Shown here one piece after another: positions 1 to 64,000 of a DNA stretch of 64,000 bases. A model generated the notes under the pieces. It was not told the DNA's origin. It did no database searches and saw only the letters and a list, made by a program, of their open reading frames with translations. The translations under genes were made by a program, and so were the position numbers. The DNA comes from Terriglobus roseus (GTDB lineage: Bacteria > Acidobacteriota > Terriglobia > Terriglobales > Acidobacteriaceae): NCBI RefSeq assembly GCF_900105625.1, contig NZ_FNSD01000001.1, positions 4,030,001 to 4,094,000 on the forward strand. The letters are read 5' to 3'. Position 1 is the first letter of the stretch. Every line of letters starts with the position of its first letter.

Positions 1-2
1 TT

Positions 3-728
3 CTGGGTGAAAAGGAATATGTTTGCGATTCTTCGTCGTTTCTTCTTTCCTCGATCGACGTGCCTGCCCAGAGTCAGATCGTTGAAGCTTCAGAGAAGAC
101 GCCGTTGCTGGTGATGTTTCTGCGCTTCGACATGCCGATGGTTCGCGAGATCCTGACGCGGGATGATCTGCCGGAGGTGGAGCTTAACTCTCACCGGCAG
201 GGCCTGGCAGTGGGCGAGACCACGGTAGACCTGCTGGCTGCCTGCCAACGTTTGCTCGATCTTGTGGATACGCCCGAGGACATTCCGTTTCTTAGCCCCT
301 TGATCCAGCGCGAAATCATCTATCGTTTGCTCAAGACACCTCAGGCTGGCCGACTTCGAGCGATCGCGACAAGTGGGGACCTCGTACAGCGGACGGCAAG
401 AGCGATCTCCTGGCTGCGCGCCAACTTCACAAAGCCACTCAGCGTGGAGGAACTTGCCTCGATCGCCCGCATGGGTGTCTCAACACTTCATCATCAGTTC
501 CGTGCCCTGACGTCCATGAGCCCATTGCAATATCAGAAGATGCTCCGGCTTCAGACTGCTCGAGAGCGCATGTTGATGGATGGCCTCGATGCAACGACTG
601 CCGCCTACGAAGTGGGTTACGAGAGCATCAGCCAGTTCAGCCGGGAGTACAGCCGCTGCTTCGGCCTCCCACCAATCCGGGACATACGCGCACTCAAGTC
701 AAGTGCGCTCCTCACCGAAGCAAGGTAG
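3..728 (+). CDS. AraC-family transcriptional regulator, 5' end outside the window
   Basis: The frame is open from base 3, so the gene begins left of the window. A GTG at base 60 could be read as a start, but the residues before it fit the family (an AraC_N cupin-like domain, with a stretch ending in SSIDVPAQSQIVEAS, where relatives have a similar SSVDLPV segment), so I treat that codon as internal. The visible part carries the end of the AraC_N domain and then two helix-turn-helix motifs over roughly its last 100 residues, including SVEELASIARMGVSTLHHQF and the second-helix signature AAYEVGYESISQFSREYSR with the family's terminal FG..P. It should be a DNA-binding activator or repressor of a nearby gene. 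The next gene starts 83 bases downstream on the same strand; whether it is the target cannot be told. Confidence 0.85.
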   Translation: MGEKEYVCDSSSFLLSSIDVPAQSQIVEASEKTPLLVMFLRFDMPMVREILTRDDLPEVELNSHRQGLAVGETTVDLLAACQRLLDLVDTPEDIPFLSPLIQREIIYRLLKTPQAGRLRAIATSGDLVQRTARAISWLRANFTKPLSVEELASIARMGVSTLHHQFRALTSMSPLQYQKMLRLQTARERMLMDGLDATTAAYEVGYESISQFSREYSRCFGLPPIRDIRALKSSALLTEAR

Positions 729-811
729 GGTGAACATTCGCATCGGCTCTGCGTGCGTCTCGAGGTTGTTCGCGAACGACCGATTTTCAAGTTTGATGGA
801 GAGGAGGGTTT

Positions 812-1201
812 ATGCAGGGAACCATCTACCGCAATTGGCTATTCGCAACTTTGGCTGTTTCTGCGCTGACACCGATAGGACATACACAAACGACCGAACA
901 ACGCATCGTCAGAATCGCTGAGCTCGAGATCGACCCCAACCAATTGATGGCGTACAAGGAAGCTCTCAAAGAAGAGATTGAGGCTTCGATTCAATTGGAA
1001 CCCGGTGTGTCAGCCCTCTACGCCTTATCGGTCAAAGATCATGCCAACCAAATTCCGATTTTCGAATGCTACTCCGACCAATCTGCCTACGAGTCACATC
1101 TTCAGACAGCTCACTTTCTGAAGTACACGTCCGCTACGCAAATCATGGTGAAGTCGCTGAAACTTATCCAGACTGACCTCATTCTGCTTGGATCGAAATG
1201 A
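812..1201 (+). CDS. Exported ABM-domain protein (putative quinol monooxygenase-like)
   Basis: A 129-residue protein. The ATG at 812 is preceded by GGAGAGGAGGG, a strong ribosome binding site. The first 25 or so residues look like a signal peptide (hydrophobic LFATLAVSALTPIG, then a possible cleavage near HTQ). The rest matches the small antibiotic-biosynthesis-monooxygenase (ABM) ferredoxin-like fold: an opening strand with VRIAELEIDPNQL, a helix rich in charged residues, EPGVSALYALSV, then FECYSDQSAYESHLQTAHF and a final helix. Relatives act as dimers that oxidise small quinols or related compounds; the actual substrate is unknown. A periplasmic location is inferred from the signal peptide and is somewhat unusual for this fold. 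Confidence 0.72.
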   Translation: MQGTIYRNWLFATLAVSALTPIGHTQTTEQRIVRIAELEIDPNQLMAYKEALKEEIEASIQLEPGVSALYALSVKDHANQIPIFECYSDQSAYESHLQTAHFLKYTSATQIMVKSLKLIQTDLILLGSK

Positions 1202-1393
1202 ACCGCTACAGATTGCAAGACGTGGTATGGAACCGGTCGCACGCGCTTCTTGGGTTCTATTGCTATTCCGTCTGACCTTGCCGAGACAAAGAAGGCATGT
1301 TTGGGAAGTAATCGAGCTCCGTTGGAGCGCTGCCGTAGAGTGTGCGCAGGGGCTCGCTAGAGGTATTTGCTGCGGCGTATACTCAGGCCGATT

Positions 1394-2794
1394 ATGGCAA
1401 CGCGCGTTGAAGACTTTTCCTTCGTGGATCGTAAGAATTCGGAAAGCATTCCGCACGACGCGGTGCGCCGCGAATTGGATCGGATGCTTCAGAGCAAGCA
1501 CTTCCGAACGAGCAAACGAAGTGGCCAGTTTCTGCGACACGTCGTGGAACAGAAACTGGAAGGCAACGACGAAAACATTAAGGAGCGAATCTTAGGCATC
1601 GCGCTTTTTGGCCGCGATGCCAACTATGCCACCGGTGATGATCCCGTCGTGCGCGTACAGGCGAAGGAGGTTCGCAGGCGACTGGAAGCTTATCGCTCGG
1701 ACCTGCCGAACGATGTGGAAGTCCTCATTGACCTTCCGACAGGCAGTTATGTACCAGCCTTCTCACTCAGAGAGTCGTCGCCCCTCAACCCGCTGCATGA
1801 CTATGCCGGCATCCACCCTCTAGTCGATGTTCCGGATACTCACGCAGCCACTCCAGGGGGCAGGCCGGTGTTCGATGACGAGCAGACAACGCCGTCCGAA
1901 AAACCGGGCGGACTGAACGGCAATTCAGGATCCTCCTTCGTCGGTCATGGCGGCCTTTCACCACTCATCACGACCTTGGTGCTTGTCCTCGTGGCTGCAC
2001 TCTCGATCGGATTTCTTGCGTGGATGCATAGCAGGAATCCGTACGACGGAGCGCTGCGAAAGTTCTGGGGACCAATCCTTGAGTCACCCAAACCGGCCGT
2101 CATCAGTCTTGGCAGGACGATCGCTTATGCACCGAACGAATCGCTTTATGGTGAATTCCGGAAAAGTCATCCGAACGCCTACCGAGACAGGCTCGATGAA
2201 TATCTCGATGTGCTCTCCTTCGATAAGGACGCGACCATTCATTGGTCAGATCTTCGGCCGCTGGTCAACATCGGGCCAGCTTTTGGCGGCGTCCGGGCAG
2301 GGATGCGTATCAGTTCTCTTATGACCGGAATGCGAAAGCCATTCGTCGTCCGCTTTGGCTCCGAGAGTTCCTTCGTTGAACTCCGAGACTCGCCTGCGAT
2401 TATTGTCGGTTCGATGAATACCCGCTGGACGAACAGTCTGGAGGGCGGCCTTCACTTTGCTATCCATGATCTGAGTTCGGATCAATATGTGGAGGAAGCA
2501 CGGTCGAAGCGCACCTGGCGCGCCGGTCCTACCTCGCAGGGGTGGGTGGACTATGGCTTGATCACCCGTGAGGTGGTGGCCCCCACGGGCCAGTTCCTCG
2601 TCAAATTCGCGGGCGTCGGCGACGCCGGGACCGAGGCCGCGGGCGAACTGCTCACCAATGCCGATTTGCTCTCGAGCGCTGTGAAAAGGCTGCCTCGCGA
2701 TTGGGAGCATAAGAATGTGCAGTTGCTTGTCGAGTTCAACGTCATTGATGGAAAAGCGGGACCGCCGAAGCTGGTCGATACGTACGTCTGGTAA
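1394..2794 (+). CDS. Membrane-anchored protein with an adenylate-cyclase-associated-type N-terminal domain
   Basis: About 466 residues from the ATG at 1394 (a TTG nine codons upstream is also possible; neither has a clear ribosome binding site). Residues 10-120 match a domain seen in many Acidobacteria proteins and at the start of some alphaproteobacterial adenylate-cyclase-like proteins: REL.RML.S..F..S.RS..FLRHVVE..LEG, then KERILGIALFGRDANY and DDPVVRVQAKEVRRRLEAY, closing with LPTGSYVP. A single membrane helix lies near residue 200 (LITTLVLVLVAALSIGFLAW). The C-terminal part (FWGPILES to the final VDTYVW) resembles a conserved but uncharacterised extracytoplasmic domain with VDYGLITREV, AGTEAAGELL and KNVQLLV. 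The layout, cytoplasmic DNA-binding-like head, membrane helix and outer domain, suggests a sensor or regulator. No function is established. Confidence 0.75.
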   Translation: MATRVEDFSFVDRKNSESIPHDAVRRELDRMLQSKHFRTSKRSGQFLRHVVEQKLEGNDENIKERILGIALFGRDANYATGDDPVVRVQAKEVRRRLEAYRSDLPNDVEVLIDLPTGSYVPAFSLRESSPLNPLHDYAGIHPLVDVPDTHAATPGGRPVFDDEQTTPSEKPGGLNGNSGSSFVGHGGLSPLITTLVLVLVAALSIGFLAWMHSRNPYDGALRKFWGPILESPKPAVISLGRTIAYAPNESLYGEFRKSHPNAYRDRLDEYLDVLSFDKDATIHWSDLRPLVNIGPAFGGVRAGMRISSLMTGMRKPFVVRFGSESSFVELRDSPAIIVGSMNTRWTNSLEGGLHFAIHDLSSDQYVEEARSKRTWRAGPTSQGWVDYGLITREVVAPTGQFLVKFAGVGDAGTEAAGELLTNADLLSSAVKRLPRDWEHKNVQLLVEFNVIDGKAGPPKLVDTYVW

Positions 2795-3185
2795 GACGCC
2801 CGGAAGCGCCTGACTAATCGGCAATCCAGCCGCGCACTGCGGCTGCAGCCCCGCGTCGATTCATCTTCACCGGGGCTGTGTACCGCGAGCGCTGTTTCTA
2901 TTTACACGTCCAGGTCCTAAGAATGACCCGAAACTCAAACTGTCGATCCGGGAGCGATTTGCTCTCGCGCCCGTGTTTGCGCGCGCTTTCTTTCCGCTTA
3001 ATGGCTAACTGTCTGCGACTACACACTGTAAAAACACTGTTTTGTACCTGACAAGTTTGGCCACATGCCTGTATCAAGGGTCGTTCGTCGACCGCCCGAT
3101 CAAGCGTCATGTACCAGGCGGCTTGATACGCGGAAGCCGGGCGCTGGCTCTGCAAGTCGGGGCCAGATTTCAGGAGGTGGTACGC
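2795..3185. other. Non-coding leader region before the TonB-dependent receptor
   Basis: No gene is supported in these 391 bases. It holds two adjacent hairpins just after the preceding stop (7-bp stem 2827-2845, and 8-bp arms at 2846-2853 and 2871-2878), which could end transcription but lack a T-run. Further on are two ACACTGT direct repeats 11 bases apart (3023-3029 and 3034-3040) and an 8-bp inverted repeat GTATCAAG/CTTGATAC at 3071-3078 and 3122-3129, plausible regulator sites for the receptor. A strong ribosome binding site (AGGAGG at 3172-3177) fixes the receptor start. Confidence 0.5.
3071..3129. promoter_or_regulatory. Inverted repeat GTATCAAG...CTTGATAC upstream of TonB-dependent receptor
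   Basis: Perfect 8-bp arms at 3071-3078 and 3122-3129 are separated by 43 bases, with a third copy of the core ATCAAG between them near 3101. The position, within 120 bases of the receptor start at 3186, would suit an operator pair for a local repressor. No regulator is known to use it; the evidence is the symmetry alone. Confidence 0.25.
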
Positions 3186-6100
3186 ATGGTAAAACCATTG
3201 AAAAGAATCGGCAGGTGCAGTCTCCAGATCATGCTGGCGATACTCACACTGCTGACGACGCACGATGCACTTGCGCAGGCAGTGAATGGAACACTACTTG
3301 GCACGATCACCGATCAAAGCAAAGCTGTCGTACCAGGCGCAACCATCACGATCACCGAGGTAAAGAGCGGCGCAGTCAAAACCACGAAGACAAACGAGAG
3401 CGGCTTCTTCGATTTTGAAGCGCTTCAACCCGGAACCTACCGTGTAAGCGCGACGCAGACCGGCTTCAAAGAAGCGCAGGTCGAGAATGTCGCTGTGGTC
3501 GTGAACAGTACGGCTCGAATTGATCTTTCGATGGCTCTCGGATCGATGCAGGAATCGGTCACGATCAGCGCGGCTCCAGAGGTATTGAAAACGGATCGTG
3601 CGGACGTAGCTGTCGACATCACCTCGCAGCAGGCTGAAGACCTGCCGCTCACGACGAATCGTAACGTTCAAGGGCTGGTTGCCCTGGCACCTGGTGCCAC
3701 GAAACCCCGTCTCGTTCACTCTAATTTCTTCAATGCGCAGGCCTCGCTATCCACCGAGGTCAACGGCCAGTCTCGCCTCGCGAACAACACCGAGATTGAA
3801 GGCGTCGACGACAATGAGCGCTCGGGTCTGCTGCAGGTACTCATTCCGCCGAGTGAAGCCATCGAAAGCGTCAACGTGTCGACGGCAAACTACCAGGCGG
3901 AGTTTGGTCGCGTAGGCGGCGCCATTACGGACATCATCCTGAAATCCGGAACCAACGCGGTCCACGGCCAGGTCTACGAGTTCAACCGCATCAGCGCTCT
4001 GGCTGCCAAGACGAGGTTTCAGACTACGGACAGGGCGCCTTCTGTCTACAACTACACGGGCGGCAACGTGGGTGGCCCCATCCTGAAGAACAAACTCTTC
4101 CTCTTCGGCGACTACCTTCACATCGCCGATCACCAGGGGCAGTTCAATACCACCACGGTACCGACAGCCGCCTTCCGCGTCGGCGATCTCTCAGCCGGCG
4201 GCACCAACATCTACGATCCAGCAACGGGGGACGCAACAGGGAAAGGCCGCGCCCAGTTCAGCTATCAGGGCCGCCCCAATGTCATCGACCCAACGCGCAT
4301 CAGTCCCATCACACAACGCATCCTTGCGCTGATCCCTCTGCCAAACGTGAATGGGAACAGCCTCACCAACAACTACAGCAAGAACACGCACTTCACACGG
4401 ACGTCGAACTCGTTTGATGTGAAGGCCGACGCCAACCTGCGCGAAGGCGATCACGTGTCCTATCGTTACAGCTGGCAGAAGGTCGACCAGTATCAGGAGG
4501 CGCTCTTCGGCGCAGCGGGTGGCCCAGGTCAGGGTGCGAACAATGCTGCGGGCACGCAAACGGCCTACAACACCGCCTTGAACTACACCCATGTGTTCTC
4601 TCCCAAGCTGCTTGCCGAGGTCCGCATTGGCTTGAATCACTACCGCAACACGGCACGCCAGGTGGACTACGGGACGACCGCCTCTTCAGACATTGGTATT
4701 CCTGGCGTCAACCTTGATGCGAATACCAGCGGCCTCACGGGCATCAACCTGGGAGGTGGCCTCCCCGGCACGATCGTGGGATCGGGAGCCTCCTATCCCT
4801 GGGATCGTGGCGAGACCAACGTCGACCTGGTGAACAACTGGAGCAGGGTGCTCGGAAACCACAGCATCAAATTCGGTGGCGAGTTCCGCCGCGTCCGTGA
4901 CGACCTGTTGCAAGGCCAGAGTTTTGGGCAGCGGGGTGTCTTCAACTTCACCGATGGCACAACTGCTCTTAACGGAGGCCCGAAGACCGGCATCGCGAAT
5001 TATATGGCCAGCTTTCTGCTGGATGTCCCGAATTCGGCGGGACGCGACGTCGCTGTGAAAGACGCCACATGGCGCGAGTCGCAGGTGTTCGCTTACGCGC
5101 AGGATGCGTGGCAGGCTTCCTCGAAGCTGACGGCAAACTTCGGTGTTCGTTGGGAGCTCTATAAGCCGCCGACGGCCCGCCACAATGGCGATTACTCCAA
5201 CTATGACCCGACCACAAACTCGCTGATCATCGCCGGCATTGGTAACAACCCGGCGGATCTGGGCATGGTGACGCGGTACAGCTACTTTGCCCCGCGAGTC
5301 GGCCTCGCCTACCGCTTCGACACCCAGACTGTCGTCCGTGCGGGCTATGGCATCAGCTATCAGTCGTGGCCGGACAACCTGAACAGTTACGCTACAAACT
5401 TCCCGCTGAAGCAGAACAATTCGTTCAACGCGCTGAACAGCTTCTCTCAGGCGCTGCAGAACAACGGAGCGCGAGCCTCCATGGCTGCGGGTTTCCCGGC
5501 GCCTCTGCTGGCCACCATCCCAGCCAATGGCGTCATCACCAACGCTCCGCTGCAGTCTTACTTTGTTGTGCCACTCAAGTGGAAGGCACCGTACGTCCAA
5601 TCCTGGAACCTTGCGGTGCAGCGCGCGCTACCAGGCGGCTTTGCCCTTGATGTCGCGTATGTCGGCAACGTGGGGATTGGCCAGGCTCAAAATTACAACC
5701 TCAACGCAGGCTTCGTCGCCGGAGCAGGCGCTGCGGGACAGCCACAGTTCAGTACCTTCGGCAGAACCCAGTCCACGACCACCTTCCGTCAGGCCGGATC
5801 CAACTACAACTCGCTGCAAGTGAAGCTGGAACACCGTTTCGCCTCCAGCCTGTCCGCAACCGCGGCCTACACCTACCAGAAGGGCATGGGGTACACCACG
5901 TCTAATAGCACCGGCGTCGGCGGCACAAACTTCTACCTGGACTTCCAACGCAACTACACGGTCCTTGGCAACAACCGCACGCACACCCTGGTGCAAAGCT
6001 TCATCTACCAGTTGCCCTTCGGAAAAGGTAAGAAGTGGGCGAACCACGGCTTTGCGAGCCTGATTGCCGGCGGTTGGCAGACGACCGGTGTCATGTCGAT

Positions 6101-6521
6101 CGAGTCGGGCACACCCTTTTCGGTCACTGCCAGCGCGACCATCCTGAACGCACCTGGCAATACCCAGGTCGCCAACATCAACGGTAAGTTCACAAAGCGC
6201 GGTGGCATCGGGGCCGGAACAACCTGGTTCGATACTTCGGTCTTCAGCCAGCCCACCACAGCCGCCTACGGGAATACGGGACAGAATGCATTCATCGGAC
6301 CGGGCTTCTTCAACCTGGATGCTTCGGTCTTCCGCACCTTCGCCCTTACGGAACGAGCGAACCTTGAACTTCGCGCCGAAGGATTCAGCATCACCAACAC
6401 ACCGCAATACGGCAACCCCAGCAGCAACGTGAACAACTCCGATTTCGGCCAGATCAACGGCTCCAGCGGAGGTGCTTCTGGCAATCGCAGTGTTGAACTC
6501 GCCGGCAAAATTCGTTTTTAG
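3186..6521 (+). CDS. Oar-like TonB-dependent receptor with carboxypeptidase-regulatory-like domain
   Basis: An outer-membrane receptor of 1111 residues. I chose the ATG at 3186 because AGGAGG lies 8 bases upstream and a normal signal peptide follows (MVKPLKRIG, then IMLAILTLLTTHDALAQA); the frame is open further upstream but without signals. Residues about 35-120 form a carboxypeptidase-regulatory-like (CarboxypepD_reg) beta-sandwich: GTITDQSKAVVPGATI and ALQPGTYRVSATQTGFK. A plug domain follows (VNGQSRLANNTEIEGVDDNE, ANYQAEFGRVGGAIT), then a long beta-barrel ending in ELAGKIRF, whose terminal Phe is the outer-membrane assembly signal. Such receptors import oligosaccharides or other large nutrients using TonB energy. 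The next two genes on the same strand encode Tat-type sugar enzymes, so a sugar or glycoside is the likely ligand; its identity is unknown. Confidence 0.9.
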   Translation: MVKPLKRIGRCSLQIMLAILTLLTTHDALAQAVNGTLLGTITDQSKAVVPGATITITEVKSGAVKTTKTNESGFFDFEALQPGTYRVSATQTGFKEAQVENVAVVVNSTARIDLSMALGSMQESVTISAAPEVLKTDRADVAVDITSQQAEDLPLTTNRNVQGLVALAPGATKPRLVHSNFFNAQASLSTEVNGQSRLANNTEIEGVDDNERSGLLQVLIPPSEAIESVNVSTANYQAEFGRVGGAITDIILKSGTNAVHGQVYEFNRISALAAKTRFQTTDRAPSVYNYTGGNVGGPILKNKLFLFGDYLHIADHQGQFNTTTVPTAAFRVGDLSAGGTNIYDPATGDATGKGRAQFSYQGRPNVIDPTRISPITQRILALIPLPNVNGNSLTNNYSKNTHFTRTSNSFDVKADANLREGDHVSYRYSWQKVDQYQEALFGAAGGPGQGANNAAGTQTAYNTALNYTHVFSPKLLAEVRIGLNHYRNTARQVDYGTTASSDIGIPGVNLDANTSGLTGINLGGGLPGTIVGSGASYPWDRGETNVDLVNNWSRVLGNHSIKFGGEFRRVRDDLLQGQSFGQRGVFNFTDGTTALNGGPKTGIANYMASFLLDVPNSAGRDVAVKDATWRESQVFAYAQDAWQASSKLTANFGVRWELYKPPTARHNGDYSNYDPTTNSLIIAGIGNNPADLGMVTRYSYFAPRVGLAYRFDTQTVVRAGYGISYQSWPDNLNSYATNFPLKQNNSFNALNSFSQALQNNGARASMAAGFPAPLLATIPANGVITNAPLQSYFVVPLKWKAPYVQSWNLAVQRALPGGFALDVAYVGNVGIGQAQNYNLNAGFVAGAGAAGQPQFSTFGRTQSTTTFRQAGSNYNSLQVKLEHRFASSLSATAAYTYQKGMGYTTSNSTGVGGTNFYLDFQRNYTVLGNNRTHTLVQSFIYQLPFGKGKKWANHGFASLIAGGWQTTGVMSIESGTPFSVTASATILNAPGNTQVANINGKFTKRGGIGAGTTWFDTSVFSQPTTAAYGNTGQNAFIGPGFFNLDASVFRTFALTERANLELRAEGFSITNTPQYGNPSSNVNNSDFGQINGSSGGASGNRSVELAGKIRF

Positions 6522-6626
6522 CCTGCTTGTTCCAGCCGTACCGGAATTGTCCTCACGCACATCGATCAGCCTGCAACTCAGTCGAGCCAGCGCTGACGTT
6601 CACGCCGCACGAAGTAAGGAGTTTTC

Positions 6627-7952
6627 ATGATCAATCGCCGGGATTTCATCGGTCGTGCTGCCGCAACCGCGGCAGTACTGACCACAACGACAGCGAAGAG
6701 CTACGCACGAATCCTCGGCTCGAATGGACGAGTGAATTTCGCAGTCATCGGTCTGCGAAGCCGAGCCTATGCACATCTTGCAGCTCTGCACGCGAACAAA
6801 GAAAGCGCGCAGATCGTCACGGTCGCCGACGTCGACAGCCGTTACCTCGATAAGTTCTGCAGCGACGTAGCTACGAAGACGGGCAACTCACCGAAAGGCG
6901 AGAAAGACTTTCGCAACGCGCTGTCGAACAAGGATGTCGACGCCATAACCATTGCGACACCAGATCACTGGCATGCGCCCATGGGGATCCTTGGGATGCA
7001 GGCCGGGAAGCACGTCTACGTTGAGAAGCCGTGCGCCTACAACCCACAGGAAGGGCTCTGGCTCGTCGAAGCCCAGAAGAAAACTGGCAAGCTTTGTCAG
7101 ATGGGATCACAACGTCGCTCATCGAAGCCGGTGATGGAAGCCATCGACAGGCTTCGGTCCGGCGTCATCGGCAAGCCCTACTGGGCTGAGACCTGGTATG
7201 CAACGGCCCGCCAGCCGATCGGTGTGGGCAAACCAATTCCAGTTCCTGCAACACTGGACTGGGACTTGTGGCAGGGCCCCGCTCCGCGACAGGCGTACAC
7301 CGACAATGTTCATCCGTATAACTGGCATTGGTTTCGTAAGTGGGGCACAGGAGAAACCTTGAATAACGGCACGCACGAGGTAGATGTCGCCGTATGGGCC
7401 CTGGGAGTGGGTCTTCCCAGGCGCGTCACTGCTCTGGGGGGTCGTTTCCAGGCGAAAGATGACTGGCAGTTCTACGACAACCTTGACGTTGCCTTCGAAT
7501 ACCCGGACGCGATGATCACCTGGAAAGGATCTTGCATCAGCGGCAAAAAGACCTACGGCCGGGATCGCGGCGTCGCTGTGCATGGGACGAAAGGCACCAT
7601 GGTCATCGACATAGGTGAGTGGGAAGTCTATGACGAGAAAGATCACATGATCGACTCGTCCGCAAAGGTTGTGAAGACGGCCGCAGCTCCTTCCTCCGAT
7701 CGTGCAGGCATCGACGTCCACACGGATCAACATTTCGGAAACTTTATTGGTGCCATCCGCAACGGCGAGGCGCTGCACCAGCCAGTGGCTCAGGGAAACA
7801 TCTCTGTGACTGCTTTGCATTTTGCGAACATCGCCTACTTCACAAAGCGTTCCCTCAATATTGACGGCAATGGCATGATCCTTGGCGACAAAGAGGCTCA
7901 GGCCATGACGAAGCGGGCAGAGTATGCGAAGGGCTTTGAGCCAAAAGTGTAG
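6627..7952 (+). CDS. Gfo/Idh/MocA-family oxidoreductase with twin-arginine signal
   Basis: A 441-residue protein; the start at 6627 is supported by AAGGAG seven bases before it. It opens with a twin-arginine signal (MINRRDFIGRAAATAAV), so it is probably folded with its cofactor and then exported to the periplasm. A Rossmann NAD(P) domain follows (VNFAVIGLRSRAYAHL and VADVDSR), with the family signature HVYVEKPCAYN around residue 130-140 carrying the conserved EKP lysine. The C-terminal alpha/beta domain has the substrate-side histidines (NWHWFRKWGTGETLNNGTHE). Relatives oxidise or isomerise cyclic sugars and sugar alcohols, often by a transient 3-keto step. It lies 105 bases after the receptor and 91 before a sugar isomerase-like gene, probably one operon for uptake and processing of a sugar. 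Confidence 0.87.
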   Translation: MINRRDFIGRAAATAAVLTTTTAKSYARILGSNGRVNFAVIGLRSRAYAHLAALHANKESAQIVTVADVDSRYLDKFCSDVATKTGNSPKGEKDFRNALSNKDVDAITIATPDHWHAPMGILGMQAGKHVYVEKPCAYNPQEGLWLVEAQKKTGKLCQMGSQRRSSKPVMEAIDRLRSGVIGKPYWAETWYATARQPIGVGKPIPVPATLDWDLWQGPAPRQAYTDNVHPYNWHWFRKWGTGETLNNGTHEVDVAVWALGVGLPRRVTALGGRFQAKDDWQFYDNLDVAFEYPDAMITWKGSCISGKKTYGRDRGVAVHGTKGTMVIDIGEWEVYDEKDHMIDSSAKVVKTAAAPSSDRAGIDVHTDQHFGNFIGAIRNGEALHQPVAQGNISVTALHFANIAYFTKRSLNIDGNGMILGDKEAQAMTKRAEYAKGFEPKV

Positions 7953-8043
7953 GCAACACACGGCAGCCGTGCTCCAGCTCAGATCGGACACGGCCGCTGA
8001 ATCGCCCTCAAACAAACAGCTTCACCGACTATCCGGAGAACCG

Positions 8044-9027
8044 ATGCGACTGAATCGACGCGAACTTCTTTATGGTGCGGCAGCCGTGGCCGCAACCACC
8101 ACTTTTCCAAGCCTGGTCTCGGCGCAGGTCAAGCAACTGGCAGCTTCCTGCCCCTTCCATCTTGCGGTGATCAACGACGAGATCTCTCCGGATCTGGATC
8201 ATGCAGCCTACATCGCATCGAAAGAATTCGGCTTGCACCACCTTGAACTGAGAAATATCAACGGCAAGGGTCTTCACATCATGTCATCCGACGAACTGGC
8301 TGAGGCAAAGAAGATCCTTGCAAAGTATCAGCTCAAAGTGACTGACATTGGGAGCCCTCTCTTCAAGAGCGACCTGCCCGGCGCGCCGCTCTCGAAAGAT
8401 AGTCCTAAGCGGAAAAATCCTTCAGCACCGGATGTCGATCAGGATGCACTTCTGGATCGATGCATCGATTTGGCGAAGACATTCGGAACGGATCGTATTC
8501 GCTGCTTCGATTTCTGGCGTCTTGATGATGCTGCTGCCTATCGTAAGCAGATCAATCAAAAGTTGGACGAGGCGGCAAGCAAGTGCAGCAAGCATGGCTT
8601 GGTCCTCGTACTCGAGAACGAAATGGCCTGCAACACGGGCAGTGGTGCCGAGGCCCTGGCGACACTGAATGGAGTGCCCAACCGCGGCCTGATGTTGAAC
8701 TGGGATCCAGGTAATTCCGGCACCTTCGCGACTGACGTTCCATTTCCAGATGACTACGAACGGCTGCCGAAGAGCCGCATCGGACACGTACATGCAAAGA
8801 ACGTAAGAATGGCGCCAGAGACTAAAAGCGGCTGGGAATGGCAACCCGTTGACATCGGCAAGATAGATTGGGCTGCGCAGTTCAAGGCTCTGAAACGTGA
8901 TGGCTACACCCACGCCGTAAGCCTAGAAACTCACTGGCACGGCGGAGGAACCCCGGAAAACTCCACTCGTCGCAGCATGCAGGGACTCATGGCATGCATG
9001 GAGAAGGCAGAACTCCTGCGCTCCTAG
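8044..9027 (+). CDS. Sugar phosphate isomerase/epimerase-like TIM-barrel protein, Tat-exported
   Basis: 327 residues from the ATG at 8044, chosen because a twin-arginine signal starts there (MRLNRRELLYGAAAVAATTT); the open frame extends upstream without support. The mature part is an AP-endonuclease-family-2/xylose-isomerase-like barrel: VINDEISPDLDHAAYIASKE, HHLELRNINGKGL, a metal-site Glu in LVLENEMAC, an Asp in LNWDPGNSG, a His in GHVHAKNV, and Glu/His in VSLETHWHGG. These residues match the E-D-H-E metal set of the family. The likely role is isomerisation or epimerisation of a sugar or keto-sugar in the periplasm, in series with the Gfo/Idh/MocA protein encoded just upstream; paired genes of this type are common in Acidobacteria and Bacteroidetes. 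Substrate not determinable from sequence. Confidence 0.83.
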   Translation: MRLNRRELLYGAAAVAATTTFPSLVSAQVKQLAASCPFHLAVINDEISPDLDHAAYIASKEFGLHHLELRNINGKGLHIMSSDELAEAKKILAKYQLKVTDIGSPLFKSDLPGAPLSKDSPKRKNPSAPDVDQDALLDRCIDLAKTFGTDRIRCFDFWRLDDAAAYRKQINQKLDEAASKCSKHGLVLVLENEMACNTGSGAEALATLNGVPNRGLMLNWDPGNSGTFATDVPFPDDYERLPKSRIGHVHAKNVRMAPETKSGWEWQPVDIGKIDWAAQFKALKRDGYTHAVSLETHWHGGGTPENSTRRSMQGLMACMEKAELLRS

Positions 9028-9118
9028 AGCTAGCGCATGACACCGCGAAGGAGCAGGTCGATCGCATCGATCAAGGCGAAGTAATCGGCCTGCCCTCTTC
9101 GTTCCGAGAGGAGGACGC

Positions 9119-9565
9119 CTATGGGTTGATTCTCTTTCCGAGCATCACGCTGAACTTTCCGAAAGGGACATCGAGCCGGAAGAGGTGCGCAGGGTAGGCC
9201 AGCATTTCTTCCAACTCTGCGGCACGCAGAAAGTTACGTCCACCGGGTCCGACGTCGTGTGCATTTCGTGCTGCGGTGTCGGGAAACGCCTCGAAGATGC
9301 CGAAGGTCGTGTCAGAGAATCGGAGTCCGAACCACGGGCCGGTCCCGGGTTCCTGTTCAACGCCGGCGAGAATGTCTCGAAGGAATTGTTCAACTTTGTC
9401 ACCATGACCTGGCTTGGCTTCAAGATTGATGTAATACGCCTTTGGTCCTGGCGTATTATCGCGGCCACTCCGCACCCAACCTGGATGAACCTCTAGTGCC
9501 GTATCGTTGGGAGGATTGGGACCAGGCGATGTTCCCATTTGCGGGCTTGTCGTGATCTCTGCCAT
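9119..9565 (-). CDS. ABM-domain (antibiotic biosynthesis monooxygenase-like) protein
   Basis: A 148-residue cytoplasmic protein; AAGGAG lies about eight bases before its ATG at 9565. After a 40-residue low-complexity head rich in Pro, the ABM fold begins with KAYYINLEAKPGHGDKVEQFL, continues with EQEPGTGPWFGLRFSDTTFGIFEAFPDTAARNAH in pieces typical of the family (charged helix, PGTGPWFG turn, FGIFEAF strand), and ends with FRLDVPFGKFSVML. Relatives are small dimeric oxygenases or stress-linked proteins with no single substrate. It converges on the sugar isomerase gene; the 91 bases between their ends contain no convincing gene. Confidence 0.72.
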   Translation of the reverse strand: MAEITTSPQMGTSPGPNPPNDTALEVHPGWVRSGRDNTPGPKAYYINLEAKPGHGDKVEQFLRDILAGVEQEPGTGPWFGLRFSDTTFGIFEAFPDTAARNAHDVGPGGRNFLRAAELEEMLAYPAHLFRLDVPFGKFSVMLGKRINP

Positions 9566-9770
9566 TGAAGTCTCCTTAACGTTAGTTGTTCGCTCATCGG
9601 CGATAACAGCGATCTCTTCCTCGAGAGGCTCGGCGCATGCTTATGCATCCTCCTCTCGATCACTCCGATGTGACGAGCCAGAACGCGGTTGCTGTCGACT
9701 GGGGCCGCAGTGCGTAAACCGCAAGATCCCGATAATCATTCGCTGGATTTTGCTAGTCCATTACGCGCTG

Positions 9771-9806
9771 CCTCCTAAGGCTGCCTGAGTGCGACACCTT
9801 AGGAGG
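9771..9806. repeat. Perfect 10-bp inverted repeat that covers a ribosome binding site
   Basis: CCTCCTAAGG at 9771-9780 is the exact complement of CCTTAGGAGG at 9797-9806, with 16 bases between. The right arm contains the AGGAGG ribosome binding site of the dehydrogenase remnant that begins at 9813, so an RNA hairpin would hide that site. It may be a translational control hairpin, or a scar of rearrangement. Confidence 0.5.
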
Positions 9807-9812
9807 GTTCGC

Positions 9813-9935
9813 ATGACCGAAGACTTAGCTTTCTCAGAGAAACTTGTATTTATTACGGGAACTGCCAGCGGCATTGGCTTGGCGACGACATAGTTGGTCA
9901 TCGCTCAGGGAGCTCACAGTTGCGCCTCAATTACA
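9813..9935 (+). pseudogene. Remnant of a short-chain dehydrogenase/reductase (SDR)
   Basis: An ATG at 9813, with AGGAGG seven bases upstream, opens a classic SDR start: MTEDLAFSEKLVFITGTASG followed by IGLATT. This is the TGxxxGIG cofactor-binding motif (here TGTASGIG). A TAG at 9891 interrupts it, and after the stop the same frame still reads LVIAQGAHSCAS, like the next strand-helix of an SDR. Homology then ends near 9935, where the 3' end of the convergent AraC gene begins, so about 200 codons of the expected roughly 250 are missing. The intact ribosome site and clean N-terminus suggest recent decay by a nonsense change plus a deletion. AraC regulators often sit beside the SDR or aldo-keto reductase they control, which fits the neighbour. 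Confidence 0.6.
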
Positions 9936-10863
9936 TTTCACCGAATCCGCTGTGGGCTCGTTGGGATGATCGGAAGTTCATCGGGCTTTGTGAGAACTCC
10001 CGACGGAAAGCCGCTGCGAAATGTGACTCCGTGCCGAATCCACATGACAAGGCAATCTCAAGGATCGATTTGTCCGTGTGGCACAGCATTGATCTCGCTG
10101 TCTGCAGTCTCAACTGCAGGATATGCCGGTGTGGCGATGCACCCACTGCTTTCCTGAACAGCGCCGCGAAATGAAATTGACTGATACCGGCTTCTCTCGA
10201 GAGCGCACGAAGGTCGAGGCGGTCTGACAGATGTGCGTCGATGTATTCCAGAACTCTTACCAGACGGTAGTCAGAGATTCGCTCCCGAGCCAGCGACTTA
10301 TGCCATTCGATACCCCTGGATGACCCAAGCAAAAGATGCGCGGCCAGCCACTGCGCAGCGGCCTGGGCGTAAAAATCCGGCGCCCCCGCTTTCAGTGCAG
10401 ACACTACTGAAGAGCTGAGATTCGTGACGAACGGGTCATCCAGGAATGGAACTTCGTTGAGCACTGTCTTACATGTGAAGCCTGGCCTCGATAATTCCTG
10501 GGCTACGGAATCGACCGAGTCCTGGTGCAAGATCAAGACCAGGGAGGCGAGACTGCTCTGTCCCTCAAAGTGTCGGCGCACGACACATTCATGTCCAGCA
10601 GGGGTAAGGCTGCCCATCCCTTTGAAATACTGCCTTAATCCGCGCCATTTCCCCTTGTAGAAGGATTCGACCTTGATGCTTTTACTGAGAAGCAGGCTAA
10701 CGGCATGATCGGAAAAACCGGGATTCCGAATGGGCTCGTCACAAGGCGGTTGCTCTCGAATACGCACGCCCAGCGATCTCCAACCTGCCTGTTCGCTGTT
10801 GACATGATCGATGTATTTTCCTTCAGGGAATTTGCCGTTCGAGTTTTTCCATTGGCTTGCCAC
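9931..10863 (-). CDS. AraC-family transcriptional regulator
   Basis: 310 residues from a GTG at 10863 preceded by GAGAGGAG. The first 190 residues are a divergent ligand/dimer domain with no catalytic motif; the last 110 carry the two helix-turn-helix units of the AraC/XylS family: RVLEYIDAHLSDRLDLRALS, AGISQFHFAALFRKAVGASP, then ILEIALSCGFGTESHFAAAF and the terminal FSQSPMNFR. It is therefore a DNA-binding regulator, probably responding to a small molecule. Its 3' end meets an SDR remnant on the other strand, so its original target may have been lost. Its 5' side faces the terminator region of the molybdopterin hydroxylase operon. Confidence 0.85.
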   Translation of the reverse strand: MASQWKNSNGKFPEGKYIDHVNSEQAGWRSLGVRIREQPPCDEPIRNPGFSDHAVSLLLSKSIKVESFYKGKWRGLRQYFKGMGSLTPAGHECVVRRHFEGQSSLASLVLILHQDSVDSVAQELSRPGFTCKTVLNEVPFLDDPFVTNLSSSVVSALKAGAPDFYAQAAAQWLAAHLLLGSSRGIEWHKSLARERISDYRLVRVLEYIDAHLSDRLDLRALSREAGISQFHFAALFRKAVGASPHRHILQLRLQTARSMLCHTDKSILEIALSCGFGTESHFAAAFRREFSQSPMNFRSSQRAHSGFGEM

Positions 10864-10923
10864 AGGTCGTACTCCTCTCCGCCTGAACAGCCCGATGTCT
10901 TGGTCGTATACGAAGAGACGAAA

Positions 10924-10949
10924 CCCGCTGTCTCTCTACGAGCAGCGGG
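10924..10949 (-). terminator. Possible terminator after the molybdopterin hydroxylase operon
   Basis: Arms CCCGCTG (10924-10930) and CAGCGGG (10943-10949) pair perfectly around a 12-base loop, 15 bases past the hydroxylase stop at 10965. On the minus strand a T-rich stretch (TTTCGTCT) follows, as in an intrinsic terminator. The loop is large, so the call is moderate. Confidence 0.45.
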
Positions 10950-10964
10950 CTTCGCCGTTGCGCT

Positions 10965-13313
10965 TTAGATCGTGTAGCCGCTGCGGCTGAAGGGCATGCT
11001 GCGCACACGGTCTCCAGTCGCAGCAAAGATAGCGTTGCCGAGCGCCGGCGCCAGCGGCGGCAGACATGGCTCCCCAAGGCCCGATGGACGGAAATCCGAC
11101 TGAATGAAGTGGGCTTCTACCGGCGGTGCCGCGCGCATTCTCAGGATCGGGTACGCGTGGAAGTTGGTCTGCTTGATCCGGCCGTTCTCCACGTCGATCT
11201 GCAGGCCCATGGCGGTCGAGAGGCCGTCGATCACACCACCCTGCACCTGGTTTTCGGCGCTGCTCATATTGACGATGGGACCGATGTCCGCGACCGCGAC
11301 GATGTTGTGGATGGTGATGTGCTTCTTGGCGTCGACGGACAATTCCACAACCTCCGCAACGTGGCCCCCATAGGCAAAACTGAAAGCAATACCCATACCG
11401 CGGCCGGGTGGCAGCTTCTTGCCCCATCCCGCTTTCTCGGCGGCCAGCTTCAGCACGCCGGACGCGCGGCTGGCATTGAACGTTCCCGCGCGTGCGCCGG
11501 CGTTTTCGATAGGTGCACCAGCCGGAGCAGGGCCACCTTTGCGGGCGTCCGGTCCAGCTGTTTCGGCACGATGGAACCATTCCAGAAGGAACTCCACATG
11601 ATCTCGCCCGGCTGCAACGGACAACTCGTGCAGGAAGCTGCCGACCACGAACATTTGCGTGTTATCCGTAGGCGCTCGCATTGGTCCGCAAGGGATCTGC
11701 AGCGGCAGCAGACTAATGGCATACCGGGTGTTCGGAGCTATGTCGGTAGGGAAGCTGTTGTTGCTGCGGCCACCGCCAGAGATCGGGCGATTCTCTCCTG
11801 CGGTGAAGCTGACGATGTGATTCTGGAATGCCGTTAGCTTGCCTGACGTATCAACGGAACCCTTGAGATAGTGGAAGCCCGGCGCTCGAAACATGTCGTG
11901 CGCAAAATCATCTTCACGCATCCATTGCAACTTCACCGGCACCTTCAGTTTTGCCGCGATTGCGACGGACTCCAGCAGGTAGTCATTCGCCAACCTTCGG
12001 CCGAAACCGCCGCCAGCACGTGTCTGGTGGATGGTGACCTTGTCCTCTGGAAGATTCAACAGCTTCGCAACCTGGGGAATGCCGCGGTCCGCGACCTGGC
12101 TTGGCGTCCACAATTCGATGCCGCCATCGTGAAACCACGCGGTGCCGTTATCCGGTTCCAACTGCTGATGCGAGATCATGGCATAGTCATAAGCCGCTTC
12201 GACGACCTTGGCCGCCGATGCGAAGGCCGCGTCGACGTCGCCAATGTTGGTCGCTGGAGCCGGCAGCTTGGTCGAGATCTCTTTCGCCTTCGCGGCAGCC
12301 GCCGTCAGAGAATCTTTGGAAGCGGAGGTCTCGTCCCAATCCACCTTGAGCGCAGACTTGGCCTTGAAGACTTCCCACGTCGACTTACCGATGATGGCCA
12401 CGCCCGGCATCACCTCCGCAGGATTGCCATTGCCCTCCAGGACAAAGGCGTCCAGGATGCCGGGCAGGCGCTTGATCTCATCCAGATTTGCGCTCTTCAC
12501 TTTGCCGCCAACGGCAGGGCACTTGGTGTAATTCGCGTAAACCATGCCCGGCAGCTGCACATCGATGCCGAAGATCGGCTGGCCTGTGACGATGCTCCGA
12601 TTACCAACGCCACTGAAACGCTTGCCGAGCAGCTTCCAATCTGCACGTGCCTTCAGAGGCAAGCTCGCAGCGTCCGGCACTGGTTGCGCGGAAGCTGCAA
12701 TTGCGAGTTCGCCATAGGTGAGTTTGCGGCCGGATGCTTGATGAAAGGCCTGACTATCAGAGGTCGTGCACTCCTTGGCGGGAACCTTCCACTGTTCCGC
12801 CGCTGCGGCCACCAGCATGGCCCGGGCCGCGGCGCCTGCCTGCCGCAACTGATCCCAACCTCGCGGGATGGAGGTGGAACCGCCTGCGCTCTGTGAGCCG
12901 TATACCTTTGGGTTTATCGGCGCCTGGTCGACGGTGACGTTCTTCCAGTCGGCATCGAGTTCTTCGGCAATGATGAGGCCGAAGGCCGTCTTGATACCCT
13001 GACCAATCTCGGGCCCCTTGGAAAAGATTGTGATCGTGTTGTCGGGCGCGATCCGAACGAAAGCATTGAGGACAGATGGGCCTGGACTGGTTGCTGCGCC
13101 CGCAAGCTCGAGTACCGCAGCGTGCGCTGGGTTGGTATCGAGTTGAAACATCAGTGCGAGGCCGCCGCCAGCAAGGGCGACCTTCTTCAGGAAATCGCGC
13201 CGGCCGAAGGTTGGAGCAGCCGAGGGAAGCGTGTGCATCTCCGCGATGAGCGACTGCATATCCGCGTCGAATTGCGTAAGTTGCTGGGCGTAAGTGTTCT
13301 CAAGCGTGGGCAT
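10965..13313 (-). CDS. Molybdopterin-binding subunit of a xanthine dehydrogenase-family hydroxylase (IorB type)
   Basis: 782 residues from the ATG at 13313, chosen for the AAGGAG seven bases upstream; the frame extends 12 codons further. Near residue 40 there is a twin-arginine signal (TFGRRDFLKKVALAGGGLAL). The rest is the large subunit of the isoquinoline 1-oxidoreductase / aldehyde dehydrogenase group: an N-terminal barrel, FSKGPEIGQGIKTAFG, the QSAGGSTSI segment, the central GGGFGRRLANDYLLES motif that holds the cofactor, and the C-terminal GLGEPCLPPLAPA with the catalytic Glu of the GxGE motif. It hydroxylates an aldehyde or N-heterocycle with water, passing electrons to the [2Fe-2S] partner encoded just upstream. 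Reading frames overlap by 14 bases, a sign of translational coupling. No cytochrome c acceptor gene is nearby; substrate unknown. Confidence 0.88.
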   Translation of the reverse strand: MPTLENTYAQQLTQFDADMQSLIAEMHTLPSAAPTFGRRDFLKKVALAGGGLALMFQLDTNPAHAAVLELAGAATSPGPSVLNAFVRIAPDNTITIFSKGPEIGQGIKTAFGLIIAEELDADWKNVTVDQAPINPKVYGSQSAGGSTSIPRGWDQLRQAGAAARAMLVAAAAEQWKVPAKECTTSDSQAFHQASGRKLTYGELAIAASAQPVPDAASLPLKARADWKLLGKRFSGVGNRSIVTGQPIFGIDVQLPGMVYANYTKCPAVGGKVKSANLDEIKRLPGILDAFVLEGNGNPAEVMPGVAIIGKSTWEVFKAKSALKVDWDETSASKDSLTAAAAKAKEISTKLPAPATNIGDVDAAFASAAKVVEAAYDYAMISHQQLEPDNGTAWFHDGGIELWTPSQVADRGIPQVAKLLNLPEDKVTIHQTRAGGGFGRRLANDYLLESVAIAAKLKVPVKLQWMREDDFAHDMFRAPGFHYLKGSVDTSGKLTAFQNHIVSFTAGENRPISGGGRSNNSFPTDIAPNTRYAISLLPLQIPCGPMRAPTDNTQMFVVGSFLHELSVAAGRDHVEFLLEWFHRAETAGPDARKGGPAPAGAPIENAGARAGTFNASRASGVLKLAAEKAGWGKKLPPGRGMGIAFSFAYGGHVAEVVELSVDAKKHITIHNIVAVADIGPIVNMSSAENQVQGGVIDGLSTAMGLQIDVENGRIKQTNFHAYPILRMRAAPPVEAHFIQSDFRPSGLGEPCLPPLAPALGNAIFAATGDRVRSMPFSRSGYTI

Positions 13314-13788
13314 GACTCTCCTTTCCAACCGGCGCAGCGGTGCCTGCAACCCGACGGATGGCCATCCGGATGCGATTGTAGGTGGCGCAACGACACAGAT
13401 TGCCGGACATCGCGGCCTCGATCTGATCGTCAGTCGGGTGCGGGTTCGTCGCCAGCAGCGATGCGGCGCTCAGGATCTGACCGCCCTGGCAGTAACCGCA
13501 TTGCGCAACGTCAAGATCAATCCAGGTCTGTTGCAGCACATGCAGTCTGCCTTGATCCGCGAGCCCCTCAATCGTGACCACATTGCCCCGAACTTCGGAG
13601 GCCTTAAGCAGACAAGACCGTGTGCTGCGGCCGTTTATAAGGATGGTGCAGGCCGCACACTGACCGATACCGCAACCGTACTTGGTCCCTTTTAGATCGA
13701 GCGTGTCGCGAAGAACCCACAGAAGGGGCGTGTCATCGCTCACATCGACGGTCACATCCTTCTTGTTGATGTTCAGCTTGAATGGCAT
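13300..13788 (-). CDS. (2Fe-2S)-binding subunit of the molybdopterin hydroxylase (IorA type)
   Basis: 162 residues from the ATG at 13788 (GAGGTG five bases upstream). An N-terminal plant-type ferredoxin domain carries the first cluster ligands (KYGCGIGQCAACTILINGR then TRSCLL), and a C-terminal four-helix domain carries the second (QCGYCQGGQILSA and GNLCRCATYNRIRMAI). All eight Cys are present. It passes electrons from the molybdenum site in the large subunit to an acceptor. It has no signal peptide of its own; since the partner has a Tat signal, the two subunits probably fold together and are exported as a complex, as is known for related enzymes. First gene of the pair. Confidence 0.9.
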   Translation of the reverse strand: MPFKLNINKKDVTVDVSDDTPLLWVLRDTLDLKGTKYGCGIGQCAACTILINGRSTRSCLLKASEVRGNVVTIEGLADQGRLHVLQQTWIDLDVAQCGYCQGGQILSAASLLATNPHPTDDQIEAAMSGNLCRCATYNRIRMAIRRVAGTAAPVGKESHAHA

Positions 13789-14132
13789 GGGGAGCACCTC
13801 GAGGGTGGATTGGCCGCAAGATGCGGCTTACGCAGGCGCCGTTTGGATTCTTTAGCGATATCACAGGAACCCGCGTCGCCCGTGCAAAAACAGTATCATT
13901 TCGCGCCTTCGGCGTATGTTGCGAATCGTTGGAAAAAACGAGATCGATGGCCGAACGCTTCCGGGTGTTTGGTCCCCAGTCCGTCATGCGCATGGAATGC
14001 AAAATAGGAACAGGGTCCAAGCTTTCGCGTGGACCCTGTTCCCATTTGTCGTACTCCCACTGCCTGCTGCCTTCTTCGCCCGCAAGCGCTCCACGGTATG
14101 CGAAGAAGGCGGCAGCGGTTGCTGTTCAGGAG
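13789..14132. other. Intergenic region with a strong hairpin
   Basis: No gene is supported in these 344 bases between the hydroxylase operon and the unknown lipoprotein, both leftward. It contains the long hairpin described at 14007-14042 and presumably the promoter of the hydroxylase operon, but I see no convincing -35/-10 pair. Confidence 0.5.
14007..14042 (-). terminator. Intrinsic terminator after the lipoprotein gene
   Basis: A perfect 13-bp stem (GGAACAGGGTCCA at 14007-14019 against TGGACCCTGTTCC at 14030-14042) with a 10-base loop. It lies about 90 bases past the stop of the leftward lipoprotein gene and on the minus strand is followed by TATTTTGC. The length of the stem makes it the clearest hairpin in this part of the window. 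Confidence 0.65.
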
Positions 14133-15551
14133 CTAGAACAAGTTGACGCTGGTGCTGCCCGTCGCCGCTGTCAGGCTGAACGTCTTCGAGACAGTGGTCA
14201 GCAAGCCTAACGAGGTCGCACTTGCCCACGCGCCGGCAGTGCTGCTCGATTTTGCGAGCGTTACGGTGAAAGCGCCACTCGGCAAATTGCCACAGGTCAA
14301 ACTGAGCACCTTGGAGGCGTAGGAGGTAGGAGTGCAGCCTGTCTGGCTGAACTGGTAATTGGCGGGATTCAGCACCGAGTGGGAGTAGCTAGAGTCGCCA
14401 GCCCCGCTTGCGACCATATCGTCGCTGAAGGTGATGGTGAACTGACGCACATCCCACAAATTGCCACTCGCAACAGCTACCAGGTTGTATCCCACGACCG
14501 ACGGGTTGTTGGCCACGGCAATGACTGGCGGCGTATAGGTCGTTGGGGTCGACGTGACCGTAAGACCCGTCGACGAAGAAGAAGCTGTCGAGGTAATGGC
14601 ATTGGTCACGAGCTGCGTGTTCGAAGCGGTCATCACTGTCGATTCCGTCACAGCAGGCGTTGTGGAGACAGCAACACCAGATGTCTGGACACTGGTTGGT
14701 GTCACGGCCTTCAGCGCGTTGTTGCCTGTCGCATTACCCACAACATTCGCCGCTACGGCAACGGAGGTGTTGGCAATGGTAGCGGCTATGGAGCAGCTCA
14801 GGCCGGTGATGTTGCTATTGCTGGATGCCACCCCGTTGATCGCGCTGCACAGGGAGGTTTGCAGGCCGCTCGCCACAGTTGCCGTATTCGTCAGCGATGC
14901 CACCGGCGTCGCTGCAAATTGACTTGCTATCTGACTCAACACGGTCAGATTGATGTTGTTCAACTGCTGCGCAGTCAGCGTGGTACCGCTCTTGGTCGCA
15001 GCATCCTGAATCGCCGTCGTCAGAGTGGTGGCGGCCGTCATGACCGAATTCAGGAAAACCATCGCTGCCGGCGTCAAACCCGATCCAGCGGTGAGATCGC
15101 TGTCAAACGTCTTTCCTGCAGGGAGAAGGGAATTGAGCGTAGCTGCGAGATTGCCGGTTGTATCCAACTCGACCAATGTCGTTAGGGGAGAGACCGAAGC
15201 TGCGCCACCCGGTGAGAGCATCGTTAGTGCCGTTTTCCCGGTGATGCTGTCCGTGCCCCCCTGGGAGACCACCACATACTTGTAGCTGGGGGTCGTCGGC
15301 AGCGTAAAGGTACCGGTGGAGGAGGTTTTGGTCGACGTGCTCTGCTCTGCGGTGTCGATCACGAAGCGGGTACCTGCTGAAAGGTCGTCGGCCCAAACGG
15401 TGGAACCGCTGACCGGGCCTTGTACGACTTTGCCCGTCTGCCCCAGTCCATTGAGGCTCGGAATCTTGGAAGAAGACCCCCCGCAACCGAACAGGGGAGC
15501 AAATACCAAAGCAGAGAAAGATAGCGCAGATGCCTTTTTGCCAAGTTGCAA
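14133..15551 (-). CDS. Unknown secreted lipoprotein, Ser/Thr/Ala-rich
   Basis: 472 residues. The start is a TTG at 15551 with AGGAGGT five bases upstream. A lipoprotein signal is clear: MQLGKKASALSFSALVFAP, then LFGCGG with the acylated Cys near residue 23. After it comes a short beta-domain (GPVSGSTVWADDLSAGTRF, STGTFTLPTT, YKYVVVSQGG) like the immunoglobulin/carboxypeptidase-type domains found in Acidobacteria surface proteins, then about 200 residues rich in Thr, Ser, Ala and Asn with helical character (AMVFLNSVMTAATTLTTAIQ), and a C-terminal Ig-like part (FTITFSDDMVASGA, FTVTLAKSSS). No catalytic motif is visible. It is probably attached to the outer membrane; function unknown. Confidence 0.7.
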   Translation of the reverse strand: MQLGKKASALSFSALVFAPLFGCGGSSSKIPSLNGLGQTGKVVQGPVSGSTVWADDLSAGTRFVIDTAEQSTSTKTSSTGTFTLPTTPSYKYVVVSQGGTDSITGKTALTMLSPGGAASVSPLTTLVELDTTGNLAATLNSLLPAGKTFDSDLTAGSGLTPAAMVFLNSVMTAATTLTTAIQDAATKSGTTLTAQQLNNINLTVLSQIASQFAATPVASLTNTATVASGLQTSLCSAINGVASSNSNITGLSCSIAATIANTSVAVAANVVGNATGNNALKAVTPTSVQTSGVAVSTTPAVTESTVMTASNTQLVTNAITSTASSSSTGLTVTSTPTTYTPPVIAVANNPSVVGYNLVAVASGNLWDVRQFTITFSDDMVASGAGDSSYSHSVLNPANYQFSQTGCTPTSYASKVLSLTCGNLPSGAFTVTLAKSSSTAGAWASATSLGLLTTVSKTFSLTAATGSTSVNLF

Positions 15552-15768
15552 GGTGAACCTCCTAAAGTTTGTTTCCTGAAGCGGCTCTTTTCAACACGTG
15601 CAGATAAGGAGAGGCTTCGCACTTCAGGTAATCAGACTTAACTAGTTCGATGGCAATGACATGAACTTGGTTTTGATCTGTCTTAAAAAACCCGAAGGAG
15701 ATATGAAGGCTTCTTCTTTATGATACTTCATAAGATTTTTTGTGTCAAAGTGGAACTGCTGGTTATAG

Positions 15769-15781
15769 TTGACATTGTCAA
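15769..15781. promoter_or_regulatory. Palindrome TTGACA-T-TGTCAA
   Basis: A 13-base perfect palindrome in the AT-rich divergent region. Its left half reads as an ideal -35 hexamer (TTGACA), but no good -10 element follows at 17 bases, so an operator role is as likely as a promoter role. Confidence 0.3.
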
Positions 15782-15853
15782 TGTATCAATGCATTTGTCG
15801 CTTTTAGCCGTCGATATGTCATAAGAAATCGTGTTTTGACGTTCCTGTTTTTT

Positions 15854-15889
15854 GGTCACTCATTGACAGGTGACCACAGGTTACTGTGG
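15854..15889. promoter_or_regulatory. Operator-like palindromes upstream of the YjbH-like gene
   Basis: GGTCAC (15854-15859) and GTGACC (15870-15875) form a perfect 6-bp inverted repeat with 10 bases between. It runs into a second one, CCACAG (15874-15879) and CTGTGG (15884-15889), with 4 bases between. The first has the same core and spacing as the site at 33482-33501, in front of a glycosyltransferase gene. A shared regulator, either the XRE protein at 33117-33437 or the sigma-54 activator at 44786-46222, is inferred. Confidence 0.5.
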
Positions 15890-16082
15890 ATGCATAGACA
15901 TGTTTTAAGGGTTACTGAAAAGACGAATATGCGGCGAATAGTCGCATCAAGTGACTTTGCCCTGGGGACCGCTTGGTCAGCCGCGGCTGGCCGAGCGGCG
16001 AAACCTTCTTCTTCTCGCGGAAGCTCCTCTGTGAGGTCATTTTCGCTTTCTCGGAAAAGGGTTTGAAATCCGGATTGAAACC

Positions 16083-16096
16083 GGGGAAAACGTTGC
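16083..16096 (+). promoter_or_regulatory. Weak sigma-54-like promoter before the YjbH-like gene
   Basis: GG at 16083-16084 and TTGC ending at 16096 have the ten-base GG-to-GC gap of -24/-12 promoters, but the bases after GG do not match. Transcription would begin about 20 bases before the ATG at 16129. Listed because the upstream palindrome links this gene to the sigma-54-type locus; weak by itself. Confidence 0.22.
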
Positions 16097-16128
16097 GGGA
16101 CACACATCGCAACGAGGTGCTCGACAGC

Positions 16129-18333
16129 ATGAGATTCAAGGCACGGACAGTTATGGTGCTGTTAAGTGTGTCCATCGGGCGTGGCCTGCATGCCCAGGCG
16201 GATCAGGGCTCGGCTCTTTCCCTTCAGGGGTTTTCAGGCGTTCTCAACACTCCGAATGGCCATGTGCAGCGGGAAGGAACCTTCGACCTGCTGTACAGCA
16301 ATCAGCGGGATAATGTCGTGGGTTATGGCATCCCAGCCTGGCAGGACAACTTCCTGTTCTCTGTTGGAATGTTCAACTTCGTCGAGGTTGGCGGTCGGCT
16401 GACCAGTGCTCCGCCCTTTCCAACCCATTCCGGCATCCGCGACCTTTCCGCGAACTGGAAAGTGTCTTCCGATCCTCTGACGGCACGGTTCCGCTTCTCC
16501 CCAGCACTGGCCGTGGGCATGCAGGACGTAGGTGGAGGGGCGCACCTGCTGGGAACCAAGTATGTCGCTGGCTCTGTCGACCCGGTTGGTTGGTTGCGGC
16601 TGTCCGCTGGCTATGGAAGCGGTCCGGGACGGATGAAAGGCGCGTTCGGCGGCATGGAGCTGATGGCTCATCCCTGGGTCACCCTGCTTGGCGACTATGA
16701 CACCAGCAATACCAATCTGGGTGTACGCCTGACAGCTCCAGCGTTGCCGTATATCCCGGTTCGATTGACGGCCACCTTCTCCTCACCGGTCCAGAATTCG
16801 CAGGGGCTGGGGATTGCGGGCGGCTTGATTATCCCTCTAGACTTCAAGAAGTCGTCACACCACAGAGCTTCTCTCACTACGGACCATGGAAGCTGGCAGT
16901 CCCAGAAGACTCTTTGGGATGTTTTTCGGGCCAGGAATGTTCAAGTGACGGCGGATCCTGCGTCGTCGCCGACCGATGTGTCCGCAACAGCGCCCGTGGC
17001 AACGCCTTTGTCTGGAGTGGCGTCTCCCTCTCCTTCGGGCGACCCAGTGTTGACGGCGGTCCCGCCACCAGTGCCGATTCTCTCTGGCAACAATACAAAG
17101 CAGGAGTCCCCGGAATGGGTTCGGGAACACCTGATCAAGGGCGGATTCGTCAACGTTCGAGTGGGGTTGCTGGGGAAGACGCTTGTTGTGGAGTACGAGA
17201 ACATCCGCTACAACCACAACGAGCTGGACGCAATAGGGGTCGTTACCGGAATCGCCAGTCAGGCAGCCGGAGACGGCGTCGAAGACCTTCGGTTGGTAGT
17301 GAAGCGAAGGGGACTGGAACTGCTGCAGATCGAAGCGCAGCTCGAGCCTCTGCGTGACTGGTTGCAAGGCGATGTGCAGACCAAGGCACCGACGCTCGTC
17401 GTCACCCAAAAGTTGGCCAGCGAAGCCGGTACCAACTTTGTGGCCGGTGGAACCAACCCCGGAAGACTGCGGCCTTCGATCATGGTGTACCCGTCCTTGA
17501 TCACCCTGGTCGGTACCGAGAACGGCGTCTTCGACTACCAGCTCTCGATTCGACCGGAGCTCCAGTTGCCACTCTGGCGCGGCGCGACGGGCGTGGCGCG
17601 ATGGGATCTGCCGATCTCCTGGAGTGGCAACCTGGACGACGGGCAGGTCTATGCCGCGTACCGCACCCCGGCGCGGATGGATCGGTTGATGTTTTTTCAG
17701 GCGGTGACACTCGCTCCCGGGCTTGTAGCCAACCTGGGCGCAGGCAAGATTCAAGACACGACGAACGGTACCCTCAATGAGTTGAGTTGGACCGTTGGCG
17801 GCGGCATGAATCGTTTCAAGGCGATCCAGTCCTGGGGGCGCGACAGTGGCACGAACCGAAATGTTTTTCTCGGCTCGTACCGCTACTTTCTCGCACGTTA
17901 CGATCTCGGGTTCGAGGGGGTTGCGGGACGCTTCTGGGGACAGGACACTGGTTTCAAGGTCAGCATGCAGCGGTTCTTCGGCGATGCGTCAGCCTCCCTG
18001 TATTTCAAGGATTCGAAGTTGCAGAACGGCCCCGAGCGCTGGCTGCAGGCGGGCATCCAACTGGAGTTCCCGCTCACGCCACGCAGGGACATGAAGGCGC
18101 GACCGATACAAATCCGTGGCAACCAGGACTGGCTCTACGCGCAGGAGACGGGTATCGCTTCCTCTTCGATCCAGAACTCGAACTACATCCAGCCTGGACT
18201 GGCAGTCGTGCCGGAACCAGCACAAGCCCTGGATCTTTACTTCTACGACCGCGAACGCCTCAATGCTGACTACATCCGCAGTCACACAGAGCGGATCAAG
18301 GATGCCTGGCGGTTCTTCCGCGACGGTGTGTAG
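16129..18333 (+). CDS. YjbH-domain outer-membrane protein for exopolysaccharide production
   Basis: 734 residues from the ATG at 16129, selected because a signal peptide follows (MRFKARTVMVLLSVSIGRG, cleavage near HAQA); the frame is open 52 codons upstream with no start signal. It begins like YjbH (DUF940) proteins: LSLQGFSGVLNTPNGHVQRE, then repeated amphipathic beta-strands (GMFNFVEVGGRLTSA, RFRFSPALAVGMQD). A middle domain (residues 330-450) with VRVGLLGKTLVVEYENIRYN resembles a periplasmic alpha/beta insert, and the second half is another beta-barrel-like series ending in RIKDAWRFFRDGV. In Enterobacteria yjbEFGH is an exopolysaccharide operon with YjbH in the outer membrane. No yjbEFG partner is near, but a polysaccharide locus starts about 12 kb downstream and shares an upstream palindrome with it. 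Confidence 0.8.
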   Translation: MRFKARTVMVLLSVSIGRGLHAQADQGSALSLQGFSGVLNTPNGHVQREGTFDLLYSNQRDNVVGYGIPAWQDNFLFSVGMFNFVEVGGRLTSAPPFPTHSGIRDLSANWKVSSDPLTARFRFSPALAVGMQDVGGGAHLLGTKYVAGSVDPVGWLRLSAGYGSGPGRMKGAFGGMELMAHPWVTLLGDYDTSNTNLGVRLTAPALPYIPVRLTATFSSPVQNSQGLGIAGGLIIPLDFKKSSHHRASLTTDHGSWQSQKTLWDVFRARNVQVTADPASSPTDVSATAPVATPLSGVASPSPSGDPVLTAVPPPVPILSGNNTKQESPEWVREHLIKGGFVNVRVGLLGKTLVVEYENIRYNHNELDAIGVVTGIASQAAGDGVEDLRLVVKRRGLELLQIEAQLEPLRDWLQGDVQTKAPTLVVTQKLASEAGTNFVAGGTNPGRLRPSIMVYPSLITLVGTENGVFDYQLSIRPELQLPLWRGATGVARWDLPISWSGNLDDGQVYAAYRTPARMDRLMFFQAVTLAPGLVANLGAGKIQDTTNGTLNELSWTVGGGMNRFKAIQSWGRDSGTNRNVFLGSYRYFLARYDLGFEGVAGRFWGQDTGFKVSMQRFFGDASASLYFKDSKLQNGPERWLQAGIQLEFPLTPRRDMKARPIQIRGNQDWLYAQETGIASSSIQNSNYIQPGLAVVPEPAQALDLYFYDRERLNADYIRSHTERIKDAWRFFRDGV

Positions 18334-18340
18334 TTTCGCA

Positions 18341-18366
18341 AAAAGCCCGCCATATGGCGGGCTTTT
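18341..18366 (+). terminator. Rho-independent terminator after the YjbH-like gene
   Basis: AAAAGCCCGCC, ATAT, GGCGGGCTTTT is a perfect 11-bp stem with a four-base loop directly after the stop at 18333. The A-run and T-run at the ends make it usable from either side. Confidence 0.88.
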
Positions 18367-18845
18367 CCGTTTAGGTGGTTCGTTAAGGGAAAGGTAGCCA
18401 ATCGTTCGGATCTCACCCGAGGGGGTGGCACGACTCACCCGCCTGCTCTCATGCGGTGACTACCGGTTCGGCGTGGGTGCGGTTGGCGTTGACTATCCCC
18501 GGCCAGTGTTGGCCAACGCGCCGTGTCCTGCTTACGGCCTGCATCCGAAACAGAATGCTCAAGGGTTACGCAGACAAGGCTACGCCGTGATGGGCCCGTC
18601 CTTCGAAGCGTTGAAATGCAGAGCTTGAGGTCGCGCCGTCCAGGCGCTACTTCGTTGCGAATCTGATCTCTGAGGCGTCGCGCAAGACCACGCGGTTAGC
18701 GCCGTGGGGACTATTTCAAAAAAAGTTCGATGACAGTTTTGCAATCGCGAGCCTACAATCCTTCCGCACGACAAAATGACCAGATTCGCGTCGCCAGTAG
18801 CGCGAAAATTCGAAACGTTTTTGTAGTCCCTTCAGGAGTCCATTC
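18367..18845. other. Intergenic region without a supported gene
   Basis: Nothing gene-like stands up in these 479 bases: short open frames lack ribosome sites and resemble nothing. The last 20 bases hold AGGAG at 18834-18838, which sets the TTG start of the next receptor. No obvious promoter was recognised. Confidence 0.45.
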
Positions 18846-21800
18846 TTGACATTCTCAGCAGTGATCGCACGCCCATCTTCCTTTTTCAGCAGGCGGCCCT
18901 CGCGCCTGCTGTTCGGAATCGTATTCGCTCTCGTGACACTTTTTACCTCCGGTATGAGACCCCTGATGGGCCAGTCAGGCGGCGGCAGCATCACGGGATT
19001 GGTCACGGACCAGTCCGGAGCCGTTGTGCCAAACGCAACGGTCACGGTGCTGAATACGGCGACCGGTGTCTCCACCGTGCGCACCAGTACTTCGGGCGGC
19101 AACTACTCCATCAGTCCTCTGCAGCCGGGCACCTATTCGGTCACGGTTTCCTACCAGGGCTTTAGCGGCTTCAAGCAGGAGAACGTGGTTGTGAACGCCC
19201 TCTCTGAAGTGGGCCTCAACATCACGCTTCAGCCCGGTAGCCAGACGGAGATCATCACCGTAAGCACTGCTCCGCCGATGATGGAAACCACTAATGCGAC
19301 GCTGGGTGGAACCATTGAAAACAGCACGTATGCCGCGCTGCCATTGCTGATCTCTGGCGGCCAGCAGCGTGACATCACACAGTTCTCCAACCTGCTGCCG
19401 GGCGCGCAGGTGAATCCGGGCGGTCGCTCGTCGATCATCGGCGGTACCGGTCAGCGTGTGGGCGAGCTGTATGTGGATGGACTACCCCTGACCACGGCGA
19501 GCCAACAGGGTGACAATCGTCCTGTCTTCAACATCGTTCCACTGGAAGCGATCGACCAGATCAAGGTCGTTACCAGCGGCTACTCCGCGCAATACCAGGG
19601 CGCTGGTCTCGAGAACTACAACCTGAAGGCGGGTACGAATAAGTTCCACGGTTCGGCCTTTGCGTACATCCGCAACACGATCTTCGATGCCTGGTCTTTC
19701 TCGTCCAAGCCCGGTGGCCCCAACGTGGTGCCGAAGCTCGTCAACGGCAGCCTCACAACGGTGGCCGGACCGAAGCCCGCAGAGCACCAGATCGAATACG
19801 GCTATACCTTCGGCGGCCCCATTCGTATTCCGCACGTAATCGATGGCCGGGATAAGCTCTTTTTCTTTACGACGCTTGATCGCTTTCGCTCGCGGTTGGG
19901 CGCGAACTATGTCACCAGCACGATCCCGACGCTTGGAGAACGTCAAGGTGACTTCAGCCAGGTGGGCTTTCCGATCTACGATCCTACGACCCAGGCAGCC
20001 TGCACGGCCAAGAGCACTACGGGCGCGTGCCGCTACCAGTTCGGTTACGGTCCCGGCACGGGGAATGGACCTGCCGGTAATCCGACCCAAATCGGCGCGG
20101 TCAATGTTATCCCGACTTCCAGGATCTCGCCGATCACGCAGTACATGCAGAAGTTCCTGCCAACACCTCTTGACCTGACCAAGGTTACCAACAACTTCTC
20201 CAGCGGCGTACCCACTGGTTTCGACAACTTCCTGTATTCGGTCCGTGTCGACTACATCATCTCTCCCAAGCAAACACTCTCGGGTGCATATAACCAGGGC
20301 AGTCGGCATGCAGTGCCCTACACCGGGGCAGCTGCGCCTGGTGTCGCAGTAGTTCCGTACATCACAACGACACTCTCTACGGTCAAGGGAAACATCGCGG
20401 ATCTACAGTACACCTACCAGATCACCCCAAACCTGGTGAATCAGGCGAAGTATGGCTTCATTTACTTCGGTGGCCCGCCGACGGGCAACATCACCGGCAC
20501 CTTGAACCCCGGTCTCTATGGCCTCGCGGCGGCCGGTGTCACGGGGCTTCCGTCTGGCCAGGCTTCGGATAACTTTCCCAATACCTCGTTCAGCGGCACC
20601 AACGCTCCCACAGGCTGGGTCGGCAACACGCCAACTTCCACCAACCGGTCCTACACCTATGAATTCGTCGATAACCTGGCGCTTGTGAAGGGCCGTCATT
20701 CGATGAACTTCGGGGGACAGATCCAGTGGCTCCAGAACAATGCCGACACCGCAGACGGCGCGTCCACACCTGTTTCTCTGGGATGGAGCACGAACGAAAC
20801 CGCGAACCTGACTGGTTCCACCTATGTCGCAAACTCCGGCTATTCCTACGCCAGCTTCCTTCTTGGCGCAGTGGGTTCCTCGTCAACCACGCAGCAGCCC
20901 TTCTCTATCGTAGGAGGCCGTTATCGTCCTGCCGCTCTGTACTTCCAGGACGACATCAAGGTCAACTCCAAGCTCACGATCAACGCAGGTTTGCGCTGGG
21001 ACTATCTGCCTCCTTACCGTGAGACCGCTGATCGCTGGTCGTTCCTGAATCCGGACCTTACCAATTCGATTACAGGCAGCGCTGGTGCACTGCAGTTCGC
21101 GGGAAACCGAGGCGCCGGACTGAGCTGCAACTGCCGCACTCCGGTGAACACCTACTGGAAGGACTTTGAGCCGCGGGTTGGCTTTGCCTTCTCGCTCGAT
21201 GACAAGACGATCATGCGTGGCGGCTACAGCCTCAGCTTCTCGCATGGTGGAGCGAATGGTGGTGCTGCAGGCGCCGGAACCGGCACGGGCCAGACGGGAT
21301 TCAGCACTCCGATTTCCTACACGGACAGCACGGCGGGACCAGCGTTCTACCTGAACGCCGGTAACTCGAAGTACGGCGGCCCCAATGCCACACTTCCCGG
21401 CACTTCGCCAATCTCTGCTGCATCGCAGACGCTTGGTACGGGCTTCTACACGACGAGCACCGGTGCATCGGGCGGCAACGGCACGGGCATCAACTACGCC
21501 GATCCTTACATTGGTAGCCGCGCTCCCGAGTTCTCCTTCTACAACTTTGGCTTTCAGCGTGAGATCACGAAAAACATGACGATCTCATTTGACTACTCAG
21601 GCAGCCAGAGCCACTTTATCGCCGGCGCTTCCAACATCCGCGGACTCCAGTCCGGACAGCTCGATCCGAAGTATCTTGCTCTCGGAGCGAACCTGACGAA
21701 GCCTGCCACTGCGGCCAACATTGCAACAGCACAGGCGCAGACTGGTATCAGCCTGACCGTGCCTTACGCGGGATACATGGCTGCCGCGGCGGTCAACACC

Positions 21801-22742
21801 AACGCCACCATCGCCCACATGCTCACATGGAAGCCGCAGTACTCGGGTACCTCGGATTTCTGGGGTAACTACGTGGCGAATGGAAACTACAACTCATTTC
21901 AGGTTTCGCTGGCGCAGCGCGCAAGTGCCGGACTCACCTTCAACGTGAACTACACCTATTCACAGAACGTCGATAACGCCGGCACCCAACGGAGTGGTTA
22001 TGCCATTCCTGCTTCCGTGATGGCGGGTGGGGTTGGTTACGCTGCCAACCGGGCCGATCGCTCGATCTCGATCAACGATCAACCGCAGAACCTGAGTATC
22101 TTCGGTGTCTACAACAGCCAGTACGGCAAAGGCAGCCTCGGCGGCAATAACTTCCTGCTCCGTTCATTGCTGAGCGGCTGGCAGACGTCGCTCATCTACC
22201 AGTACAGCTCAGGTCTGCCGCTGCCGATCGTGGGTACCTGCAACGCCACACAAAACGTCGGACAGGGAACCTGCATGCCCGACATCAATCCCAACTTCAA
22301 GGGCAGTGTCCGTGTGAACGGCAAGTGGGGGCTGGGAGCTACCGCTGCTAATCTTGGCACAATCAGCTACCTGACCGGCGGTCTTTCCTCTACGGTCTCC
22401 GGCACCGGTGTAGGCGGCGCGCAATGCGGCGTTTCCACTGGCCCGTTCTGCAACGCGGGCGACTACAAGATCGGCAACGCTCCGCGCTTCGCTTATAACC
22501 TGCGTGGCATGGACAACTACCGGTTGAACATGGCCCTGCGTCGCACCTTCCCGATCCGCGATAACGTGCAATTCATCTTCGGCATCGACGGATCGAACAT
22601 CACAAACCACACCACCTTCGGAAACAATGCCGGTAACAACCAGATCGGCGTTAACCCCAACAATGCGGCGACATTCGGAACGTTGAACTTCGCGAGTGCT
22701 GATCCGAGAGACTTCCAGTTCTCGGGACGCATTCAGTTCTAA
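18846..22742 (+). CDS. Oar-like TonB-dependent receptor of the pectin locus
   Basis: 1298 residues, starting at a TTG that has AGGAG seven bases upstream; the next Met would cut the signal peptide. A long signal region (LLFGIVFALVTLFTSG, cleavage near LMGQ) leads into a carboxypeptidase-regulatory-like domain at about residues 45-130 (SITGLVTDQSGAVVPNATV, LQPGTYSVTVSYQGF). The plug follows (GGTGQRVGELYVDGLPLTTA, IDQIKVVTSGYSAQYQGAG), then a very long beta-barrel with many Gly/Asn-rich loops, ending FQFSGRIQF with the terminal Phe. The 3' flank encodes a rhamnogalacturonan-acetylesterase-type enzyme, and another receptor lies at 26777; the pair probably import pectin fragments across the outer membrane. 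Specific ligand inferred only from neighbours. Confidence 0.88.
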   Translation: MTFSAVIARPSSFFSRRPSRLLFGIVFALVTLFTSGMRPLMGQSGGGSITGLVTDQSGAVVPNATVTVLNTATGVSTVRTSTSGGNYSISPLQPGTYSVTVSYQGFSGFKQENVVVNALSEVGLNITLQPGSQTEIITVSTAPPMMETTNATLGGTIENSTYAALPLLISGGQQRDITQFSNLLPGAQVNPGGRSSIIGGTGQRVGELYVDGLPLTTASQQGDNRPVFNIVPLEAIDQIKVVTSGYSAQYQGAGLENYNLKAGTNKFHGSAFAYIRNTIFDAWSFSSKPGGPNVVPKLVNGSLTTVAGPKPAEHQIEYGYTFGGPIRIPHVIDGRDKLFFFTTLDRFRSRLGANYVTSTIPTLGERQGDFSQVGFPIYDPTTQAACTAKSTTGACRYQFGYGPGTGNGPAGNPTQIGAVNVIPTSRISPITQYMQKFLPTPLDLTKVTNNFSSGVPTGFDNFLYSVRVDYIISPKQTLSGAYNQGSRHAVPYTGAAAPGVAVVPYITTTLSTVKGNIADLQYTYQITPNLVNQAKYGFIYFGGPPTGNITGTLNPGLYGLAAAGVTGLPSGQASDNFPNTSFSGTNAPTGWVGNTPTSTNRSYTYEFVDNLALVKGRHSMNFGGQIQWLQNNADTADGASTPVSLGWSTNETANLTGSTYVANSGYSYASFLLGAVGSSSTTQQPFSIVGGRYRPAALYFQDDIKVNSKLTINAGLRWDYLPPYRETADRWSFLNPDLTNSITGSAGALQFAGNRGAGLSCNCRTPVNTYWKDFEPRVGFAFSLDDKTIMRGGYSLSFSHGGANGGAAGAGTGTGQTGFSTPISYTDSTAGPAFYLNAGNSKYGGPNATLPGTSPISAASQTLGTGFYTTSTGASGGNGTGINYADPYIGSRAPEFSFYNFGFQREITKNMTISFDYSGSQSHFIAGASNIRGLQSGQLDPKYLALGANLTKPATAANIATAQAQTGISLTVPYAGYMAAAAVNTNATIAHMLTWKPQYSGTSDFWGNYVANGNYNSFQVSLAQRASAGLTFNVNYTYSQNVDNAGTQRSGYAIPASVMAGGVGYAANRADRSISINDQPQNLSIFGVYNSQYGKGSLGGNNFLLRSLLSGWQTSLIYQYSSGLPLPIVGTCNATQNVGQGTCMPDINPNFKGSVRVNGKWGLGATAANLGTISYLTGGLSSTVSGTGVGGAQCGVSTGPFCNAGDYKIGNAPRFAYNLRGMDNYRLNMALRRTFPIRDNVQFIFGIDGSNITNHTTFGNNAGNNQIGVNPNNAATFGTLNFASADPRDFQFSGRIQF

Positions 22743-22763
22743 GTCGCTCCATGTTGAACGATG

Positions 22764-22790
22764 CCCACGCCGTTGTACACGGCGTGGGCT
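22764..22790 (+). terminator. Hairpin between the receptor and the acetylesterase
   Basis: Arms GCCCACGCCG (22764-22773) and CGGCGTGGGC (22781-22790) pair perfectly, 22 bases after the receptor stop. There is no T-run, so it may attenuate transcription or protect the receptor message rather than fully end transcription into the next gene. Confidence 0.55.
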
Positions 22791-22823
22791 CTCTCGTTGG
22801 CCGCCCTATTTCCAGGAGAAGAG

Positions 22824-23756
22824 ATGCACCGAGTCATTCGCTTCACGTTGTTGCTGGCTGCGATCCACGCTCCTTTCTCGCTGCATAGCGGAGCGCAGCA
22901 GCCTGCGGCGCCAGCCAAGACCACGCCTGCAGCCGTCGGCTCCACGGACCCATCGCTCAAAGACCAGCTTCATCTACCCGTGCCTCGCGATCCGAATTTG
23001 CCGACGCTTTGGCTTGTCGGTGACTCCACGGTTCGCAATGGTCATGGGGACGGTGCAGGCGGGCAGTGGGGGTGGGGTGAACCCATCGTTCAGTTCTTCG
23101 ATACATCGAAGATCAACGTGGTGAACCGCGCCATCGGCGGACGGAGCAGCCGTACATACATCACGGAGGGTCATTGGAATGACACGCTGGCCATGATGAA
23201 GCCAGGTGACTTCATGCTGGTGCAGATGGGCCATAACGATGGAGGCGCGCTCGATGACACGTCCCGCGCACGCGGTACGCTACCCGGTGTCGGCAAGGAT
23301 TCGAAGGAGATCGAGAACCCCATCCTTAAACGACATGAGACCGTACACACTTATGGGTGGTATCTGCGCCAGTATGTTGAACAGGCCAAGGCTAAGGGCG
23401 TGACCGTGGAGATGTGTACTCTCATCCCCCGCAAGATATGGAAGGACGGCAAGGTGGTACGTGACAGCGCGACGTATGCCGGCTGGGCACGGGCGGTTGC
23501 CGAACAGGAACAAATTGGCCTCATTGATCTGAATGAAATCGTCGCGAGAGAGTACGACGCGATGGGCGAGCAGGCAGTGGAGCCTCTCTTCGCGGACCCG
23601 CACACACACACCAGCGCAGCCGGTGCGTTGATCAATGCCAAAGCAGTCATTCTGGGGCTAAAGCTGCTACAACCAGATCCGCTGGAACCTTACTTCTCGG
23701 CGGCAGGGAAGCAGTTGCCAGTGATGCCGGCGCCACTTATGAATGCTGTCCAGTGA
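22824..23756 (+). CDS. SGNH-hydrolase, rhamnogalacturonan acetylesterase type
   Basis: 310 residues from the ATG at 22824 (AGGAGA six bases upstream). A signal peptide (MHRVIRFTLLLAAIHAPFSL, cut near SGAQ) is followed by a short Pro/Ala linker. The SGNH blocks are all visible: block I LWLVGDSTV with the nucleophile Ser near residue 70, the Gly block in NRAIGGRSSRTY, block III MGHNDGG with the Asn, and block V ADPHTHTSAAGA with the Asp and His. The closing HTSAAGA is typical of rhamnogalacturonan acetylesterases (CE12), which remove acetyl groups from pectin. It sits between a TonB-dependent receptor and a convergent oligogalacturonate lyase gene, which supports the pectin role. Likely periplasmic. 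Confidence 0.86.
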   Translation: MHRVIRFTLLLAAIHAPFSLHSGAQQPAAPAKTTPAAVGSTDPSLKDQLHLPVPRDPNLPTLWLVGDSTVRNGHGDGAGGQWGWGEPIVQFFDTSKINVVNRAIGGRSSRTYITEGHWNDTLAMMKPGDFMLVQMGHNDGGALDDTSRARGTLPGVGKDSKEIENPILKRHETVHTYGWYLRQYVEQAKAKGVTVEMCTLIPRKIWKDGKVVRDSATYAGWARAVAEQEQIGLIDLNEIVAREYDAMGEQAVEPLFADPHTHTSAAGALINAKAVILGLKLLQPDPLEPYFSAAGKQLPVMPAPLMNAVQ

Positions 23757-23769
23757 ATCTTACGTCTAA

Positions 23770-25203
23770 CTAACGGGTAGGAGCATTACAGGGACGATCC
23801 TTCGTGCAGTTCGTCGGAAGGGGATCGGGCCCGTAGGTTCGCCCCAGATCTGGGGTGGACAGAACATCCGTCGCCGAAGCTGGTGCCTTCTCGACCTCGA
23901 CCGCGAAGACATAGCTGGGGCCAAACATGTTTGAAGTAAAGAGTACGAGCTTCGCATCCGGCGAGAATCGAACGTTCGGTTCGAGCCGGTAGTTATGGTG
24001 CTTCATGTTCACCAGGCGCTCTGCATGAAGCACGCCGGGGGTGATGAACTGGGGCTCGTCCAGCCCCCCATTGTTCCTGGTCCACTCCGGATGGAACAGT
24101 TCGATCCACTCGCCATTGCCGGCCCGTGCCACCTGGCCCGGATCGCCTCCATCTCCCGTGAACAGCGTGGCGCCCTTGTTTACATTGAAGTGGATGGACC
24201 ATTCATCGCGTTGCATATGGTACGCAACACGTTTGTGTGTTGCCAGGTTGTAACCCGCCAGGAAGAAGTCTTCTCCCTTCGGCAATTGCCAGTCGTACCA
24301 GATGGTTTCACCATCGATCCCCCAGAACTCATGTCCTGCGATCTCCATCAACATGGTGCGCTTGTGAATCAACTCGTTGTGCGTTCCATCGGCACGGATG
24401 GTCCAGATACGGTCGACCTTCTGCCACGGACCTTCGTGGCAGTACATCAGCAGGGAAGGATCGATCGGCGAGAACAGCATGTGACCGATCCAGTCAGTCG
24501 AATGAAGCAGTTCATGAACCTTGCCGCTGGCCAGATCTACCGTGAAGAGCACGACAGGAATACGAGACGCCAGTCTGCGCTCCATCATGGCTCCCTTATC
24601 TTCCGGCTGAAAGAGGGGTTGCGGCTCGCCCGTCTTTGCCGGTGCTGTGGAGTTGCGACCGTACTCTTTTTGCGTGTCCGTGGGATGCTCGTCGTAGACA
24701 CCCGCGCCCAGGGTCTCGTCCGCATTGATCGTGGCGATCGATGCGCGCTCTGGCAGCGTCGCCAACGTGGTGACCGCTCCTGAGATCATGTCCGCTTTAT
24801 AGACCACGGAGCGTCCACTAGCCGGGTCTGTGCGCGTGAAGAAGATGCTGTCCGTCTTGTGGCCGACGACTACCGCGTGATTTGTGTAGCGGCCGCGGAG
24901 TGCCGGATCTTTCGCCGCATCGGATGGTAGCGCGGGATTCGGAGCAAGCAGTCGCGTCTTGCGTGTCTCCAGTTCCAGTGTGTGGATGCCGTCCGGCGCG
25001 GTATAGATCATGAAGCGGTCGTCAGGTGAATAGCCGTTCACGTTGAAGTAGAACGCGGAAGATCCCGGTTCATCCGTCAATCGCCAAATACGATGTCCCG
25101 TATCGCGGTCCACCCATGTCCTGGGGGGAGCGCTCGTCTGCGCTGTGGCGCTTAGGGAGCAGACTGCTGCGACGACGAAGGAATGAATGAGCTTGAACGG
25201 CAT
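23770..25203 (-). CDS. Oligogalacturonate lyase (PL22-type), exported
   Basis: 477 residues from the ATG at 25203 (AAAGGGGA upstream); the open frame extends 61 codons further but the signal peptide begins here (MPFKLIHSFVVAAVCSLSAT, cut near AQT). The body is a seven-bladed beta-propeller: WVDRDTGHRIWRLTDEPGSS, YFNVNGYSPDDRFMIYT, RYTNHAVV, then the family hallmark DPSLLMYCHEGPW and IWTIRADGT, and GHEFWGIDGETIWYDW. Such enzymes split unsaturated galacturonate disaccharides to keto-deoxyuronate by beta-elimination using metal-bound histidines. Many PL22 enzymes are cytoplasmic, so a secretion signal would place this one in the periplasm. 26 bases separate it from the upstream acetylesterase stop, so the two are probably one operon. 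Confidence 0.85.
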   Translation of the reverse strand: MPFKLIHSFVVAAVCSLSATAQTSAPPRTWVDRDTGHRIWRLTDEPGSSAFYFNVNGYSPDDRFMIYTAPDGIHTLELETRKTRLLAPNPALPSDAAKDPALRGRYTNHAVVVGHKTDSIFFTRTDPASGRSVVYKADMISGAVTTLATLPERASIATINADETLGAGVYDEHPTDTQKEYGRNSTAPAKTGEPQPLFQPEDKGAMMERRLASRIPVVLFTVDLASGKVHELLHSTDWIGHMLFSPIDPSLLMYCHEGPWQKVDRIWTIRADGTHNELIHKRTMLMEIAGHEFWGIDGETIWYDWQLPKGEDFFLAGYNLATHKRVAYHMQRDEWSIHFNVNKGATLFTGDGGDPGQVARAGNGEWIELFHPEWTRNNGGLDEPQFITPGVLHAERLVNMKHHNYRLEPNVRFSPDAKLVLFTSNMFGPSYVFAVEVEKAPASATDVLSTPDLGRTYGPDPLPTNCTKDRPCNAPTR

Positions 25204-25229
25204 ACCGCGTTTCCCCTTTGCGCTGCTTG

Positions 25230-26522
25230 TTATCGCTCGTACGGCTTCTCGAGATCGAAAAATGGAGTGACGGGAAGGGCGACAGCCCCAGGCTCGTCGG
25301 GATGAGCGGGATCGAAGCGAATGTTGGGTTCGCGGAGCAACTTCACCAATGGCAGCTGGGCCTGCTGCATCCCGAGCACAACGCAACGTGCCAGTTCGTA
25401 TGCTCCATAGCTGTTGAAGTGTGTGTCGTCGTGAAGCGCTTCCGCCTGATTCGGATAAGTGTTCGCATCCGCATAGACAAACATGCTCCTGGACTTTGCT
25501 TCGCCGACAGCCTCGTAGAGGGTCTTGCTCAGGGTGTTGAGATCGATGAGCCCAACGTTTTCAGAACTCGCCACATCACGCACCACCTGGGGATACGGCG
25601 CCAGCGTGTCGGTTATGTGGCCCACTGCATCGTAGGTGCGACGATTCATGCTGGTGACCAGCACGGGTGTTGCGCCCTTCTCACGTGCCATCGCAATGTA
25701 CTTCCGCAGAAGTGCTGCATAATCCTGTGTTGAGACATTCCCGGAACCCGGCTTCTGATCGTTATGACCGAACTGCATCAGTAAGAAATCACCTGCGTGA
25801 ATGGTCGAAAAGATCTTGTCGAAGCGCCGTTCGCCCACGAAGCTGCGGATGGTTTCCCCGGACTCTGCATTATTAGCGATCGATACGCCGGGGCCGAAGA
25901 AGGAGGGCAGCATCTGCCCCCACGCAGCCCATGGTTCATTGTCCTGGTCCACCACTGTCGAGTCGCCAGCGAGATAGACCGTGGGCAGCGACTTGTTTGC
26001 CGGAGCGATGGAGATCTTGCGCACCGAGGGATGATCTCCCGCAAACTCGAGCGTCAGCTTGCCGTCCCAGTTGAGAGAGTGCAACTCACGTGGTTTTCGT
26101 TTAACCTCTTGCCCGCCTGGCGTGATGGCGGGGCGTCGCACGTTGACCGTAAAGCTCTCAATACGTTCGCCCCCCGCGGCGGTTGAGACCTTTCGAAGCA
26201 TAAGACGCCGGGCCTCCGCACGCACCGTGGTGATGGCGGCAGCAGGTCCTCCAAGAGTTACTGAGACTGTGTAGCTTCCTTCCGGCATTGACGCCGAAAA
26301 GAAAAAGTCACGTTCGGCGGTACACGCATTCTTCACAAGCGATGGAGAAGGCGCAAGATCGAAACCCGCTGAGGCGCCACTGTAGGTGTCTTGCGGCGCA
26401 AGCTGGATCTCATCCATCGACTTCTTGTGCTGACTGCAGGTATAAGTCTGTGCAGAAGCGACAGATGTCCCTATAAGGCTCAGGACCAGGCAAGTTTGCA
26501 GCACGAATTTTAGGCGGCCCAT
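25230..26522 (-). CDS. SGNH-hydrolase with N-terminal accessory domain, rhamnogalacturonan acetylesterase-like
   Basis: 430 residues. A signal peptide (MGRLKFVLQTCLVLSLIGTS, cut near ASAQ) precedes a beta-sandwich of about 150 residues (FFFSASMPEGSYTVSVTLGG, FTVNVRRPAI, LTLEFAGDHPSVRKI) like the accessory domain of YesT-type enzymes. The catalytic domain starts near residue 175: block I VYLAGDSTVVD, Gly block NNAESGETIRSF, block III FGHNDQKPG, block V LHDDTHFNSYGAYELA. All four catalytic residues are present. The likely action is deacetylation of rhamnogalacturonan or a related pectin side group, complementing the simpler enzyme encoded at 22824. It shares an operon with the oligogalacturonate lyase and is divergent from a TonB-dependent receptor across 254 bases. 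Confidence 0.85.
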   Translation of the reverse strand: MGRLKFVLQTCLVLSLIGTSVASAQTYTCSQHKKSMDEIQLAPQDTYSGASAGFDLAPSPSLVKNACTAERDFFFSASMPEGSYTVSVTLGGPAAAITTVRAEARRLMLRKVSTAAGGERIESFTVNVRRPAITPGGQEVKRKPRELHSLNWDGKLTLEFAGDHPSVRKISIAPANKSLPTVYLAGDSTVVDQDNEPWAAWGQMLPSFFGPGVSIANNAESGETIRSFVGERRFDKIFSTIHAGDFLLMQFGHNDQKPGSGNVSTQDYAALLRKYIAMAREKGATPVLVTSMNRRTYDAVGHITDTLAPYPQVVRDVASSENVGLIDLNTLSKTLYEAVGEAKSRSMFVYADANTYPNQAEALHDDTHFNSYGAYELARCVVLGMQQAQLPLVKLLREPNIRFDPAHPDEPGAVALPVTPFFDLEKPYER

Positions 26523-26571
26523 AGACGCACCCAGTCTAATGCCATTCGCAAGCCACCGCTGCGGCGGTGAT

Positions 26572-26601
26572 TTGACATTTTGAACCTGGCGTAATTATCT
26601 A
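26572..26601 (+). promoter_or_regulatory. Possible promoter for the third TonB-dependent receptor
   Basis: A perfect TTGACA at 26572-26577 is followed 18 bases later by TATCTA, a weak -10 element. It lies in the 254-base gap between divergent pectin genes and would give a leader of about 170 bases before the ATG at 26777. The -10 match is poor. Confidence 0.3.
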
Positions 26602-26776
26602 TTCACTGTTCCTTTCACGTTTATCTGCCCCCGCCGTAAAACAGCGTCTTTCTGCTGCTCAAAACGGTATCCGGCGTCTGCCATTTCCCCCACGATTGGC
26701 AGCCCCGCCCCCATACCCAGATTTCCCGCGATCGCCCTTGCGCGTGCGGTGGACAAGATTTCAGGAGACTTGAAGT

Positions 26777-29700
26777 ATGTCGTCGTTCCCGTACAAGCGG
26801 CACATCGCAACCGTCGCAATACTTGGCAGTACCCTGGCTGGCGCGGCCCATGCACAGGAGACGACCGGCTCTATCAGCGGCACCATTACCGATCCCTCCG
26901 GTGCCTCCATCAAGGGCGCGACCGTCGTCCTTACCAACACAGATCGCGGCCAGGACGTCCGAACGCTGACGACCAACAGCGCGGGCTACTTCACGGCAAC
27001 TTCGCTGCCGCTGGGTGTGTACACCGTGAAGATCACGGCACCCGGCTTCAGTACCGCGAACGTCACCAGCCTCACGCTTCACGTGAATGACGCGCTGACG
27101 GTGAACCAGCAACTCAAGACCGGCAGCGCTGCGGAAGAGGTCAGCGTCCAGGCGAACTCCGTACAGTTGAACCTTGAGGATGCGACCTCGGCGGGGCTGA
27201 TCAGCGGTGAGCAGGCGCGCGAACTTGTCCTGAACAATCGCAACTATGAGCAGCTCATCCAGCTGCAGCCCGGTGTCGCCTACGGCGGCGCAAACGACCA
27301 ACTCTACGTCGGTTCAACCGTCCCTTCCGGCGCCTCCAACCAGGTGGCCTTTGCTGTCAACGGCGGCCGTTCCACCTCGAACAACTGGACCATTGACGGT
27401 GCCGACAACGTCGATCGTGGCTCGGGCTTGACCCTGCTAGTGTACCCCTCGGTCGACGCCATCGCGGAGTTCAAGACGCTGCGTGGCACATACACGGCTC
27501 AGTTCGGTCGCGGCGCGAGCGGTCAGATCAATGTCGTGACCAAGTCCGGCACGAACAACTGGCATGGTTCGGCCTACGAGTTCTTCCGCAATGACGCGCT
27601 GAATGCCAACGGCTACTTCAACAACCTGAACGGCATCAAGCGCTCGGCATCCCCTCTTCGTTACAACGATTTTGGTGCGACCTTCGGCGGTCCCGTCAGG
27701 ATCCCCGGCCTCTACAACGGCCGTGACAAGACCTTCTTCTTCTTCTCGTACGAAGGCCGCCGCGTCATTCAGTATTCGATCGGAGCTTCGCTGGTCCCGA
27801 CAGCGGACGAGCGCAAGGGCGACTTCACCAATGCCTACTACCAGAGGACGAACGGATCGTGGACGACGGGTCCGGTCAACGTCTGTACGGCATACAACGC
27901 AAGCGGTACATGTACGGCGTCGGGCAACAGGATCACGAACATCTCGCCCACCGCAGCGGCCTATCTCAAGGATCTGTACTCCCTGGTGCCCTTGCCGACG
28001 TCCGCCTTGGATCTCGCGAACGGCGTTGATCCGCACACGCTCTACTCGTCCGCACGTAACAAGTTTGGCGATGACCAGTACATCGTCCGCATCGACCATT
28101 CATTCGGATCGCGGATCAACCTCTTCTATCGCTATATCCACGACACCCTGCCCGTTGAATCGGGCACGGGGTCGTTTACGACCGTTCCCATCCCCGGCAT
28201 TGCGAACACCACCACGTCACAGCCAGGCACGACGCACATGGGACATGGCACCTTCGTCATGAACCCCACCACGCTCTTCGATGCTGGTTACGCCTACTCG
28301 TCCGGCGCCATCCTCACTGACCCGGTCGGTTCGCTGACTACAGCGAACTCGCCCGACGTGCGACCGACCCTGCCTTACGCTAACCAGCTTGGTGTCATCC
28401 CGACCCTCAGCTTCAACGGATCCCTCACCGCGCTCGGCAGCTCCGGCATCTACCGCGAACACAACATCAACCACAACGTCTTTGGCAGTGTGACCAAGAC
28501 GCTGGGCCGGACAACGCTCATCGCCGGCGCAACCTACAACCGCTACCAGAAGACAGAGAACGCCACCGGCGGCAACCAGGGCGGATTCAACTTCAGCGGG
28601 AATCCAACCATCACCGGGAACACTGCCATCACCCAGACCAGCGTCAACGGTTCGCAGGCCTTCGCGAACCTGCTGCTTGGCTTTGCAAACGGTGGCACTT
28701 CGAACGGCTTCTCGCAGTCCTCGCTTGCCATCACACCTGACATTCGCGAGAACGTCTTCGAGGCCTATCTGCAGGACAACTGGAAGGTAACGCCTCGCCT
28801 CACACTGAACCTCGGCGTCCGCTACAGCTACTACGGCCAACCCATCGACGCGAACGGTCGCCTCAGCAACTTCGACCCGACGGCTTACAACCCGGCCAAG
28901 GCGCCAACCATCAGCAGCACCGGCCTGATTTGCACCGCCGCACCCTGCGCGAACACCGACGGCCTCAACTCCGGCACACCGAACAGCAGTGCGGATATCT
29001 ATCAGTCCACGAACTACATCAACGGCATGGTCTTCGGCGGCAACGCGGTCGCGGGCCACGCATCGCGCTTCGGCAGCAATGTAGGACCATCGGACAACAC
29101 CAACTTCGCCCCCCGCTTCGGCTTTGCCCTGGATGTCTTCGGCAATGGCAAGACGGCATTGCGCGGAGGGTACGGATGGTCATTCGATGAATCGGCCGTC
29201 AGTTACTTCGAGACGTCCGTCTTCAACAATCCGCCCGCGGTCAGCACCTTCAACGCAGCGACAGCAAACATCGACAATCCTGCAGGCAGCACGGCAGCGG
29301 CTGCAGGTCTTCCCACCACGCCCGGCCGCATTGTCGGTTCCCCGGTCGATGGCTACAAGACACCGTACGTCCAGCAGTTCTCGCTCGACGTGCAGCAGCA
29401 GATCGCGCCCAGCCTGATGCTCGACATCGGCTACGTCGGCACGCAGGGGACGCACCTGCTTGGCATGGTCGACATCAACGAAGCGCGTCCCGGCGCCTTT
29501 GTGAATCGCGTCAACCCGCTCCGCAGCAACCCCGGCTCCGCGACTGTGGCAAGCGCATGCGCTTACCCCGGCACGGCAACAACTGGACAACCTTTGAGCG
29601 GCACGCCGGCCTTCATGAACTCCACCTGCGATCGCGCAATCAACCAGATCCGTCCGTACCTTGGCTATTTCGCCATCGACGCAGTTCGGTCCATCTTCAG

Positions 29701-30487
29701 CTCGAATTATCAGTCGCTGCAGGTCAAGGTCACCAAGACCTGGGGCAAGAGTCTGCTCGACGCGAACTATACCTGGTCGAAGAACCTGACCAACGCGCAG
29801 AACGACTACACCACGCCACCGCAGAATACCTACAACATCAACGCGGACTATGGCCTCGCAGCCATCGACCGGCGCAACATCCTGACGGTCGACAGCATTG
29901 TGTACCTGCCCTGGTTTCAATCACAGCAAGGTCTCGTTGGCCACGTACTCGGCGGGTGGGAGCTGAGCGGTGTTTTCGCCATGAACTCCGGCCTGCCGCT
30001 GACTGCCAGCGAGAGCACGGGTTCGCAGGTCTACTACGGCTACACCAACCCAGTAAACGGCAAGGCTGCCGGCAACTACGTGAACGATTCGGCGGGACTC
30101 GGGATCAACGGCAACACCAATGCCGGCTTCCGCCCGGACCAAATCGCCAACCCCAATCAGGGCCAGGGCGGTCGCACCATTCACAACCGTAATGAATGGT
30201 TCTTCCGCGGAGCCTTCGACACACCGTTGCCCAGCGAAATGCGCCCGGGCAACAGCAAGCGTGGCAACATCATTGGGCCCGGGTTCAATCGTCTTGACGT
30301 CGGAATCTTCCGAAACTTCAAGATTTACGAAAGCCTCTTCTTCCAGCTCCGCGGAGAAGCCTTCAACGTTGCGAACCACACCAACTGGCAGACCGTGAAC
30401 ACCACGGCGACGTCAACATTATTCGGACAAGTTACGGGAACCCGCGACCCACGCATTCTCCAGGTGGCAGGCAAGATCACTTTCTAA
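26777..30487 (+). CDS. Oar-like TonB-dependent receptor of the pectin locus
   Basis: 1236 residues; AGGAG about nine bases before the ATG at 26777. The signal peptide (MSSFPYKRHIATVAILGSTL, cut near AHAQ) leads to a carboxypeptidase-regulatory-like domain at about residues 30-115 (GSISGTITDPSGASIKGATV, LPLGVYTVKITAPGF). The plug has the typical NNRNYEQLIQLQPGV and VNGGRSTSNNWTIDGADN, then TAQFGRGASGQINVVTKSGT. A long beta-barrel follows, with a cluster of late strands (LEVRAEGFN-like FFQLRGEAFNVANHTNW) and the end RILQVAGKITF with its terminal Phe. Its divergent neighbours are a pectin acetylesterase and an oligogalacturonate lyase, so oligosaccharides from pectin are the most likely cargo. 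It differs from the receptor at 18846 throughout the barrel, so the pair is not a recent duplication. Confidence 0.9.
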   Translation: MSSFPYKRHIATVAILGSTLAGAAHAQETTGSISGTITDPSGASIKGATVVLTNTDRGQDVRTLTTNSAGYFTATSLPLGVYTVKITAPGFSTANVTSLTLHVNDALTVNQQLKTGSAAEEVSVQANSVQLNLEDATSAGLISGEQARELVLNNRNYEQLIQLQPGVAYGGANDQLYVGSTVPSGASNQVAFAVNGGRSTSNNWTIDGADNVDRGSGLTLLVYPSVDAIAEFKTLRGTYTAQFGRGASGQINVVTKSGTNNWHGSAYEFFRNDALNANGYFNNLNGIKRSASPLRYNDFGATFGGPVRIPGLYNGRDKTFFFFSYEGRRVIQYSIGASLVPTADERKGDFTNAYYQRTNGSWTTGPVNVCTAYNASGTCTASGNRITNISPTAAAYLKDLYSLVPLPTSALDLANGVDPHTLYSSARNKFGDDQYIVRIDHSFGSRINLFYRYIHDTLPVESGTGSFTTVPIPGIANTTTSQPGTTHMGHGTFVMNPTTLFDAGYAYSSGAILTDPVGSLTTANSPDVRPTLPYANQLGVIPTLSFNGSLTALGSSGIYREHNINHNVFGSVTKTLGRTTLIAGATYNRYQKTENATGGNQGGFNFSGNPTITGNTAITQTSVNGSQAFANLLLGFANGGTSNGFSQSSLAITPDIRENVFEAYLQDNWKVTPRLTLNLGVRYSYYGQPIDANGRLSNFDPTAYNPAKAPTISSTGLICTAAPCANTDGLNSGTPNSSADIYQSTNYINGMVFGGNAVAGHASRFGSNVGPSDNTNFAPRFGFALDVFGNGKTALRGGYGWSFDESAVSYFETSVFNNPPAVSTFNAATANIDNPAGSTAAAAGLPTTPGRIVGSPVDGYKTPYVQQFSLDVQQQIAPSLMLDIGYVGTQGTHLLGMVDINEARPGAFVNRVNPLRSNPGSATVASACAYPGTATTGQPLSGTPAFMNSTCDRAINQIRPYLGYFAIDAVRSIFSSNYQSLQVKVTKTWGKSLLDANYTWSKNLTNAQNDYTTPPQNTYNINADYGLAAIDRRNILTVDSIVYLPWFQSQQGLVGHVLGGWELSGVFAMNSGLPLTASESTGSQVYYGYTNPVNGKAAGNYVNDSAGLGINGNTNAGFRPDQIANPNQGQGGRTIHNRNEWFFRGAFDTPLPSEMRPGNSKRGNIIGPGFNRLDVGIFRNFKIYESLFFQLRGEAFNVANHTNWQTVNTTATSTLFGQVTGTRDPRILQVAGKITF

Positions 30488-30510
30488 CAAAGCCGAAATC
30501 ACCAACTAAG

Positions 30511-30534
30511 CGGCGTCCGTTTCGGCGGACGCCG
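30511..30534 (+). terminator. Intrinsic terminator after the third receptor
   Basis: A 9-bp GC-rich stem, CGGCGTCCG (30511-30519) and CGGACGCCG (30526-30534), with a six-base loop, then TTTCATTT. It begins 23 bases past the stop at 30487 and separates the pectin locus from the convergent methyltransferase gene. Confidence 0.75.
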
Positions 30535-30566
30535 TTTCATTTGCGCAGCATCTGATCACGCTGTGG

Positions 30567-31433
30567 CTACGTCGGGATCTTGTCATCCGCGACGGAGCGC
30601 AGGCGGAAGAACATTCCCGTGTAATGCTCGGCGGAAGACACTGGGTGAAGCGGAAAGCGAAGATTCAACTCTTCCACTGGCCAGTCGTCAAGTAGTTGAT
30701 AGTTGAGTCCTTCAAGCTGCCGGATCAGAGATGGCCTGCAGAGTAACTGCGCGGGAGCGTAGTAGCTTGGTGTCCGTTGCACGGCAGCCACAGCATGGTC
30801 GTCGACCATGGGGGACCGATTGATCAGAACGTACTTCGGGAGATGTTGAGGATTCTCAAACAACCAGGAAGGAAGCGCCTCAAAGTAATGCAGTGATCCG
30901 GAGAATACCGCCAGATCGAAGCTTGTGGCAGGGTTTGGATCCTCAGCGAAATGCAGTCTTGTCTCCTTACGTTGCAGCGCGATCTGCCTGCCGGCGGCTG
31001 CAACTTGCGGCAACTCGATGACTGTCCACCGCAGCGAAGGACTCAGGTCAAGATAAGCGGCGTAACAATAAAAGAGGTTGCCGGCATTGCCACCTATATC
31101 AATCACCGTGCGCAGTCCCGGCGCAATCTTCTGCAGGTGATAGAGAGCGGGATAGTCGCTTGCTCGGGCCTTATCCGCAAAGAGCATGTGTCTGCGAACA
31201 GCCTCGGGATGTTCATGGCTCAGACTGTCATGACGATTGACCCAGGCAGTCGCTGCGGCAAGGGAAGGGAATGGGCGGCGGTAGCCCACGAACACAGCCG
31301 TAAGCATTCGCGACTGGCCAATGAAGGACAGCAATCGGGAGAGCCATCTGAATCGCTGTGCTGCTAGAAACAGGGAAGAACACAGTTCGATTTGTCCGCG
31401 TCTGAGTCGGCGAAACGGGTGCGGGTACAGCAT
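30567..31433 (-). CDS. Putative SAM-dependent methyltransferase (TIGR04325/LIC12133 type)
   Basis: 288 residues from the ATG at 31433; AAGGAGG ends nine bases before it, which makes it a better choice than the GTG three codons upstream that touches this site. A basic amphipathic N-terminus precedes a Rossmann-like methyltransferase core: RTVIDIGGNAGNLFYCYAAY is the SAM-binding glycine loop, RWTVIELPQVAAAGRQIAL the acidic second strand, and FDLAVFSGSLHYFEALPSW the post-IV region. The family is found in cell-surface polysaccharide loci of many phyla, with no fixed substrate. The gene is the last of a leftward operon: XRE regulator, unknown protein, phosphopantetheinyl transferase, then this one 14 bases later. 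It may methylate a sugar or the NRPS product. Confidence 0.78.
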   Translation of the reverse strand: MLYPHPFRRLRRGQIELCSSLFLAAQRFRWLSRLLSFIGQSRMLTAVFVGYRRPFPSLAAATAWVNRHDSLSHEHPEAVRRHMLFADKARASDYPALYHLQKIAPGLRTVIDIGGNAGNLFYCYAAYLDLSPSLRWTVIELPQVAAAGRQIALQRKETRLHFAEDPNPATSFDLAVFSGSLHYFEALPSWLFENPQHLPKYVLINRSPMVDDHAVAAVQRTPSYYAPAQLLCRPSLIRQLEGLNYQLLDDWPVEELNLRFPLHPVSSAEHYTGMFFRLRSVADDKIPT

Positions 31434-31447
31434 CCTCGACACCCTCC

Positions 31448-32281
31448 TTAATGAACTATCTGCTTGTGGAGGGTCATTGCGGAGTTGACATGGAGAACGT
31501 CGACGGAGGTAGGAACTTGGGAAGTGGCCAGGCTCGCGACGAAGCCCTTCCTGACTGGAATGTCCATGAGGTACCAGCTCCTGGACAGGATGCCTGAGTT
31601 GTCACGCTGCACGTGCTGCGGCTGCTGGTTTCGATCGAAGGAGACCTCGATGGCGCGCAGATCGCGAGTCAGGCCGAAACCTTCTGCCTTTGCAATGGCC
31701 TCCTTCTGCGTCCACGCCCGATAAAGCGCCTCAGGCGCCTGCAAGTGTGAGAGCAGATGGTAAGCGGTAAGTTCCTTTGTACTCAGGAACACCTCCGCAA
31801 TATCCGGCACGGGCCACCGCAACTCCTCGAAGTCAAGTCCGAGTTCCAAACCATCACTAATGGCAAGACATGCTTGCGCGCCGCTATGCGTCAGGTTGAA
31901 GCGCAGTCGCGTTGTTGGATGATCGATGCCGGGCTTGCCCAATAGGCCTTCGGTGAACTTCAAGTGCCGCGGCTCCCCCTGGAGATAGTGTGCGAGCAGA
32001 TGTCTTGTCATTCCGTGGGAGATTGCGTAGCGTGTCCGATCCCTACGAAATTGAAACGAAGTCATGCGGGTCAGCTCCTTATCTGACAGCAAGCCCACAT
32101 GCTGCATCAGTACATCTTCGGTCGCATCAAGTCGCCATCGCCACACATGCACGGCACCATGCAGCAGGGCCGGTGGCCATCGACATTCCAGCGTATGATC
32201 GGTCACCCGCGTTACGGCTCGGTCTCCAATCAGACGCGTTGAACCGAAATCTTTGCGTGCGTTAGCGTACGTCTCTGTCAT
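31448..32281 (-). CDS. 4'-phosphopantetheinyl transferase (Sfp type)
   Basis: 277 residues. The family blocks are clear: RYAISHGMTRHLLAHYL, GKPGIDHPTTRLRFNLTHSG (the P1-P2 region), LELGLDFEELRWPVPD with the magnesium-binding Asp and Glu, and YRAWTQKEAIAKAEGFGL (the W.xKEA...K..G.G block). It moves the phosphopantetheine arm of coenzyme A onto a conserved Ser of carrier domains. The four carrier domains encoded 14-28 kb downstream on the same strand (Ser 545 in the A-PCP protein, 956 and 2542 in the hybrid, 935 in the terminal protein) are the obvious clients. Its start overlaps the 3' end of an unknown upstream gene by 20 bases, so the two are translationally coupled. Confidence 0.88.
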   Translation of the reverse strand: MTETYANARKDFGSTRLIGDRAVTRVTDHTLECRWPPALLHGAVHVWRWRLDATEDVLMQHVGLLSDKELTRMTSFQFRRDRTRYAISHGMTRHLLAHYLQGEPRHLKFTEGLLGKPGIDHPTTRLRFNLTHSGAQACLAISDGLELGLDFEELRWPVPDIAEVFLSTKELTAYHLLSHLQAPEALYRAWTQKEAIAKAEGFGLTRDLRAIEVSFDRNQQPQHVQRDNSGILSRSWYLMDIPVRKGFVASLATSQVPTSVDVLHVNSAMTLHKQIVH

Positions 32282-33053
32282 TGCTTCCCCTGGATGATGC
32301 TTTGAATTCGATCAGTGACATGCGTAGATCCTTGGTTGCTGGCGGAGCCAGAGAGACGTCGGTGCCCATGTCATCACGGGACAAGACAGGGGCCGGGTCG
32401 ACTAGCGTGGCTGGACTGTGCGCCGCCTGCTCGGCTTCACTGATCTGGATGACCGGACCGGGCTGTTGCCTTACGAGGGAAGAGAGTTGAATCTGGAGAG
32501 CCGGAGGTGGCTCAGTCGGGATCCTCCCGGGGTGCGCTTCTCCCCGGATGACCACGGGGATGGGATGGTAGCGCAGAGCGCCGGAGGATGATTTGTTGGA
32601 GTGAATGATGATCTTTGTTGGAGGGCTACCCGCATGTTCAGAGGGCACCGGAACCGATCCCATAATGCCCTTAGGCCCGCGGTTGATCGATTGATCCGGC
32701 TTGGTATCCGTGATGCAGCTTTGCGTGCCAGCCAGGGCCTTCGAGGCTTGATCGGCGCCAGGCGCTTGAAGTGGATCGAAGAGGGTGGTTTCTGGCAATG
32801 GTGAAGCACATGGTGCCATGACCGAGTTTTGTACTGGTGGACCGTCCACTTGAGTCGCGGGCCTGACCCGGTCTTGAAGCGGGTCGTATGCCTGCGGATA
32901 CGCTCTGATCGCTGGATGCGATGACAGGACCAATAGAAGCGGTCCTGTCTTCCAGAAGCGCAAGCAGATACCGAAGACAGATCGAAAGGCCGGACACTCC
33001 TTACGAGAATAAGTCGGTCGGCAGGAAACGGGATGCGCTATACGGTCGAGCAT
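32262..33053 (-). CDS. Unknown protein, proline-rich, coupled to the phosphopantetheinyl transferase
   Basis: 263 residues from the ATG at 33053, which has GGAGGT four bases upstream, one of the best ribosome sites in the window and the reason for accepting this gene. The N-terminus has a possible export or membrane segment (FGICLRFWKTGPLLLVLSS, residues about 30-48). The rest is rich in Pro, Ser and Ala, with little predicted order apart from PTKIIIHSNKSSSGALRYHP and IPVVIRGEAHPGRIPTE, which read like short beta-strands. No known domain was recognised. Its 3' end overlaps the start of the phosphopantetheinyl transferase by 20 bases, and an XRE-type regulator lies 63 bases upstream. A role linked to the locus is inferred from position only. 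Confidence 0.55.
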   Translation of the reverse strand: MLDRIAHPVSCRPTYSRKECPAFRSVFGICLRFWKTGPLLLVLSSHPAIRAYPQAYDPLQDRVRPATQVDGPPVQNSVMAPCASPLPETTLFDPLQAPGADQASKALAGTQSCITDTKPDQSINRGPKGIMGSVPVPSEHAGSPPTKIIIHSNKSSSGALRYHPIPVVIRGEAHPGRIPTEPPPALQIQLSSLVRQQPGPVIQISEAEQAAHSPATLVDPAPVLSRDDMGTDVSLAPPATKDLRMSLIEFKASSRGSNDRDVR

Positions 33054-33116
33054 AAGCACCTCCAGAAAACGTCGTAGGATGTTGAGGTCTCCCACGCGCA
33101 CCAGAGGTCAATGCAA

Positions 33117-33437
33117 CTAAATATCGCGCAGCAGATCTGAAAGCGATATTTGCAAACCGAGGGCCACAATCTCAAGGGTGGTAAGAGACATCGCCTTTCG
33201 ACCACGCTCTACATCGCTGATGAAGGTCCGGTCTATGCCGAACACTTTTGCCATGCGTGCTTGAGAAAGATTGCGCTCCGTGCGAAGTTCCCGCAGACGC
33301 TTACCAAACCTCACCGACACCGGGTAGTGCATGATCCGGTCTGGAACGGCAGGCGGGATTGCGACTATCTTGCGCGGGAATGCCGCTGGATTGGCATACA
33401 AACTCTGAACGTTTGGCTGAATGTAAGTCGTCGACAT
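33117..33437 (-). CDS. XRE-family helix-turn-helix regulator
   Basis: 106 residues; AAGGAG lies eight bases before the ATG at 33437. A 40-residue head without recognisable fold is followed by a clean Cro/C1-type helix-turn-helix: VRFGKRLRELRTERNLSQAR, then MAKVFGIDRTFISDVERGRK and LEIVALGLQISLSDLL. It is a single-domain DNA-binding protein, probably a repressor acting as a dimer. It is divergent from the glycosyltransferase at 33571, and the 133 bases between them hold the palindromes GTCAC-N10-GTGAC and GTGAC-N4-GTCAC, natural candidate sites for this protein. It heads the operon with the unknown protein, phosphopantetheinyl transferase and methyltransferase. Confidence 0.85.
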   Translation of the reverse strand: MSTTYIQPNVQSLYANPAAFPRKIVAIPPAVPDRIMHYPVSVRFGKRLRELRTERNLSQARMAKVFGIDRTFISDVERGRKAMSLTTLEIVALGLQISLSDLLRDI

Positions 33438-33481
33438 AAGTAGGACTCCTTAAATGGTGCGGCCTTATTGTTCCCTCATTT

Positions 33482-33510
33482 GTCACCGCATCGTAAGTGA
33501 CTGCCGTCAC
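33482..33510. promoter_or_regulatory. Triple half-site operator GTCAC-N10-GTGAC-N4-GTCAC
   Basis: Half-sites at 33482-33486, 33497-33501 and 33506-33510 make two overlapping inverted repeats, one with a 10-base and one with a 4-base gap. They sit directly upstream of the sigma-54 element at 33517-33533 and between an XRE regulator gene and a glycosyltransferase gene. The 10-base version recurs at 15855-15874. Confidence 0.55.
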
Positions 33511-33516
33511 ATCTGT

Positions 33517-33533
33517 TTGGCCTACACATTGCA
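33517..33533 (+). promoter_or_regulatory. Sigma-54 (-24/-12) promoter for the glycosyltransferase
   Basis: TTGGC at 33517-33521 and TTGCA at 33529-33533 have the exact spacing of sigma-54 promoters (GG at 33519-33520, GC at 33531-33532, ten bases between). Transcription would begin near 33544, leaving a leader of about 27 bases with GGAGGA before the GTG at 33571. Confidence 0.7.
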
Positions 33534-33570
33534 GTAGCACGCAACATGCCTAAGCAAATGTGGAGGAATC

Positions 33571-34683
33571 GTGAGCCATCGGATTGTGCTCCATCTTATA
33601 GCCAGTAACTTCATTGGTGGACCAGAAAAACAGATTCTTTATCACGCGGAAACTATGCAAAGTTCTGCATACGATATTGTCGTCGCCTCCTTCCGCGACA
33701 GCAGCGACGAACCGGAGATCGTAACCTATGCCGCGAGGATTGGCTTGCGTGCGTTTTGCCTATCCGGAGACGTTATCCCGGCAACAGCGCAATTGATTGC
33801 ATATCTTCGCAGGCACAAAAACGTTCTAGTATGCACTCACGGCTTTAAAGCCAATGTGCTTGGCTTTTTCGCAACAAGCATTGCCGGCAGTCTGCACGTT
33901 GCCTTTGTCCGCGGATGGACAGCGGAAACCTGGCGAGTAGCAGTCTACGAATGGCTGGAACGGCTGACCCTGGCCCATGCGCAGCGAGTCGTGTGCGTGT
34001 CCCGATTGCAGCAGCAACAGCTAACTGCACGGCGGACGTTACTTGGGTATGAGGCGCCTCGTCATATCCCGAACGCAATGCTTCCGCCGCGATGCGACTC
34101 TGACGGAAGTGCACCCCTACATGTCATCAAGTCCAACGCATTTATTTTCGGAGCAGTGGGCCGACTGAGCAAAGAAAAGGGACATTCCTGTCTTCTCCAC
34201 GGTTTTGCTGACCTACTGCGGCGACTGCCGATGGGGAGTAATATTCGGTTGCTGGTCCTGGGTGATGGGCGAGAGCGACAGATGCTTGAAGAGATGGCCG
34301 GGGATCTGGGTATCGACGAACTGGTAACATTCGCGGGATTTCAATCCGACTGTCGCGCCTGGATGAAGTCGTTGGATTGCCTCGTCCAGCCGTCGCTGAC
34401 TGAAGGGACACCAAATTCTGTCCTTGAGGCATTAACGCTACACATACCAGTGATCGCTACGTCCGTTGGTGGCGTGCCCGACCTTGTGCGGCACGAGCAC
34501 AATGGGCTACTTATAAAGCCTTCGTCACCGAAGATTTTGAGTGATGCTATGTATCGGGTGTATTGTGATCCGTCGTTGCGAGCGCGACTCGCAGCGGGAT
34601 GCGAGGAAATTGAAACGGAGTACGGTTCGGAGATGCAGCGCGCGAGGTTGATCCAACTCTACGACTCAAGCTTTTGTAGTTAG
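33571..34683 (+). CDS. Glycosyltransferase, GT4-like
   Basis: 370 residues from a GTG at 33571 with GGAGGA three bases upstream. The N-terminal Rossmann domain opens with IVLHLIASNFIGGPEKQILY, matching the GGxxxQ donor loop. The C-terminal GT-B domain has FIFGAVGRLSKEKGHSCLLHG, IRLLVLGDGRERQMLEEMA, TFAGFQSDCRAWMKSLDCLV and the retaining-enzyme signature EGTPNSVLEALTLHIPVIA with both Glu of the EX7E motif. It should transfer a sugar from a nucleotide donor to a lipid-linked acceptor at the inner face of the membrane. Its 3' end overlaps the convergent flippase gene by 18 bases. A sigma-54 promoter and a palindromic operator lie immediately upstream. Confidence 0.88.
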   Translation: MSHRIVLHLIASNFIGGPEKQILYHAETMQSSAYDIVVASFRDSSDEPEIVTYAARIGLRAFCLSGDVIPATAQLIAYLRRHKNVLVCTHGFKANVLGFFATSIAGSLHVAFVRGWTAETWRVAVYEWLERLTLAHAQRVVCVSRLQQQQLTARRTLLGYEAPRHIPNAMLPPRCDSDGSAPLHVIKSNAFIFGAVGRLSKEKGHSCLLHGFADLLRRLPMGSNIRLLVLGDGRERQMLEEMAGDLGIDELVTFAGFQSDCRAWMKSLDCLVQPSLTEGTPNSVLEALTLHIPVIATSVGGVPDLVRHEHNGLLIKPSSPKILSDAMYRVYCDPSLRARLAAGCEEIETEYGSEMQRARLIQLYDSSFCS

Positions 34684-36282
34684 TGATCGGGTGGGTCGAA
34701 GTCGGTGCAGAATCCGGAATGCTGTGGGTGACGTGGTGATACCGATGCAGTGAAACTCGGAAATCCATATCGGGGCCGCGAAGAGTACCGCGCTGATTGC
34801 CGAAACGGTTGCAATGGTTAAATAATCGGGCCGCACAAATCGATAGGCAAGAGCAGCAGGCAGGACGAGGCAGAAGGCGCTCCGACCAAGTGCAGCGAGG
34901 CTGGAATCGGCGTAAAGAGCGGGCGAGATATTCAAGCACCTGCGTACAGCCAAAAGCATGCCAACGCCTCGGACGGCCAGTGCAGGAATCAATGTGCCAA
35001 GAGCGACGCCGATCATTCCAAGCCTGCGGACCAGGATGATGCTCAGCACGACGTTCGCAAGCGCCTCCGCTACATTGATGCGCGCGAAGACCTTTACGTT
35101 CTTAGTGGCGTAGAGCGCCGATGTTGCCGTGATCTGGGTTAGTTCGATGAAGATTGCGCCGGCGAGCATCAGCAGGACGGGATACGCGTCGAGAAAACGC
35201 GCCCCCATCCACCTTTGAATGAAGGAAGGTCCGACGGACACGATTAAAAAACCGATGAAGGTGGCGCAGACAATGCTGGCTCGGGTCCCGAGCAAAGTAT
35301 TCCGGCGCAGCCCTTCATGGTCCCCGGCACCGAACTGTCGCGCGAGAAGCGGGCTTAGGACACCAACCACCGCTGTGACGCCGTCGAGGTAATACATGGC
35401 AAGTGTGCTCGCGACATTATAGTGTGCAACCGCCTCAAGGCCAAGAGCGAAGGATACAACAAGCGCATCACTCTGTAGCCGCAAGCGGTCTGCGACCTGC
35501 CCGAGGAGCACGGGGCCCGCGAAGTGAAACAGAGATTTAGCTGTCGAAGCGTGCCAGGCGCTCTTCAGGCGAACCGTCATGAATGGATAGCGCAAGCGAA
35601 CCGCCATCAATACCGCGATAAATCCCGGGATAGCGGCAAGCAGCTGGGCAAATGCCAAGCCAACCACGTGATAACCCGAACGTAGACAGAAAACCATGGC
35701 GATGACGCGAAGCACTGCGGCGCCAATGTTGATCGCATTGGTAAGGTCGAAGTGCGAGCCGGCATTAAGCACGCCATAGGGTGCTCTCATCGGAAAGCCT
35801 ATCGCGACGTGGAATCCGGTCAAGAGTATGAGGGGAACAACGGCAGCATCGGCGCTTGGCCACGCCAGATGAATGACGAAAGCACAACCGGCGGCCACCG
35901 ACATGATGAGTACGGCGATCCAGCAGTAGAGAGCCAAGCCGGTCGAATAAATACGATTGGCACTGATGTGGTCTCGCGCGCCAAGTGCGTGCGACATCTG
36001 CGTAAATAGCGAGCCCGATAGTCCCAGGTCCAGGATGCTGTAATAGCCCACGACGGTGCTGGTCAGTGCCCACAGGCCGAAGTACCGATCGCCCAGGCTA
36101 TGCAGGATGTACGGCGTCATGAGAAGGCCGATGACGGTGTTCACTGCGAGAAAGGCGACACGGCTTCCCGAGCCAAGCAATAACTTGCGTAGCGTCCCTT
36201 CCGAGGCTTGCGGGACCGCTGCAGCGTGCGCCGTTGTGACGGGAGGCTCTAAGGTTGGCGCGTCATTTGCATATAAAGACAT
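34666..36282 (-). CDS. Polysaccharide flippase (Wzx-like, MOP superfamily)
   Basis: 538 residues from the ATG at 36282; upstream codons lack a start signal. After a 45-residue soluble head, 12 or more hydrophobic helices follow, beginning with VAFLAVNTVIGLLMTPYILH and GLWALTSTVVGYYSILDLGL, which matches the opening of Wzx/RfbX proteins (ILH.LGDRYFGLWAL). A second half-repeat begins near residue 270 (LFHFAGPVLLGQVADRL). It is expected to move lipid-linked repeat units across the inner membrane. The O-antigen-ligase-like gene is divergent from it, and their predicted sigma-54 promoters overlap each other's leaders. Leader length from the predicted start (36312) is about 30 bases. Confidence 0.86.
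   Translation of the reverse strand: MSLYANDAPTLEPPVTTAHAAAVPQASEGTLRKLLLGSGSRVAFLAVNTVIGLLMTPYILHSLGDRYFGLWALTSTVVGYYSILDLGLSGSLFTQMSHALGARDHISANRIYSTGLALYCWIAVLIMSVAAGCAFVIHLAWPSADAAVVPLILLTGFHVAIGFPMRAPYGVLNAGSHFDLTNAINIGAAVLRVIAMVFCLRSGYHVVGLAFAQLLAAIPGFIAVLMAVRLRYPFMTVRLKSAWHASTAKSLFHFAGPVLLGQVADRLRLQSDALVVSFALGLEAVAHYNVASTLAMYYLDGVTAVVGVLSPLLARQFGAGDHEGLRRNTLLGTRASIVCATFIGFLIVSVGPSFIQRWMGARFLDAYPVLLMLAGAIFIELTQITATSALYATKNVKVFARINVAEALANVVLSIILVRRLGMIGVALGTLIPALAVRGVGMLLAVRRCLNISPALYADSSLAALGRSAFCLVLPAALAYRFVRPDYLTIATVSAISAVLFAAPIWISEFHCIGITTSPTAFRILHRLRPTRSLTTKA
36255..36271 (+). promoter_or_regulatory. Sigma-54 promoter for the O-antigen-ligase-like gene, inside the flippase start
   Basis: TTGGCGCG and TTTGCA with TGGC at 36256-36259 and TTGC at 36267-36270 match the -24/-12 consensus at every core position except one (G for A at position five). 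It points right, lies within the first codons of the leftward flippase gene and would start transcription near 36282, giving a leader of about 108 bases before the ATG at 36390. Confidence 0.6.
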
Positions 36283-36322
36283 TCGGTCAACTCGTTTCGG
36301 AGGGTAACTCCTTCTCCGAAGA

Positions 36323-36337
36323 GCAACTGACCGACCA
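36323..36337 (-). promoter_or_regulatory. Sigma-54 promoter for the flippase
   Basis: On the minus strand the bases read TGGT, seven bases, TTGC, with GG at 36335-36336 and GC at 36323-36324, ten bases apart. One core base differs from consensus (T for C after GG). Transcription would start near 36312, about 30 bases before the flippase ATG, the same distance as for the other candidates. Confidence 0.5.
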
Positions 36338-36389
36338 AAGGCGAAGCTGCACTGCAAGAGCGCCGCCTGCTGGCACCGGAGGAATCCTT

Positions 36390-37706
36390 ATGTGGGTCGT
36401 TCTACTCTTCCTAACGCTGGGCATCATGGTGGCTGCCCTCCGAGATCCACGATGGGGCATGGTTGGCTTTTTGCTGATCTTCGTCGTTCAACCGGGAGAG
36501 CTCTATCCCGCGTTGGGAGTCTTTCATCTGGAACGACTGATGGGAGCCGTGATCCTGATCTCCATGGTGGTCCACCATCTGCCGTTGCGTTTTCCGGTTC
36601 CCACAAAGTGTTACCTGGGATTCTTTCTGGCCATGCTCGTAGCAGTTCCCTTTGCGTTCTGGCCCAGCAACTCACTGCAGATGTGCATCAACTATTTCGA
36701 AGTAGTGTTCTTCCATCTGGTGATGGTGGCCACACTCACTTCAGAAGCGCTCGTGACACGGTTCGTGACAGCGTACGTAGCGGCCACCGGATGGCTTGCG
36801 GGAACGTCGTTGTTTCTGTACATGACGGGGGTTCGCGAGTTTCACATGAACGTGGAGCGCGCCACTGGGCTGACCAGCTCTGGTGGCGATGCAAATACAC
36901 TCGGCATCTCTCTGGTGCTGGGGCTGCCGTTCTGCGCTCTTCTCATGAGAGCCGGAAATCCAAGGAATATGCGACTGCTAGGACTCGTCGTTTTTCTTCT
37001 GAGTGCGACGACGATTCTCATCACCGGGTCACGAACTTCCGCTATGACCATGGCTTTCGTATGGCTTTTGCTTGCGCTCACTACCCGCCACCGGGTTGCG
37101 GTGGTGGTTGCCTTGGCGATTTCGCTGCCGATCATCTGGATTGCACTCCCGCAGCAATATAAGGACAGATACGCCACAGTGCAGGACCTTTCCGGTGATG
37201 AGTCTTTTCAGAACCGCGTCTACTCCTGGAAGGGCGGCGTGAGGATGTTTGAGGACAACCCGCTTACAGGAGTGGGATCAGCGAACTACGCCATTGCCAA
37301 TGGGACGAAGTTCTGGCCGGGACCAGGTCGTCGTCATTGGCTGGACGCGCATTCGCTGTATTTCAAGCTGCTTGGGGAACTGGGGGCGATTGGCGTATTG
37401 AGCTTCAGTGTGTTCATTGTGTCCCTGGTCATCTCGACCGTCCGGGCGCGACGACGGTGTATGTCCAGCACCCTGCCTGCCGTGCAATTTTTACCGGTCA
37501 CGACGCTGATCGTGCTTACGGCTCTTTTCATCACCGGTTATTCCGCCCATAACCTCTACCGCGTGACATGGGGAATCCTTGGCGCTCTCGCATCTTCGAT
37601 GATCACGCTTCCATCAGCTGCCGCTAGCGTGGAACCGACGCGGCAGATCCAGAAGAAGAAACCTCTCTGGTCGTATCCCGTAGAAACGGCTTCCCCGGTG
37701 GCCTGA
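36390..37706 (+). CDS. O-antigen ligase/polymerase-like membrane protein (Wzy_C family)
   Basis: 438 residues from the ATG at 36390, which has GGAGGA six bases upstream; the open frame upstream is not supported. About 11 hydrophobic helices are visible, starting MWVVLLFLTLGIMVAAL and MVGFLLIFVVQ. The Wzy_C/O-antigen-ligase core is the stretch LLSATTILITGSRTSAMTMA, the long periplasmic loop with SFQNRVYSWKGGVRMFEDNP, then LTGVGSANY and DAHSLYFKLLGELGAIGVLS, which matches the family's H-S-x-x-x-x-x-GE..G motif. It should join repeat units to each other or to an anchor on the outer face of the inner membrane, acting after the flippase encoded opposite. The short basic tail is cytoplasmic. Confidence 0.86.
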   Translation: MWVVLLFLTLGIMVAALRDPRWGMVGFLLIFVVQPGELYPALGVFHLERLMGAVILISMVVHHLPLRFPVPTKCYLGFFLAMLVAVPFAFWPSNSLQMCINYFEVVFFHLVMVATLTSEALVTRFVTAYVAATGWLAGTSLFLYMTGVREFHMNVERATGLTSSGGDANTLGISLVLGLPFCALLMRAGNPRNMRLLGLVVFLLSATTILITGSRTSAMTMAFVWLLLALTTRHRVAVVVALAISLPIIWIALPQQYKDRYATVQDLSGDESFQNRVYSWKGGVRMFEDNPLTGVGSANYAIANGTKFWPGPGRRHWLDAHSLYFKLLGELGAIGVLSFSVFIVSLVISTVRARRRCMSSTLPAVQFLPVTTLIVLTALFITGYSAHNLYRVTWGILGALASSMITLPSAAASVEPTRQIQKKKPLWSYPVETASPVA

Positions 37707-37960
37707 GGCAGCTTTGAGCCAAATATTCGCAAGATAAATACGCAAGGCTGCAGAAGTTTGCACAAATCACCTGTACTTCGCGGGCTGGGACGGATATTTG
37801 TGAGTCATCCCCCGTGTAGGCGGTCGCTACTTCTAGCGCTCCGCTTGCGGCTGTGCGTATGGCTCGCACGGCAAACCTAACTATTTTTCATCGGCCGCTT
37901 CGCACCCACGCTCAACACGTTCAAGCGCGATTGTGCCGACCTGCGTCAAGGAGTCCTTGC

Positions 37961-40771
37961 ATGACCATTTGGCTTGAGCCAACTTCCCCCCCGCCTACCC
38001 GGCCACGGAAATTAGAAACCACGAGGAACCCCGCCCTCATAGCTGTTCTCGGACTTTGCGTCTATCTTGCTGGTTGCGGCCAGCGAGCAACAACAGTCCA
38101 GGGCATCGGCAGCGTAACTCCGGCTGCCGCGCCGCTCGACGGAGGCAGCTCCGTTACCATCGAAGGAAGTGGTTTCCAGCCTGACTCCAAGATCTCTTTT
38201 GGCGGTGCTGCAGCAACTACGACCTTTGTCGACCAGGGAAAGATATCGGCCGTCGTGCCGCCGGGACAAGATGAAGGTGTGGTTGACGTGGTTGTGCAAA
38301 GCGCCGCCACGGGAAGCGCTCAGGCTCTATCGCGGTCGTTCACGTTCACCGGAAGCCGAGCCCAGGAGACACTGCAAAGTCTGAACCCTTCCAACCTGAC
38401 GGTGGGACAGTCCAACACCGTCATGGTGTACGGAACGAACCTCAGCCGCTCCGGCACCACGATCCGCGTCAACGGCGACGCAGTTCCTACGACGTTGATC
38501 GACAGAACCCATCTCTCGTTCACAGCACCGAAGCTGGGCGCCGGAACCTATTCCGTGACCGCTTATGCGACGGACAACGGAGTCAGTGGTGCATTGTCGC
38601 TTGTGTACGCTGCGCCTCCCGCCTCAGAGAAGATCACTTCCATCGCGCCTACAAGTGCGACCGCCGGCACGACCTTCACGCTTGACGTTACCGGGACGGG
38701 CTTTCCAACGGACGGCAAGCTGCTGATCGGTGGCATCGCGGCAACGACCACAATCGTGAGCTCGACCGAAGCGAAGGCCTCGGTGGGTCCGCTGACGGCC
38801 GGCTCCTACTCCGTGGTACTGCAGAGTGCATCGACCGGGTCCACGCAATACGCTGGATCGCTACTGGTCACCGGGTCTTCGACTGCCGAGAGCATCACTG
38901 CTGTTTCGACCACGACCATTCCGCTCAACCGCACGGTGACGGTAACAGTTACCGGAGCAGGGTTCCCCAATGGCGCCGTTGTTACCCTGAACGGGCAACT
39001 GGTCGGCACAACTGCGGTGCAGGACTCCAGCCATCTGCTCGCGACAATGATTGCAAGCAGCCCTGGTCCGTACACCCTTGCTGTTCGCAATCCAGACGGC
39101 ACATCCGTGACCTACGGGGCACCCTTTGTCGTCGAAAGTGCGCTAAGCATTTCATCGACGGCACTGAGCAGCGTACAGTCAGGCGTGGCATTTTCGATTC
39201 CATTGACGGCGACGGGTGGATTGGCACCGTACGCATGGTCGTCCTCAGCTCTGCCTCAAGGCATCGCCCTATCTGCAGGCGGCGTGCTATCAGGCACCGT
39301 TTCGGTTAGTGCGGCGTCCGTCCTGAGTGTGCCGCTCACGGTAACGGATTCGCTGCAATCTTCTGCACAGGCGACAGCCCGTATGCCCGTGACGGTGGTT
39401 GCCGTAACTGCGCCGGTGAGCCCGATTACGACAACATCAGCCTCCGGCACGTCGCTGACTGCATGCGGCGCACTATCGTCGGCGAACACCACTTACGTGC
39501 TCCAGAATGATGTTCAGTCGGCAGGCACGTGCTTCGGCATCACCGCGGATAATGTGACGTTGAACCTGAACGGACACGTCATCAAGTACGCCAACAGCGA
39601 TTCTTCACGCGCCAACTATGGCGTTCTTGTGGCGGACTGCTGGGACACGCAGCTCTCGGGTATCCCTTCCAATCTCTGCGGTGGATCGCATAAGAATCCC
39701 ACGATCCTGAACGGCACGATTACGCAGGGTAGCGCAGCGGCTCCACAGTCCCACGCGATCCGCCTGGGGCAGGCCACGACGCAGGCCTCCCAGACGATGC
39801 ATGATCTCACCATCAACATCGCGGCGCAGGATACATCCGCGATCTACGATCAGTACCCTCCCGGCAACACCAGCATCTACAACATCGTTATCAATGACGC
39901 CGTAACAGCGGTCTCGAATCGCGACCAGCTACTCGGATATCCAATTCGTCTCGACTACGGTGGCAGCACCGTGGGCACCAACGCCCAGGATGTGGTTCAC
40001 GATGTCACTTGCAATGGATCGCCCCAGGGATGCATCGTCTCCGGTGGTGCGTTGCTGGCGTACAACAACAAAGGCAAGCTTGGCCCAAGTCAGTATGTTG
40101 GCGGTTACGGGATCTTCCTTGGGGGCAATAATTCGGAGGCGTATGGAAACTCCTTCACGGGGGCGACCCGCGGCTTCGAAATTGAAGGCTCCAATGTGAA
40201 GTTGCATGACAACACGCTGGCGATCCAGGACTCGGCAACGGTGCATGACCCCGGTCACAATCCTGATGGTTGCGAAATCGACGGAACCTATGGCATTCGC
40301 GTGAAAGCCTATGCCCCGGGCATTGTTCCGACGAACGTGAGCATCACGAACAACAACATCACGGTAACTGCGGGCCCTTGCCAGGCACAGGGACTGCGAT
40401 TCACGGACCTCACTGGCAGCGAATCCATCACGGTGGCGAACAACACGTTCTCCGTCGTTCAGGCTGGCAGCACCACAATGAACTCGGGTGTCTCGCTGGA
40501 TAACACCGATGGAAAGAGCATCGTGTTTAACGGCAATACGTTCAACAATGCCCCGTCCTTGTTCGTGTTCTATGGCGGTTATGACGGTGCGACAAACCTC
40601 AATCTGAACGGCACATTCACTGGCTCAAGCACAATCTACGCGCGCTGCGGTGGGGCGGCCTGCACCAACCTGAATGTAACCGGATTGCCGAGTACACCCG
40701 TCCTGCAGTGCGAGTCGGACCATCTGGCAGTGACGGTAACTGCAAATGGAAAGGCGTTGTCCTGCCCGTAG
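37961..40771 (+). CDS. Large TIG-domain and right-handed beta-helix lipoprotein
   Basis: 936 residues from the ATG at 37961 (AAGGAG seven bases upstream). A lipoprotein signal lies after a Pro-rich head (ALIAVLGLCVYLAGCGQ, lipobox LAGC). Four IPT/TIG-like immunoglobulin domains follow, each opening with a form of ITSIAPTSATAGTTFTLDV and VTGTGFPTDGKLLIGG, over about residues 35-420, then a Big/cadherin-like domain (LSVPLTVTDSLQSS). Residues about 520-900 form a parallel beta-helix rich in Asn turns (NVTLNLNGHVIKYANSD, NNNITVTAG, NNTFSVVQAG). No polysaccharide-lyase or hydrolase catalytic set was recognised. It is downstream of the polymerase, 254 bases apart, and may bind or modify the exported polysaccharide at the outer membrane. 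Confidence 0.78.
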   Translation: MTIWLEPTSPPPTRPRKLETTRNPALIAVLGLCVYLAGCGQRATTVQGIGSVTPAAAPLDGGSSVTIEGSGFQPDSKISFGGAAATTTFVDQGKISAVVPPGQDEGVVDVVVQSAATGSAQALSRSFTFTGSRAQETLQSLNPSNLTVGQSNTVMVYGTNLSRSGTTIRVNGDAVPTTLIDRTHLSFTAPKLGAGTYSVTAYATDNGVSGALSLVYAAPPASEKITSIAPTSATAGTTFTLDVTGTGFPTDGKLLIGGIAATTTIVSSTEAKASVGPLTAGSYSVVLQSASTGSTQYAGSLLVTGSSTAESITAVSTTTIPLNRTVTVTVTGAGFPNGAVVTLNGQLVGTTAVQDSSHLLATMIASSPGPYTLAVRNPDGTSVTYGAPFVVESALSISSTALSSVQSGVAFSIPLTATGGLAPYAWSSSALPQGIALSAGGVLSGTVSVSAASVLSVPLTVTDSLQSSAQATARMPVTVVAVTAPVSPITTTSASGTSLTACGALSSANTTYVLQNDVQSAGTCFGITADNVTLNLNGHVIKYANSDSSRANYGVLVADCWDTQLSGIPSNLCGGSHKNPTILNGTITQGSAAAPQSHAIRLGQATTQASQTMHDLTINIAAQDTSAIYDQYPPGNTSIYNIVINDAVTAVSNRDQLLGYPIRLDYGGSTVGTNAQDVVHDVTCNGSPQGCIVSGGALLAYNNKGKLGPSQYVGGYGIFLGGNNSEAYGNSFTGATRGFEIEGSNVKLHDNTLAIQDSATVHDPGHNPDGCEIDGTYGIRVKAYAPGIVPTNVSITNNNITVTAGPCQAQGLRFTDLTGSESITVANNTFSVVQAGSTTMNSGVSLDNTDGKSIVFNGNTFNNAPSLFVFYGGYDGATNLNLNGTFTGSSTIYARCGGAACTNLNVTGLPSTPVLQCESDHLAVTVTANGKALSCP

Positions 40772-40807
40772 TCCGTAGTTCTTGTCCTTGAACCGAAACA
40801 GCAGTCC

Positions 40808-42172
40808 TTACGGGAAGGCTGCGCTCACCTCAGAGATGGTGAAGCGCAGCTTTCCCGATTTTTCGCGGAGGATCTTTGGCACCCGAACATACTCCCAGTT
40901 CATGCCGCTTGGGAAGAGGCCGTTGACGCATTCTGTGATGTTCTGTAATTCCGTTCGGATATGTTCTGGAGCACCTTCCGCTGCGTAGCGAATCTGTGTC
41001 AGATCGAAGCGCTTCTGGATGAACTGCAATCCGTTGATCAGGCGCAGTGGTTTCCTGATGCGAAGGAGTTGCGTGGTGAAGCAGACTCCCGGGACCGTAG
41101 TTCCGTCGCCTAGGACAAAGTTGTCAATGGCTCGACCGACGATCCTGCGTACTGCGGGATACCACGATCCGCATGGGCATGGATCGTCAGCAAGCAGAAC
41201 GCAGTCTTCCGTGTCATACCGGATCATTGGAAAAGATTGGTTCAGCAGGTCTGTGATGTAGAGCCGGTAGAGCATGCCTTCTGAAGAGTCGGTCTCTGGT
41301 ACAAACTCGACATGACAGGCGGACGGATGGAAATGAAGACGGCCATGGGAGCATTCCACTGCCACCATGCCAATGTCACGACTGCCATAAAACTCGCGGA
41401 CCGGTGCTCGGAAGACGCGCTGAATTAGCTCGCGGTCCTGCGGCGTCAATGGCTCCGCGGTGACCAACACACGTCGCGGTGCTTTGAACTTCAACTTCTG
41501 CCGCTCCACATACTCCGCGAATCTGGCGATGCAACTGGAGTAGCCGTAGACGATTTGAGGTGAGGACGCCTGGAGGAGCTTACCGAAGCGTCGAAACACC
41601 TGATCATTTAACATACCGACCGGCGCGCTGTACTGATGCATCAGCCTTTGCTGGTACAGCTTCCACTTCCAGCTTGGGTTCAATTCCAGGTCGCGATCCG
41701 CACCCCAGATCATCAACACCGAGTCGCCGGGGGCGTAACCGACTTGGCTCTCCAGATGGATCTGCATCGCAACCTTTTGTCGAAGGTCTTCAACCGTTCT
41801 CCAGATGCGTGCGGGCGCACCCGTTGTCCCACCGGTGCTTGCCGCCCGAAGTTGCTCGTTGGATACGGAACGGCAGAGGATCGCATCTCCCGCGACACGG
41901 AGATCCGTTTTGGTCAATGGTTCGAGCGGAATCGTGGAGTTGATGTCCCATGCGCTCGGGTTGACCCCGGATGCATCCATCCGGAATCGATAGAACGGAC
42001 TGCTCTGATGGGCATGATGCAGCAGCCGTGAGACGCGTGCAAGATTTTCAGATCGCTGCTCCGCCTCTGGAAGCTGTTCAAAGTCGCGGAAAGACTTGAG
42101 CGATGCCGTCAGGTTGGCATATCGCTCCGGCTCCGCAAACGGTAAAACCCAGCGCGTATGGAACCAGCTCAT
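40808..42172 (-). CDS. CapK/PaaK-like AMP-forming ligase (second of a tandem pair)
   Basis: 454 residues. It has the ANL-superfamily features in CapK (coenzyme F390 synthetase/phenylacetate-CoA-ligase-like) form: RAASTGGTTGAPARIWRT is the glycine-rich ATP loop, REFYGSRDIGMVAVEC the A5-like motif with the Glu changed to Asp (SRD), FPMIRYDTEDCVLL the D-containing A7-like motif, and a Cys pair in DDPCPCGSWYPAVRRIVGR. The C-terminal domain is short, ending at KILREKSGKLRFTI with the likely catalytic Lys. In polysaccharide loci such proteins activate an acyl group, perhaps for sugar acylation. Its start overlaps the end of the upstream relative by four bases (ATGA). Distant from the upstream paralogue, so an old duplication or independent recruitment. 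Confidence 0.8.
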   Translation of the reverse strand: MSWFHTRWVLPFAEPERYANLTASLKSFRDFEQLPEAEQRSENLARVSRLLHHAHQSSPFYRFRMDASGVNPSAWDINSTIPLEPLTKTDLRVAGDAILCRSVSNEQLRAASTGGTTGAPARIWRTVEDLRQKVAMQIHLESQVGYAPGDSVLMIWGADRDLELNPSWKWKLYQQRLMHQYSAPVGMLNDQVFRRFGKLLQASSPQIVYGYSSCIARFAEYVERQKLKFKAPRRVLVTAEPLTPQDRELIQRVFRAPVREFYGSRDIGMVAVECSHGRLHFHPSACHVEFVPETDSSEGMLYRLYITDLLNQSFPMIRYDTEDCVLLADDPCPCGSWYPAVRRIVGRAIDNFVLGDGTTVPGVCFTTQLLRIRKPLRLINGLQFIQKRFDLTQIRYAAEGAPEHIRTELQNITECVNGLFPSGMNWEYVRVPKILREKSGKLRFTISEVSAAFP

Positions 42173-43590
42173 GCAGAGAACCCCGAGTTGAAAGGATGAG
42201 CCGAGGTCTGTTTTACGAATCGGTACTTTCCCGAGGCTTCCCGTGGAATGTGATCGACGACTTTCACCGCAAGACGGATCGACGTGGGGAAGTAGGGAAC
42301 CAATCGTCTTCGGATCTCATTCACCGTGCCATCGCTGAAGCCTGTGCCCGTCACGACGTTGAGGGTCACGTCGCTGTCGGAGGTTTGGACGTATTGCAGT
42401 TGTCGCACTTCACGCATGTCGGAGTGGACAAGGGTGAGCGAGGGACCAGAGACTCGCTTGCCGCACGGGAAGCTGAGGAAGTCTGTCATGCGGCCTTCAA
42501 TGCGGCGTAGGCGCGGGAAGGATCGGCCGCATGCACAGGCGGAATCAGTAGCCCAGGATCCCAGATCTCCTATCTCATAACGAATGAGTGGCATGCTCAG
42601 GTTGTAGAGGTCCGTGATGAGAATGCGACCACAGCCTTCCGGATCTTCCCGTCGACGATCGATCTCGACGATCAAGGCGTCAGCATTGACGTGCAGACCA
42701 CTGTGCTCCCTACACTCGCTGGCGATGACGGAAACTTCGCGACAGCCATAGCGATTGAAGACCTTCCCTCCGAACGTCGCCTCGATCTTCTCGCGCTGCG
42801 TATCCACCAGCATCTCTGCGGTGGTGATGATGGATTCGAAGTGGATGTCTTGAATGGAGTTCGCTGCGCAGAACTCTGCGAACATGTATGCCGATTGCGC
42901 GTAGGCAACCAGGTGGCGTGGGCGGTACTTTCGGACGAGCTCAATGAAAGCGTGCAGGCCAGCTTCGTCAGTCTGCGCAGTATTCAACATGATCTGACGA
43001 TGCAGGGCACGTTGCTTCCATGACACCGAGAGAACCTGCTGAGCCGGAACGTCCATCACCGCCCCCCACAGCAGCGCACAGTAGTCCCCTGGACGCACAC
43101 CAGCCCATGCGTTATGGCGGTCCGTGCTGGCTCGGCGTAGATCGTACCGAGCCTTGTCGACCCAGAACTGAATCGGAGATCCCGTTGATCCACCGGTGCG
43201 ATTTAAAGAGCGCATCTCTGGCTCAATGTTGTCTGCCAACAGGTGCTCGGAGGAGACCTGAAGATCACGTTTCTGCAGAACCGGGAGCTTACGCAGGTCG
43301 TCAGTTGTGCGTATATCCATGGGGGAAAGACCCAAAGCATCAAACGTGGACCGGTAGTACGGAACATGTCTTGCAGCATGCCCAATCATTCGTTGCAGCA
43401 GGCCTTGCTGCAGGTCCTGAAGCAAGGCCGGAGACAGATGTTCATGCTGCTCGAATCGAGCTCGAGCGCGTCGGTAATGCGGATGATCGCGCATCGTCCA
43501 GAGTGGGTAGACGACGTTGCGGATGATGCCTGACTCGGTCCAGTTGATGGCATCGCGGACCTGCGCGCGTGCGCTGCTGAGGAGTGTCAT
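42169..43590 (-). CDS. CapK/PaaK-like AMP-forming ligase (first of a tandem pair)
   Basis: 473 residues. The ATP-binding loop is MRSLNRTGGSTGSPIQFWVD, the A5-like motif is VFNRYGCREVSVIASECRE with the conserved Glu, and the A7-like motif is MPLIRYEIGDLG followed by CACGRSFPRLRRIEGR, a Cys-Cys segment like PaaK zinc-type motifs. The C-terminus carries VDHIPREASGKYRFVKQ with the Lys of the A10-like motif. It probably activates an acyl group as an adenylate. Its start overlaps the deacetylase end by four bases and its own end overlaps the next ligase by four, so the four-gene set from the sigma-54 activator downward is likely one operon. A trans-acting loading role for the orphan carrier of the NRPS is conceivable but not shown. 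Confidence 0.8.
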   Translation of the reverse strand: MTLLSSARAQVRDAINWTESGIIRNVVYPLWTMRDHPHYRRARARFEQHEHLSPALLQDLQQGLLQRMIGHAARHVPYYRSTFDALGLSPMDIRTTDDLRKLPVLQKRDLQVSSEHLLADNIEPEMRSLNRTGGSTGSPIQFWVDKARYDLRRASTDRHNAWAGVRPGDYCALLWGAVMDVPAQQVLSVSWKQRALHRQIMLNTAQTDEAGLHAFIELVRKYRPRHLVAYAQSAYMFAEFCAANSIQDIHFESIITTAEMLVDTQREKIEATFGGKVFNRYGCREVSVIASECREHSGLHVNADALIVEIDRRREDPEGCGRILITDLYNLSMPLIRYEIGDLGSWATDSACACGRSFPRLRRIEGRMTDFLSFPCGKRVSGPSLTLVHSDMREVRQLQYVQTSDSDVTLNVVTGTGFSDGTVNEIRRRLVPYFPTSIRLAVKVVDHIPREASGKYRFVKQTSAHPFNSGFSA

Positions 43591-44732
43591 AGGGTCGCCA
43601 CTTCGTATTGTTCGACGTCAAGCTTGATGAGCGACCCTTGGGAACGCCAGGGCTGCCACCTTGGAATCGCGTTTCGATAGACATCGCTGATCGATGCGAA
43701 GCGGTACGCGGTGAGCAGATCTTCCAGCTTGGAGCTCATGCGGTCTGTCAGGCCACGCTGGCGGATGCTTGAAAGAAGTCCCAACGACATCCGTGGCTGA
43801 TTCGGGTCAATCTCCCACGGGTGCAGGTAGATCACAGCAGGCTCACCCTCGCGATCATTCAGGCTCCTGATTCCTGCTTGTGCATAAGATTGCGGCAGGA
43901 GTCGCAGGTAAGCGCCACCTCCGATGGGCAGGTTGATGCCCCCAACGCGCCGTGTAGCTATCGGGATTTCGAGCAGATGTCCACCCGCGACGTAGTACGG
44001 GAAGCGGGGGGAATCAGGATTCGCATAGGTTGGGTGATAGATCGGATTCATGCTGGAGTCATAGGCAAAACCCAGCTCTGCGAGAATCTCGTATGCCCAG
44101 TCGGCAGATTGGTTGATGGAGAAGCACGGTGCACGGTACCCGATGACGTGCGTTCCGGCTGACTGCTGGATTGCCTGCAGCGCGGCATAGGTATCCGCAC
44201 GGAATTCGTCAGGTGTGAGGCGGTAGACCAGCTGATGTAGATCGCTATGGCAGCCGATCTCATGACCGCGCGCGTGAATTTCGCGGATGAGTCCGGGATG
44301 CTTACGTGCAACCCATCCGAGTACGAAGAACGTGGACTTTGCTTCATGATGATCGAGCAAGTCCAGCAGGAGATTTGTGTTGTACTCCACCCGCGAGGGA
44401 AGGTACTCCCAGTCTTCACGTTGGATGCAGCTGGCTGCGACTTCCGTGTGGAAGTAGTCTTCCAGGTCTACGCTGAGCGCATTACTGATCACTGAGGAAG
44501 ACTCGTCGTCAACGCTACGAACCGCGTGCGGCAGAGGTCGAGGTGCAGCGTTCTCCGTCACGCTTACCTGGGACACGGCAGGGACGTCTCCATCCACAAA
44601 GCGTCTTCCGAAGAAGCAGAGAAGTAATCCGGTCGCCAAAAAAGTCCACGCGGCGTGAAGGCGGGCTTCATACGCGATCGTACCGAAGAGCAATGGAACG
44701 ATAAAGAGAGACAAAAGCTTAGACCAGATCAA
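43587..44732 (-). CDS. Polysaccharide deacetylase with C-terminal DUF3473, exosortase-locus type
   Basis: About 381 residues from a TTG at 44732, chosen because GGGAGGT is four bases upstream; a GTG at 44831 would overlap the activator gene by 46 bases and has a weaker site. One or two N-terminal hydrophobic segments (LLSLFIVPLLFGTIAYEA, WTFLATGLLLCFFG) anchor it. The NodB-type domain begins SVDLEDYFHTEVAA (first Asp), then STFFVLGWVARKHPGLI, the metal-binding GHEIGCHSDLH, and GYRAPCFSI, ending with DUF3473-type YLHPWEIDPNQPRM. Related proteins are constant members of XrtA/PEP-CTERM exopolysaccharide loci, where they trim N-acetyl groups from the polymer. No exosortase or PEP-CTERM gene is in the window. 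Confidence 0.82.
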   Translation of the reverse strand: MIWSKLLSLFIVPLLFGTIAYEARLHAAWTFLATGLLLCFFGRRFVDGDVPAVSQVSVTENAAPRPLPHAVRSVDDESSSVISNALSVDLEDYFHTEVAASCIQREDWEYLPSRVEYNTNLLLDLLDHHEAKSTFFVLGWVARKHPGLIREIHARGHEIGCHSDLHQLVYRLTPDEFRADTYAALQAIQQSAGTHVIGYRAPCFSINQSADWAYEILAELGFAYDSSMNPIYHPTYANPDSPRFPYYVAGGHLLEIPIATRRVGGINLPIGGGAYLRLLPQSYAQAGIRSLNDREGEPAVIYLHPWEIDPNQPRMSLGLLSSIRQRGLTDRMSSKLEDLLTAYRFASISDVYRNAIPRWQPWRSQGSLIKLDVEQYEVATL

Positions 44733-44785
44733 CTTGACCTCCCGGCGCTTCAGACACTCACAGGAGAAAGCAAGTAAGTGGCCAA

Positions 44786-46222
44786 TCAGATGCCGGCTCG
44801 ATCCAAACTTGAATAAGAGTCCAGGCCGCACCGCTTCATCTTCCCCAGGAAGTCGCGGTACCGCATGTTGAGTTGCTCCGCCGCCACCCGCCGATTCCAG
44901 TGAGTTCGGTTCAGCAGCAGTCGCAACTCTTCCGCTTCCATCGTCCTATCTACGGGAATGTCGTGCACCTCTGCAGCGTAGGTCGCTGGGCCGGGCAGGG
45001 CTGGGAAGATAACCATTGGATCTTGCACGCTGGCGCAACCGGGAACAATAAGGTCCGTCATCGCCTGTCCCTCATCACGGAGAATCAGATAGCGTTTGAT
45101 AAAGTTTGCGAACTCCCGCACATTTCCTGGCCAGCGATAGTTCATCATTTTCTCCATGAGTGACGGAGAATAATCTATTGGATCGACCTTATATGCGCGA
45201 GCAATGTCAGCAGTGATGTATTGGGCTAGATATGGGATCTCCATCCGACGCTCTCTAAGCGGAGGGATATGAAACGAGAAGACATTGAGACGGTAATACA
45301 AGTCTTCACGGAAGCGATTTCCTTTGATTGCTTCCGCAATATCGATATTGGTGGCGGCAATGATACGGACATCTACCTTTGACTCGCCGCGCGACCCTAA
45401 TCGGGAAAATGTCCCATCTTGCAACACATGAAGCAGCTTCGCTTGCAGTGCCGGACTCATCTCTCCCAGTTCATCAAGTAGCAGCGTCCCCCCGTCGCAC
45501 TGTTCAAACTTTCCGGGCTTTGATTTCGTCGCGCCGGAGAAAGCGCCTGCCTCATAGCCGAAGAGCTCGCTCTCAAGAAGGTCATGCGGAAGTGCAGCGC
45601 AATTCACCTTCATGAACGGGTGTGCAGATCGATGCGATAGGTGGTGCACAAGCTTCGCAACCATCTCTTTCCCTACGCCGCTTTCGCCTGTAATCAGAAC
45701 CGGAACATCGTGCGGGGCGATTGTCTCCAGCTGTCGCGTCACTTTAAACATGGCGGGACTTGCGGCCAGCATGAAGCCGCCACCAGCGAAGTGAACGACG
45801 TGCGGCATGGAACTGGCGAGCGCGTTCGCGGGCGACGGAGAAGTAGCGGGCGTTGCCGGCGCGTTACGCGGTCTGTTAATCCTTGCCACAATCTCCTGGA
45901 GAAGTTTCGCCCGGGAAACATTGCAAACATTGGACTGTGCAGATACTTGCACCAAGGAAACATCATCCGAAACAACAAGGATGGTTGCGTCAGTCGCTAG
46001 TTGCGAAAGCGCTTCAATCTTCTTGGCTTGAGTCTCTGCGGTTGAGCTGCTTTCGCAGATGATTAGACCAGGCGGCACACGGCTGTTCTCACAGATAGAC
46101 ACGGCTTCCTGGAAGTAGGAAGCGGAAGCCACGACTAAGTTGGGTAGACGTGATGCGCGATGCAGAATGTCGCTGATCTCGCGGTGGACACCAAGGGCTA
46201 GAATGAAAAAATGTGCAGTCAT
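44786..46222 (-). CDS. Sigma-54-dependent transcriptional activator (enhancer-binding protein)
   Basis: 478 residues from the ATG at 46222 (a GTG at 46249 is also possible; both sites are weak). Residues 1-120 resemble a receiver domain (FFILALGVHREISDIL) but with Glu in GLIICESSS where the phosphorylated Asp is expected and no acidic pair at the first strand. The AAA+ domain is intact: Walker A GESGVGKE, the sigma-54 contact loop as GAFSGA (usually GAFTGA), Walker B GGTLLLDELGEM and arginine finger region RFREDLYYRLNVF. The C-terminal Fis-type helix-turn-helix is RTHWNRRVAAEQLNMRYRDF. It resembles PrsR-type regulators of exosortase exopolysaccharide loci. It heads the operon with the deacetylase and both ligases, and sigma-54 promoters lie in front of the main polysaccharide and NRPS genes. 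Confidence 0.88.
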   Translation of the reverse strand: MTAHFFILALGVHREISDILHRASRLPNLVVASASYFQEAVSICENSRVPPGLIICESSSTAETQAKKIEALSQLATDATILVVSDDVSLVQVSAQSNVCNVSRAKLLQEIVARINRPRNAPATPATSPSPANALASSMPHVVHFAGGGFMLAASPAMFKVTRQLETIAPHDVPVLITGESGVGKEMVAKLVHHLSHRSAHPFMKVNCAALPHDLLESELFGYEAGAFSGATKSKPGKFEQCDGGTLLLDELGEMSPALQAKLLHVLQDGTFSRLGSRGESKVDVRIIAATNIDIAEAIKGNRFREDLYYRLNVFSFHIPPLRERRMEIPYLAQYITADIARAYKVDPIDYSPSLMEKMMNYRWPGNVREFANFIKRYLILRDEGQAMTDLIVPGCASVQDPMVIFPALPGPATYAAEVHDIPVDRTMEAEELRLLLNRTHWNRRVAAEQLNMRYRDFLGKMKRCGLDSYSSLDRAGI

Positions 46223-46358
46223 ATGGCTGGAACATAGTTGAACCAGCACAGTTACCTATGTCAAGACTTGTTTCGAGTTAGTCGTCGTTCTTAGGCCGCG
46301 CCAGAAGTTACAAGCGATAAATACGACGATATGACTTCTTAAAACTTAAGTAACGTTC

Positions 46359-49300
46359 CTAAAGACATGCCTCTGGTGTAAGGTTCCCGACATGCCGAGG
46401 CGTAGTTCCAAGGTAACGGTGCTTATGTGAATCGGATAAGTCGAAGGCTATGGCGTCAGCCATAATGCGCGAACCCTCCTCGTCAAACATGCCGGCATGA
46501 TCACCGGGCACACGGACGAGCGCGAAGCCACTCGGCAGGAGCGAACTCCAAGCCATGTCCTGAGGAAGCGTGCCGCCCACGGGCTGTTCGTCACTCTTGA
46601 AGATGACGACCGTGTCGCAGGCAAGGGGAGCCGGGCGATAGGTACTGACCGCCTCGCTCATCATCTGTTCGAAGCGTTCTTCGGAGGGCGGTATTGCCGG
46701 TGCGCTCTGCATGGAACCTTTCAAGGTGTGTAAGACCATGCGGAACGTATCCATGGCGGATTTACGAAGACCACTTGCGCTGGTAAAGCTTCGCAGAAGC
46801 TTGCGCGCATGCCAGTAGAGCCGGTGAGCGTAGTACGAGCTTCGTGCGGCGAACCTGCGTAAACCCTGAAGGTCTCGCCAGAATCGCGGAGCCCAGGCAT
46901 CAAGGACGAGGAGAATATCTACCTCTTCCCCGTCTTCCAGTAGCTTCCTGGCCACTTCCAGGGCGACCCATCCTGAGACACACCACCCGGCCAGACGGTA
47001 GGGGCCATTAGGCTGGGCCTTGCGTATATACGTGAGATAGCAGTTAGCGATCGAGATCATCGACACTTGCGTGCCCAGGGATAAGACTTCGGCTTCTCCG
47101 AGTTGAATGGTGTATACGGGCATCATAGGCCGTAGCGCGGCCGCCAACTTCCGGATGATCATGCTCTGGGAGATGACGAACAAGGGGGGTGCATCTCCTT
47201 CTGGCTGCACAGGAACCACCTGATAGGGCATAGCGGGTGAATCGGACGGCCTGAGTACCCGCCGGGCAAGGGCGCCGCACGTGGGGGCGAGGAAGATGTC
47301 AGCGGAGGTGATGCGCTGGCCGAAGGCCTTGAGGATATGCTTCTGCATTTCTGCAAGAAGCAGGGAGTGACCACCCAGAGCGAAGAAGTCGTCATCGATA
47401 GAGATCGCCTGACGCCGAAAGACGGACTGCCAGATGCCGAGCATCGATTGCTCGGCATCGCGGATCGCTCTTGGTTGCTCTTCGTTCGTCACGACCGCTT
47501 CGCCGGTCAGGCTTTCCGGATGCCGCGACGCTTCGCCGAGCGCGATGACGCGCTGGGAGCTTCCATGCAGGCTGCTGAGTGGAGTATGGCGCGAGAAAAG
47601 AAACTCAGACAGTGACACCTCAAAGTCGTCGAGCAAGGCTTCCGCAAAGGCCGCAGTGAAATGCCGCTGCGACGATGCAATCTGTGCGGTGACGACCTGG
47701 TCCCGCCGAACAATTGAAAGGTTCCAGAAGAAAGAGGAGGTCACTGTTTCGGTGCCAGTGGCGCGCAGGGTGACGGGCCCGGCTTCGAGCGAATGCACGA
47801 ATGCATCCTGATACAGGAAGCCGACGACGTTGGCGTGAGGTCCTGAAAGCACTATGGGAACGGCGCTCTCTACCAAGGTCTGCAGGGAGATCATATGCTC
47901 CGCGCCGCTAAGCAGTTCCTCCTGCGTCGCGATCAGTGCGCTTGCGTACGTCGTGCCAATCTCACCCGCTACAAACATGACCTCAGAGAACGGCCCTAAG
48001 ACACCGTCCGCCTCCGCAGGCCGATTCGCAGTCGGCACGGCCACAACACAATCGCCATTCGTATAGCGCCGCAGGAGGCAACGGTAAGCGGCGCAAAATA
48101 TGCTGGCTACCGTGACGTCACTCTCTTCTGCCACGGTTTGAATTGCGAGTACAAGCGTAGGATCCAGGACTCGACTCGACACGACACATCCCTGACCTAC
48201 AGGTGCATCGTGTGGCAGTGCGCTGGGCCTTTGCAGCTTCGACAGACGCTTGCTCCAGAAGTCGAGTGCTATCGTGTTGGTCTGCGCGGCCTCGCACTCG
48301 CGTGCCGCAACGCATTGTCCGTAGGTGATCTCGAGGGCAGGGAGAGAAGCTGCGCGTCCCTCCGCCAGTACGCGATAAAGCTCGGCGAATTCCTTCAGGA
48401 AGACGCCACAGGACCAACCATCCATCAGGGCGTGAGGAAACTCGAAGGCGAGTTCTGTGGCCGCTGATTCCTTCTTGATCAGTGCGCGCCAGCACGGCGC
48501 ATTCGCGAGTCGCGACGGAATCGACGCGATCTCAGAGGACCCGTCAGGCTGCCACGTCAGGTCCCCGTGAGCGTTCGAAACATCGATCAGCGGCACGTCG
48601 CAGTGCTGCCGCACATGCTGTACAAGATTTCCGGAAGCATCTTCAACCAGTTCGGTCCGCAGGATTTCATGACGGGCTTGGAGATAGTCCAAAGCGTCCA
48701 GCACGACCTGCGTGTCCAGCGTGCCCTCGATGTTAAAGCTCATTCGCAACCAGACACTGTCCGCATCTGGAGCGACGCTGTACATCGCGGCATATCTCTG
48801 CTGTGCGGGGGAAGCCGGGTAAGTGCGCTCGGACGGGGAAGCCGCGTCACTCGCTGCTGGGTGGCTTACGTATTTGAGATCTTCTACCGAGAGGTGTGGA
48901 TTGGCTGCCACCCTTTCCAAAGCCCGTACCAGTTGATGCAGACGCTGTTCCCGTGCAGCCGGCTCTTCCGCTACAGATGCAAGTTCCATCGATAGTCGCC
49001 ATCCATCTTGGCGCTCTACAAGGAATGTGGTGGAAGCGTGAAGGGCTCCGGGTGTAACGGATGGAAGGGGCGTCAAGCTCAATCCTGCGGCTACTCTCGG
49101 TTGGACAAAGTCCCGCTGCACGATGAACACTGCGTTGTAGAGCGCTGCCTCAGGGGTATCGTACGAGGAGAGCATATCCTCGATGCGATAGTTCCGTAGA
49201 TCCAGGGCCTCTGCCCAACGGTCTGCAAGCGCCGCGGCGAAGTCCGCTACCGTCTCCCCGCCGGGACGAGGTATGACGACGGGGATATAGTTTACGAGCG

Positions 49301-50168
49301 GGCCCACGATGTTCTGCGTCGTTGCATCCTCACGCGAGAGCACGGGCGTACCCACAACACTTCCGAGGTGATCCTGGCTGATGCAATAAACGGCGAATGC
49401 AAGTTGAGCAAAGGTAATACCCCAATCCGCTGCGATGTTACGCAGTGTGTGGGTGAGAGGCAGCGGAAGCAGGTGCGAGTGGATCGTTGCCGGCAGCGCC
49501 CTCAGGCATCCCGTGTCTGCAAGGGGGACGGGCTTGGTACCCGTCAACAGCGTCTTCCACGCTCTTGCGAGTTCTGCATAATCACTGCGACTTCGGAGCA
49601 GCTGCAACGAAGCGGCATAATCCGCAAAGCCCGGTGTAACAGCTATTGACTGACTGCCAGTTCCGTCGTCCCCATAGCGCTCCATCAAACGGTCCACAAG
49701 AAGGCCGACCGAATAGCCGTCAAAGATCGAGTGATGCACCGTGATGAGAAGGAAGTGCTGCGTCGCGCTCTGGCTCACCACCGTAACTCGGAGCAGCGGT
49801 GCCTCCTCCATGCGGAACGGGGTCTTCGCCTGCGCATAGGAATATGCCGTCAACGCGTCTTCGAACGTCTCTTCTGACCACGCATCGACCCACTTGACGG
49901 GCACTGCGCATCCCTCACTGTACTCACCCAACAGGATGCCTTCCTCCTCTCGGAAGTGGCAGCGTAGCAGGCCATCCTGCCGTATGACCTCATCGAGGGC
50001 AGCCTGGAACCGATCGCGGTCTACGTGGCCCATGAGTTGGAAGCGGACTGCAATATTCCATGCAGGATTTGCTGCGGCCTGCTTCTCCAGAGCCCAGAGC
50101 CTCTGTTGAAACGGGACCGCAGGGAATATAGCGGTTTCGGTGGGGGAAAGCACGAAGGTAGTCGCCAC
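46359..50168 (-). CDS. NRPS terminal protein, C-C-PCP-TE
   Basis: 1269 residues from a GTG at 50168 with GGAG six bases upstream; a TTG at 50195 right after the previous stop is the alternative. Domains: condensation C1 (about 10-430; HHSIFDG at 145-151), condensation C2 (about 460-890; first His of the motif replaced, PHALMDG with catalytic His 579), carrier PCP (about 905-985; GGHSLL with Ser 935), thioesterase (about 1005-1260). The thioesterase motif is GWCVSG, so the nucleophile position holds Cys 1063 rather than Ser; Asp in LLVLDAW and His 1224 in GDHAGM complete the triad. No adenylation domain is present, so the carrier must be loaded in trans. It should finish and release the product. 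Last gene of the operon. Confidence 0.9.
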   Translation of the reverse strand: MATTFVLSPTETAIFPAVPFQQRLWALEKQAAANPAWNIAVRFQLMGHVDRDRFQAALDEVIRQDGLLRCHFREEEGILLGEYSEGCAVPVKWVDAWSEETFEDALTAYSYAQAKTPFRMEEAPLLRVTVVSQSATQHFLLITVHHSIFDGYSVGLLVDRLMERYGDDGTGSQSIAVTPGFADYAASLQLLRSRSDYAELARAWKTLLTGTKPVPLADTGCLRALPATIHSHLLPLPLTHTLRNIAADWGITFAQLAFAVYCISQDHLGSVVGTPVLSREDATTQNIVGPLVNYIPVVIPRPGGETVADFAAALADRWAEALDLRNYRIEDMLSSYDTPEAALYNAVFIVQRDFVQPRVAAGLSLTPLPSVTPGALHASTTFLVERQDGWRLSMELASVAEEPAAREQRLHQLVRALERVAANPHLSVEDLKYVSHPAASDAASPSERTYPASPAQQRYAAMYSVAPDADSVWLRMSFNIEGTLDTQVVLDALDYLQARHEILRTELVEDASGNLVQHVRQHCDVPLIDVSNAHGDLTWQPDGSSEIASIPSRLANAPCWRALIKKESAATELAFEFPHALMDGWSCGVFLKEFAELYRVLAEGRAASLPALEITYGQCVAARECEAAQTNTIALDFWSKRLSKLQRPSALPHDAPVGQGCVVSSRVLDPTLVLAIQTVAEESDVTVASIFCAAYRCLLRRYTNGDCVVAVPTANRPAEADGVLGPFSEVMFVAGEIGTTYASALIATQEELLSGAEHMISLQTLVESAVPIVLSGPHANVVGFLYQDAFVHSLEAGPVTLRATGTETVTSSFFWNLSIVRRDQVVTAQIASSQRHFTAAFAEALLDDFEVSLSEFLFSRHTPLSSLHGSSQRVIALGEASRHPESLTGEAVVTNEEQPRAIRDAEQSMLGIWQSVFRRQAISIDDDFFALGGHSLLLAEMQKHILKAFGQRITSADIFLAPTCGALARRVLRPSDSPAMPYQVVPVQPEGDAPPLFVISQSMIIRKLAAALRPMMPVYTIQLGEAEVLSLGTQVSMISIANCYLTYIRKAQPNGPYRLAGWCVSGWVALEVARKLLEDGEEVDILLVLDAWAPRFWRDLQGLRRFAARSSYYAHRLYWHARKLLRSFTSASGLRKSAMDTFRMVLHTLKGSMQSAPAIPPSEERFEQMMSEAVSTYRPAPLACDTVVIFKSDEQPVGGTLPQDMAWSSLLPSGFALVRVPGDHAGMFDEEGSRIMADAIAFDLSDSHKHRYLGTTPRHVGNLTPEACL

Positions 50169-50195
50169 AGAGATCTCCAACTTAAAGCAGAACAA

Positions 50196-53100
50196 TCAGA
50201 ACTGACCGCCAAAATGCATGCCGCTGCCCGGTTGCGCGGCCAGAACTTCTGCGGGAACATGATGACTCGAAGAGGCCGTATCTGCGGCTGCGACAGAAAG
50301 TGCAGCGCAAACATTGCGGATGCTCTTCAGCTTCATTAAGTGGCGCGCCGTGATCGGCAGTCCCGCCTTACTGCCCTTGGAGGCGATCTGGAAGATATGT
50401 AGCGAATCTGCTCCAACCGCGAAGAGGGAGCGGTCAATGTCGACATCATCCAGGCCCAACGTCTCAGCACAGATCTTGGCCAGTACGGCCTCATCTTTGC
50501 TCCGCGGTGGCGGCGGGACGGTGAAGACATCCGGCTTTGGAACGATTTCAAGTCCGGGCAGAGATTTCCGGTCAATCTTGCCGTTCGCGGTCAGCGGCAG
50601 GCGGGCCAGAGTTACGAAAAAGGCCGGGACCATGTAGTCGGGCAGTAGTTGCGATAGCCGCTCCTGCAATACTTCTTCGGACAAGAGGTGTTCACTTTCC
50701 CGAACCTTCAGGAAGGCCACGAGGCGATCGTTCCCCAGGGTATCGGCTCGGAGGACCACGACGGCCTGTTCCACAGCGGGCATTGTTCGGAGCGCAGCCT
50801 CAATCTCTCCAGGCTCAATCCGGAAACCCCGCAGCTTGAACTGGTCATCCATGCGGCCAGCGAACTGGATGCAACCCTCGGCCGTCAGGGTCGCTCGATC
50901 TCCCGTGCGGTAAAGGTGCGCCGCGGATGACGGTGCGAAATGGTCTGGTACGAAGCGATCTTTTGTTCGCGCTGGGTCGCCGAAATAGCCCAACCCAACA
51001 CTTAGCCCGCCGATGCAGAGTTCCCCCGGTAAGCCGACAGGTAATGGGCGCAAATGCTGATCGAGGACATACAGGCTTTGCCGCGGAAGAGCGTGGCTGA
51101 TGCTGACGGGTCTGTCACCGGGCAGGACCTCCTGGTATCCAGACCAGATCGTCGTCTCCGTAGGACCGTAAAAATTCCACAGCCTGCCGCCAAGTACGTG
51201 GAGCCGATCAGCGAGCGCCCTGTCCCAGGCTTCACCGCCGCAGATCATCGATAGCGTTGGCTGTGGAATGTTCGCATCGGCAAGCATCCGCCAAGTGGAA
51301 GGGGTAGCCTGCATCATGTTGATCTTCGCGGCGTGCAGCATGCGGCTGAGTCGAGCGCCATCAGCAGCGTCCGCCCTCGAAGCGATGACAACGGTTCCCC
51401 CATACATCAGCGGCATCAGCAGTTCCATCGCTGCGATGTCAAAACTGATCGTTGTGACAGCCATCAGTCGAGTGTCTGCCGTGCAATGGACCACCTCGGC
51501 AATCCCCGCGATTGAATTCAGCAGGTTGCCGTGCGTGATGGAGACACCCTTCGGCTTACCCGTCGAACCGGAAGTGAAGATCACATAGGCAACATCCGCT
51601 GCGCCTGGAAGCGCGGTGGGATTGGGGGCGTCGCTGTCCGTGATGCTTGAGATCAGGAGCTTGGGCAAAGCGAGTTCCTGCGGCACCTGTGCGTGTTCCT
51701 CGGACGTGATGACACACGATATCGGCAAGCTCTGAGTGATTGCCTTCGTCCTGTCCATCGGCATGGACGGGTCAAGGGGAATGTAGGTGGCACCGCTCCG
51801 CATGACGCCCAGAAGCGCCGAGATCATGTCCGGCGAGCGATCGAGGAGAAGTGCGACATAGTCTCCGGAGCCGATGCCCGCTTCGCGCAGTCGAGTTGCG
51901 ATCGCCATCGATCGCCGCTTGAGCTCCGCATAGGTGAGCTTGCGCCCATAAAACTCAATGGCAGGAACACCCGGCGTAGCGCCGGTCTGGCGGTCGATCC
52001 ACTCAAGAACAGATTGCCCCGCAATCCCGGCGCCGTTGCTGCGCAGAGCCAACGGGAATGCTTCAGTCGTTGCGAGTGACGTGTCAGCGACGACGCCATC
52101 GGAATGCTCCAGGAAGGACTGGAGCAGATGCTGATACGCCTGCATCCAGTTACCAACCTGGTCTTCCGTATAGCGGTCCGAGTTGTAGTCGCACTCCAAC
52201 CGGAGTCCTTCCGGTGCTTCCACGATGTTCAGGAAGAGGTCAAAGTTTACAAACGCTTTCGCATTGGCTCGCGCGCTGGCCTGCAATGTCTTGAAGGACG
52301 AGAGGGAGCCCATCTTCTCGAGATTGAATTGCAACTCTGAAATAGGCAGCCGGCCTGCTTGTCGGGGAATGCCAAGCTCGTGCACCATGGTGCCGTAAGT
52401 GACCTCTTGATGGTCGTATGCATTCAGGATCTGCCGTTTGGTGCCTACCATGTAAGAGGACAGCTTCTCCTCGCTGCTGGTCCTCGTGATAATCGGCAGC
52501 AGATGAACGCAATGGCCAATCATCTCGCCGTTCGGGAGCGATGCCTGTTGCGCTGCAGGGATCAGCACCGCCAGTTCATCCTGCCCGGACAATTTCATCA
52601 GCACAAGAGCCCATGCACTGAAGAGCGTCGAGAACAGCGTGCATCCCACGGCTGCGCCCATCCGGCGTAGCTGCTGGGTTAGTTGCGATGGGCATTGAAC
52701 AAACAGCGTGTTGCCACGGTAGGTCCTTTCTGCAAGCGGCATCTTCTGCTGTGGCAGGTTCGGCAGCTCCGGGATGCTTGTAAGCTGCTCGCGCCAGAAG
52801 GTCAAATCCTTCTTGTCTGAAGGTGCTTGGGCTGCTTTCTCCTGGGCATAGTCCAAGAACGATGCCGCAACAGGCAAGTCAGGCGCGCGCATCTCCACGG
52901 CCGCTGTATAGAGTTCCCCCAGGTCTGAAAGCATCACGTTGGTGGACCATCCATCACAAACGATGTGGTGTGCTGTTAGTACCAGTGTGGAGGCATCCTT
53001 GTCTGTCCGAAGTAGGCAGGCGCGCACCAAGGGACCGTTATAAAGATCGAACGGTGTCTCCGCGTCCGTTGCGATGAAGCGTGCGACGGCTTCATTCGGA

Positions 53101-56100
53101 TTCGAGACATCTTGCAGATCGATGACAGCGAGGTCTGCCGATGTAGCCCCCAGCACCTCCATCATGGGCTGGTTGCGTTGAAGAACGGCGCGCATCGCTG
53201 GATGCCGTAGACAAAGCTGCTTCCAGGCAGCTTTGAGCTTTTCTTCGTCGCACACCCCTGCCAGTGTCACGCGGCACGATTCATTGAAGACGCAGTTGGC
53301 CGCGTCGCTCGCCTGGGCGGCCATCAGTACTTCCATCTGAGCGTCTGTAAGTGGAGCAATGTCCGGCCCCTGAGGCAGGGTCGAATGAGAAGACGGCAAC
53401 AGACCAACACGCTGCAGGTCCACGATGCTGTCGCGGAGAGCATCCAGAAAGAGTTGCAAATCCTGGCTCGAATGCTCGGTCGTGAGATACAGAGGGAAGT
53501 GTTCGAGCGCATAGATTCCCCGGTGGCGCAGCAAGACGAACAGCAGGCCCGAACTCCGGATTTCGGCTGGTATCGCCAGATACATCACACTGCCAAGATG
53601 CTCCATCGTGAATGGCACATCTAGGTCGTGGAAGAGCTGCGCGGCCTGCTGCACAAACCAGTCGGCATTCGCATTGATCGTGGAATACAGCTCATCGCCA
53701 CCATCACGGATGTGCTCCAGGGTAGCCTTCGTCGCGGCAATGGCGAGCGGATGCCGTACAAAGGTTCCCGCGAAGAATGTCATGCCTGCTTCTGGCAAAG
53801 AGTCATCGCCGAAGGTCCATGCGCCACCGTCCAATGCGTCCATGAAGCGCGGGGACCCTGCGAGTATGCCGATCGGCATCCCTCCTCCGGCGACCTTGCC
53901 GTAGCTGGCCATATCGGCGCGAATGCCAAAGTGAGCCTGCGCTCCGCCCGCATGTAGCCGGAATCCCGTAACGACTTCATCGAACACCAGCGCGATCTTG
54001 GTGCGCTTGGTGATCGCGCGAAGATTATGCAGGAACTCAAACGGTTGCAGGTCGGGATGACGACTCTGCACCGGTTCAACGATCACCGCAGCCATCTCAT
54101 CGGCATGCTCCTTCAAATAAAGGAGGGCCTCCGGGTCGCCATAGTCGAAGACAACAATGTTGCTGAGGTTATTCGTTGGAATACCCGGTGCACTGGGAAG
54201 CGTGACGGGCTGACCATTGCGGATGAGGCCGCGCACCAGCACTTCGTCGAACTGCCCATGGTAATCGCCGGCAAAGAACATCACCTTGTCGCGCCCGGTC
54301 ACAGTACGGGCCAGGCGCATTGCCGCCATCACGGCTTCCGATCCGGTATTGCAGAACGTGACGCGCTCCATGCCTGTCAGCTCAGAGACCAGTTCCGCCG
54401 TTGGACCCGCCAGGGGCGTCTGTGGACCAATGGCAATGCTGTCCGCCAGTTGTTCCTGGACGGCTTTCAGAACGAAGTCTGGACTGTGGCCAAACATCGT
54501 CGGACCGAAGCCGTTCACGAAGTCAATGTATTCGTTCCCATCCACATCCCAAAGGCGGGAACCCTTGGCGTGCCCCACCACGAGCGGATAAGAGATCTCC
54601 TTCCACTCCTTGCGAAAACCGGTCATATTGCGAGGGTCTGCGTGGACGGTGCGGAACTGCTGTGTGTGTTGTTTCGAGCCGGCGGTCTTGGTCGAATAAC
54701 CTGCGATCAGGCTCGCCACAAAAGCCTTTTGCTCTGGTGTCTCCTCGGGACCGGCGTCCGTAGGAGGCGTTTTCCGGAAACGTGGTGAACTGCGCAGCGC
54801 AATATCCACGATGGGAGTGTCAGCCGTGTTGATTGCTGCTGTGTCTGGAGCGTTCGCCGGGGCCGGCGCAGCGTCCCCATCCATCTGCGAGAGAGCGCTC
54901 AACTGTTGCTGGAAGAGCGCGTTCATCGCCAGTAACTGCTGCTGCACGAGGTCCTTCAGGGATGCTCCCGATCCGCTTCCTGCGCTTACTGCGACTTCGG
55001 CAGGCGGACGCGTCGGTGCAGGGGTGGGCTCCGCGGGGAGAGTGGCATCCAGGTGCTGAGCCAGCGCAGCAATACTCGACAGATCGTTCAGCAGGTCCCG
55101 GAAGGAAATGTCGACCGCAAACGTCCGTTGCAATTTCGTTGCAAGCTGTGTCAGGAAGAGAGAGTCAAGCCCCAGCTCCAGAAAGCTGGTGTCTTCGTTG
55201 TCTTCACTCAGATCTACACCGGCCAGCTCTGTGAGGATGTCAGCGATCTGACGAGAGAGTTTTTCAGCACGTGCGTTGGTGCGTGGCAGGCAGGCAGGTG
55301 TAGACATGTTGACGGTCTCCTGAAGTGGAATAGGAACTTGCAGTATTGGCGTGATGGCAGGTGTCGCTTGTGATGTCGCGATGAATTGCCGGCGTTGAAA
55401 GCTGTATCCGGGAAGCGGGATGCGTGTGGGGTTGTCGTTTTCATAGAAGCGTGGCCAATCGATCTCCACGCCTGCCGACCACACCGCGCCAACCGTGGTC
55501 GCGATCGCCTGATCGTCCTGCGTTGTGGAGAGCGGCGACGGAAGCGATGGAAAGATGCTGGCGCTGGATGGCATCTGTCGACGCATGAGCGATGTGAGAA
55601 TGTTCCCGGCGCCACACTCGATGAAGACCATCTCCGGTTCGGTCTCACGCAGGGTGCGGACGGCACCCGCGAAGTCAACGGTATGCCGGCAGTGCTCTGC
55701 CCAGTACCGTGGTGACATCGCCTGCGCGGCCGTGAGCTGCTGACCCGTCACAGTTGAGATGATGGGGACTTCCGGAGCCCTGAGAGTGAATACCGCGAAC
55801 AAGGTCTCCAGCGGTTCCATGACCGCATCCATCGCTCGCGAATGGAAGGCGTGGGATGTCTTCAGCGACTGGCTTTGAATGTCGAGATTGGAGAACTGTA
55901 AGCGGGCCGCAGCAATGTCGTCCGGGCTTCCTGCAATGACGATGGCGTTCGGTGCGTTGATCGCTGCAATGTCGAGGCCCGCAAGCGTCGCAATGACGTC
56001 CTGCACCTGTTCAAGACGAGCCATCACTGCAAGCATCTCTCCAGTTGGCCGCGAGTCCATCAGCGCTCCACGCTGCGCCACGGCGTAGAGTGCATCCTGG

Positions 56101-58028
56101 AGTGGGATCACGCCGGCAAGACATGCAGCAACCAGTTCCCCTAAGCTATGGCCGACCATGCGCGCCGGGAGAACCCCCCAATGAATCCAGAGGCGAGCCA
56201 TCGCATACGCAACGATGAAGAGTGCCGGCTGCGAATACTTTGTCATGCGCAGTTGTTCTGCTAATGCCTCATCGGTGCGCTCACCCAAGAGAAACTTCCG
56301 CATATCCACACCGACGATCGGCTCGAGAAACTCAGCGCATTCATTCACGATGTTGCGATAGAGCGGTTGAGAACGATACAGGCCGGATCCCATGCCCGGG
56401 TGCTGCGCACCCTGCCCCGGAAAGAGGAACGCAACCTTCGGCGGATGTGATGAGGAGGAAGCCTTGATGGCACTCTCTGCGAAGGTCCAACCGCCCTCAT
56501 CTGCCCAGGAAGCGGTGACAGCCAGACGCTTCGACAGCCGCTCTCGTCCACAAGCCAGCGTGAAAGCGGCATGCGGCATCGTGCAACGCTCACTTGTCGC
56601 AATGGCTTGTTGCACGGCCAGCCAAGTCTCTCTTGCCGCCTTCTCCGTCGCGCCGGAGATCACCAGGACCTCCGAGGTCCGCAGGGAAGGAGTGTCGGTT
56701 ACAGGCAGCGCCTCACGAAGCACCAAGTGAACATTTGTGCCGCCGAGCCCAAAGGCACTGACCCCGGCGTACCGCGGTGTTCCGTTCCGCTTCCACGTCC
56801 TCGGTTGACCATCGAAGACGAATTGCCGTGGATTGAGCGGAAGGTTGGCGTTTGGCTTGGAGAAATACTTCGTGCCGGGGATTGCCTCGCGCTCAAGGGT
56901 GAGCGCGGCCTTGATCAATCCCGTGACGCCGGCAGCTACGTCCAGATGTCCGACGTTGCCCTTGACCGACCCGAGGACGCAGGGCTCTCCTTGCCGCTCT
57001 GCACCTTCGAAGGCCGCGTTCAGACCGCTGATTTCAATGGGATCACCCAGCGGCGTGCCTGTTCCGTGACATTCGATGTAGCCAACCTGGCTCGCAGTCA
57101 CTTCCGCATCGCGCAGAGCCATGGAGATGGCGGCGCTTTGACCTGTGGCGCAGGGCGCGGCAAAGCCCATCCGCTCCGATCCATCATTCGAAATGCCGAC
57201 GCCGCGTATGACTGCGACGATGTGATCGCCATCACGGATGGCGTTGAGCGCCTTCTTCAACACCACTACGGCAGCACCCGATCCGAAGACCGTACCAGAG
57301 GCTTCGGCATCGAATGGCCGGCAGTGACCGTCGCTCGAGACGATGCCGCCTGGGTCATGAGCATATCCACGCCGCTCAGGAAAGGTAACGGAAACGCCTC
57401 CCGCGACTGCCATGTCGGCTTGGTCAGCCCGCAGGATGTCGCATGCCTGTGCTACCGCGAGCAGTGACGTGGAGCATGCTGATTGCACTGTCATCACCGG
57501 ACCGGTGAAGCCAAGTTTGTAGCCGATACGCGTGGCAAGAAAGTCCTGACCGTTCCCAACCAATTCCGAGAACGAGCCCACTTGGTAACGATGAACCATG
57601 TTGGTGAGAAACGTCGGGTCGTTCGACAGGACGCCGAGCATGTACGTGTTGATGCTGCAGCCGACGCAGAGCCCAATCCTTTGCGAGTGGGTGCGCGGTG
57701 CGTAACCAGAGTTTTCAAGAGCTGACCAAACAACCTCCATCAGCACTCGCTGCTGGGGATCGGTGACCTCTGCTTCTCGGGGAAGAAATCGGAATAGGTC
57801 GGCATCAAAGTCTATTGCGTGATCGATCAAACCACGGCTGCGAACGTAGTTCGACGCTGTACGATCTGCAAGCGGAATGGATGAATCGATCTCTTCGGCA
57901 CTCAGTCGGGTAACCGTGTCGATTCCGTCCATCAGGTTTTGCCAGAACGACTCAACATCGTTCGCGCCGGGAAAGCGGCCGCCCATGCCAATGATGGCGA
58001 TGTCATTCTCAGTGAAGGTGTGTCTCAT
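50196..58028 (-). CDS. Hybrid PKS-NRPS: KS-AT-ACP-aminotransferase-C-A-PCP
   Basis: 2610 residues. KS (about 10-440) has Cys 185 in QSACSTSLLAV and the two His (ECHGTGT, GNVGHLD). AT (about 530-820) has GHSLGE with Ser 628 and HAFHS at 726-730, the malonyl-CoA form. ACP Ser is 956 (GLDSL). A class III aminotransferase (about 1110-1540) has SYGKVAGGG with PLP Lys 1378. C (about 1550-1970) has HHIVCDG at 1687-1693. A (about 1985-2480) has FTSGSTGKPKG, and PCP Ser is 2542 (GADSLHIF). No ketoreductase is present, so the beta-keto group is free for amination, as in MycA/ItuA and McyE. Reading the A-domain pocket gives D-I-M-Q-I-G-F-I-W-K, near the glycine code. Start overlaps the previous gene's stop by four bases. 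Confidence 0.93.
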   Translation of the reverse strand: MRHTFTENDIAIIGMGGRFPGANDVESFWQNLMDGIDTVTRLSAEEIDSSIPLADRTASNYVRSRGLIDHAIDFDADLFRFLPREAEVTDPQQRVLMEVVWSALENSGYAPRTHSQRIGLCVGCSINTYMLGVLSNDPTFLTNMVHRYQVGSFSELVGNGQDFLATRIGYKLGFTGPVMTVQSACSTSLLAVAQACDILRADQADMAVAGGVSVTFPERRGYAHDPGGIVSSDGHCRPFDAEASGTVFGSGAAVVVLKKALNAIRDGDHIVAVIRGVGISNDGSERMGFAAPCATGQSAAISMALRDAEVTASQVGYIECHGTGTPLGDPIEISGLNAAFEGAERQGEPCVLGSVKGNVGHLDVAAGVTGLIKAALTLEREAIPGTKYFSKPNANLPLNPRQFVFDGQPRTWKRNGTPRYAGVSAFGLGGTNVHLVLREALPVTDTPSLRTSEVLVISGATEKAARETWLAVQQAIATSERCTMPHAAFTLACGRERLSKRLAVTASWADEGGWTFAESAIKASSSSHPPKVAFLFPGQGAQHPGMGSGLYRSQPLYRNIVNECAEFLEPIVGVDMRKFLLGERTDEALAEQLRMTKYSQPALFIVAYAMARLWIHWGVLPARMVGHSLGELVAACLAGVIPLQDALYAVAQRGALMDSRPTGEMLAVMARLEQVQDVIATLAGLDIAAINAPNAIVIAGSPDDIAAARLQFSNLDIQSQSLKTSHAFHSRAMDAVMEPLETLFAVFTLRAPEVPIISTVTGQQLTAAQAMSPRYWAEHCRHTVDFAGAVRTLRETEPEMVFIECGAGNILTSLMRRQMPSSASIFPSLPSPLSTTQDDQAIATTVGAVWSAGVEIDWPRFYENDNPTRIPLPGYSFQRRQFIATSQATPAITPILQVPIPLQETVNMSTPACLPRTNARAEKLSRQIADILTELAGVDLSEDNEDTSFLELGLDSLFLTQLATKLQRTFAVDISFRDLLNDLSSIAALAQHLDATLPAEPTPAPTRPPAEVAVSAGSGSGASLKDLVQQQLLAMNALFQQQLSALSQMDGDAAPAPANAPDTAAINTADTPIVDIALRSSPRFRKTPPTDAGPEETPEQKAFVASLIAGYSTKTAGSKQHTQQFRTVHADPRNMTGFRKEWKEISYPLVVGHAKGSRLWDVDGNEYIDFVNGFGPTMFGHSPDFVLKAVQEQLADSIAIGPQTPLAGPTAELVSELTGMERVTFCNTGSEAVMAAMRLARTVTGRDKVMFFAGDYHGQFDEVLVRGLIRNGQPVTLPSAPGIPTNNLSNIVVFDYGDPEALLYLKEHADEMAAVIVEPVQSRHPDLQPFEFLHNLRAITKRTKIALVFDEVVTGFRLHAGGAQAHFGIRADMASYGKVAGGGMPIGILAGSPRFMDALDGGAWTFGDDSLPEAGMTFFAGTFVRHPLAIAATKATLEHIRDGGDELYSTINANADWFVQQAAQLFHDLDVPFTMEHLGSVMYLAIPAEIRSSGLLFVLLRHRGIYALEHFPLYLTTEHSSQDLQLFLDALRDSIVDLQRVGLLPSSHSTLPQGPDIAPLTDAQMEVLMAAQASDAANCVFNESCRVTLAGVCDEEKLKAAWKQLCLRHPAMRAVLQRNQPMMEVLGATSADLAVIDLQDVSNPNEAVARFIATDAETPFDLYNGPLVRACLLRTDKDASTLVLTAHHIVCDGWSTNVMLSDLGELYTAAVEMRAPDLPVAASFLDYAQEKAAQAPSDKKDLTFWREQLTSIPELPNLPQQKMPLAERTYRGNTLFVQCPSQLTQQLRRMGAAVGCTLFSTLFSAWALVLMKLSGQDELAVLIPAAQQASLPNGEMIGHCVHLLPIITRTSSEEKLSSYMVGTKRQILNAYDHQEVTYGTMVHELGIPRQAGRLPISELQFNLEKMGSLSSFKTLQASARANAKAFVNFDLFLNIVEAPEGLRLECDYNSDRYTEDQVGNWMQAYQHLLQSFLEHSDGVVADTSLATTEAFPLALRSNGAGIAGQSVLEWIDRQTGATPGVPAIEFYGRKLTYAELKRRSMAIATRLREAGIGSGDYVALLLDRSPDMISALLGVMRSGATYIPLDPSMPMDRTKAITQSLPISCVITSEEHAQVPQELALPKLLISSITDSDAPNPTALPGAADVAYVIFTSGSTGKPKGVSITHGNLLNSIAGIAEVVHCTADTRLMAVTTISFDIAAMELLMPLMYGGTVVIASRADAADGARLSRMLHAAKINMMQATPSTWRMLADANIPQPTLSMICGGEAWDRALADRLHVLGGRLWNFYGPTETTIWSGYQEVLPGDRPVSISHALPRQSLYVLDQHLRPLPVGLPGELCIGGLSVGLGYFGDPARTKDRFVPDHFAPSSAAHLYRTGDRATLTAEGCIQFAGRMDDQFKLRGFRIEPGEIEAALRTMPAVEQAVVVLRADTLGNDRLVAFLKVRESEHLLSEEVLQERLSQLLPDYMVPAFFVTLARLPLTANGKIDRKSLPGLEIVPKPDVFTVPPPPRSKDEAVLAKICAETLGLDDVDIDRSLFAVGADSLHIFQIASKGSKAGLPITARHLMKLKSIRNVCAALSVAAADTASSSHHVPAEVLAAQPGSGMHFGGQF

Positions 58029-59848
58029 GCCGCGCCTCCGAATTGCTTCATCGACGCAGTCACAGGCTGCCGGACTGCGTGCGCCGACATCACTTCTCGC
58101 TTTTGTATGTACTCAGTGATCTTTGCAATCGTTGGCAGGGAGAAGAGTTCCGGAAGCGCGGGTGCGTAGCCGGATAGTTTTCGCAGTTCCGCATGCATCC
58201 TCAGCAGGCTCAGCGAATCTCCGCCGAGTTCGAAAAACGGGGCGTGCTCATCGCTGACGGGATGCCCGAGAACCATCGACCACACGGTCTGGATCTGCTC
58301 GGGCAAGCTGTCATTAGTCAAAACAACCGCTTGTTGTAATGACTCAAACGCAACTTGCTTCAATTGTTCCCGATCGATTTTTCCGTTGTCATTCAAGGGC
58401 AGGTCCGGCATGGCAATGAAGATGTTGGGAAGGGCTGCGGGCATGAGTGTCGACGACAGCGCACGACGAAGTTCTGCTTCTCTGTCCGGTCCGTCCCAGA
58501 CGATGAATGCAACCAGCTTTTTGTCGCCCTCTCCCAGCTCAACGACAACAGGAACGCAGTCCCGTACGCCCTGCACCTGCTTGATCGCTTGCGTCACATC
58601 GTCCAATTGCACGCGTTGTCCAAGGAGTTTGACCTCGGAATCCAGCCGGCCCAGGAACAGGAGGTTGCCGTCAGCGTCTCGGCGTACCAGGTCGTTGGTG
58701 CGATAGCTTGACCAAACGGTGGTGCCACTCTTTTGCGAACTGAAACGCCGTGCCGTCAGTTCGGGATCATGTAGGTAGCCGAGCGCAACGCCGTCGCCTG
58801 AAACGATCAACTCTCCCGGCTGTCCTTCGTCCACGTCTTCGCCGTCGGAACCAACGATCCGTATCGTCGTTCCGTGGATGGGTCTACCAATTGGCAGCGA
58901 ATCTTCGCCGTCGTCTGCAACCCCTGCATAGCAGCAGGTGAATACCGTGTTTTCAGTTGGGCCGTAACCGTTCACCAGGCGCAGCCGCGGGAAGCTCCGC
59001 TTGACCGCGCGGAAGAGGCCGGGATGGATCACATCACCGCCAACGAGCAGTTGTTGCAAAGTGTCGAAGATCTGCTGATGTTCTCTGGCCGCGGCATGAA
59101 AAAGTCCGGATGTCATCCAGAGCGTGCTGACGCCATCGCGGCGAACGATTTCCCCAAAGTCATCGAACGACAGGGGACGATCCGGCGCGATCATAAGCGA
59201 ACCTCCGGTCAGCAATGGGCCCCAGAGTTCGAACGTGGATGCGTCGAATGTTAGTGGTGAGTGCAGCAGGGTGCGGTGCCTGGGACCAAACGCAAAAGCT
59301 TCCTGTGGCTGGACCAGACGCAGGACGCCTCTCTGCGGAACGACCACGCCCTTGCGGTCGCCGGTGGATCCGGAGGTGAAGAGCACGTAGAGCGGCGCGT
59401 CACGACTGATGGCTGGGAGCTGGATCGTCTTCTCCGACTCTTCCCAGTTGTAGGGAAGAACCAAGACCTCTTTGCCCTGGAGAACATCCAGGCCGCTGCG
59501 TATTGTCGCAATGAAGCGAATGCTGTGCTGATCGAACAGAGCGCCTGTTGCAGGATCTTCAAGGGCGACTGGGACGTACACAGCGCCAAGGTACGCAAGG
59601 CCCATGATGCAGGCCACTATCTCCCACGAGCGGCGAGCGTCCACTGCAACCAGATCACCGGCTTTCACGCCTCGTGTGCGGCAGTGGCACGCGAAGCCCA
59701 GCGCAGCCAGACGCAGGGTACGGTAAGACATCTGGCCAGTCTCGTGCACAACGGCGACATCATGGCAGAAGGCCGCGGCGATACGTTCAAATCGAGCCGC
59801 AACGCTGTCCTCATCGGCCAGGCGAGTTAAAACGAAGTCGTTACGCAT
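58025..59848 (-). CDS. NRPS loading protein, A-PCP (valine-like code)
   Basis: 607 residues from the ATG at 59848 (GGAG nine bases upstream), eight bases inside the end of the epimerase gene. The adenylation domain (about 15-495) has FTSGSTGDRKG, FDASTFELWG, NGYGPTENTVF, a GD/GE..I region and NGKIDREQL with the final Lys. Pocket residues read by alignment from memory are D-A-F-W-L-G-G-V-F-K, close to the valine code DAFWIGGTFK. The carrier domain has Ser 545 in GGDSLSLL. With no condensation domain it most likely starts the line, passing valine to the ketosynthase of the hybrid protein whose gene it overlaps by four bases. The C-terminal tail of about 60 residues could be a docking element. 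Confidence 0.88.
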   Translation of the reverse strand: MRNDFVLTRLADEDSVAARFERIAAAFCHDVAVVHETGQMSYRTLRLAALGFACHCRTRGVKAGDLVAVDARRSWEIVACIMGLAYLGAVYVPVALEDPATGALFDQHSIRFIATIRSGLDVLQGKEVLVLPYNWEESEKTIQLPAISRDAPLYVLFTSGSTGDRKGVVVPQRGVLRLVQPQEAFAFGPRHRTLLHSPLTFDASTFELWGPLLTGGSLMIAPDRPLSFDDFGEIVRRDGVSTLWMTSGLFHAAAREHQQIFDTLQQLLVGGDVIHPGLFRAVKRSFPRLRLVNGYGPTENTVFTCCYAGVADDGEDSLPIGRPIHGTTIRIVGSDGEDVDEGQPGELIVSGDGVALGYLHDPELTARRFSSQKSGTTVWSSYRTNDLVRRDADGNLLFLGRLDSEVKLLGQRVQLDDVTQAIKQVQGVRDCVPVVVELGEGDKKLVAFIVWDGPDREAELRRALSSTLMPAALPNIFIAMPDLPLNDNGKIDREQLKQVAFESLQQAVVLTNDSLPEQIQTVWSMVLGHPVSDEHAPFFELGGDSLSLLRMHAELRKLSGYAPALPELFSLPTIAKITEYIQKREVMSAHAVRQPVTASMKQFGGAA

Positions 59849-60839
59849 GGATAGCAACTCCGGGTATCACTTGAGGCACAAGAATTTCAGCGGATATTTG
59901 TTGGCGGTACCACTCGACCGTTCGTTCCAACCCATCGAAAAGCTTGACGCTAGGACGATATCCAAGATCCTGAGCAGCAGCGCGGATGTCTGCAAGGGAA
60001 TCGCGCACATCTCCAACGCGCGCTTCCAGGAAGCGTGGCGCTCCCTGAAACCCAGTGATACGTTGCAACATCGCGTAGACGTCGAGCAACGATGCACTGT
60101 TCCCGCAGGCAACGTTGTAGACCTTGCCGGATACAGCGTTGGCGGGGGCGCGGCCGGCAAGAAGATTCGCTTCGACCACGTTGTCAATGAAAGTGAAGTC
60201 GCGTGATTGCGTCCCGTCGCCAAAGATTGACGGCGACCGCCCCGCAAGCATTTCAGTGATGAACTTGGCGAGCACACCCGAGTACGGCGAATTCGCAGCC
60301 TGGTGCGGACCGAAGACATTGAAGTATCGGAGGCAAATCGTTTCCAATCCGTACACCGCGTGAAAGCTCTGCATGTAATGCTCGCCGCAAAGCTTCTGCA
60401 CGGCATAGGGCGAGATGGGAGCCGCCCGCATCGTCTCCTGCTTCGCGCTACCTGTGACGTCGCCGTACGCGGATGATGATGCGGCATACACAACGCGCTT
60501 CACTCCACAACGGCGGGCGGCCAGCAACAGGTTGAGCGTGCCGTCTACGTTGGAGCGATGGCTTGTCAGTGGATCACGGACGGACTTCGGGACTGAAGGG
60601 ATCGCCGCCTCGTGAAAGACAACATCGACACCGTCGCAAAGCCGTAAGAGTGACCTCTCGTCCAGCAGATCGGCCTCGGTGAATTCGACATAGTCCTCGA
60701 GCCCCGAAAGGTTCGCGAGAGACCCCGTCGAGAGGTTATCCATGCCACGCGTGTGTATTCCCTGTTTTGCAAGCTCTCTCGCAATGGATGACCCGATAAA
60801 GCCAGCGGCGCCGGTGATCAAAATACGATGGGACGTCAT
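59841..60839 (-). CDS. NAD-dependent nucleotide-sugar 4-epimerase (WbpP/TviC-like)
   Basis: 332 residues from the ATG at 60839 (GGAGAG eight bases upstream); the frame runs 43 codons further without support. An extended short-chain dehydrogenase: ILITGAAGFIGSSIARELA is the NAD loop, GMDNLSTGSLANL the second strand, VVYAASSSAYGD holds the catalytic Ser, and SPYAVQKLCGEHYMQSF has Tyr and Lys of YxxxK. The pattern fits UDP-N-acetylglucosamine or UDP-N-acetylglucosaminuronate C4-epimerases such as WbpP and TviC better than GalE. With the dehydrogenase encoded just upstream it would supply a UDP-N-acetylgalactosaminuronate-like donor. Its end overlaps the NRPS loading gene by eight bases, so sugar and peptide genes are translationally linked. 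Confidence 0.87.
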   Translation of the reverse strand: MTSHRILITGAAGFIGSSIARELAKQGIHTRGMDNLSTGSLANLSGLEDYVEFTEADLLDERSLLRLCDGVDVVFHEAAIPSVPKSVRDPLTSHRSNVDGTLNLLLAARRCGVKRVVYAASSSAYGDVTGSAKQETMRAAPISPYAVQKLCGEHYMQSFHAVYGLETICLRYFNVFGPHQAANSPYSGVLAKFITEMLAGRSPSIFGDGTQSRDFTFIDNVVEANLLAGRAPANAVSGKVYNVACGNSASLLDVYAMLQRITGFQGAPRFLEARVGDVRDSLADIRAAAQDLGYRPSVKLFDGLERTVEWYRQQISAEILVPQVIPGVAIHA

Positions 60840-60852
60840 ACCAGTACTCTCC

Positions 60853-62217
60853 CTATGCCTGCCATACGTTGTTTCGAGCAAGACCTGCGGTGGCGTTGCG
60901 CGTGTCCACGACGAGGGCCGCGTGTTCCACGATCCATGCGTAGTCGTAGGAGGAATGATTGGTCGCAATCAGTACACAGTCATACGACGAGATGTCATCC
61001 AGAGAAACACTCGCAAGATTCAGTGCATAGTGCCGGCCCTGCGAAACTTCCGGGAAGTATGGGTCGTTGTAGGCCACCTCGGCGCCTAGCTTCCGCAGCA
61101 GCTCAATCAGCGTGAGCGACGGGCTCTCCCGAAGGTCGTCGATATCCTTCTTGTAGGCAAGGCCAAGGACCAACACCTTGCTGCCGTTTACGGTCTTATG
61201 CTGCTGGTTCAGCGCGCGCGTTACGACGTCAATCACGCGGTACGGCATCTCCGTATTGATCTCGCCTGCGAGCTCGATGAACCGCGTGGAGAAATCCACT
61301 TCGCGGGCCTTCCAGGAGAGATAGAAGGGATCAATGGGAATACAGTGGCCACCCAGTCCCGGCCCGGGATAAAACGGCTGGAAACCAAAAGGCTTGGTTG
61401 CGGCAGCCGCAATAATTTCCCAGATATCAAGGTTGATCCGCTGGCACAGTAACTTGAGTTCATTGACGAGCGCGATGTTGACACACCGATAGATGTTCTC
61501 CAGTAACTTCGTCATCTCGGCTGCGCCGGTGCTTGAGACCTTGACGGTGCGAGTGAAGATTGTGCTGTAAAGGTCCGACGCAATCTGCTGGCTCAACGTG
61601 CACGGTGCTCCCACTACCTTCGGAACATCCTTTCGCGCAACCAGGTCATTGCCAGGATCTTCCCGTTCGGGAGAATAAGCCACGTGGAAGCAAAGCTCTT
61701 CCTGCGAATGGTCGCGGAAGCAATTCAGCTTTGAGCCTCTCTCCAGCAGCGGAATCAAAACCTCTTCCGTCGTTCCTGGATAAGTGGTGCTTTCAAGAAC
61801 GATCAACTGCCCGGGTTGAAGGTACGGTGCGATCGCGCGTGCGGTCTCTTCAATAAAGCTTAGGTCTGGCTCGCGATGCTCGTTCAGCGGTGTTGGCACA
61901 CAAATGATGACGGCGTCCATCTCGCGGATAGCGGAAAAATCGGCGGTGGCGCGCATGCCGCTGTTGACCATGGCTGCGATTTCTTCGGAGGTGATTCTTT
62001 GGATATAGGACCGGCCCTCGTTCAGCGCGGCCACCTTGCGGGTGTCAACGTCGAATCCTGTCATGGTGAATCCGGCGTCGGCGAGCAGCATGGTGAGTGG
62101 CAGGCCAACGTAGCCCAGACCGACGATGCCTATCGATGCAGTGCGACCGATGAGCTTTCCAGTTAATTCCGTTGCTGACAGAAAGCGCTGATCGTGTTCG
62201 GCGGTGAGCAGGTTCAT
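60853..62217 (-). CDS. UDP-sugar 6-dehydrogenase (WbpA/WbpO/TviB-like)
   Basis: 454 residues from the ATG at 62217 (AAGGAA eight bases upstream). Three UDP-glucose/GDP-mannose dehydrogenase domains: an NAD Rossmann head (TASIGIVGLGYVGLPLTMLL and VIICVPTPLNEHREPD), a central domain with ELCFHVAYSPEREDPGNDL and ENIYRCVNIALVNELK, the nucleophile motif GLGGHCIPIDPFYL with its Cys, and a C-terminal UDP-binding domain (LVLGLAYKKDIDDLRESPSL). The TPLNEHREPDLSF segment and overall form point to the UDP-N-acetylhexosamine branch (WbpA, TviB), which makes the uronic acid by two oxidations. It lies between a glycosyltransferase and an epimerase in the same operon, 13 bases before the latter. Confidence 0.9.
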   Translation of the reverse strand: MNLLTAEHDQRFLSATELTGKLIGRTASIGIVGLGYVGLPLTMLLADAGFTMTGFDVDTRKVAALNEGRSYIQRITSEEIAAMVNSGMRATADFSAIREMDAVIICVPTPLNEHREPDLSFIEETARAIAPYLQPGQLIVLESTTYPGTTEEVLIPLLERGSKLNCFRDHSQEELCFHVAYSPEREDPGNDLVARKDVPKVVGAPCTLSQQIASDLYSTIFTRTVKVSSTGAAEMTKLLENIYRCVNIALVNELKLLCQRINLDIWEIIAAAATKPFGFQPFYPGPGLGGHCIPIDPFYLSWKAREVDFSTRFIELAGEINTEMPYRVIDVVTRALNQQHKTVNGSKVLVLGLAYKKDIDDLRESPSLTLIELLRKLGAEVAYNDPYFPEVSQGRHYALNLASVSLDDISSYDCVLIATNHSSYDYAWIVEHAALVVDTRNATAGLARNNVWQA

Positions 62218-62250
62218 TGGTCTCGTTCCTTTTCGTGTCAATGCGTAAAC

Positions 62251-63468
62251 TTACGGCCGGCTTGCGTGTTCAAGTGCCGGATCTGCGGTCGGTGCAACTG
62301 GAGAGGTGGAGTCGGCGGGACGATTTCGCTGTAAAAGCCGCAACTGTATGTCGACGAAGCGACTGTCACTGCAGCGCATCTCGAATTTGCCGACCGTTCG
62401 CTTCGCTTCACAACCAAGAGCCTCGCGCAGATGCGGATCGCGAAGACTGAGGATGGCGGAAGCCAACGCAGAAGGATCGCCCGGCGGGATCAGCAAGCCG
62501 GCTCCACCGAGTGCCTCACGGTTCCCACCCACATCCGTGGCAACGATCGGAAGGCCGAAGGACATGTACTCCAACAGGGAATTGGAGAAGCCTTCCGCCC
62601 GGGAACTCAGCACTCCAATATCCATCCCGGACAGCGGGGCACGAACATCCATTGCCGGATCGCAGATGGTGAAAACATCCTCCAGGCCAGCGGAGCGTAT
62701 GCGCTCAAGCAGGGCATCTTTTTGATCGCCTTCGCCCACCACTACGAAGCGCATCAGGGAGGTGTGGATGCGCAGATGAATGGCAGCATCGATGAAGGTG
62801 TCGATCCCTTTCACCAGACGGAGCCCGGATAGATTTCCCACCAGCAGATGATGGGGACCCAAGCCGAGTGCGCGGCGGAACCTGCTGCGCTCTTGCGCAG
62901 AGGGCTGCATCGCCCGCAGGTCTATGCCGTTGTAGACCAGGTGCAGTTTGCGCGAGGGGACTCTTTCAAGCGCCAGGACACGTTTCCGTACTGCCTCGGA
63001 GTTCACGACAACCGCATCCACCGCCAGGTTGCTGAGGCGTTGCAACAGGATGAGTGGTGCCATGGGGGTACGAAACTCGCTGCGCAGGTTTCTGCGATGC
63101 CCGACGACGACACTCACGCCCGCGATTCGGGACAATACTGGAACAATCAGGTTCGACTCGGGAAAGAGCGCATGAACAATCGAGAATTTACGATGCTGGA
63201 GATAACGCAGAAATTCCAACGCACGGACGACGGAACTGATGGAAAAGAGCGAGGCCCATTGAAAATGCTGTACGGGGCAGCCAGCAAGGTCGGCCGTTAA
63301 CCACTTTGTTCCTCGCAACACGGCGACATACGGCCGCATCCCAGCCGCCTTGCACACCTTGATCAGGTGCAGCAGCTGGCGTTCTGTGCCACCTGCCGTA
63401 ATACTCTCCATCTCGTCGATGACAAAGAGAATGCGTGTCTTTGGAATCGCAGTCCTTACTTCGTTCAT
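62251..63468 (-). CDS. Glycosyltransferase, GT4-like, first gene of the NRPS operon
   Basis: 405 residues. The N-terminus KTRILFVIDEMESITAGGTE and RQLLHLIKVCKAAGMRPYVA is the GT-B donor/acceptor loop with GGTERQ. The C-terminal domain has HLLVGNLSGLRLVKGIDTFI, FVVVGEGDQKDALLERIRSA and the EX7E signature in EGFSNSLLEYMSFGLPIVATD, and a basic, Pro-rich tail of 25 residues. It should add a sugar, perhaps the uronic acid made by the two genes downstream, to a lipid carrier or to the peptide product. It heads the leftward operon of six genes to 46359, with gaps of at most about 33 bases between members and no terminator seen. A sigma-54 promoter starts about 26 bases before its ATG. Confidence 0.88.
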   Translation of the reverse strand: MNEVRTAIPKTRILFVIDEMESITAGGTERQLLHLIKVCKAAGMRPYVAVLRGTKWLTADLAGCPVQHFQWASLFSISSVVRALEFLRYLQHRKFSIVHALFPESNLIVPVLSRIAGVSVVVGHRRNLRSEFRTPMAPLILLQRLSNLAVDAVVVNSEAVRKRVLALERVPSRKLHLVYNGIDLRAMQPSAQERSRFRRALGLGPHHLLVGNLSGLRLVKGIDTFIDAAIHLRIHTSLMRFVVVGEGDQKDALLERIRSAGLEDVFTICDPAMDVRAPLSGMDIGVLSSRAEGFSNSLLEYMSFGLPIVATDVGGNREALGGAGLLIPPGDPSALASAILSLRDPHLREALGCEAKRTVGKFEMRCSDSRFVDIQLRLLQRNRPADSTSPVAPTADPALEHASRP

Positions 63469-63504
63469 GCCGTGTGAAGCCTTTCGTATTCAGACATTCA
63501 GGAA

Positions 63505-63519
63505 GCAAGCGCTCGGCCA
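63505..63519 (-). promoter_or_regulatory. Sigma-54 promoter of the sugar/NRPS/PKS operon
   Basis: On the minus strand TGGC, seven bases and TTGC match the -24/-12 consensus core exactly (GG at 63517-63518, GC at 63505-63506). Transcription would begin near 63494, a 26-base leader before the ATG at 63468. AAGG precedes the start at 11 bases. Confidence 0.65.
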
Positions 63520-63618
63520 TTGTGCGCCAATGAGCCGGCCGACGTGGTTGGTCATTGTCGACAGCATCTGCTGCCTGTCGAGGCGGCTGGTTGGCAGGTT
63601 GCGTGCGTAAACACCAAT

Positions 63619-64000
63619 ATGGATTTGGCCATCAAGACAACAGGCGCGACCCTGCTCTACAACAGCGGGGCCTTCGCGCTGGCGGATCACCTGGGTCCGC
63701 GCAATGGTGGCATGATCCTGAATCTGCATCGTGTGTTGCCGGCCGGGAAAGCTGAGCTGGCTTACGATGCACACACGGTCATGTCGGCCGAGTCCTTCCG
63801 CGCCTTATTGGAATTCCTGGGACGTCGATACAAAGTCGTCGACATGGAAACTTTGCTGCATGACCGTGAGGAAAGTAAGTCGCAAAAGATTGCACTTACC
63901 TTTGACGATGGTTGGATTGATACCTTCGAGGTCGTGCGTCCCTTACTGCTGCGTTTCGGCATGGCGGCTACCGTCTTTGTTTGCACAGACCTCGCTGGCA
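63619..64000 (+). CDS. Polysaccharide deacetylase, 3' end outside the window
   Basis: At least 127 residues, cut by the right edge. From the ATG at 63619 it reads MDLAIKTTGATLLYNSGAFA, then MILNLHRVLPAGKAELAYDA and MSAESFRALLEFLGRRYKVV, and reaches the NodB motif KIALTFDDGWIDTF followed by MAATVFVCTDLAG. LTFDDGW supplies the first metal-binding Asp pair and TVFVCTD the next strand. The ribosome site at 63619 is weak; a Met at 63712 (MILNLHRVLP) is a possible alternative start because relatives often begin there. It is the divergent partner of the NRPS operon across 150 bases and probably edits N-acetyl groups of the polysaccharide. Confidence 0.8.
   Translation, partial: MDLAIKTTGATLLYNSGAFALADHLGPRNGGMILNLHRVLPAGKAELAYDAHTVMSAESFRALLEFLGRRYKVVDMETLLHDREESKSQKIALTFDDGWIDTFEVVRPLLLRFGMAATVFVCTDLAG

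Follow-up and report, generated by a model that had tools for sequence, protein, structure and literature searches.

Why should a hybrid peptide-polyketide assembly line sit among genes for exopolysaccharide synthesis, and what could it make there? The question is raised by a 64,000-nucleotide stretch of the Terriglobus roseus genome (the window), in which three open frames on the minus strand (46359-59848) constitute a PKS-NRPS line according to the ORF list and Pfam. Pfam and NCBIfam matches of the neighbouring proteins place this line within an exopolysaccharide gene cluster. The genome holds three condensation domains in total, all of them in this line. We tentatively propose, with somewhat less than even confidence, that this amino-acid-started aminotransferase line is functionally part of the exopolysaccharide locus.

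The loading protein, A-PCP (58025..59848, minus strand; open frame 58025-59857, with the ATG at 59848), matches AMP-binding and PP-binding in Pfam, and its adenylation pocket reads DAFWLGGVFK by alignment, which is valine-like. Its gene lies directly ahead of the gene for the hybrid protein, and the two are joined by an ATGA overlap. The hybrid protein (50196..58028, minus) has the order KS-AT-ACP-AMT-C-A-PCP, as judged from its relatives and from the Pfam families ketoacyl-synt, Acyl_transf_1, Aminotran_3, Condensation, AMP-binding and PP-binding (twice). Inspection of the translation by eye revealed the KS cysteine and histidine motifs, HAFH in the AT and the aminotransferase lysine, the last being invariant across 13 aligned relatives. 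The pocket of its own adenylation domain is DIMQIGFIWK, glycine-like. The terminal protein (46359..50195, minus; GTG at 50168 is its likely start) is C-C-PCP-TE without an A domain by Pfam (Condensation twice, PP-binding, Thioesterase) and by motifs, the condensation motifs being HHSIFDG and PHALMDG. No ketoreductase family appears in the Pfam table of the line and its neighbours. Thus, the preliminary description of this DNA was right about the position and domain order of the three proteins, both pocket codes (letter for letter), the malonyl-type AT and the missing ketoreductase.

Two further features of these proteins deserve mention. The nucleophile position of the TE holds cysteine (GWCVSG) rather than serine, which had been overlooked. 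Both upstream proteins end near FGG, and a C-terminal docking motif was considered and dropped, as such ends are rare among the relatives' frames (1/27 loading frames, the window's own, and 2/42 PKS frames, with the window's protein counted twice); in the loading gene, the codons of the FGG end overlap a Shine-Dalgarno-like GGAGG.

The exopolysaccharide surroundings of the line had escaped the preliminary description. Just ahead of the line, on the same strand, are a GT4 glycosyltransferase (62251..63468, minus; Pfam/NCBIfam), a nucleotide-sugar 6-dehydrogenase (60853..62241, minus; TIGR03026 above cut-off) and an NAD-dependent sugar epimerase of the UDP-hexosaminuronate type (59841..60839, minus; best NCBIfam score TviC-like, below cut-off). 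The stop of the epimerase gene and the ATG of the loading gene overlap by 8 bases. Beyond the other end of the line lie a sigma-54-dependent activator (44786..46249, minus; Pfam/NCBIfam), an XrtA-system polysaccharide deacetylase (43587..44831, minus; TIGR03006, 310.2 bits against a cut-off of 276.2) and two PaaK/CapK-like adenylate-forming enzymes (42169..43590 and 40808..42172, both minus; NCBIfam below cut-off, no match in Pfam). Profile matches further identify a Wzy_C protein of the O-antigen ligase/polymerase type (36255..37706, plus), a polysaccharide flippase (34666..36357, minus), a GT4 glycosyltransferase (33571..34683, plus), an Sfp/HetI-type phosphopantetheinyl transferase (31448..32281, minus) and a TIGR04325-family methyltransferase (30567..31442, minus), homologs of which lie near lines in Lysobacter concretionis, Nitratireductor and Rhizobium. 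The protein at 32262-33101 had no match in Pfam or NCBIfam and no meaningful match in the PDB, and the XrtA O-glycosylation ligase profile TIGR03097 stayed below cut-off (100.7 bits vs 188.1). Export and assembly genes of the region comprise Wza, PGT (a sugar transferase), the flippase, Wzy_C and glycosyltransferases.

Relatives of the line in several phyla adjoin polysaccharide genes more often than expected by chance. Of 22 genomes of our own choosing, 14 have PGT or Wza no more than 20 kb from the aminotransferase (1.12 expected); for PGT alone, the same is true of 10 of 32 other genomes picked by a fixed rule (0.83 expected). Among Acidobacteriota, 7 of 17 have PGT or Wza within 20 kb of the line (1.9 expected). 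When confined to loci without a previously seen polysaccharide tag, the counts were 5/12 and 6/25 (0.64 expected in each); tail probabilities for such counts presuppose independent genomes and even gene spacing. The reduced first set gave no enrichment at 10 kb (1/16 vs 0.44 expected). In a small control, other NRPS frames were near such polysaccharide genes in 2 of 9 cases, and therefore some of the association may not be specific to these lines. A kinship-thinned count of 7/10, with eight Acidobacteriota genomes taken as one clade, was discarded, the third protein having been mapped in just two (G418 and G160). In Dyella and Rhodanobacter, the dehydrogenase, epimerase, phosphopantetheinyl transferase, PGT and line follow in the same order on one strand, with other frames interspersed. 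Together with the place of the window line inside a polysaccharide locus, the enrichment hints at a role of the product as a polymer decoration. In the open-licence literature (titles and abstract openings), we found no description of an NRPS-PKS line linked to polysaccharide genes.

A possible, though somewhat doubtful, alternative is that the line makes a small, free, secreted vicinal-diamine peptide (aminostatine-like and serving, for example, as a protease inhibitor, a metal ligand or an antibiotic) and that only a common operon or region ties it to the exopolysaccharide genes, possibly for co-regulation in surface growth. The terminal TE found by Pfam would suit a free-metabolite line just as well, and a published near-relative was interpreted as a free-peptide synthetase in the portion of PMC11356792 consulted. 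Furthermore, the aminotransferase is more than 20 kb from PGT or Wza in 8/22 genomes and from PGT in 22/32, and 10/17 Acidobacteriota have no such gene within that distance of the line. Such coincidental sharing, however, sits poorly with the overlap of the first gene of the line with the epimerase gene and with the enrichment of polysaccharide genes beside relatives in several phyla. At a level more tentative than our proposal for the window itself, a multi-phylum family of amino-acid-started PKS-NRPS lines may be largely dedicated to exopolysaccharides, with beta-amino (vicinal diamine) peptidyl groups as cationic polymer decorations. The same literature, searched at the same depth, yielded no description of a cationic vicinal-diamine peptidyl decoration of polysaccharide.

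By sequence comparison with the structure database, the aminotransferase domain, which spans residues 1111-1530 of the hybrid protein (53439..54698, minus), is of class III, MycA type. Its best solved match is the chain of mycosubtilin synthase A, MycA (6kfm; E 1.5e-117), and glutamate-1-semialdehyde aminomutase matches at about 1e-57. Its partner protein is an A-PCP with an amino-acid pocket, so that the substrate predicted from sequence is not the fatty-acyl or aryl polyketide chain of the iturin or Adda type. In line with the proposed passage of an amino acid through the KS to the aminotransferase, 37 of the 79 KS domains that are followed by an aminotransferase also have an adenylation domain ahead of them on the same frame, and one relative (G067) carries C-A-PCP-KS-AT-ACP-AMT-C-A-PCP on a single frame. 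The preliminary description had held that no aminotransferase hybrid was known to work on a newly loaded amino acid, and it knew of no acidobacterial example. Neither statement is supported: relatives with amino-acid-loading domains are widespread among the 80 matches kept of at least 581, and a relative is present in 24 of 396 Acidobacteriota genomes, including that of the window. In addition, a 2013 survey lists Acidobacteria among the phyla having PLP domains in such lines, in the part consulted (PMC3870968). The chemistry of the line is less unusual than had been held, because of the 37/79 fusions, these 24 genomes and a printed prediction of valine-malonate amination in the consulted part of PMC11356792.

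The nature of the amination itself invites another reading. The superfamily includes glutamate-1-semialdehyde aminomutase, whose mechanism runs through a vicinal diamine intermediate to a transposed product. The substrate predicted here, an amino-ketone with vicinal groups, might likewise be transposed to a 3-amino-4-oxo acid, the domain then working as an in-line aminomutase without an external amine donor. We consider this unlikely, since the domain is much closer to the MycA aminotransferase (1.5e-117), which takes glutamine as amine donor according to the portion of PMC3870968 consulted. In a quick tree, the KS phylogeny that the preliminary description had asked for, the window KS forms a long, divergent branch within a clade of 85 rows, most of them hybrid-line KS domains, and a ten-row clade separate from it is itself mixed; this placement hints weakly at a KS of the aminoacyl-accepting hybrid type. 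That branch, the PHALMDG in place of HHxxxDG and the third protein without an A domain might suggest a degenerate or non-colinear line (module skipping, other substrates) making neither diamine nor glycine unit, but this is very unlikely given that the three frames are intact with key residues kept, that C-C-PCP-TE recurs in three relatives (G250, G407 and G094) and that A-less third proteins occur in further relatives.

Gene organisation and domain content are direct observations; the substrates, product and attachment of the exopolysaccharide-linked line that we propose are predictions from them. The nearby phosphopantetheinyl transferase would arm the carrier domains, and the A-PCP protein would load valine, as its pocket suggests. 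The KS and AT would then add one malonate to give 4-amino-5-methyl-3-oxohexanoyl-ACP, a step proposed because of the intact motifs, the absence of a ketoreductase and the fused relatives. By its closeness to the mycosubtilin domain, the aminotransferase would exchange the 3-oxo group for an amine, and C-A-PCP would probably add glycine, yielding a predicted 3,4-diamino-5-methylhexanoyl-glycine unit, whose vicinal-diamine part would be a rare building block. The C-C-PCP-TE protein may add another residue, speculatively a glycine loaded in trans, or may merely pass the chain on, and the cysteine-type TE may release the chain or transfer it to an amine. The product would most likely end up on the polysaccharide or be exported together with it, for example as an amide on a hexosaminuronic acid presumably supplied by the co-operonic dehydrogenase and epimerase, or alternatively on an amino sugar that the deacetylase has unmasked. 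If so, modular peptide-polyketide chemistry would serve envelope and biofilm polymers as well as yielding free metabolites, and a role open to experiment could be assigned to many orphan gene clusters across several phyla. Aminostatine-type building blocks of natural origin would become available, as would a source of aminotransferase domains for amino-acid-derived chains, and searches for free compounds only would overlook such products.

Mycosubtilin synthetase MycA, of the iturin family, likewise has a beta-aminotransferase between a PKS ACP and an NRPS C-A-PCP. Whereas MycA starts from a fatty acid, the window line would have an A-PCP-bound amino acid as its starter and lies in a polysaccharide locus. 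Microcystin synthetase McyE has the order KS-AT-ACP-AMT-C-A-PCP. The window hybrid shares this order with McyE and with nodularin NdaF, for which it is given in the part of PMC11356792 consulted. The aminotransferase of McyE and NdaF acts on a long Adda chain without an amino-acid starter, in contrast to the amino-acid-started window line (PMC11356792, same part). The same part describes a line of Pseudanabaena galeata (OA858_07105-07090) with a valine-type A-PCP, KS, HAFH AT, PCP, aminotransferase, NRPS modules and TE, and beta-amination of valine plus malonate is offered there as a prediction only (PMC11356792). That line differs in having a C domain in its first module and residues other than glycine thereafter, and the word polysaccharide is absent from the main text of PMC11356792. 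With its XrtA deacetylase, Wzy_C, flippase, Wza, PGT and glycosyltransferases, the window region resembles XrtA/exosortase-type exopolysaccharide loci. To our knowledge, an NRPS-PKS line is not part of such loci. In the sheath glycoconjugates of Sphaerotilus and Leptothrix, a polysaccharide carries short amide-linked peptides; titles and abstract openings of the open-licence literature gave no NRPS-PKS link for them. These glycoconjugates resemble the decoration that we propose for the window line.

The line comprises three minus-strand genes (46359..59848), and frame calling, translations and the domain table bore out the order and domains of the preliminary description: an A-PCP loading protein (58025..59848), a hybrid KS-AT-ACP-aminotransferase-C-A-PCP protein (50196..58028), and a C-C-PCP-TE protein (46359..50195). 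Alignment of the adenylation domains gave the same pocket letters, DAFWLGGVFK for the loading and DIMQIGFIWK for the hybrid protein; the HAFH motif is present in the AT translation, and no ketoreductase family occurs in the domain table of the three proteins. For the second pocket, we take DILQLG(L/M)IWK to be the glycine code. The valine-like reading of the first is supported by DALWLGGTF, tabulated as a valine code for a cyanobacterial line in PMC11356792. At the TE nucleophile position, the third protein carries Cys (GWCVSG) where Ser is usual; across the 58 distinct TE sequences that were collected, Cys occupies this position in 26 and Ser in 32. The Cys-type TEs among them are spread over several phyla.

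The amino-acid-started aminotransferase chemistry, previously regarded as unique, is plausible but widespread. In a named-genome scan with the aminotransferase alignment, the best 80 of 581 confirmed candidates came from Pseudomonadota, Bacteroidota, Cyanobacteriota, Verrucomicrobiota, Planctomycetota, Acidobacteriota, and others. Among the matches listed, A-PCP adjoins or is fused to KS-AT-ACP-aminotransferase-C-A-PCP in many relatives, an aminotransferase lies downstream of 79 of the 96 distinct collected KS domains, and an adenylation domain precedes the KS on the same frame in 37 of these 79. Of 58 scored loci, 21 have the valine pattern immediately ahead of the KS; after the aminotransferase, 42 of 63 fit a DI[LMV]Q pattern, again among the matches listed. 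Since these codes recur and A-KS fusions are common, the proposed chemistry is general, and section 14 of PMC11356792 already predicts the same combination of valine, malonate and aminotransferase. The claim of uniqueness is therefore wrong; the line belongs among the NRPS-PKS hybrids of aminotransferase type, with an amino acid as starter and an unusual home.

A quick tree built from 96 KS domains (SH-aLRT support) places the window KS in an 85-row clade (support 93) consisting mainly of KS from aminotransferase lines, together with seven N-terminal and two inner KS without aminotransferase. The ten-row clade outside it (support 100) holds inner and N-terminal KS from long polyketide lines and is itself mixed, including four KS from aminotransferase lines and two that follow an A domain. 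The window KS sits on a long branch (0.99) whose position in this tree is not settled. As backing for an aminoacyl-accepting KS, the tree is weak at best.

A search of 396 Acidobacteriota genomes, using hybrid-protein residues 950-1690 as query (E <= 1e-70), found relatives in 24, the Terriglobus genome itself counted; genomes G014 and G034 were taken from a separate search. Longer, different lines occur in G357, G067, G133, G433, G403, G337 and G267, that of G067 carrying C-A-PCP-KS-AT-ACP-aminotransferase-C-A-PCP on a single frame. The arrangement in three proteins is shared by G250, G407, G094, G301, G257, G418 and G160, and G096 and G014 have it in varied or broken form, all as read with a pairwise domain search that overlooked some carrier domains (e.g., in G418). 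In G096 (contig C46, frame 1051-10395, L053), about 380 residues interrupt the second adenylation domain, as an inserted tailoring domain would. The third protein varies in the phylum (C-C-PCP-TE, C-A-PCP-TE or C-PCP-TE), and in the C-C proteins of G250, G407 and G094 the HHxxxD motif is confined to one of the C domains. Because the third-protein A domains present in G301, G257 and G014 again have glycine-like codes, the comparison suggests, without proof, that the third protein of the Terriglobus line may be loaded with glycine in trans. Loading-domain codes were readable in nine such lines: seven read DFWNIGMVHK, presumably a threonine code, G014 reads DFFCVGMVHK, and only Terriglobus is valine-like.

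Genes that precede the line on its own strand encode a GT4 glycosyltransferase, a nucleotide-sugar 6-dehydrogenase and a C4-epimerase-type protein. An 8-base overlap joins the epimerase gene to the loading gene, and an ATGA is common to the loading gene and the hybrid gene. A gap of about 110 bases separates the line from the downstream sigma-54 activator and following genes; also downstream are an XrtA polysaccharide deacetylase (score above cut-off) and two PaaK/CapK-like proteins. Farther left in the window are a Wzy_C protein, a flippase and a glycosyltransferase, as well as an Sfp-type PPTase and a TIGR04325 methyltransferase (30567-31442). Past the right window edge lie a PF02397 sugar-transferase (PGT) and Wza (PF02563), with putative glycosyltransferase, Wzc-like and kinase frames by our own reading. 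All three condensation domains of the genome are within the line. The 279-residue frame beside the PPTase gene (32262-33101) gave no family match and no meaningful solved relative. The polysaccharide region also encodes a 972-residue TIG/IPT-repeat protein (37853-40771). Pectin-type genes stand on both sides of it: GDSL/pectin-acetylesterase-like and oligogalacturonate-lyase-like on the left (22761-25386), and polygalacturonase, acetylesterase and pectinesterase frames, read by eye, on the right (74959-79058 from the window start, L006). Lysobacter concretionis, Rhizobium and Nitratireductor each have TIGR04325 methyltransferase homologs close to their lines, and GMC-type oxidoreductase homologs lie close to those of Dyella (Pfam assignment), Nitratireductor and Rhizobium; both enzymes may tailor the product.

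For each aminotransferase, the separation from the closest PGT or Wza gene on the same contig was compared with expectations from gene counts and genome sizes; all tails are uncorrected for kinship or for clustering of such genes, and the genomes are not independent. In 22 named, hand-picked genomes, 14 had such a gene within 20 kb (expected 1.12; tail 9e-14, kinship ignored). Removing the six in which PGT or Wza had already been seen left 8 of 16 (expected 0.86), with just 1 of 16 at 10 kb (expected 0.44), and removing all ten with any prior polysaccharide tag left 5 of 12 within 20 kb (expected 0.64; tail 2e-4). The second set, the 32 further loci whose contigs measure 80 kb or more, was scored for PGT alone: 10 lay within 20 kb (expected 0.83; tail 4e-9, kinship ignored), or 6 of 25 without the seven earlier tagged (expected 0.64; tail 3e-5). 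For 17 Acidobacteriota, measured from the line, the count within 20 kb was 7 (expected 1.9; tail 0.0014, kinship ignored). The sole PGT gene of the genome sits 7.6-11.2 kb away from the aminotransferase in four cases (Lysobacter concretionis, Lysobacter sp. MMG2, Rhodanobacter and Dyella); of five single-PGT genomes in the second set, two have it at 7.7 and 13.0 kb and three on other contigs. Dyella and Rhodanobacter share a dehydrogenase-epimerase-PPTase-PGT-line order on one strand, with other frames intervening. Wza is found within about 21 kb in Maribacter, Haloferula, Euzebyella, Nitratireductor, Rhizobium, Gemmobacter, Paraburkholderia and Novosphingobium.

As a control, we took nine further frames that carry a TE and exceed 850 residues, from 16 of the genomes above; 2 of 9 lay within 20 kb, versus 14 of 22 (Fisher one-sided 0.04). 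Other NRPS lines may therefore share the proximity, and the polysaccharide link may reach beyond the aminotransferase-line family. Two TE-bearing NRPS frames outside the aminotransferase lines have PGT genes within 20 kb, one near 193373 (G446, C77) and one near 266462 (G447, C2). The headline counts are stronger than either the control or the untagged counts, so our estimates stay restrained: that the line, with its amino-acid starter and aminotransferase, is functionally part of an exopolysaccharide locus, its product on or with the polymer, we rate at slightly under an even chance, and a multi-phylum family largely dedicated to exopolysaccharides, adding cationic beta-amino peptidyl decorations, is a more doubtful proposal. 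No description of an NRPS-PKS line linked to polysaccharide genes was found among titles and abstract openings of the open-licence literature, and the link appears new to us.

Gene order, domain content, motifs, gene overlaps and the recurring neighbourhood are direct observations. Building on them, valine would be loaded on the A-PCP protein and extended by one malonate, the extended chain aminated, and glycine joined before release, giving a predicted 3,4-diamino-5-methylhexanoyl-glycine, perhaps with a second glycine. Genomic context suggests that the product could be attached to the polymer, and, as a purely chemical argument, a Cys-type TE may be inclined to hand its chain to an amine. 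Alternatively, the aminotransferase step could be a transposition yielding a 3-amino-4-oxo chain, a reading that draws on glutamate-semialdehyde aminomutases because they handle vicinal amino-carbonyls through a diamine intermediate; we consider it improbable. These aminomutases are far behind as sequence matches to the line's aminotransferase (about 1e-57). Amination of the extended chain remains our preferred reading. The putative PLP-binding lysine, as read from the sequence, is invariant across 13 aligned relatives, and the solved chain closest in sequence to the aminotransferase of the Terriglobus line is the corresponding domain of mycosubtilin synthase A (1.5e-117).
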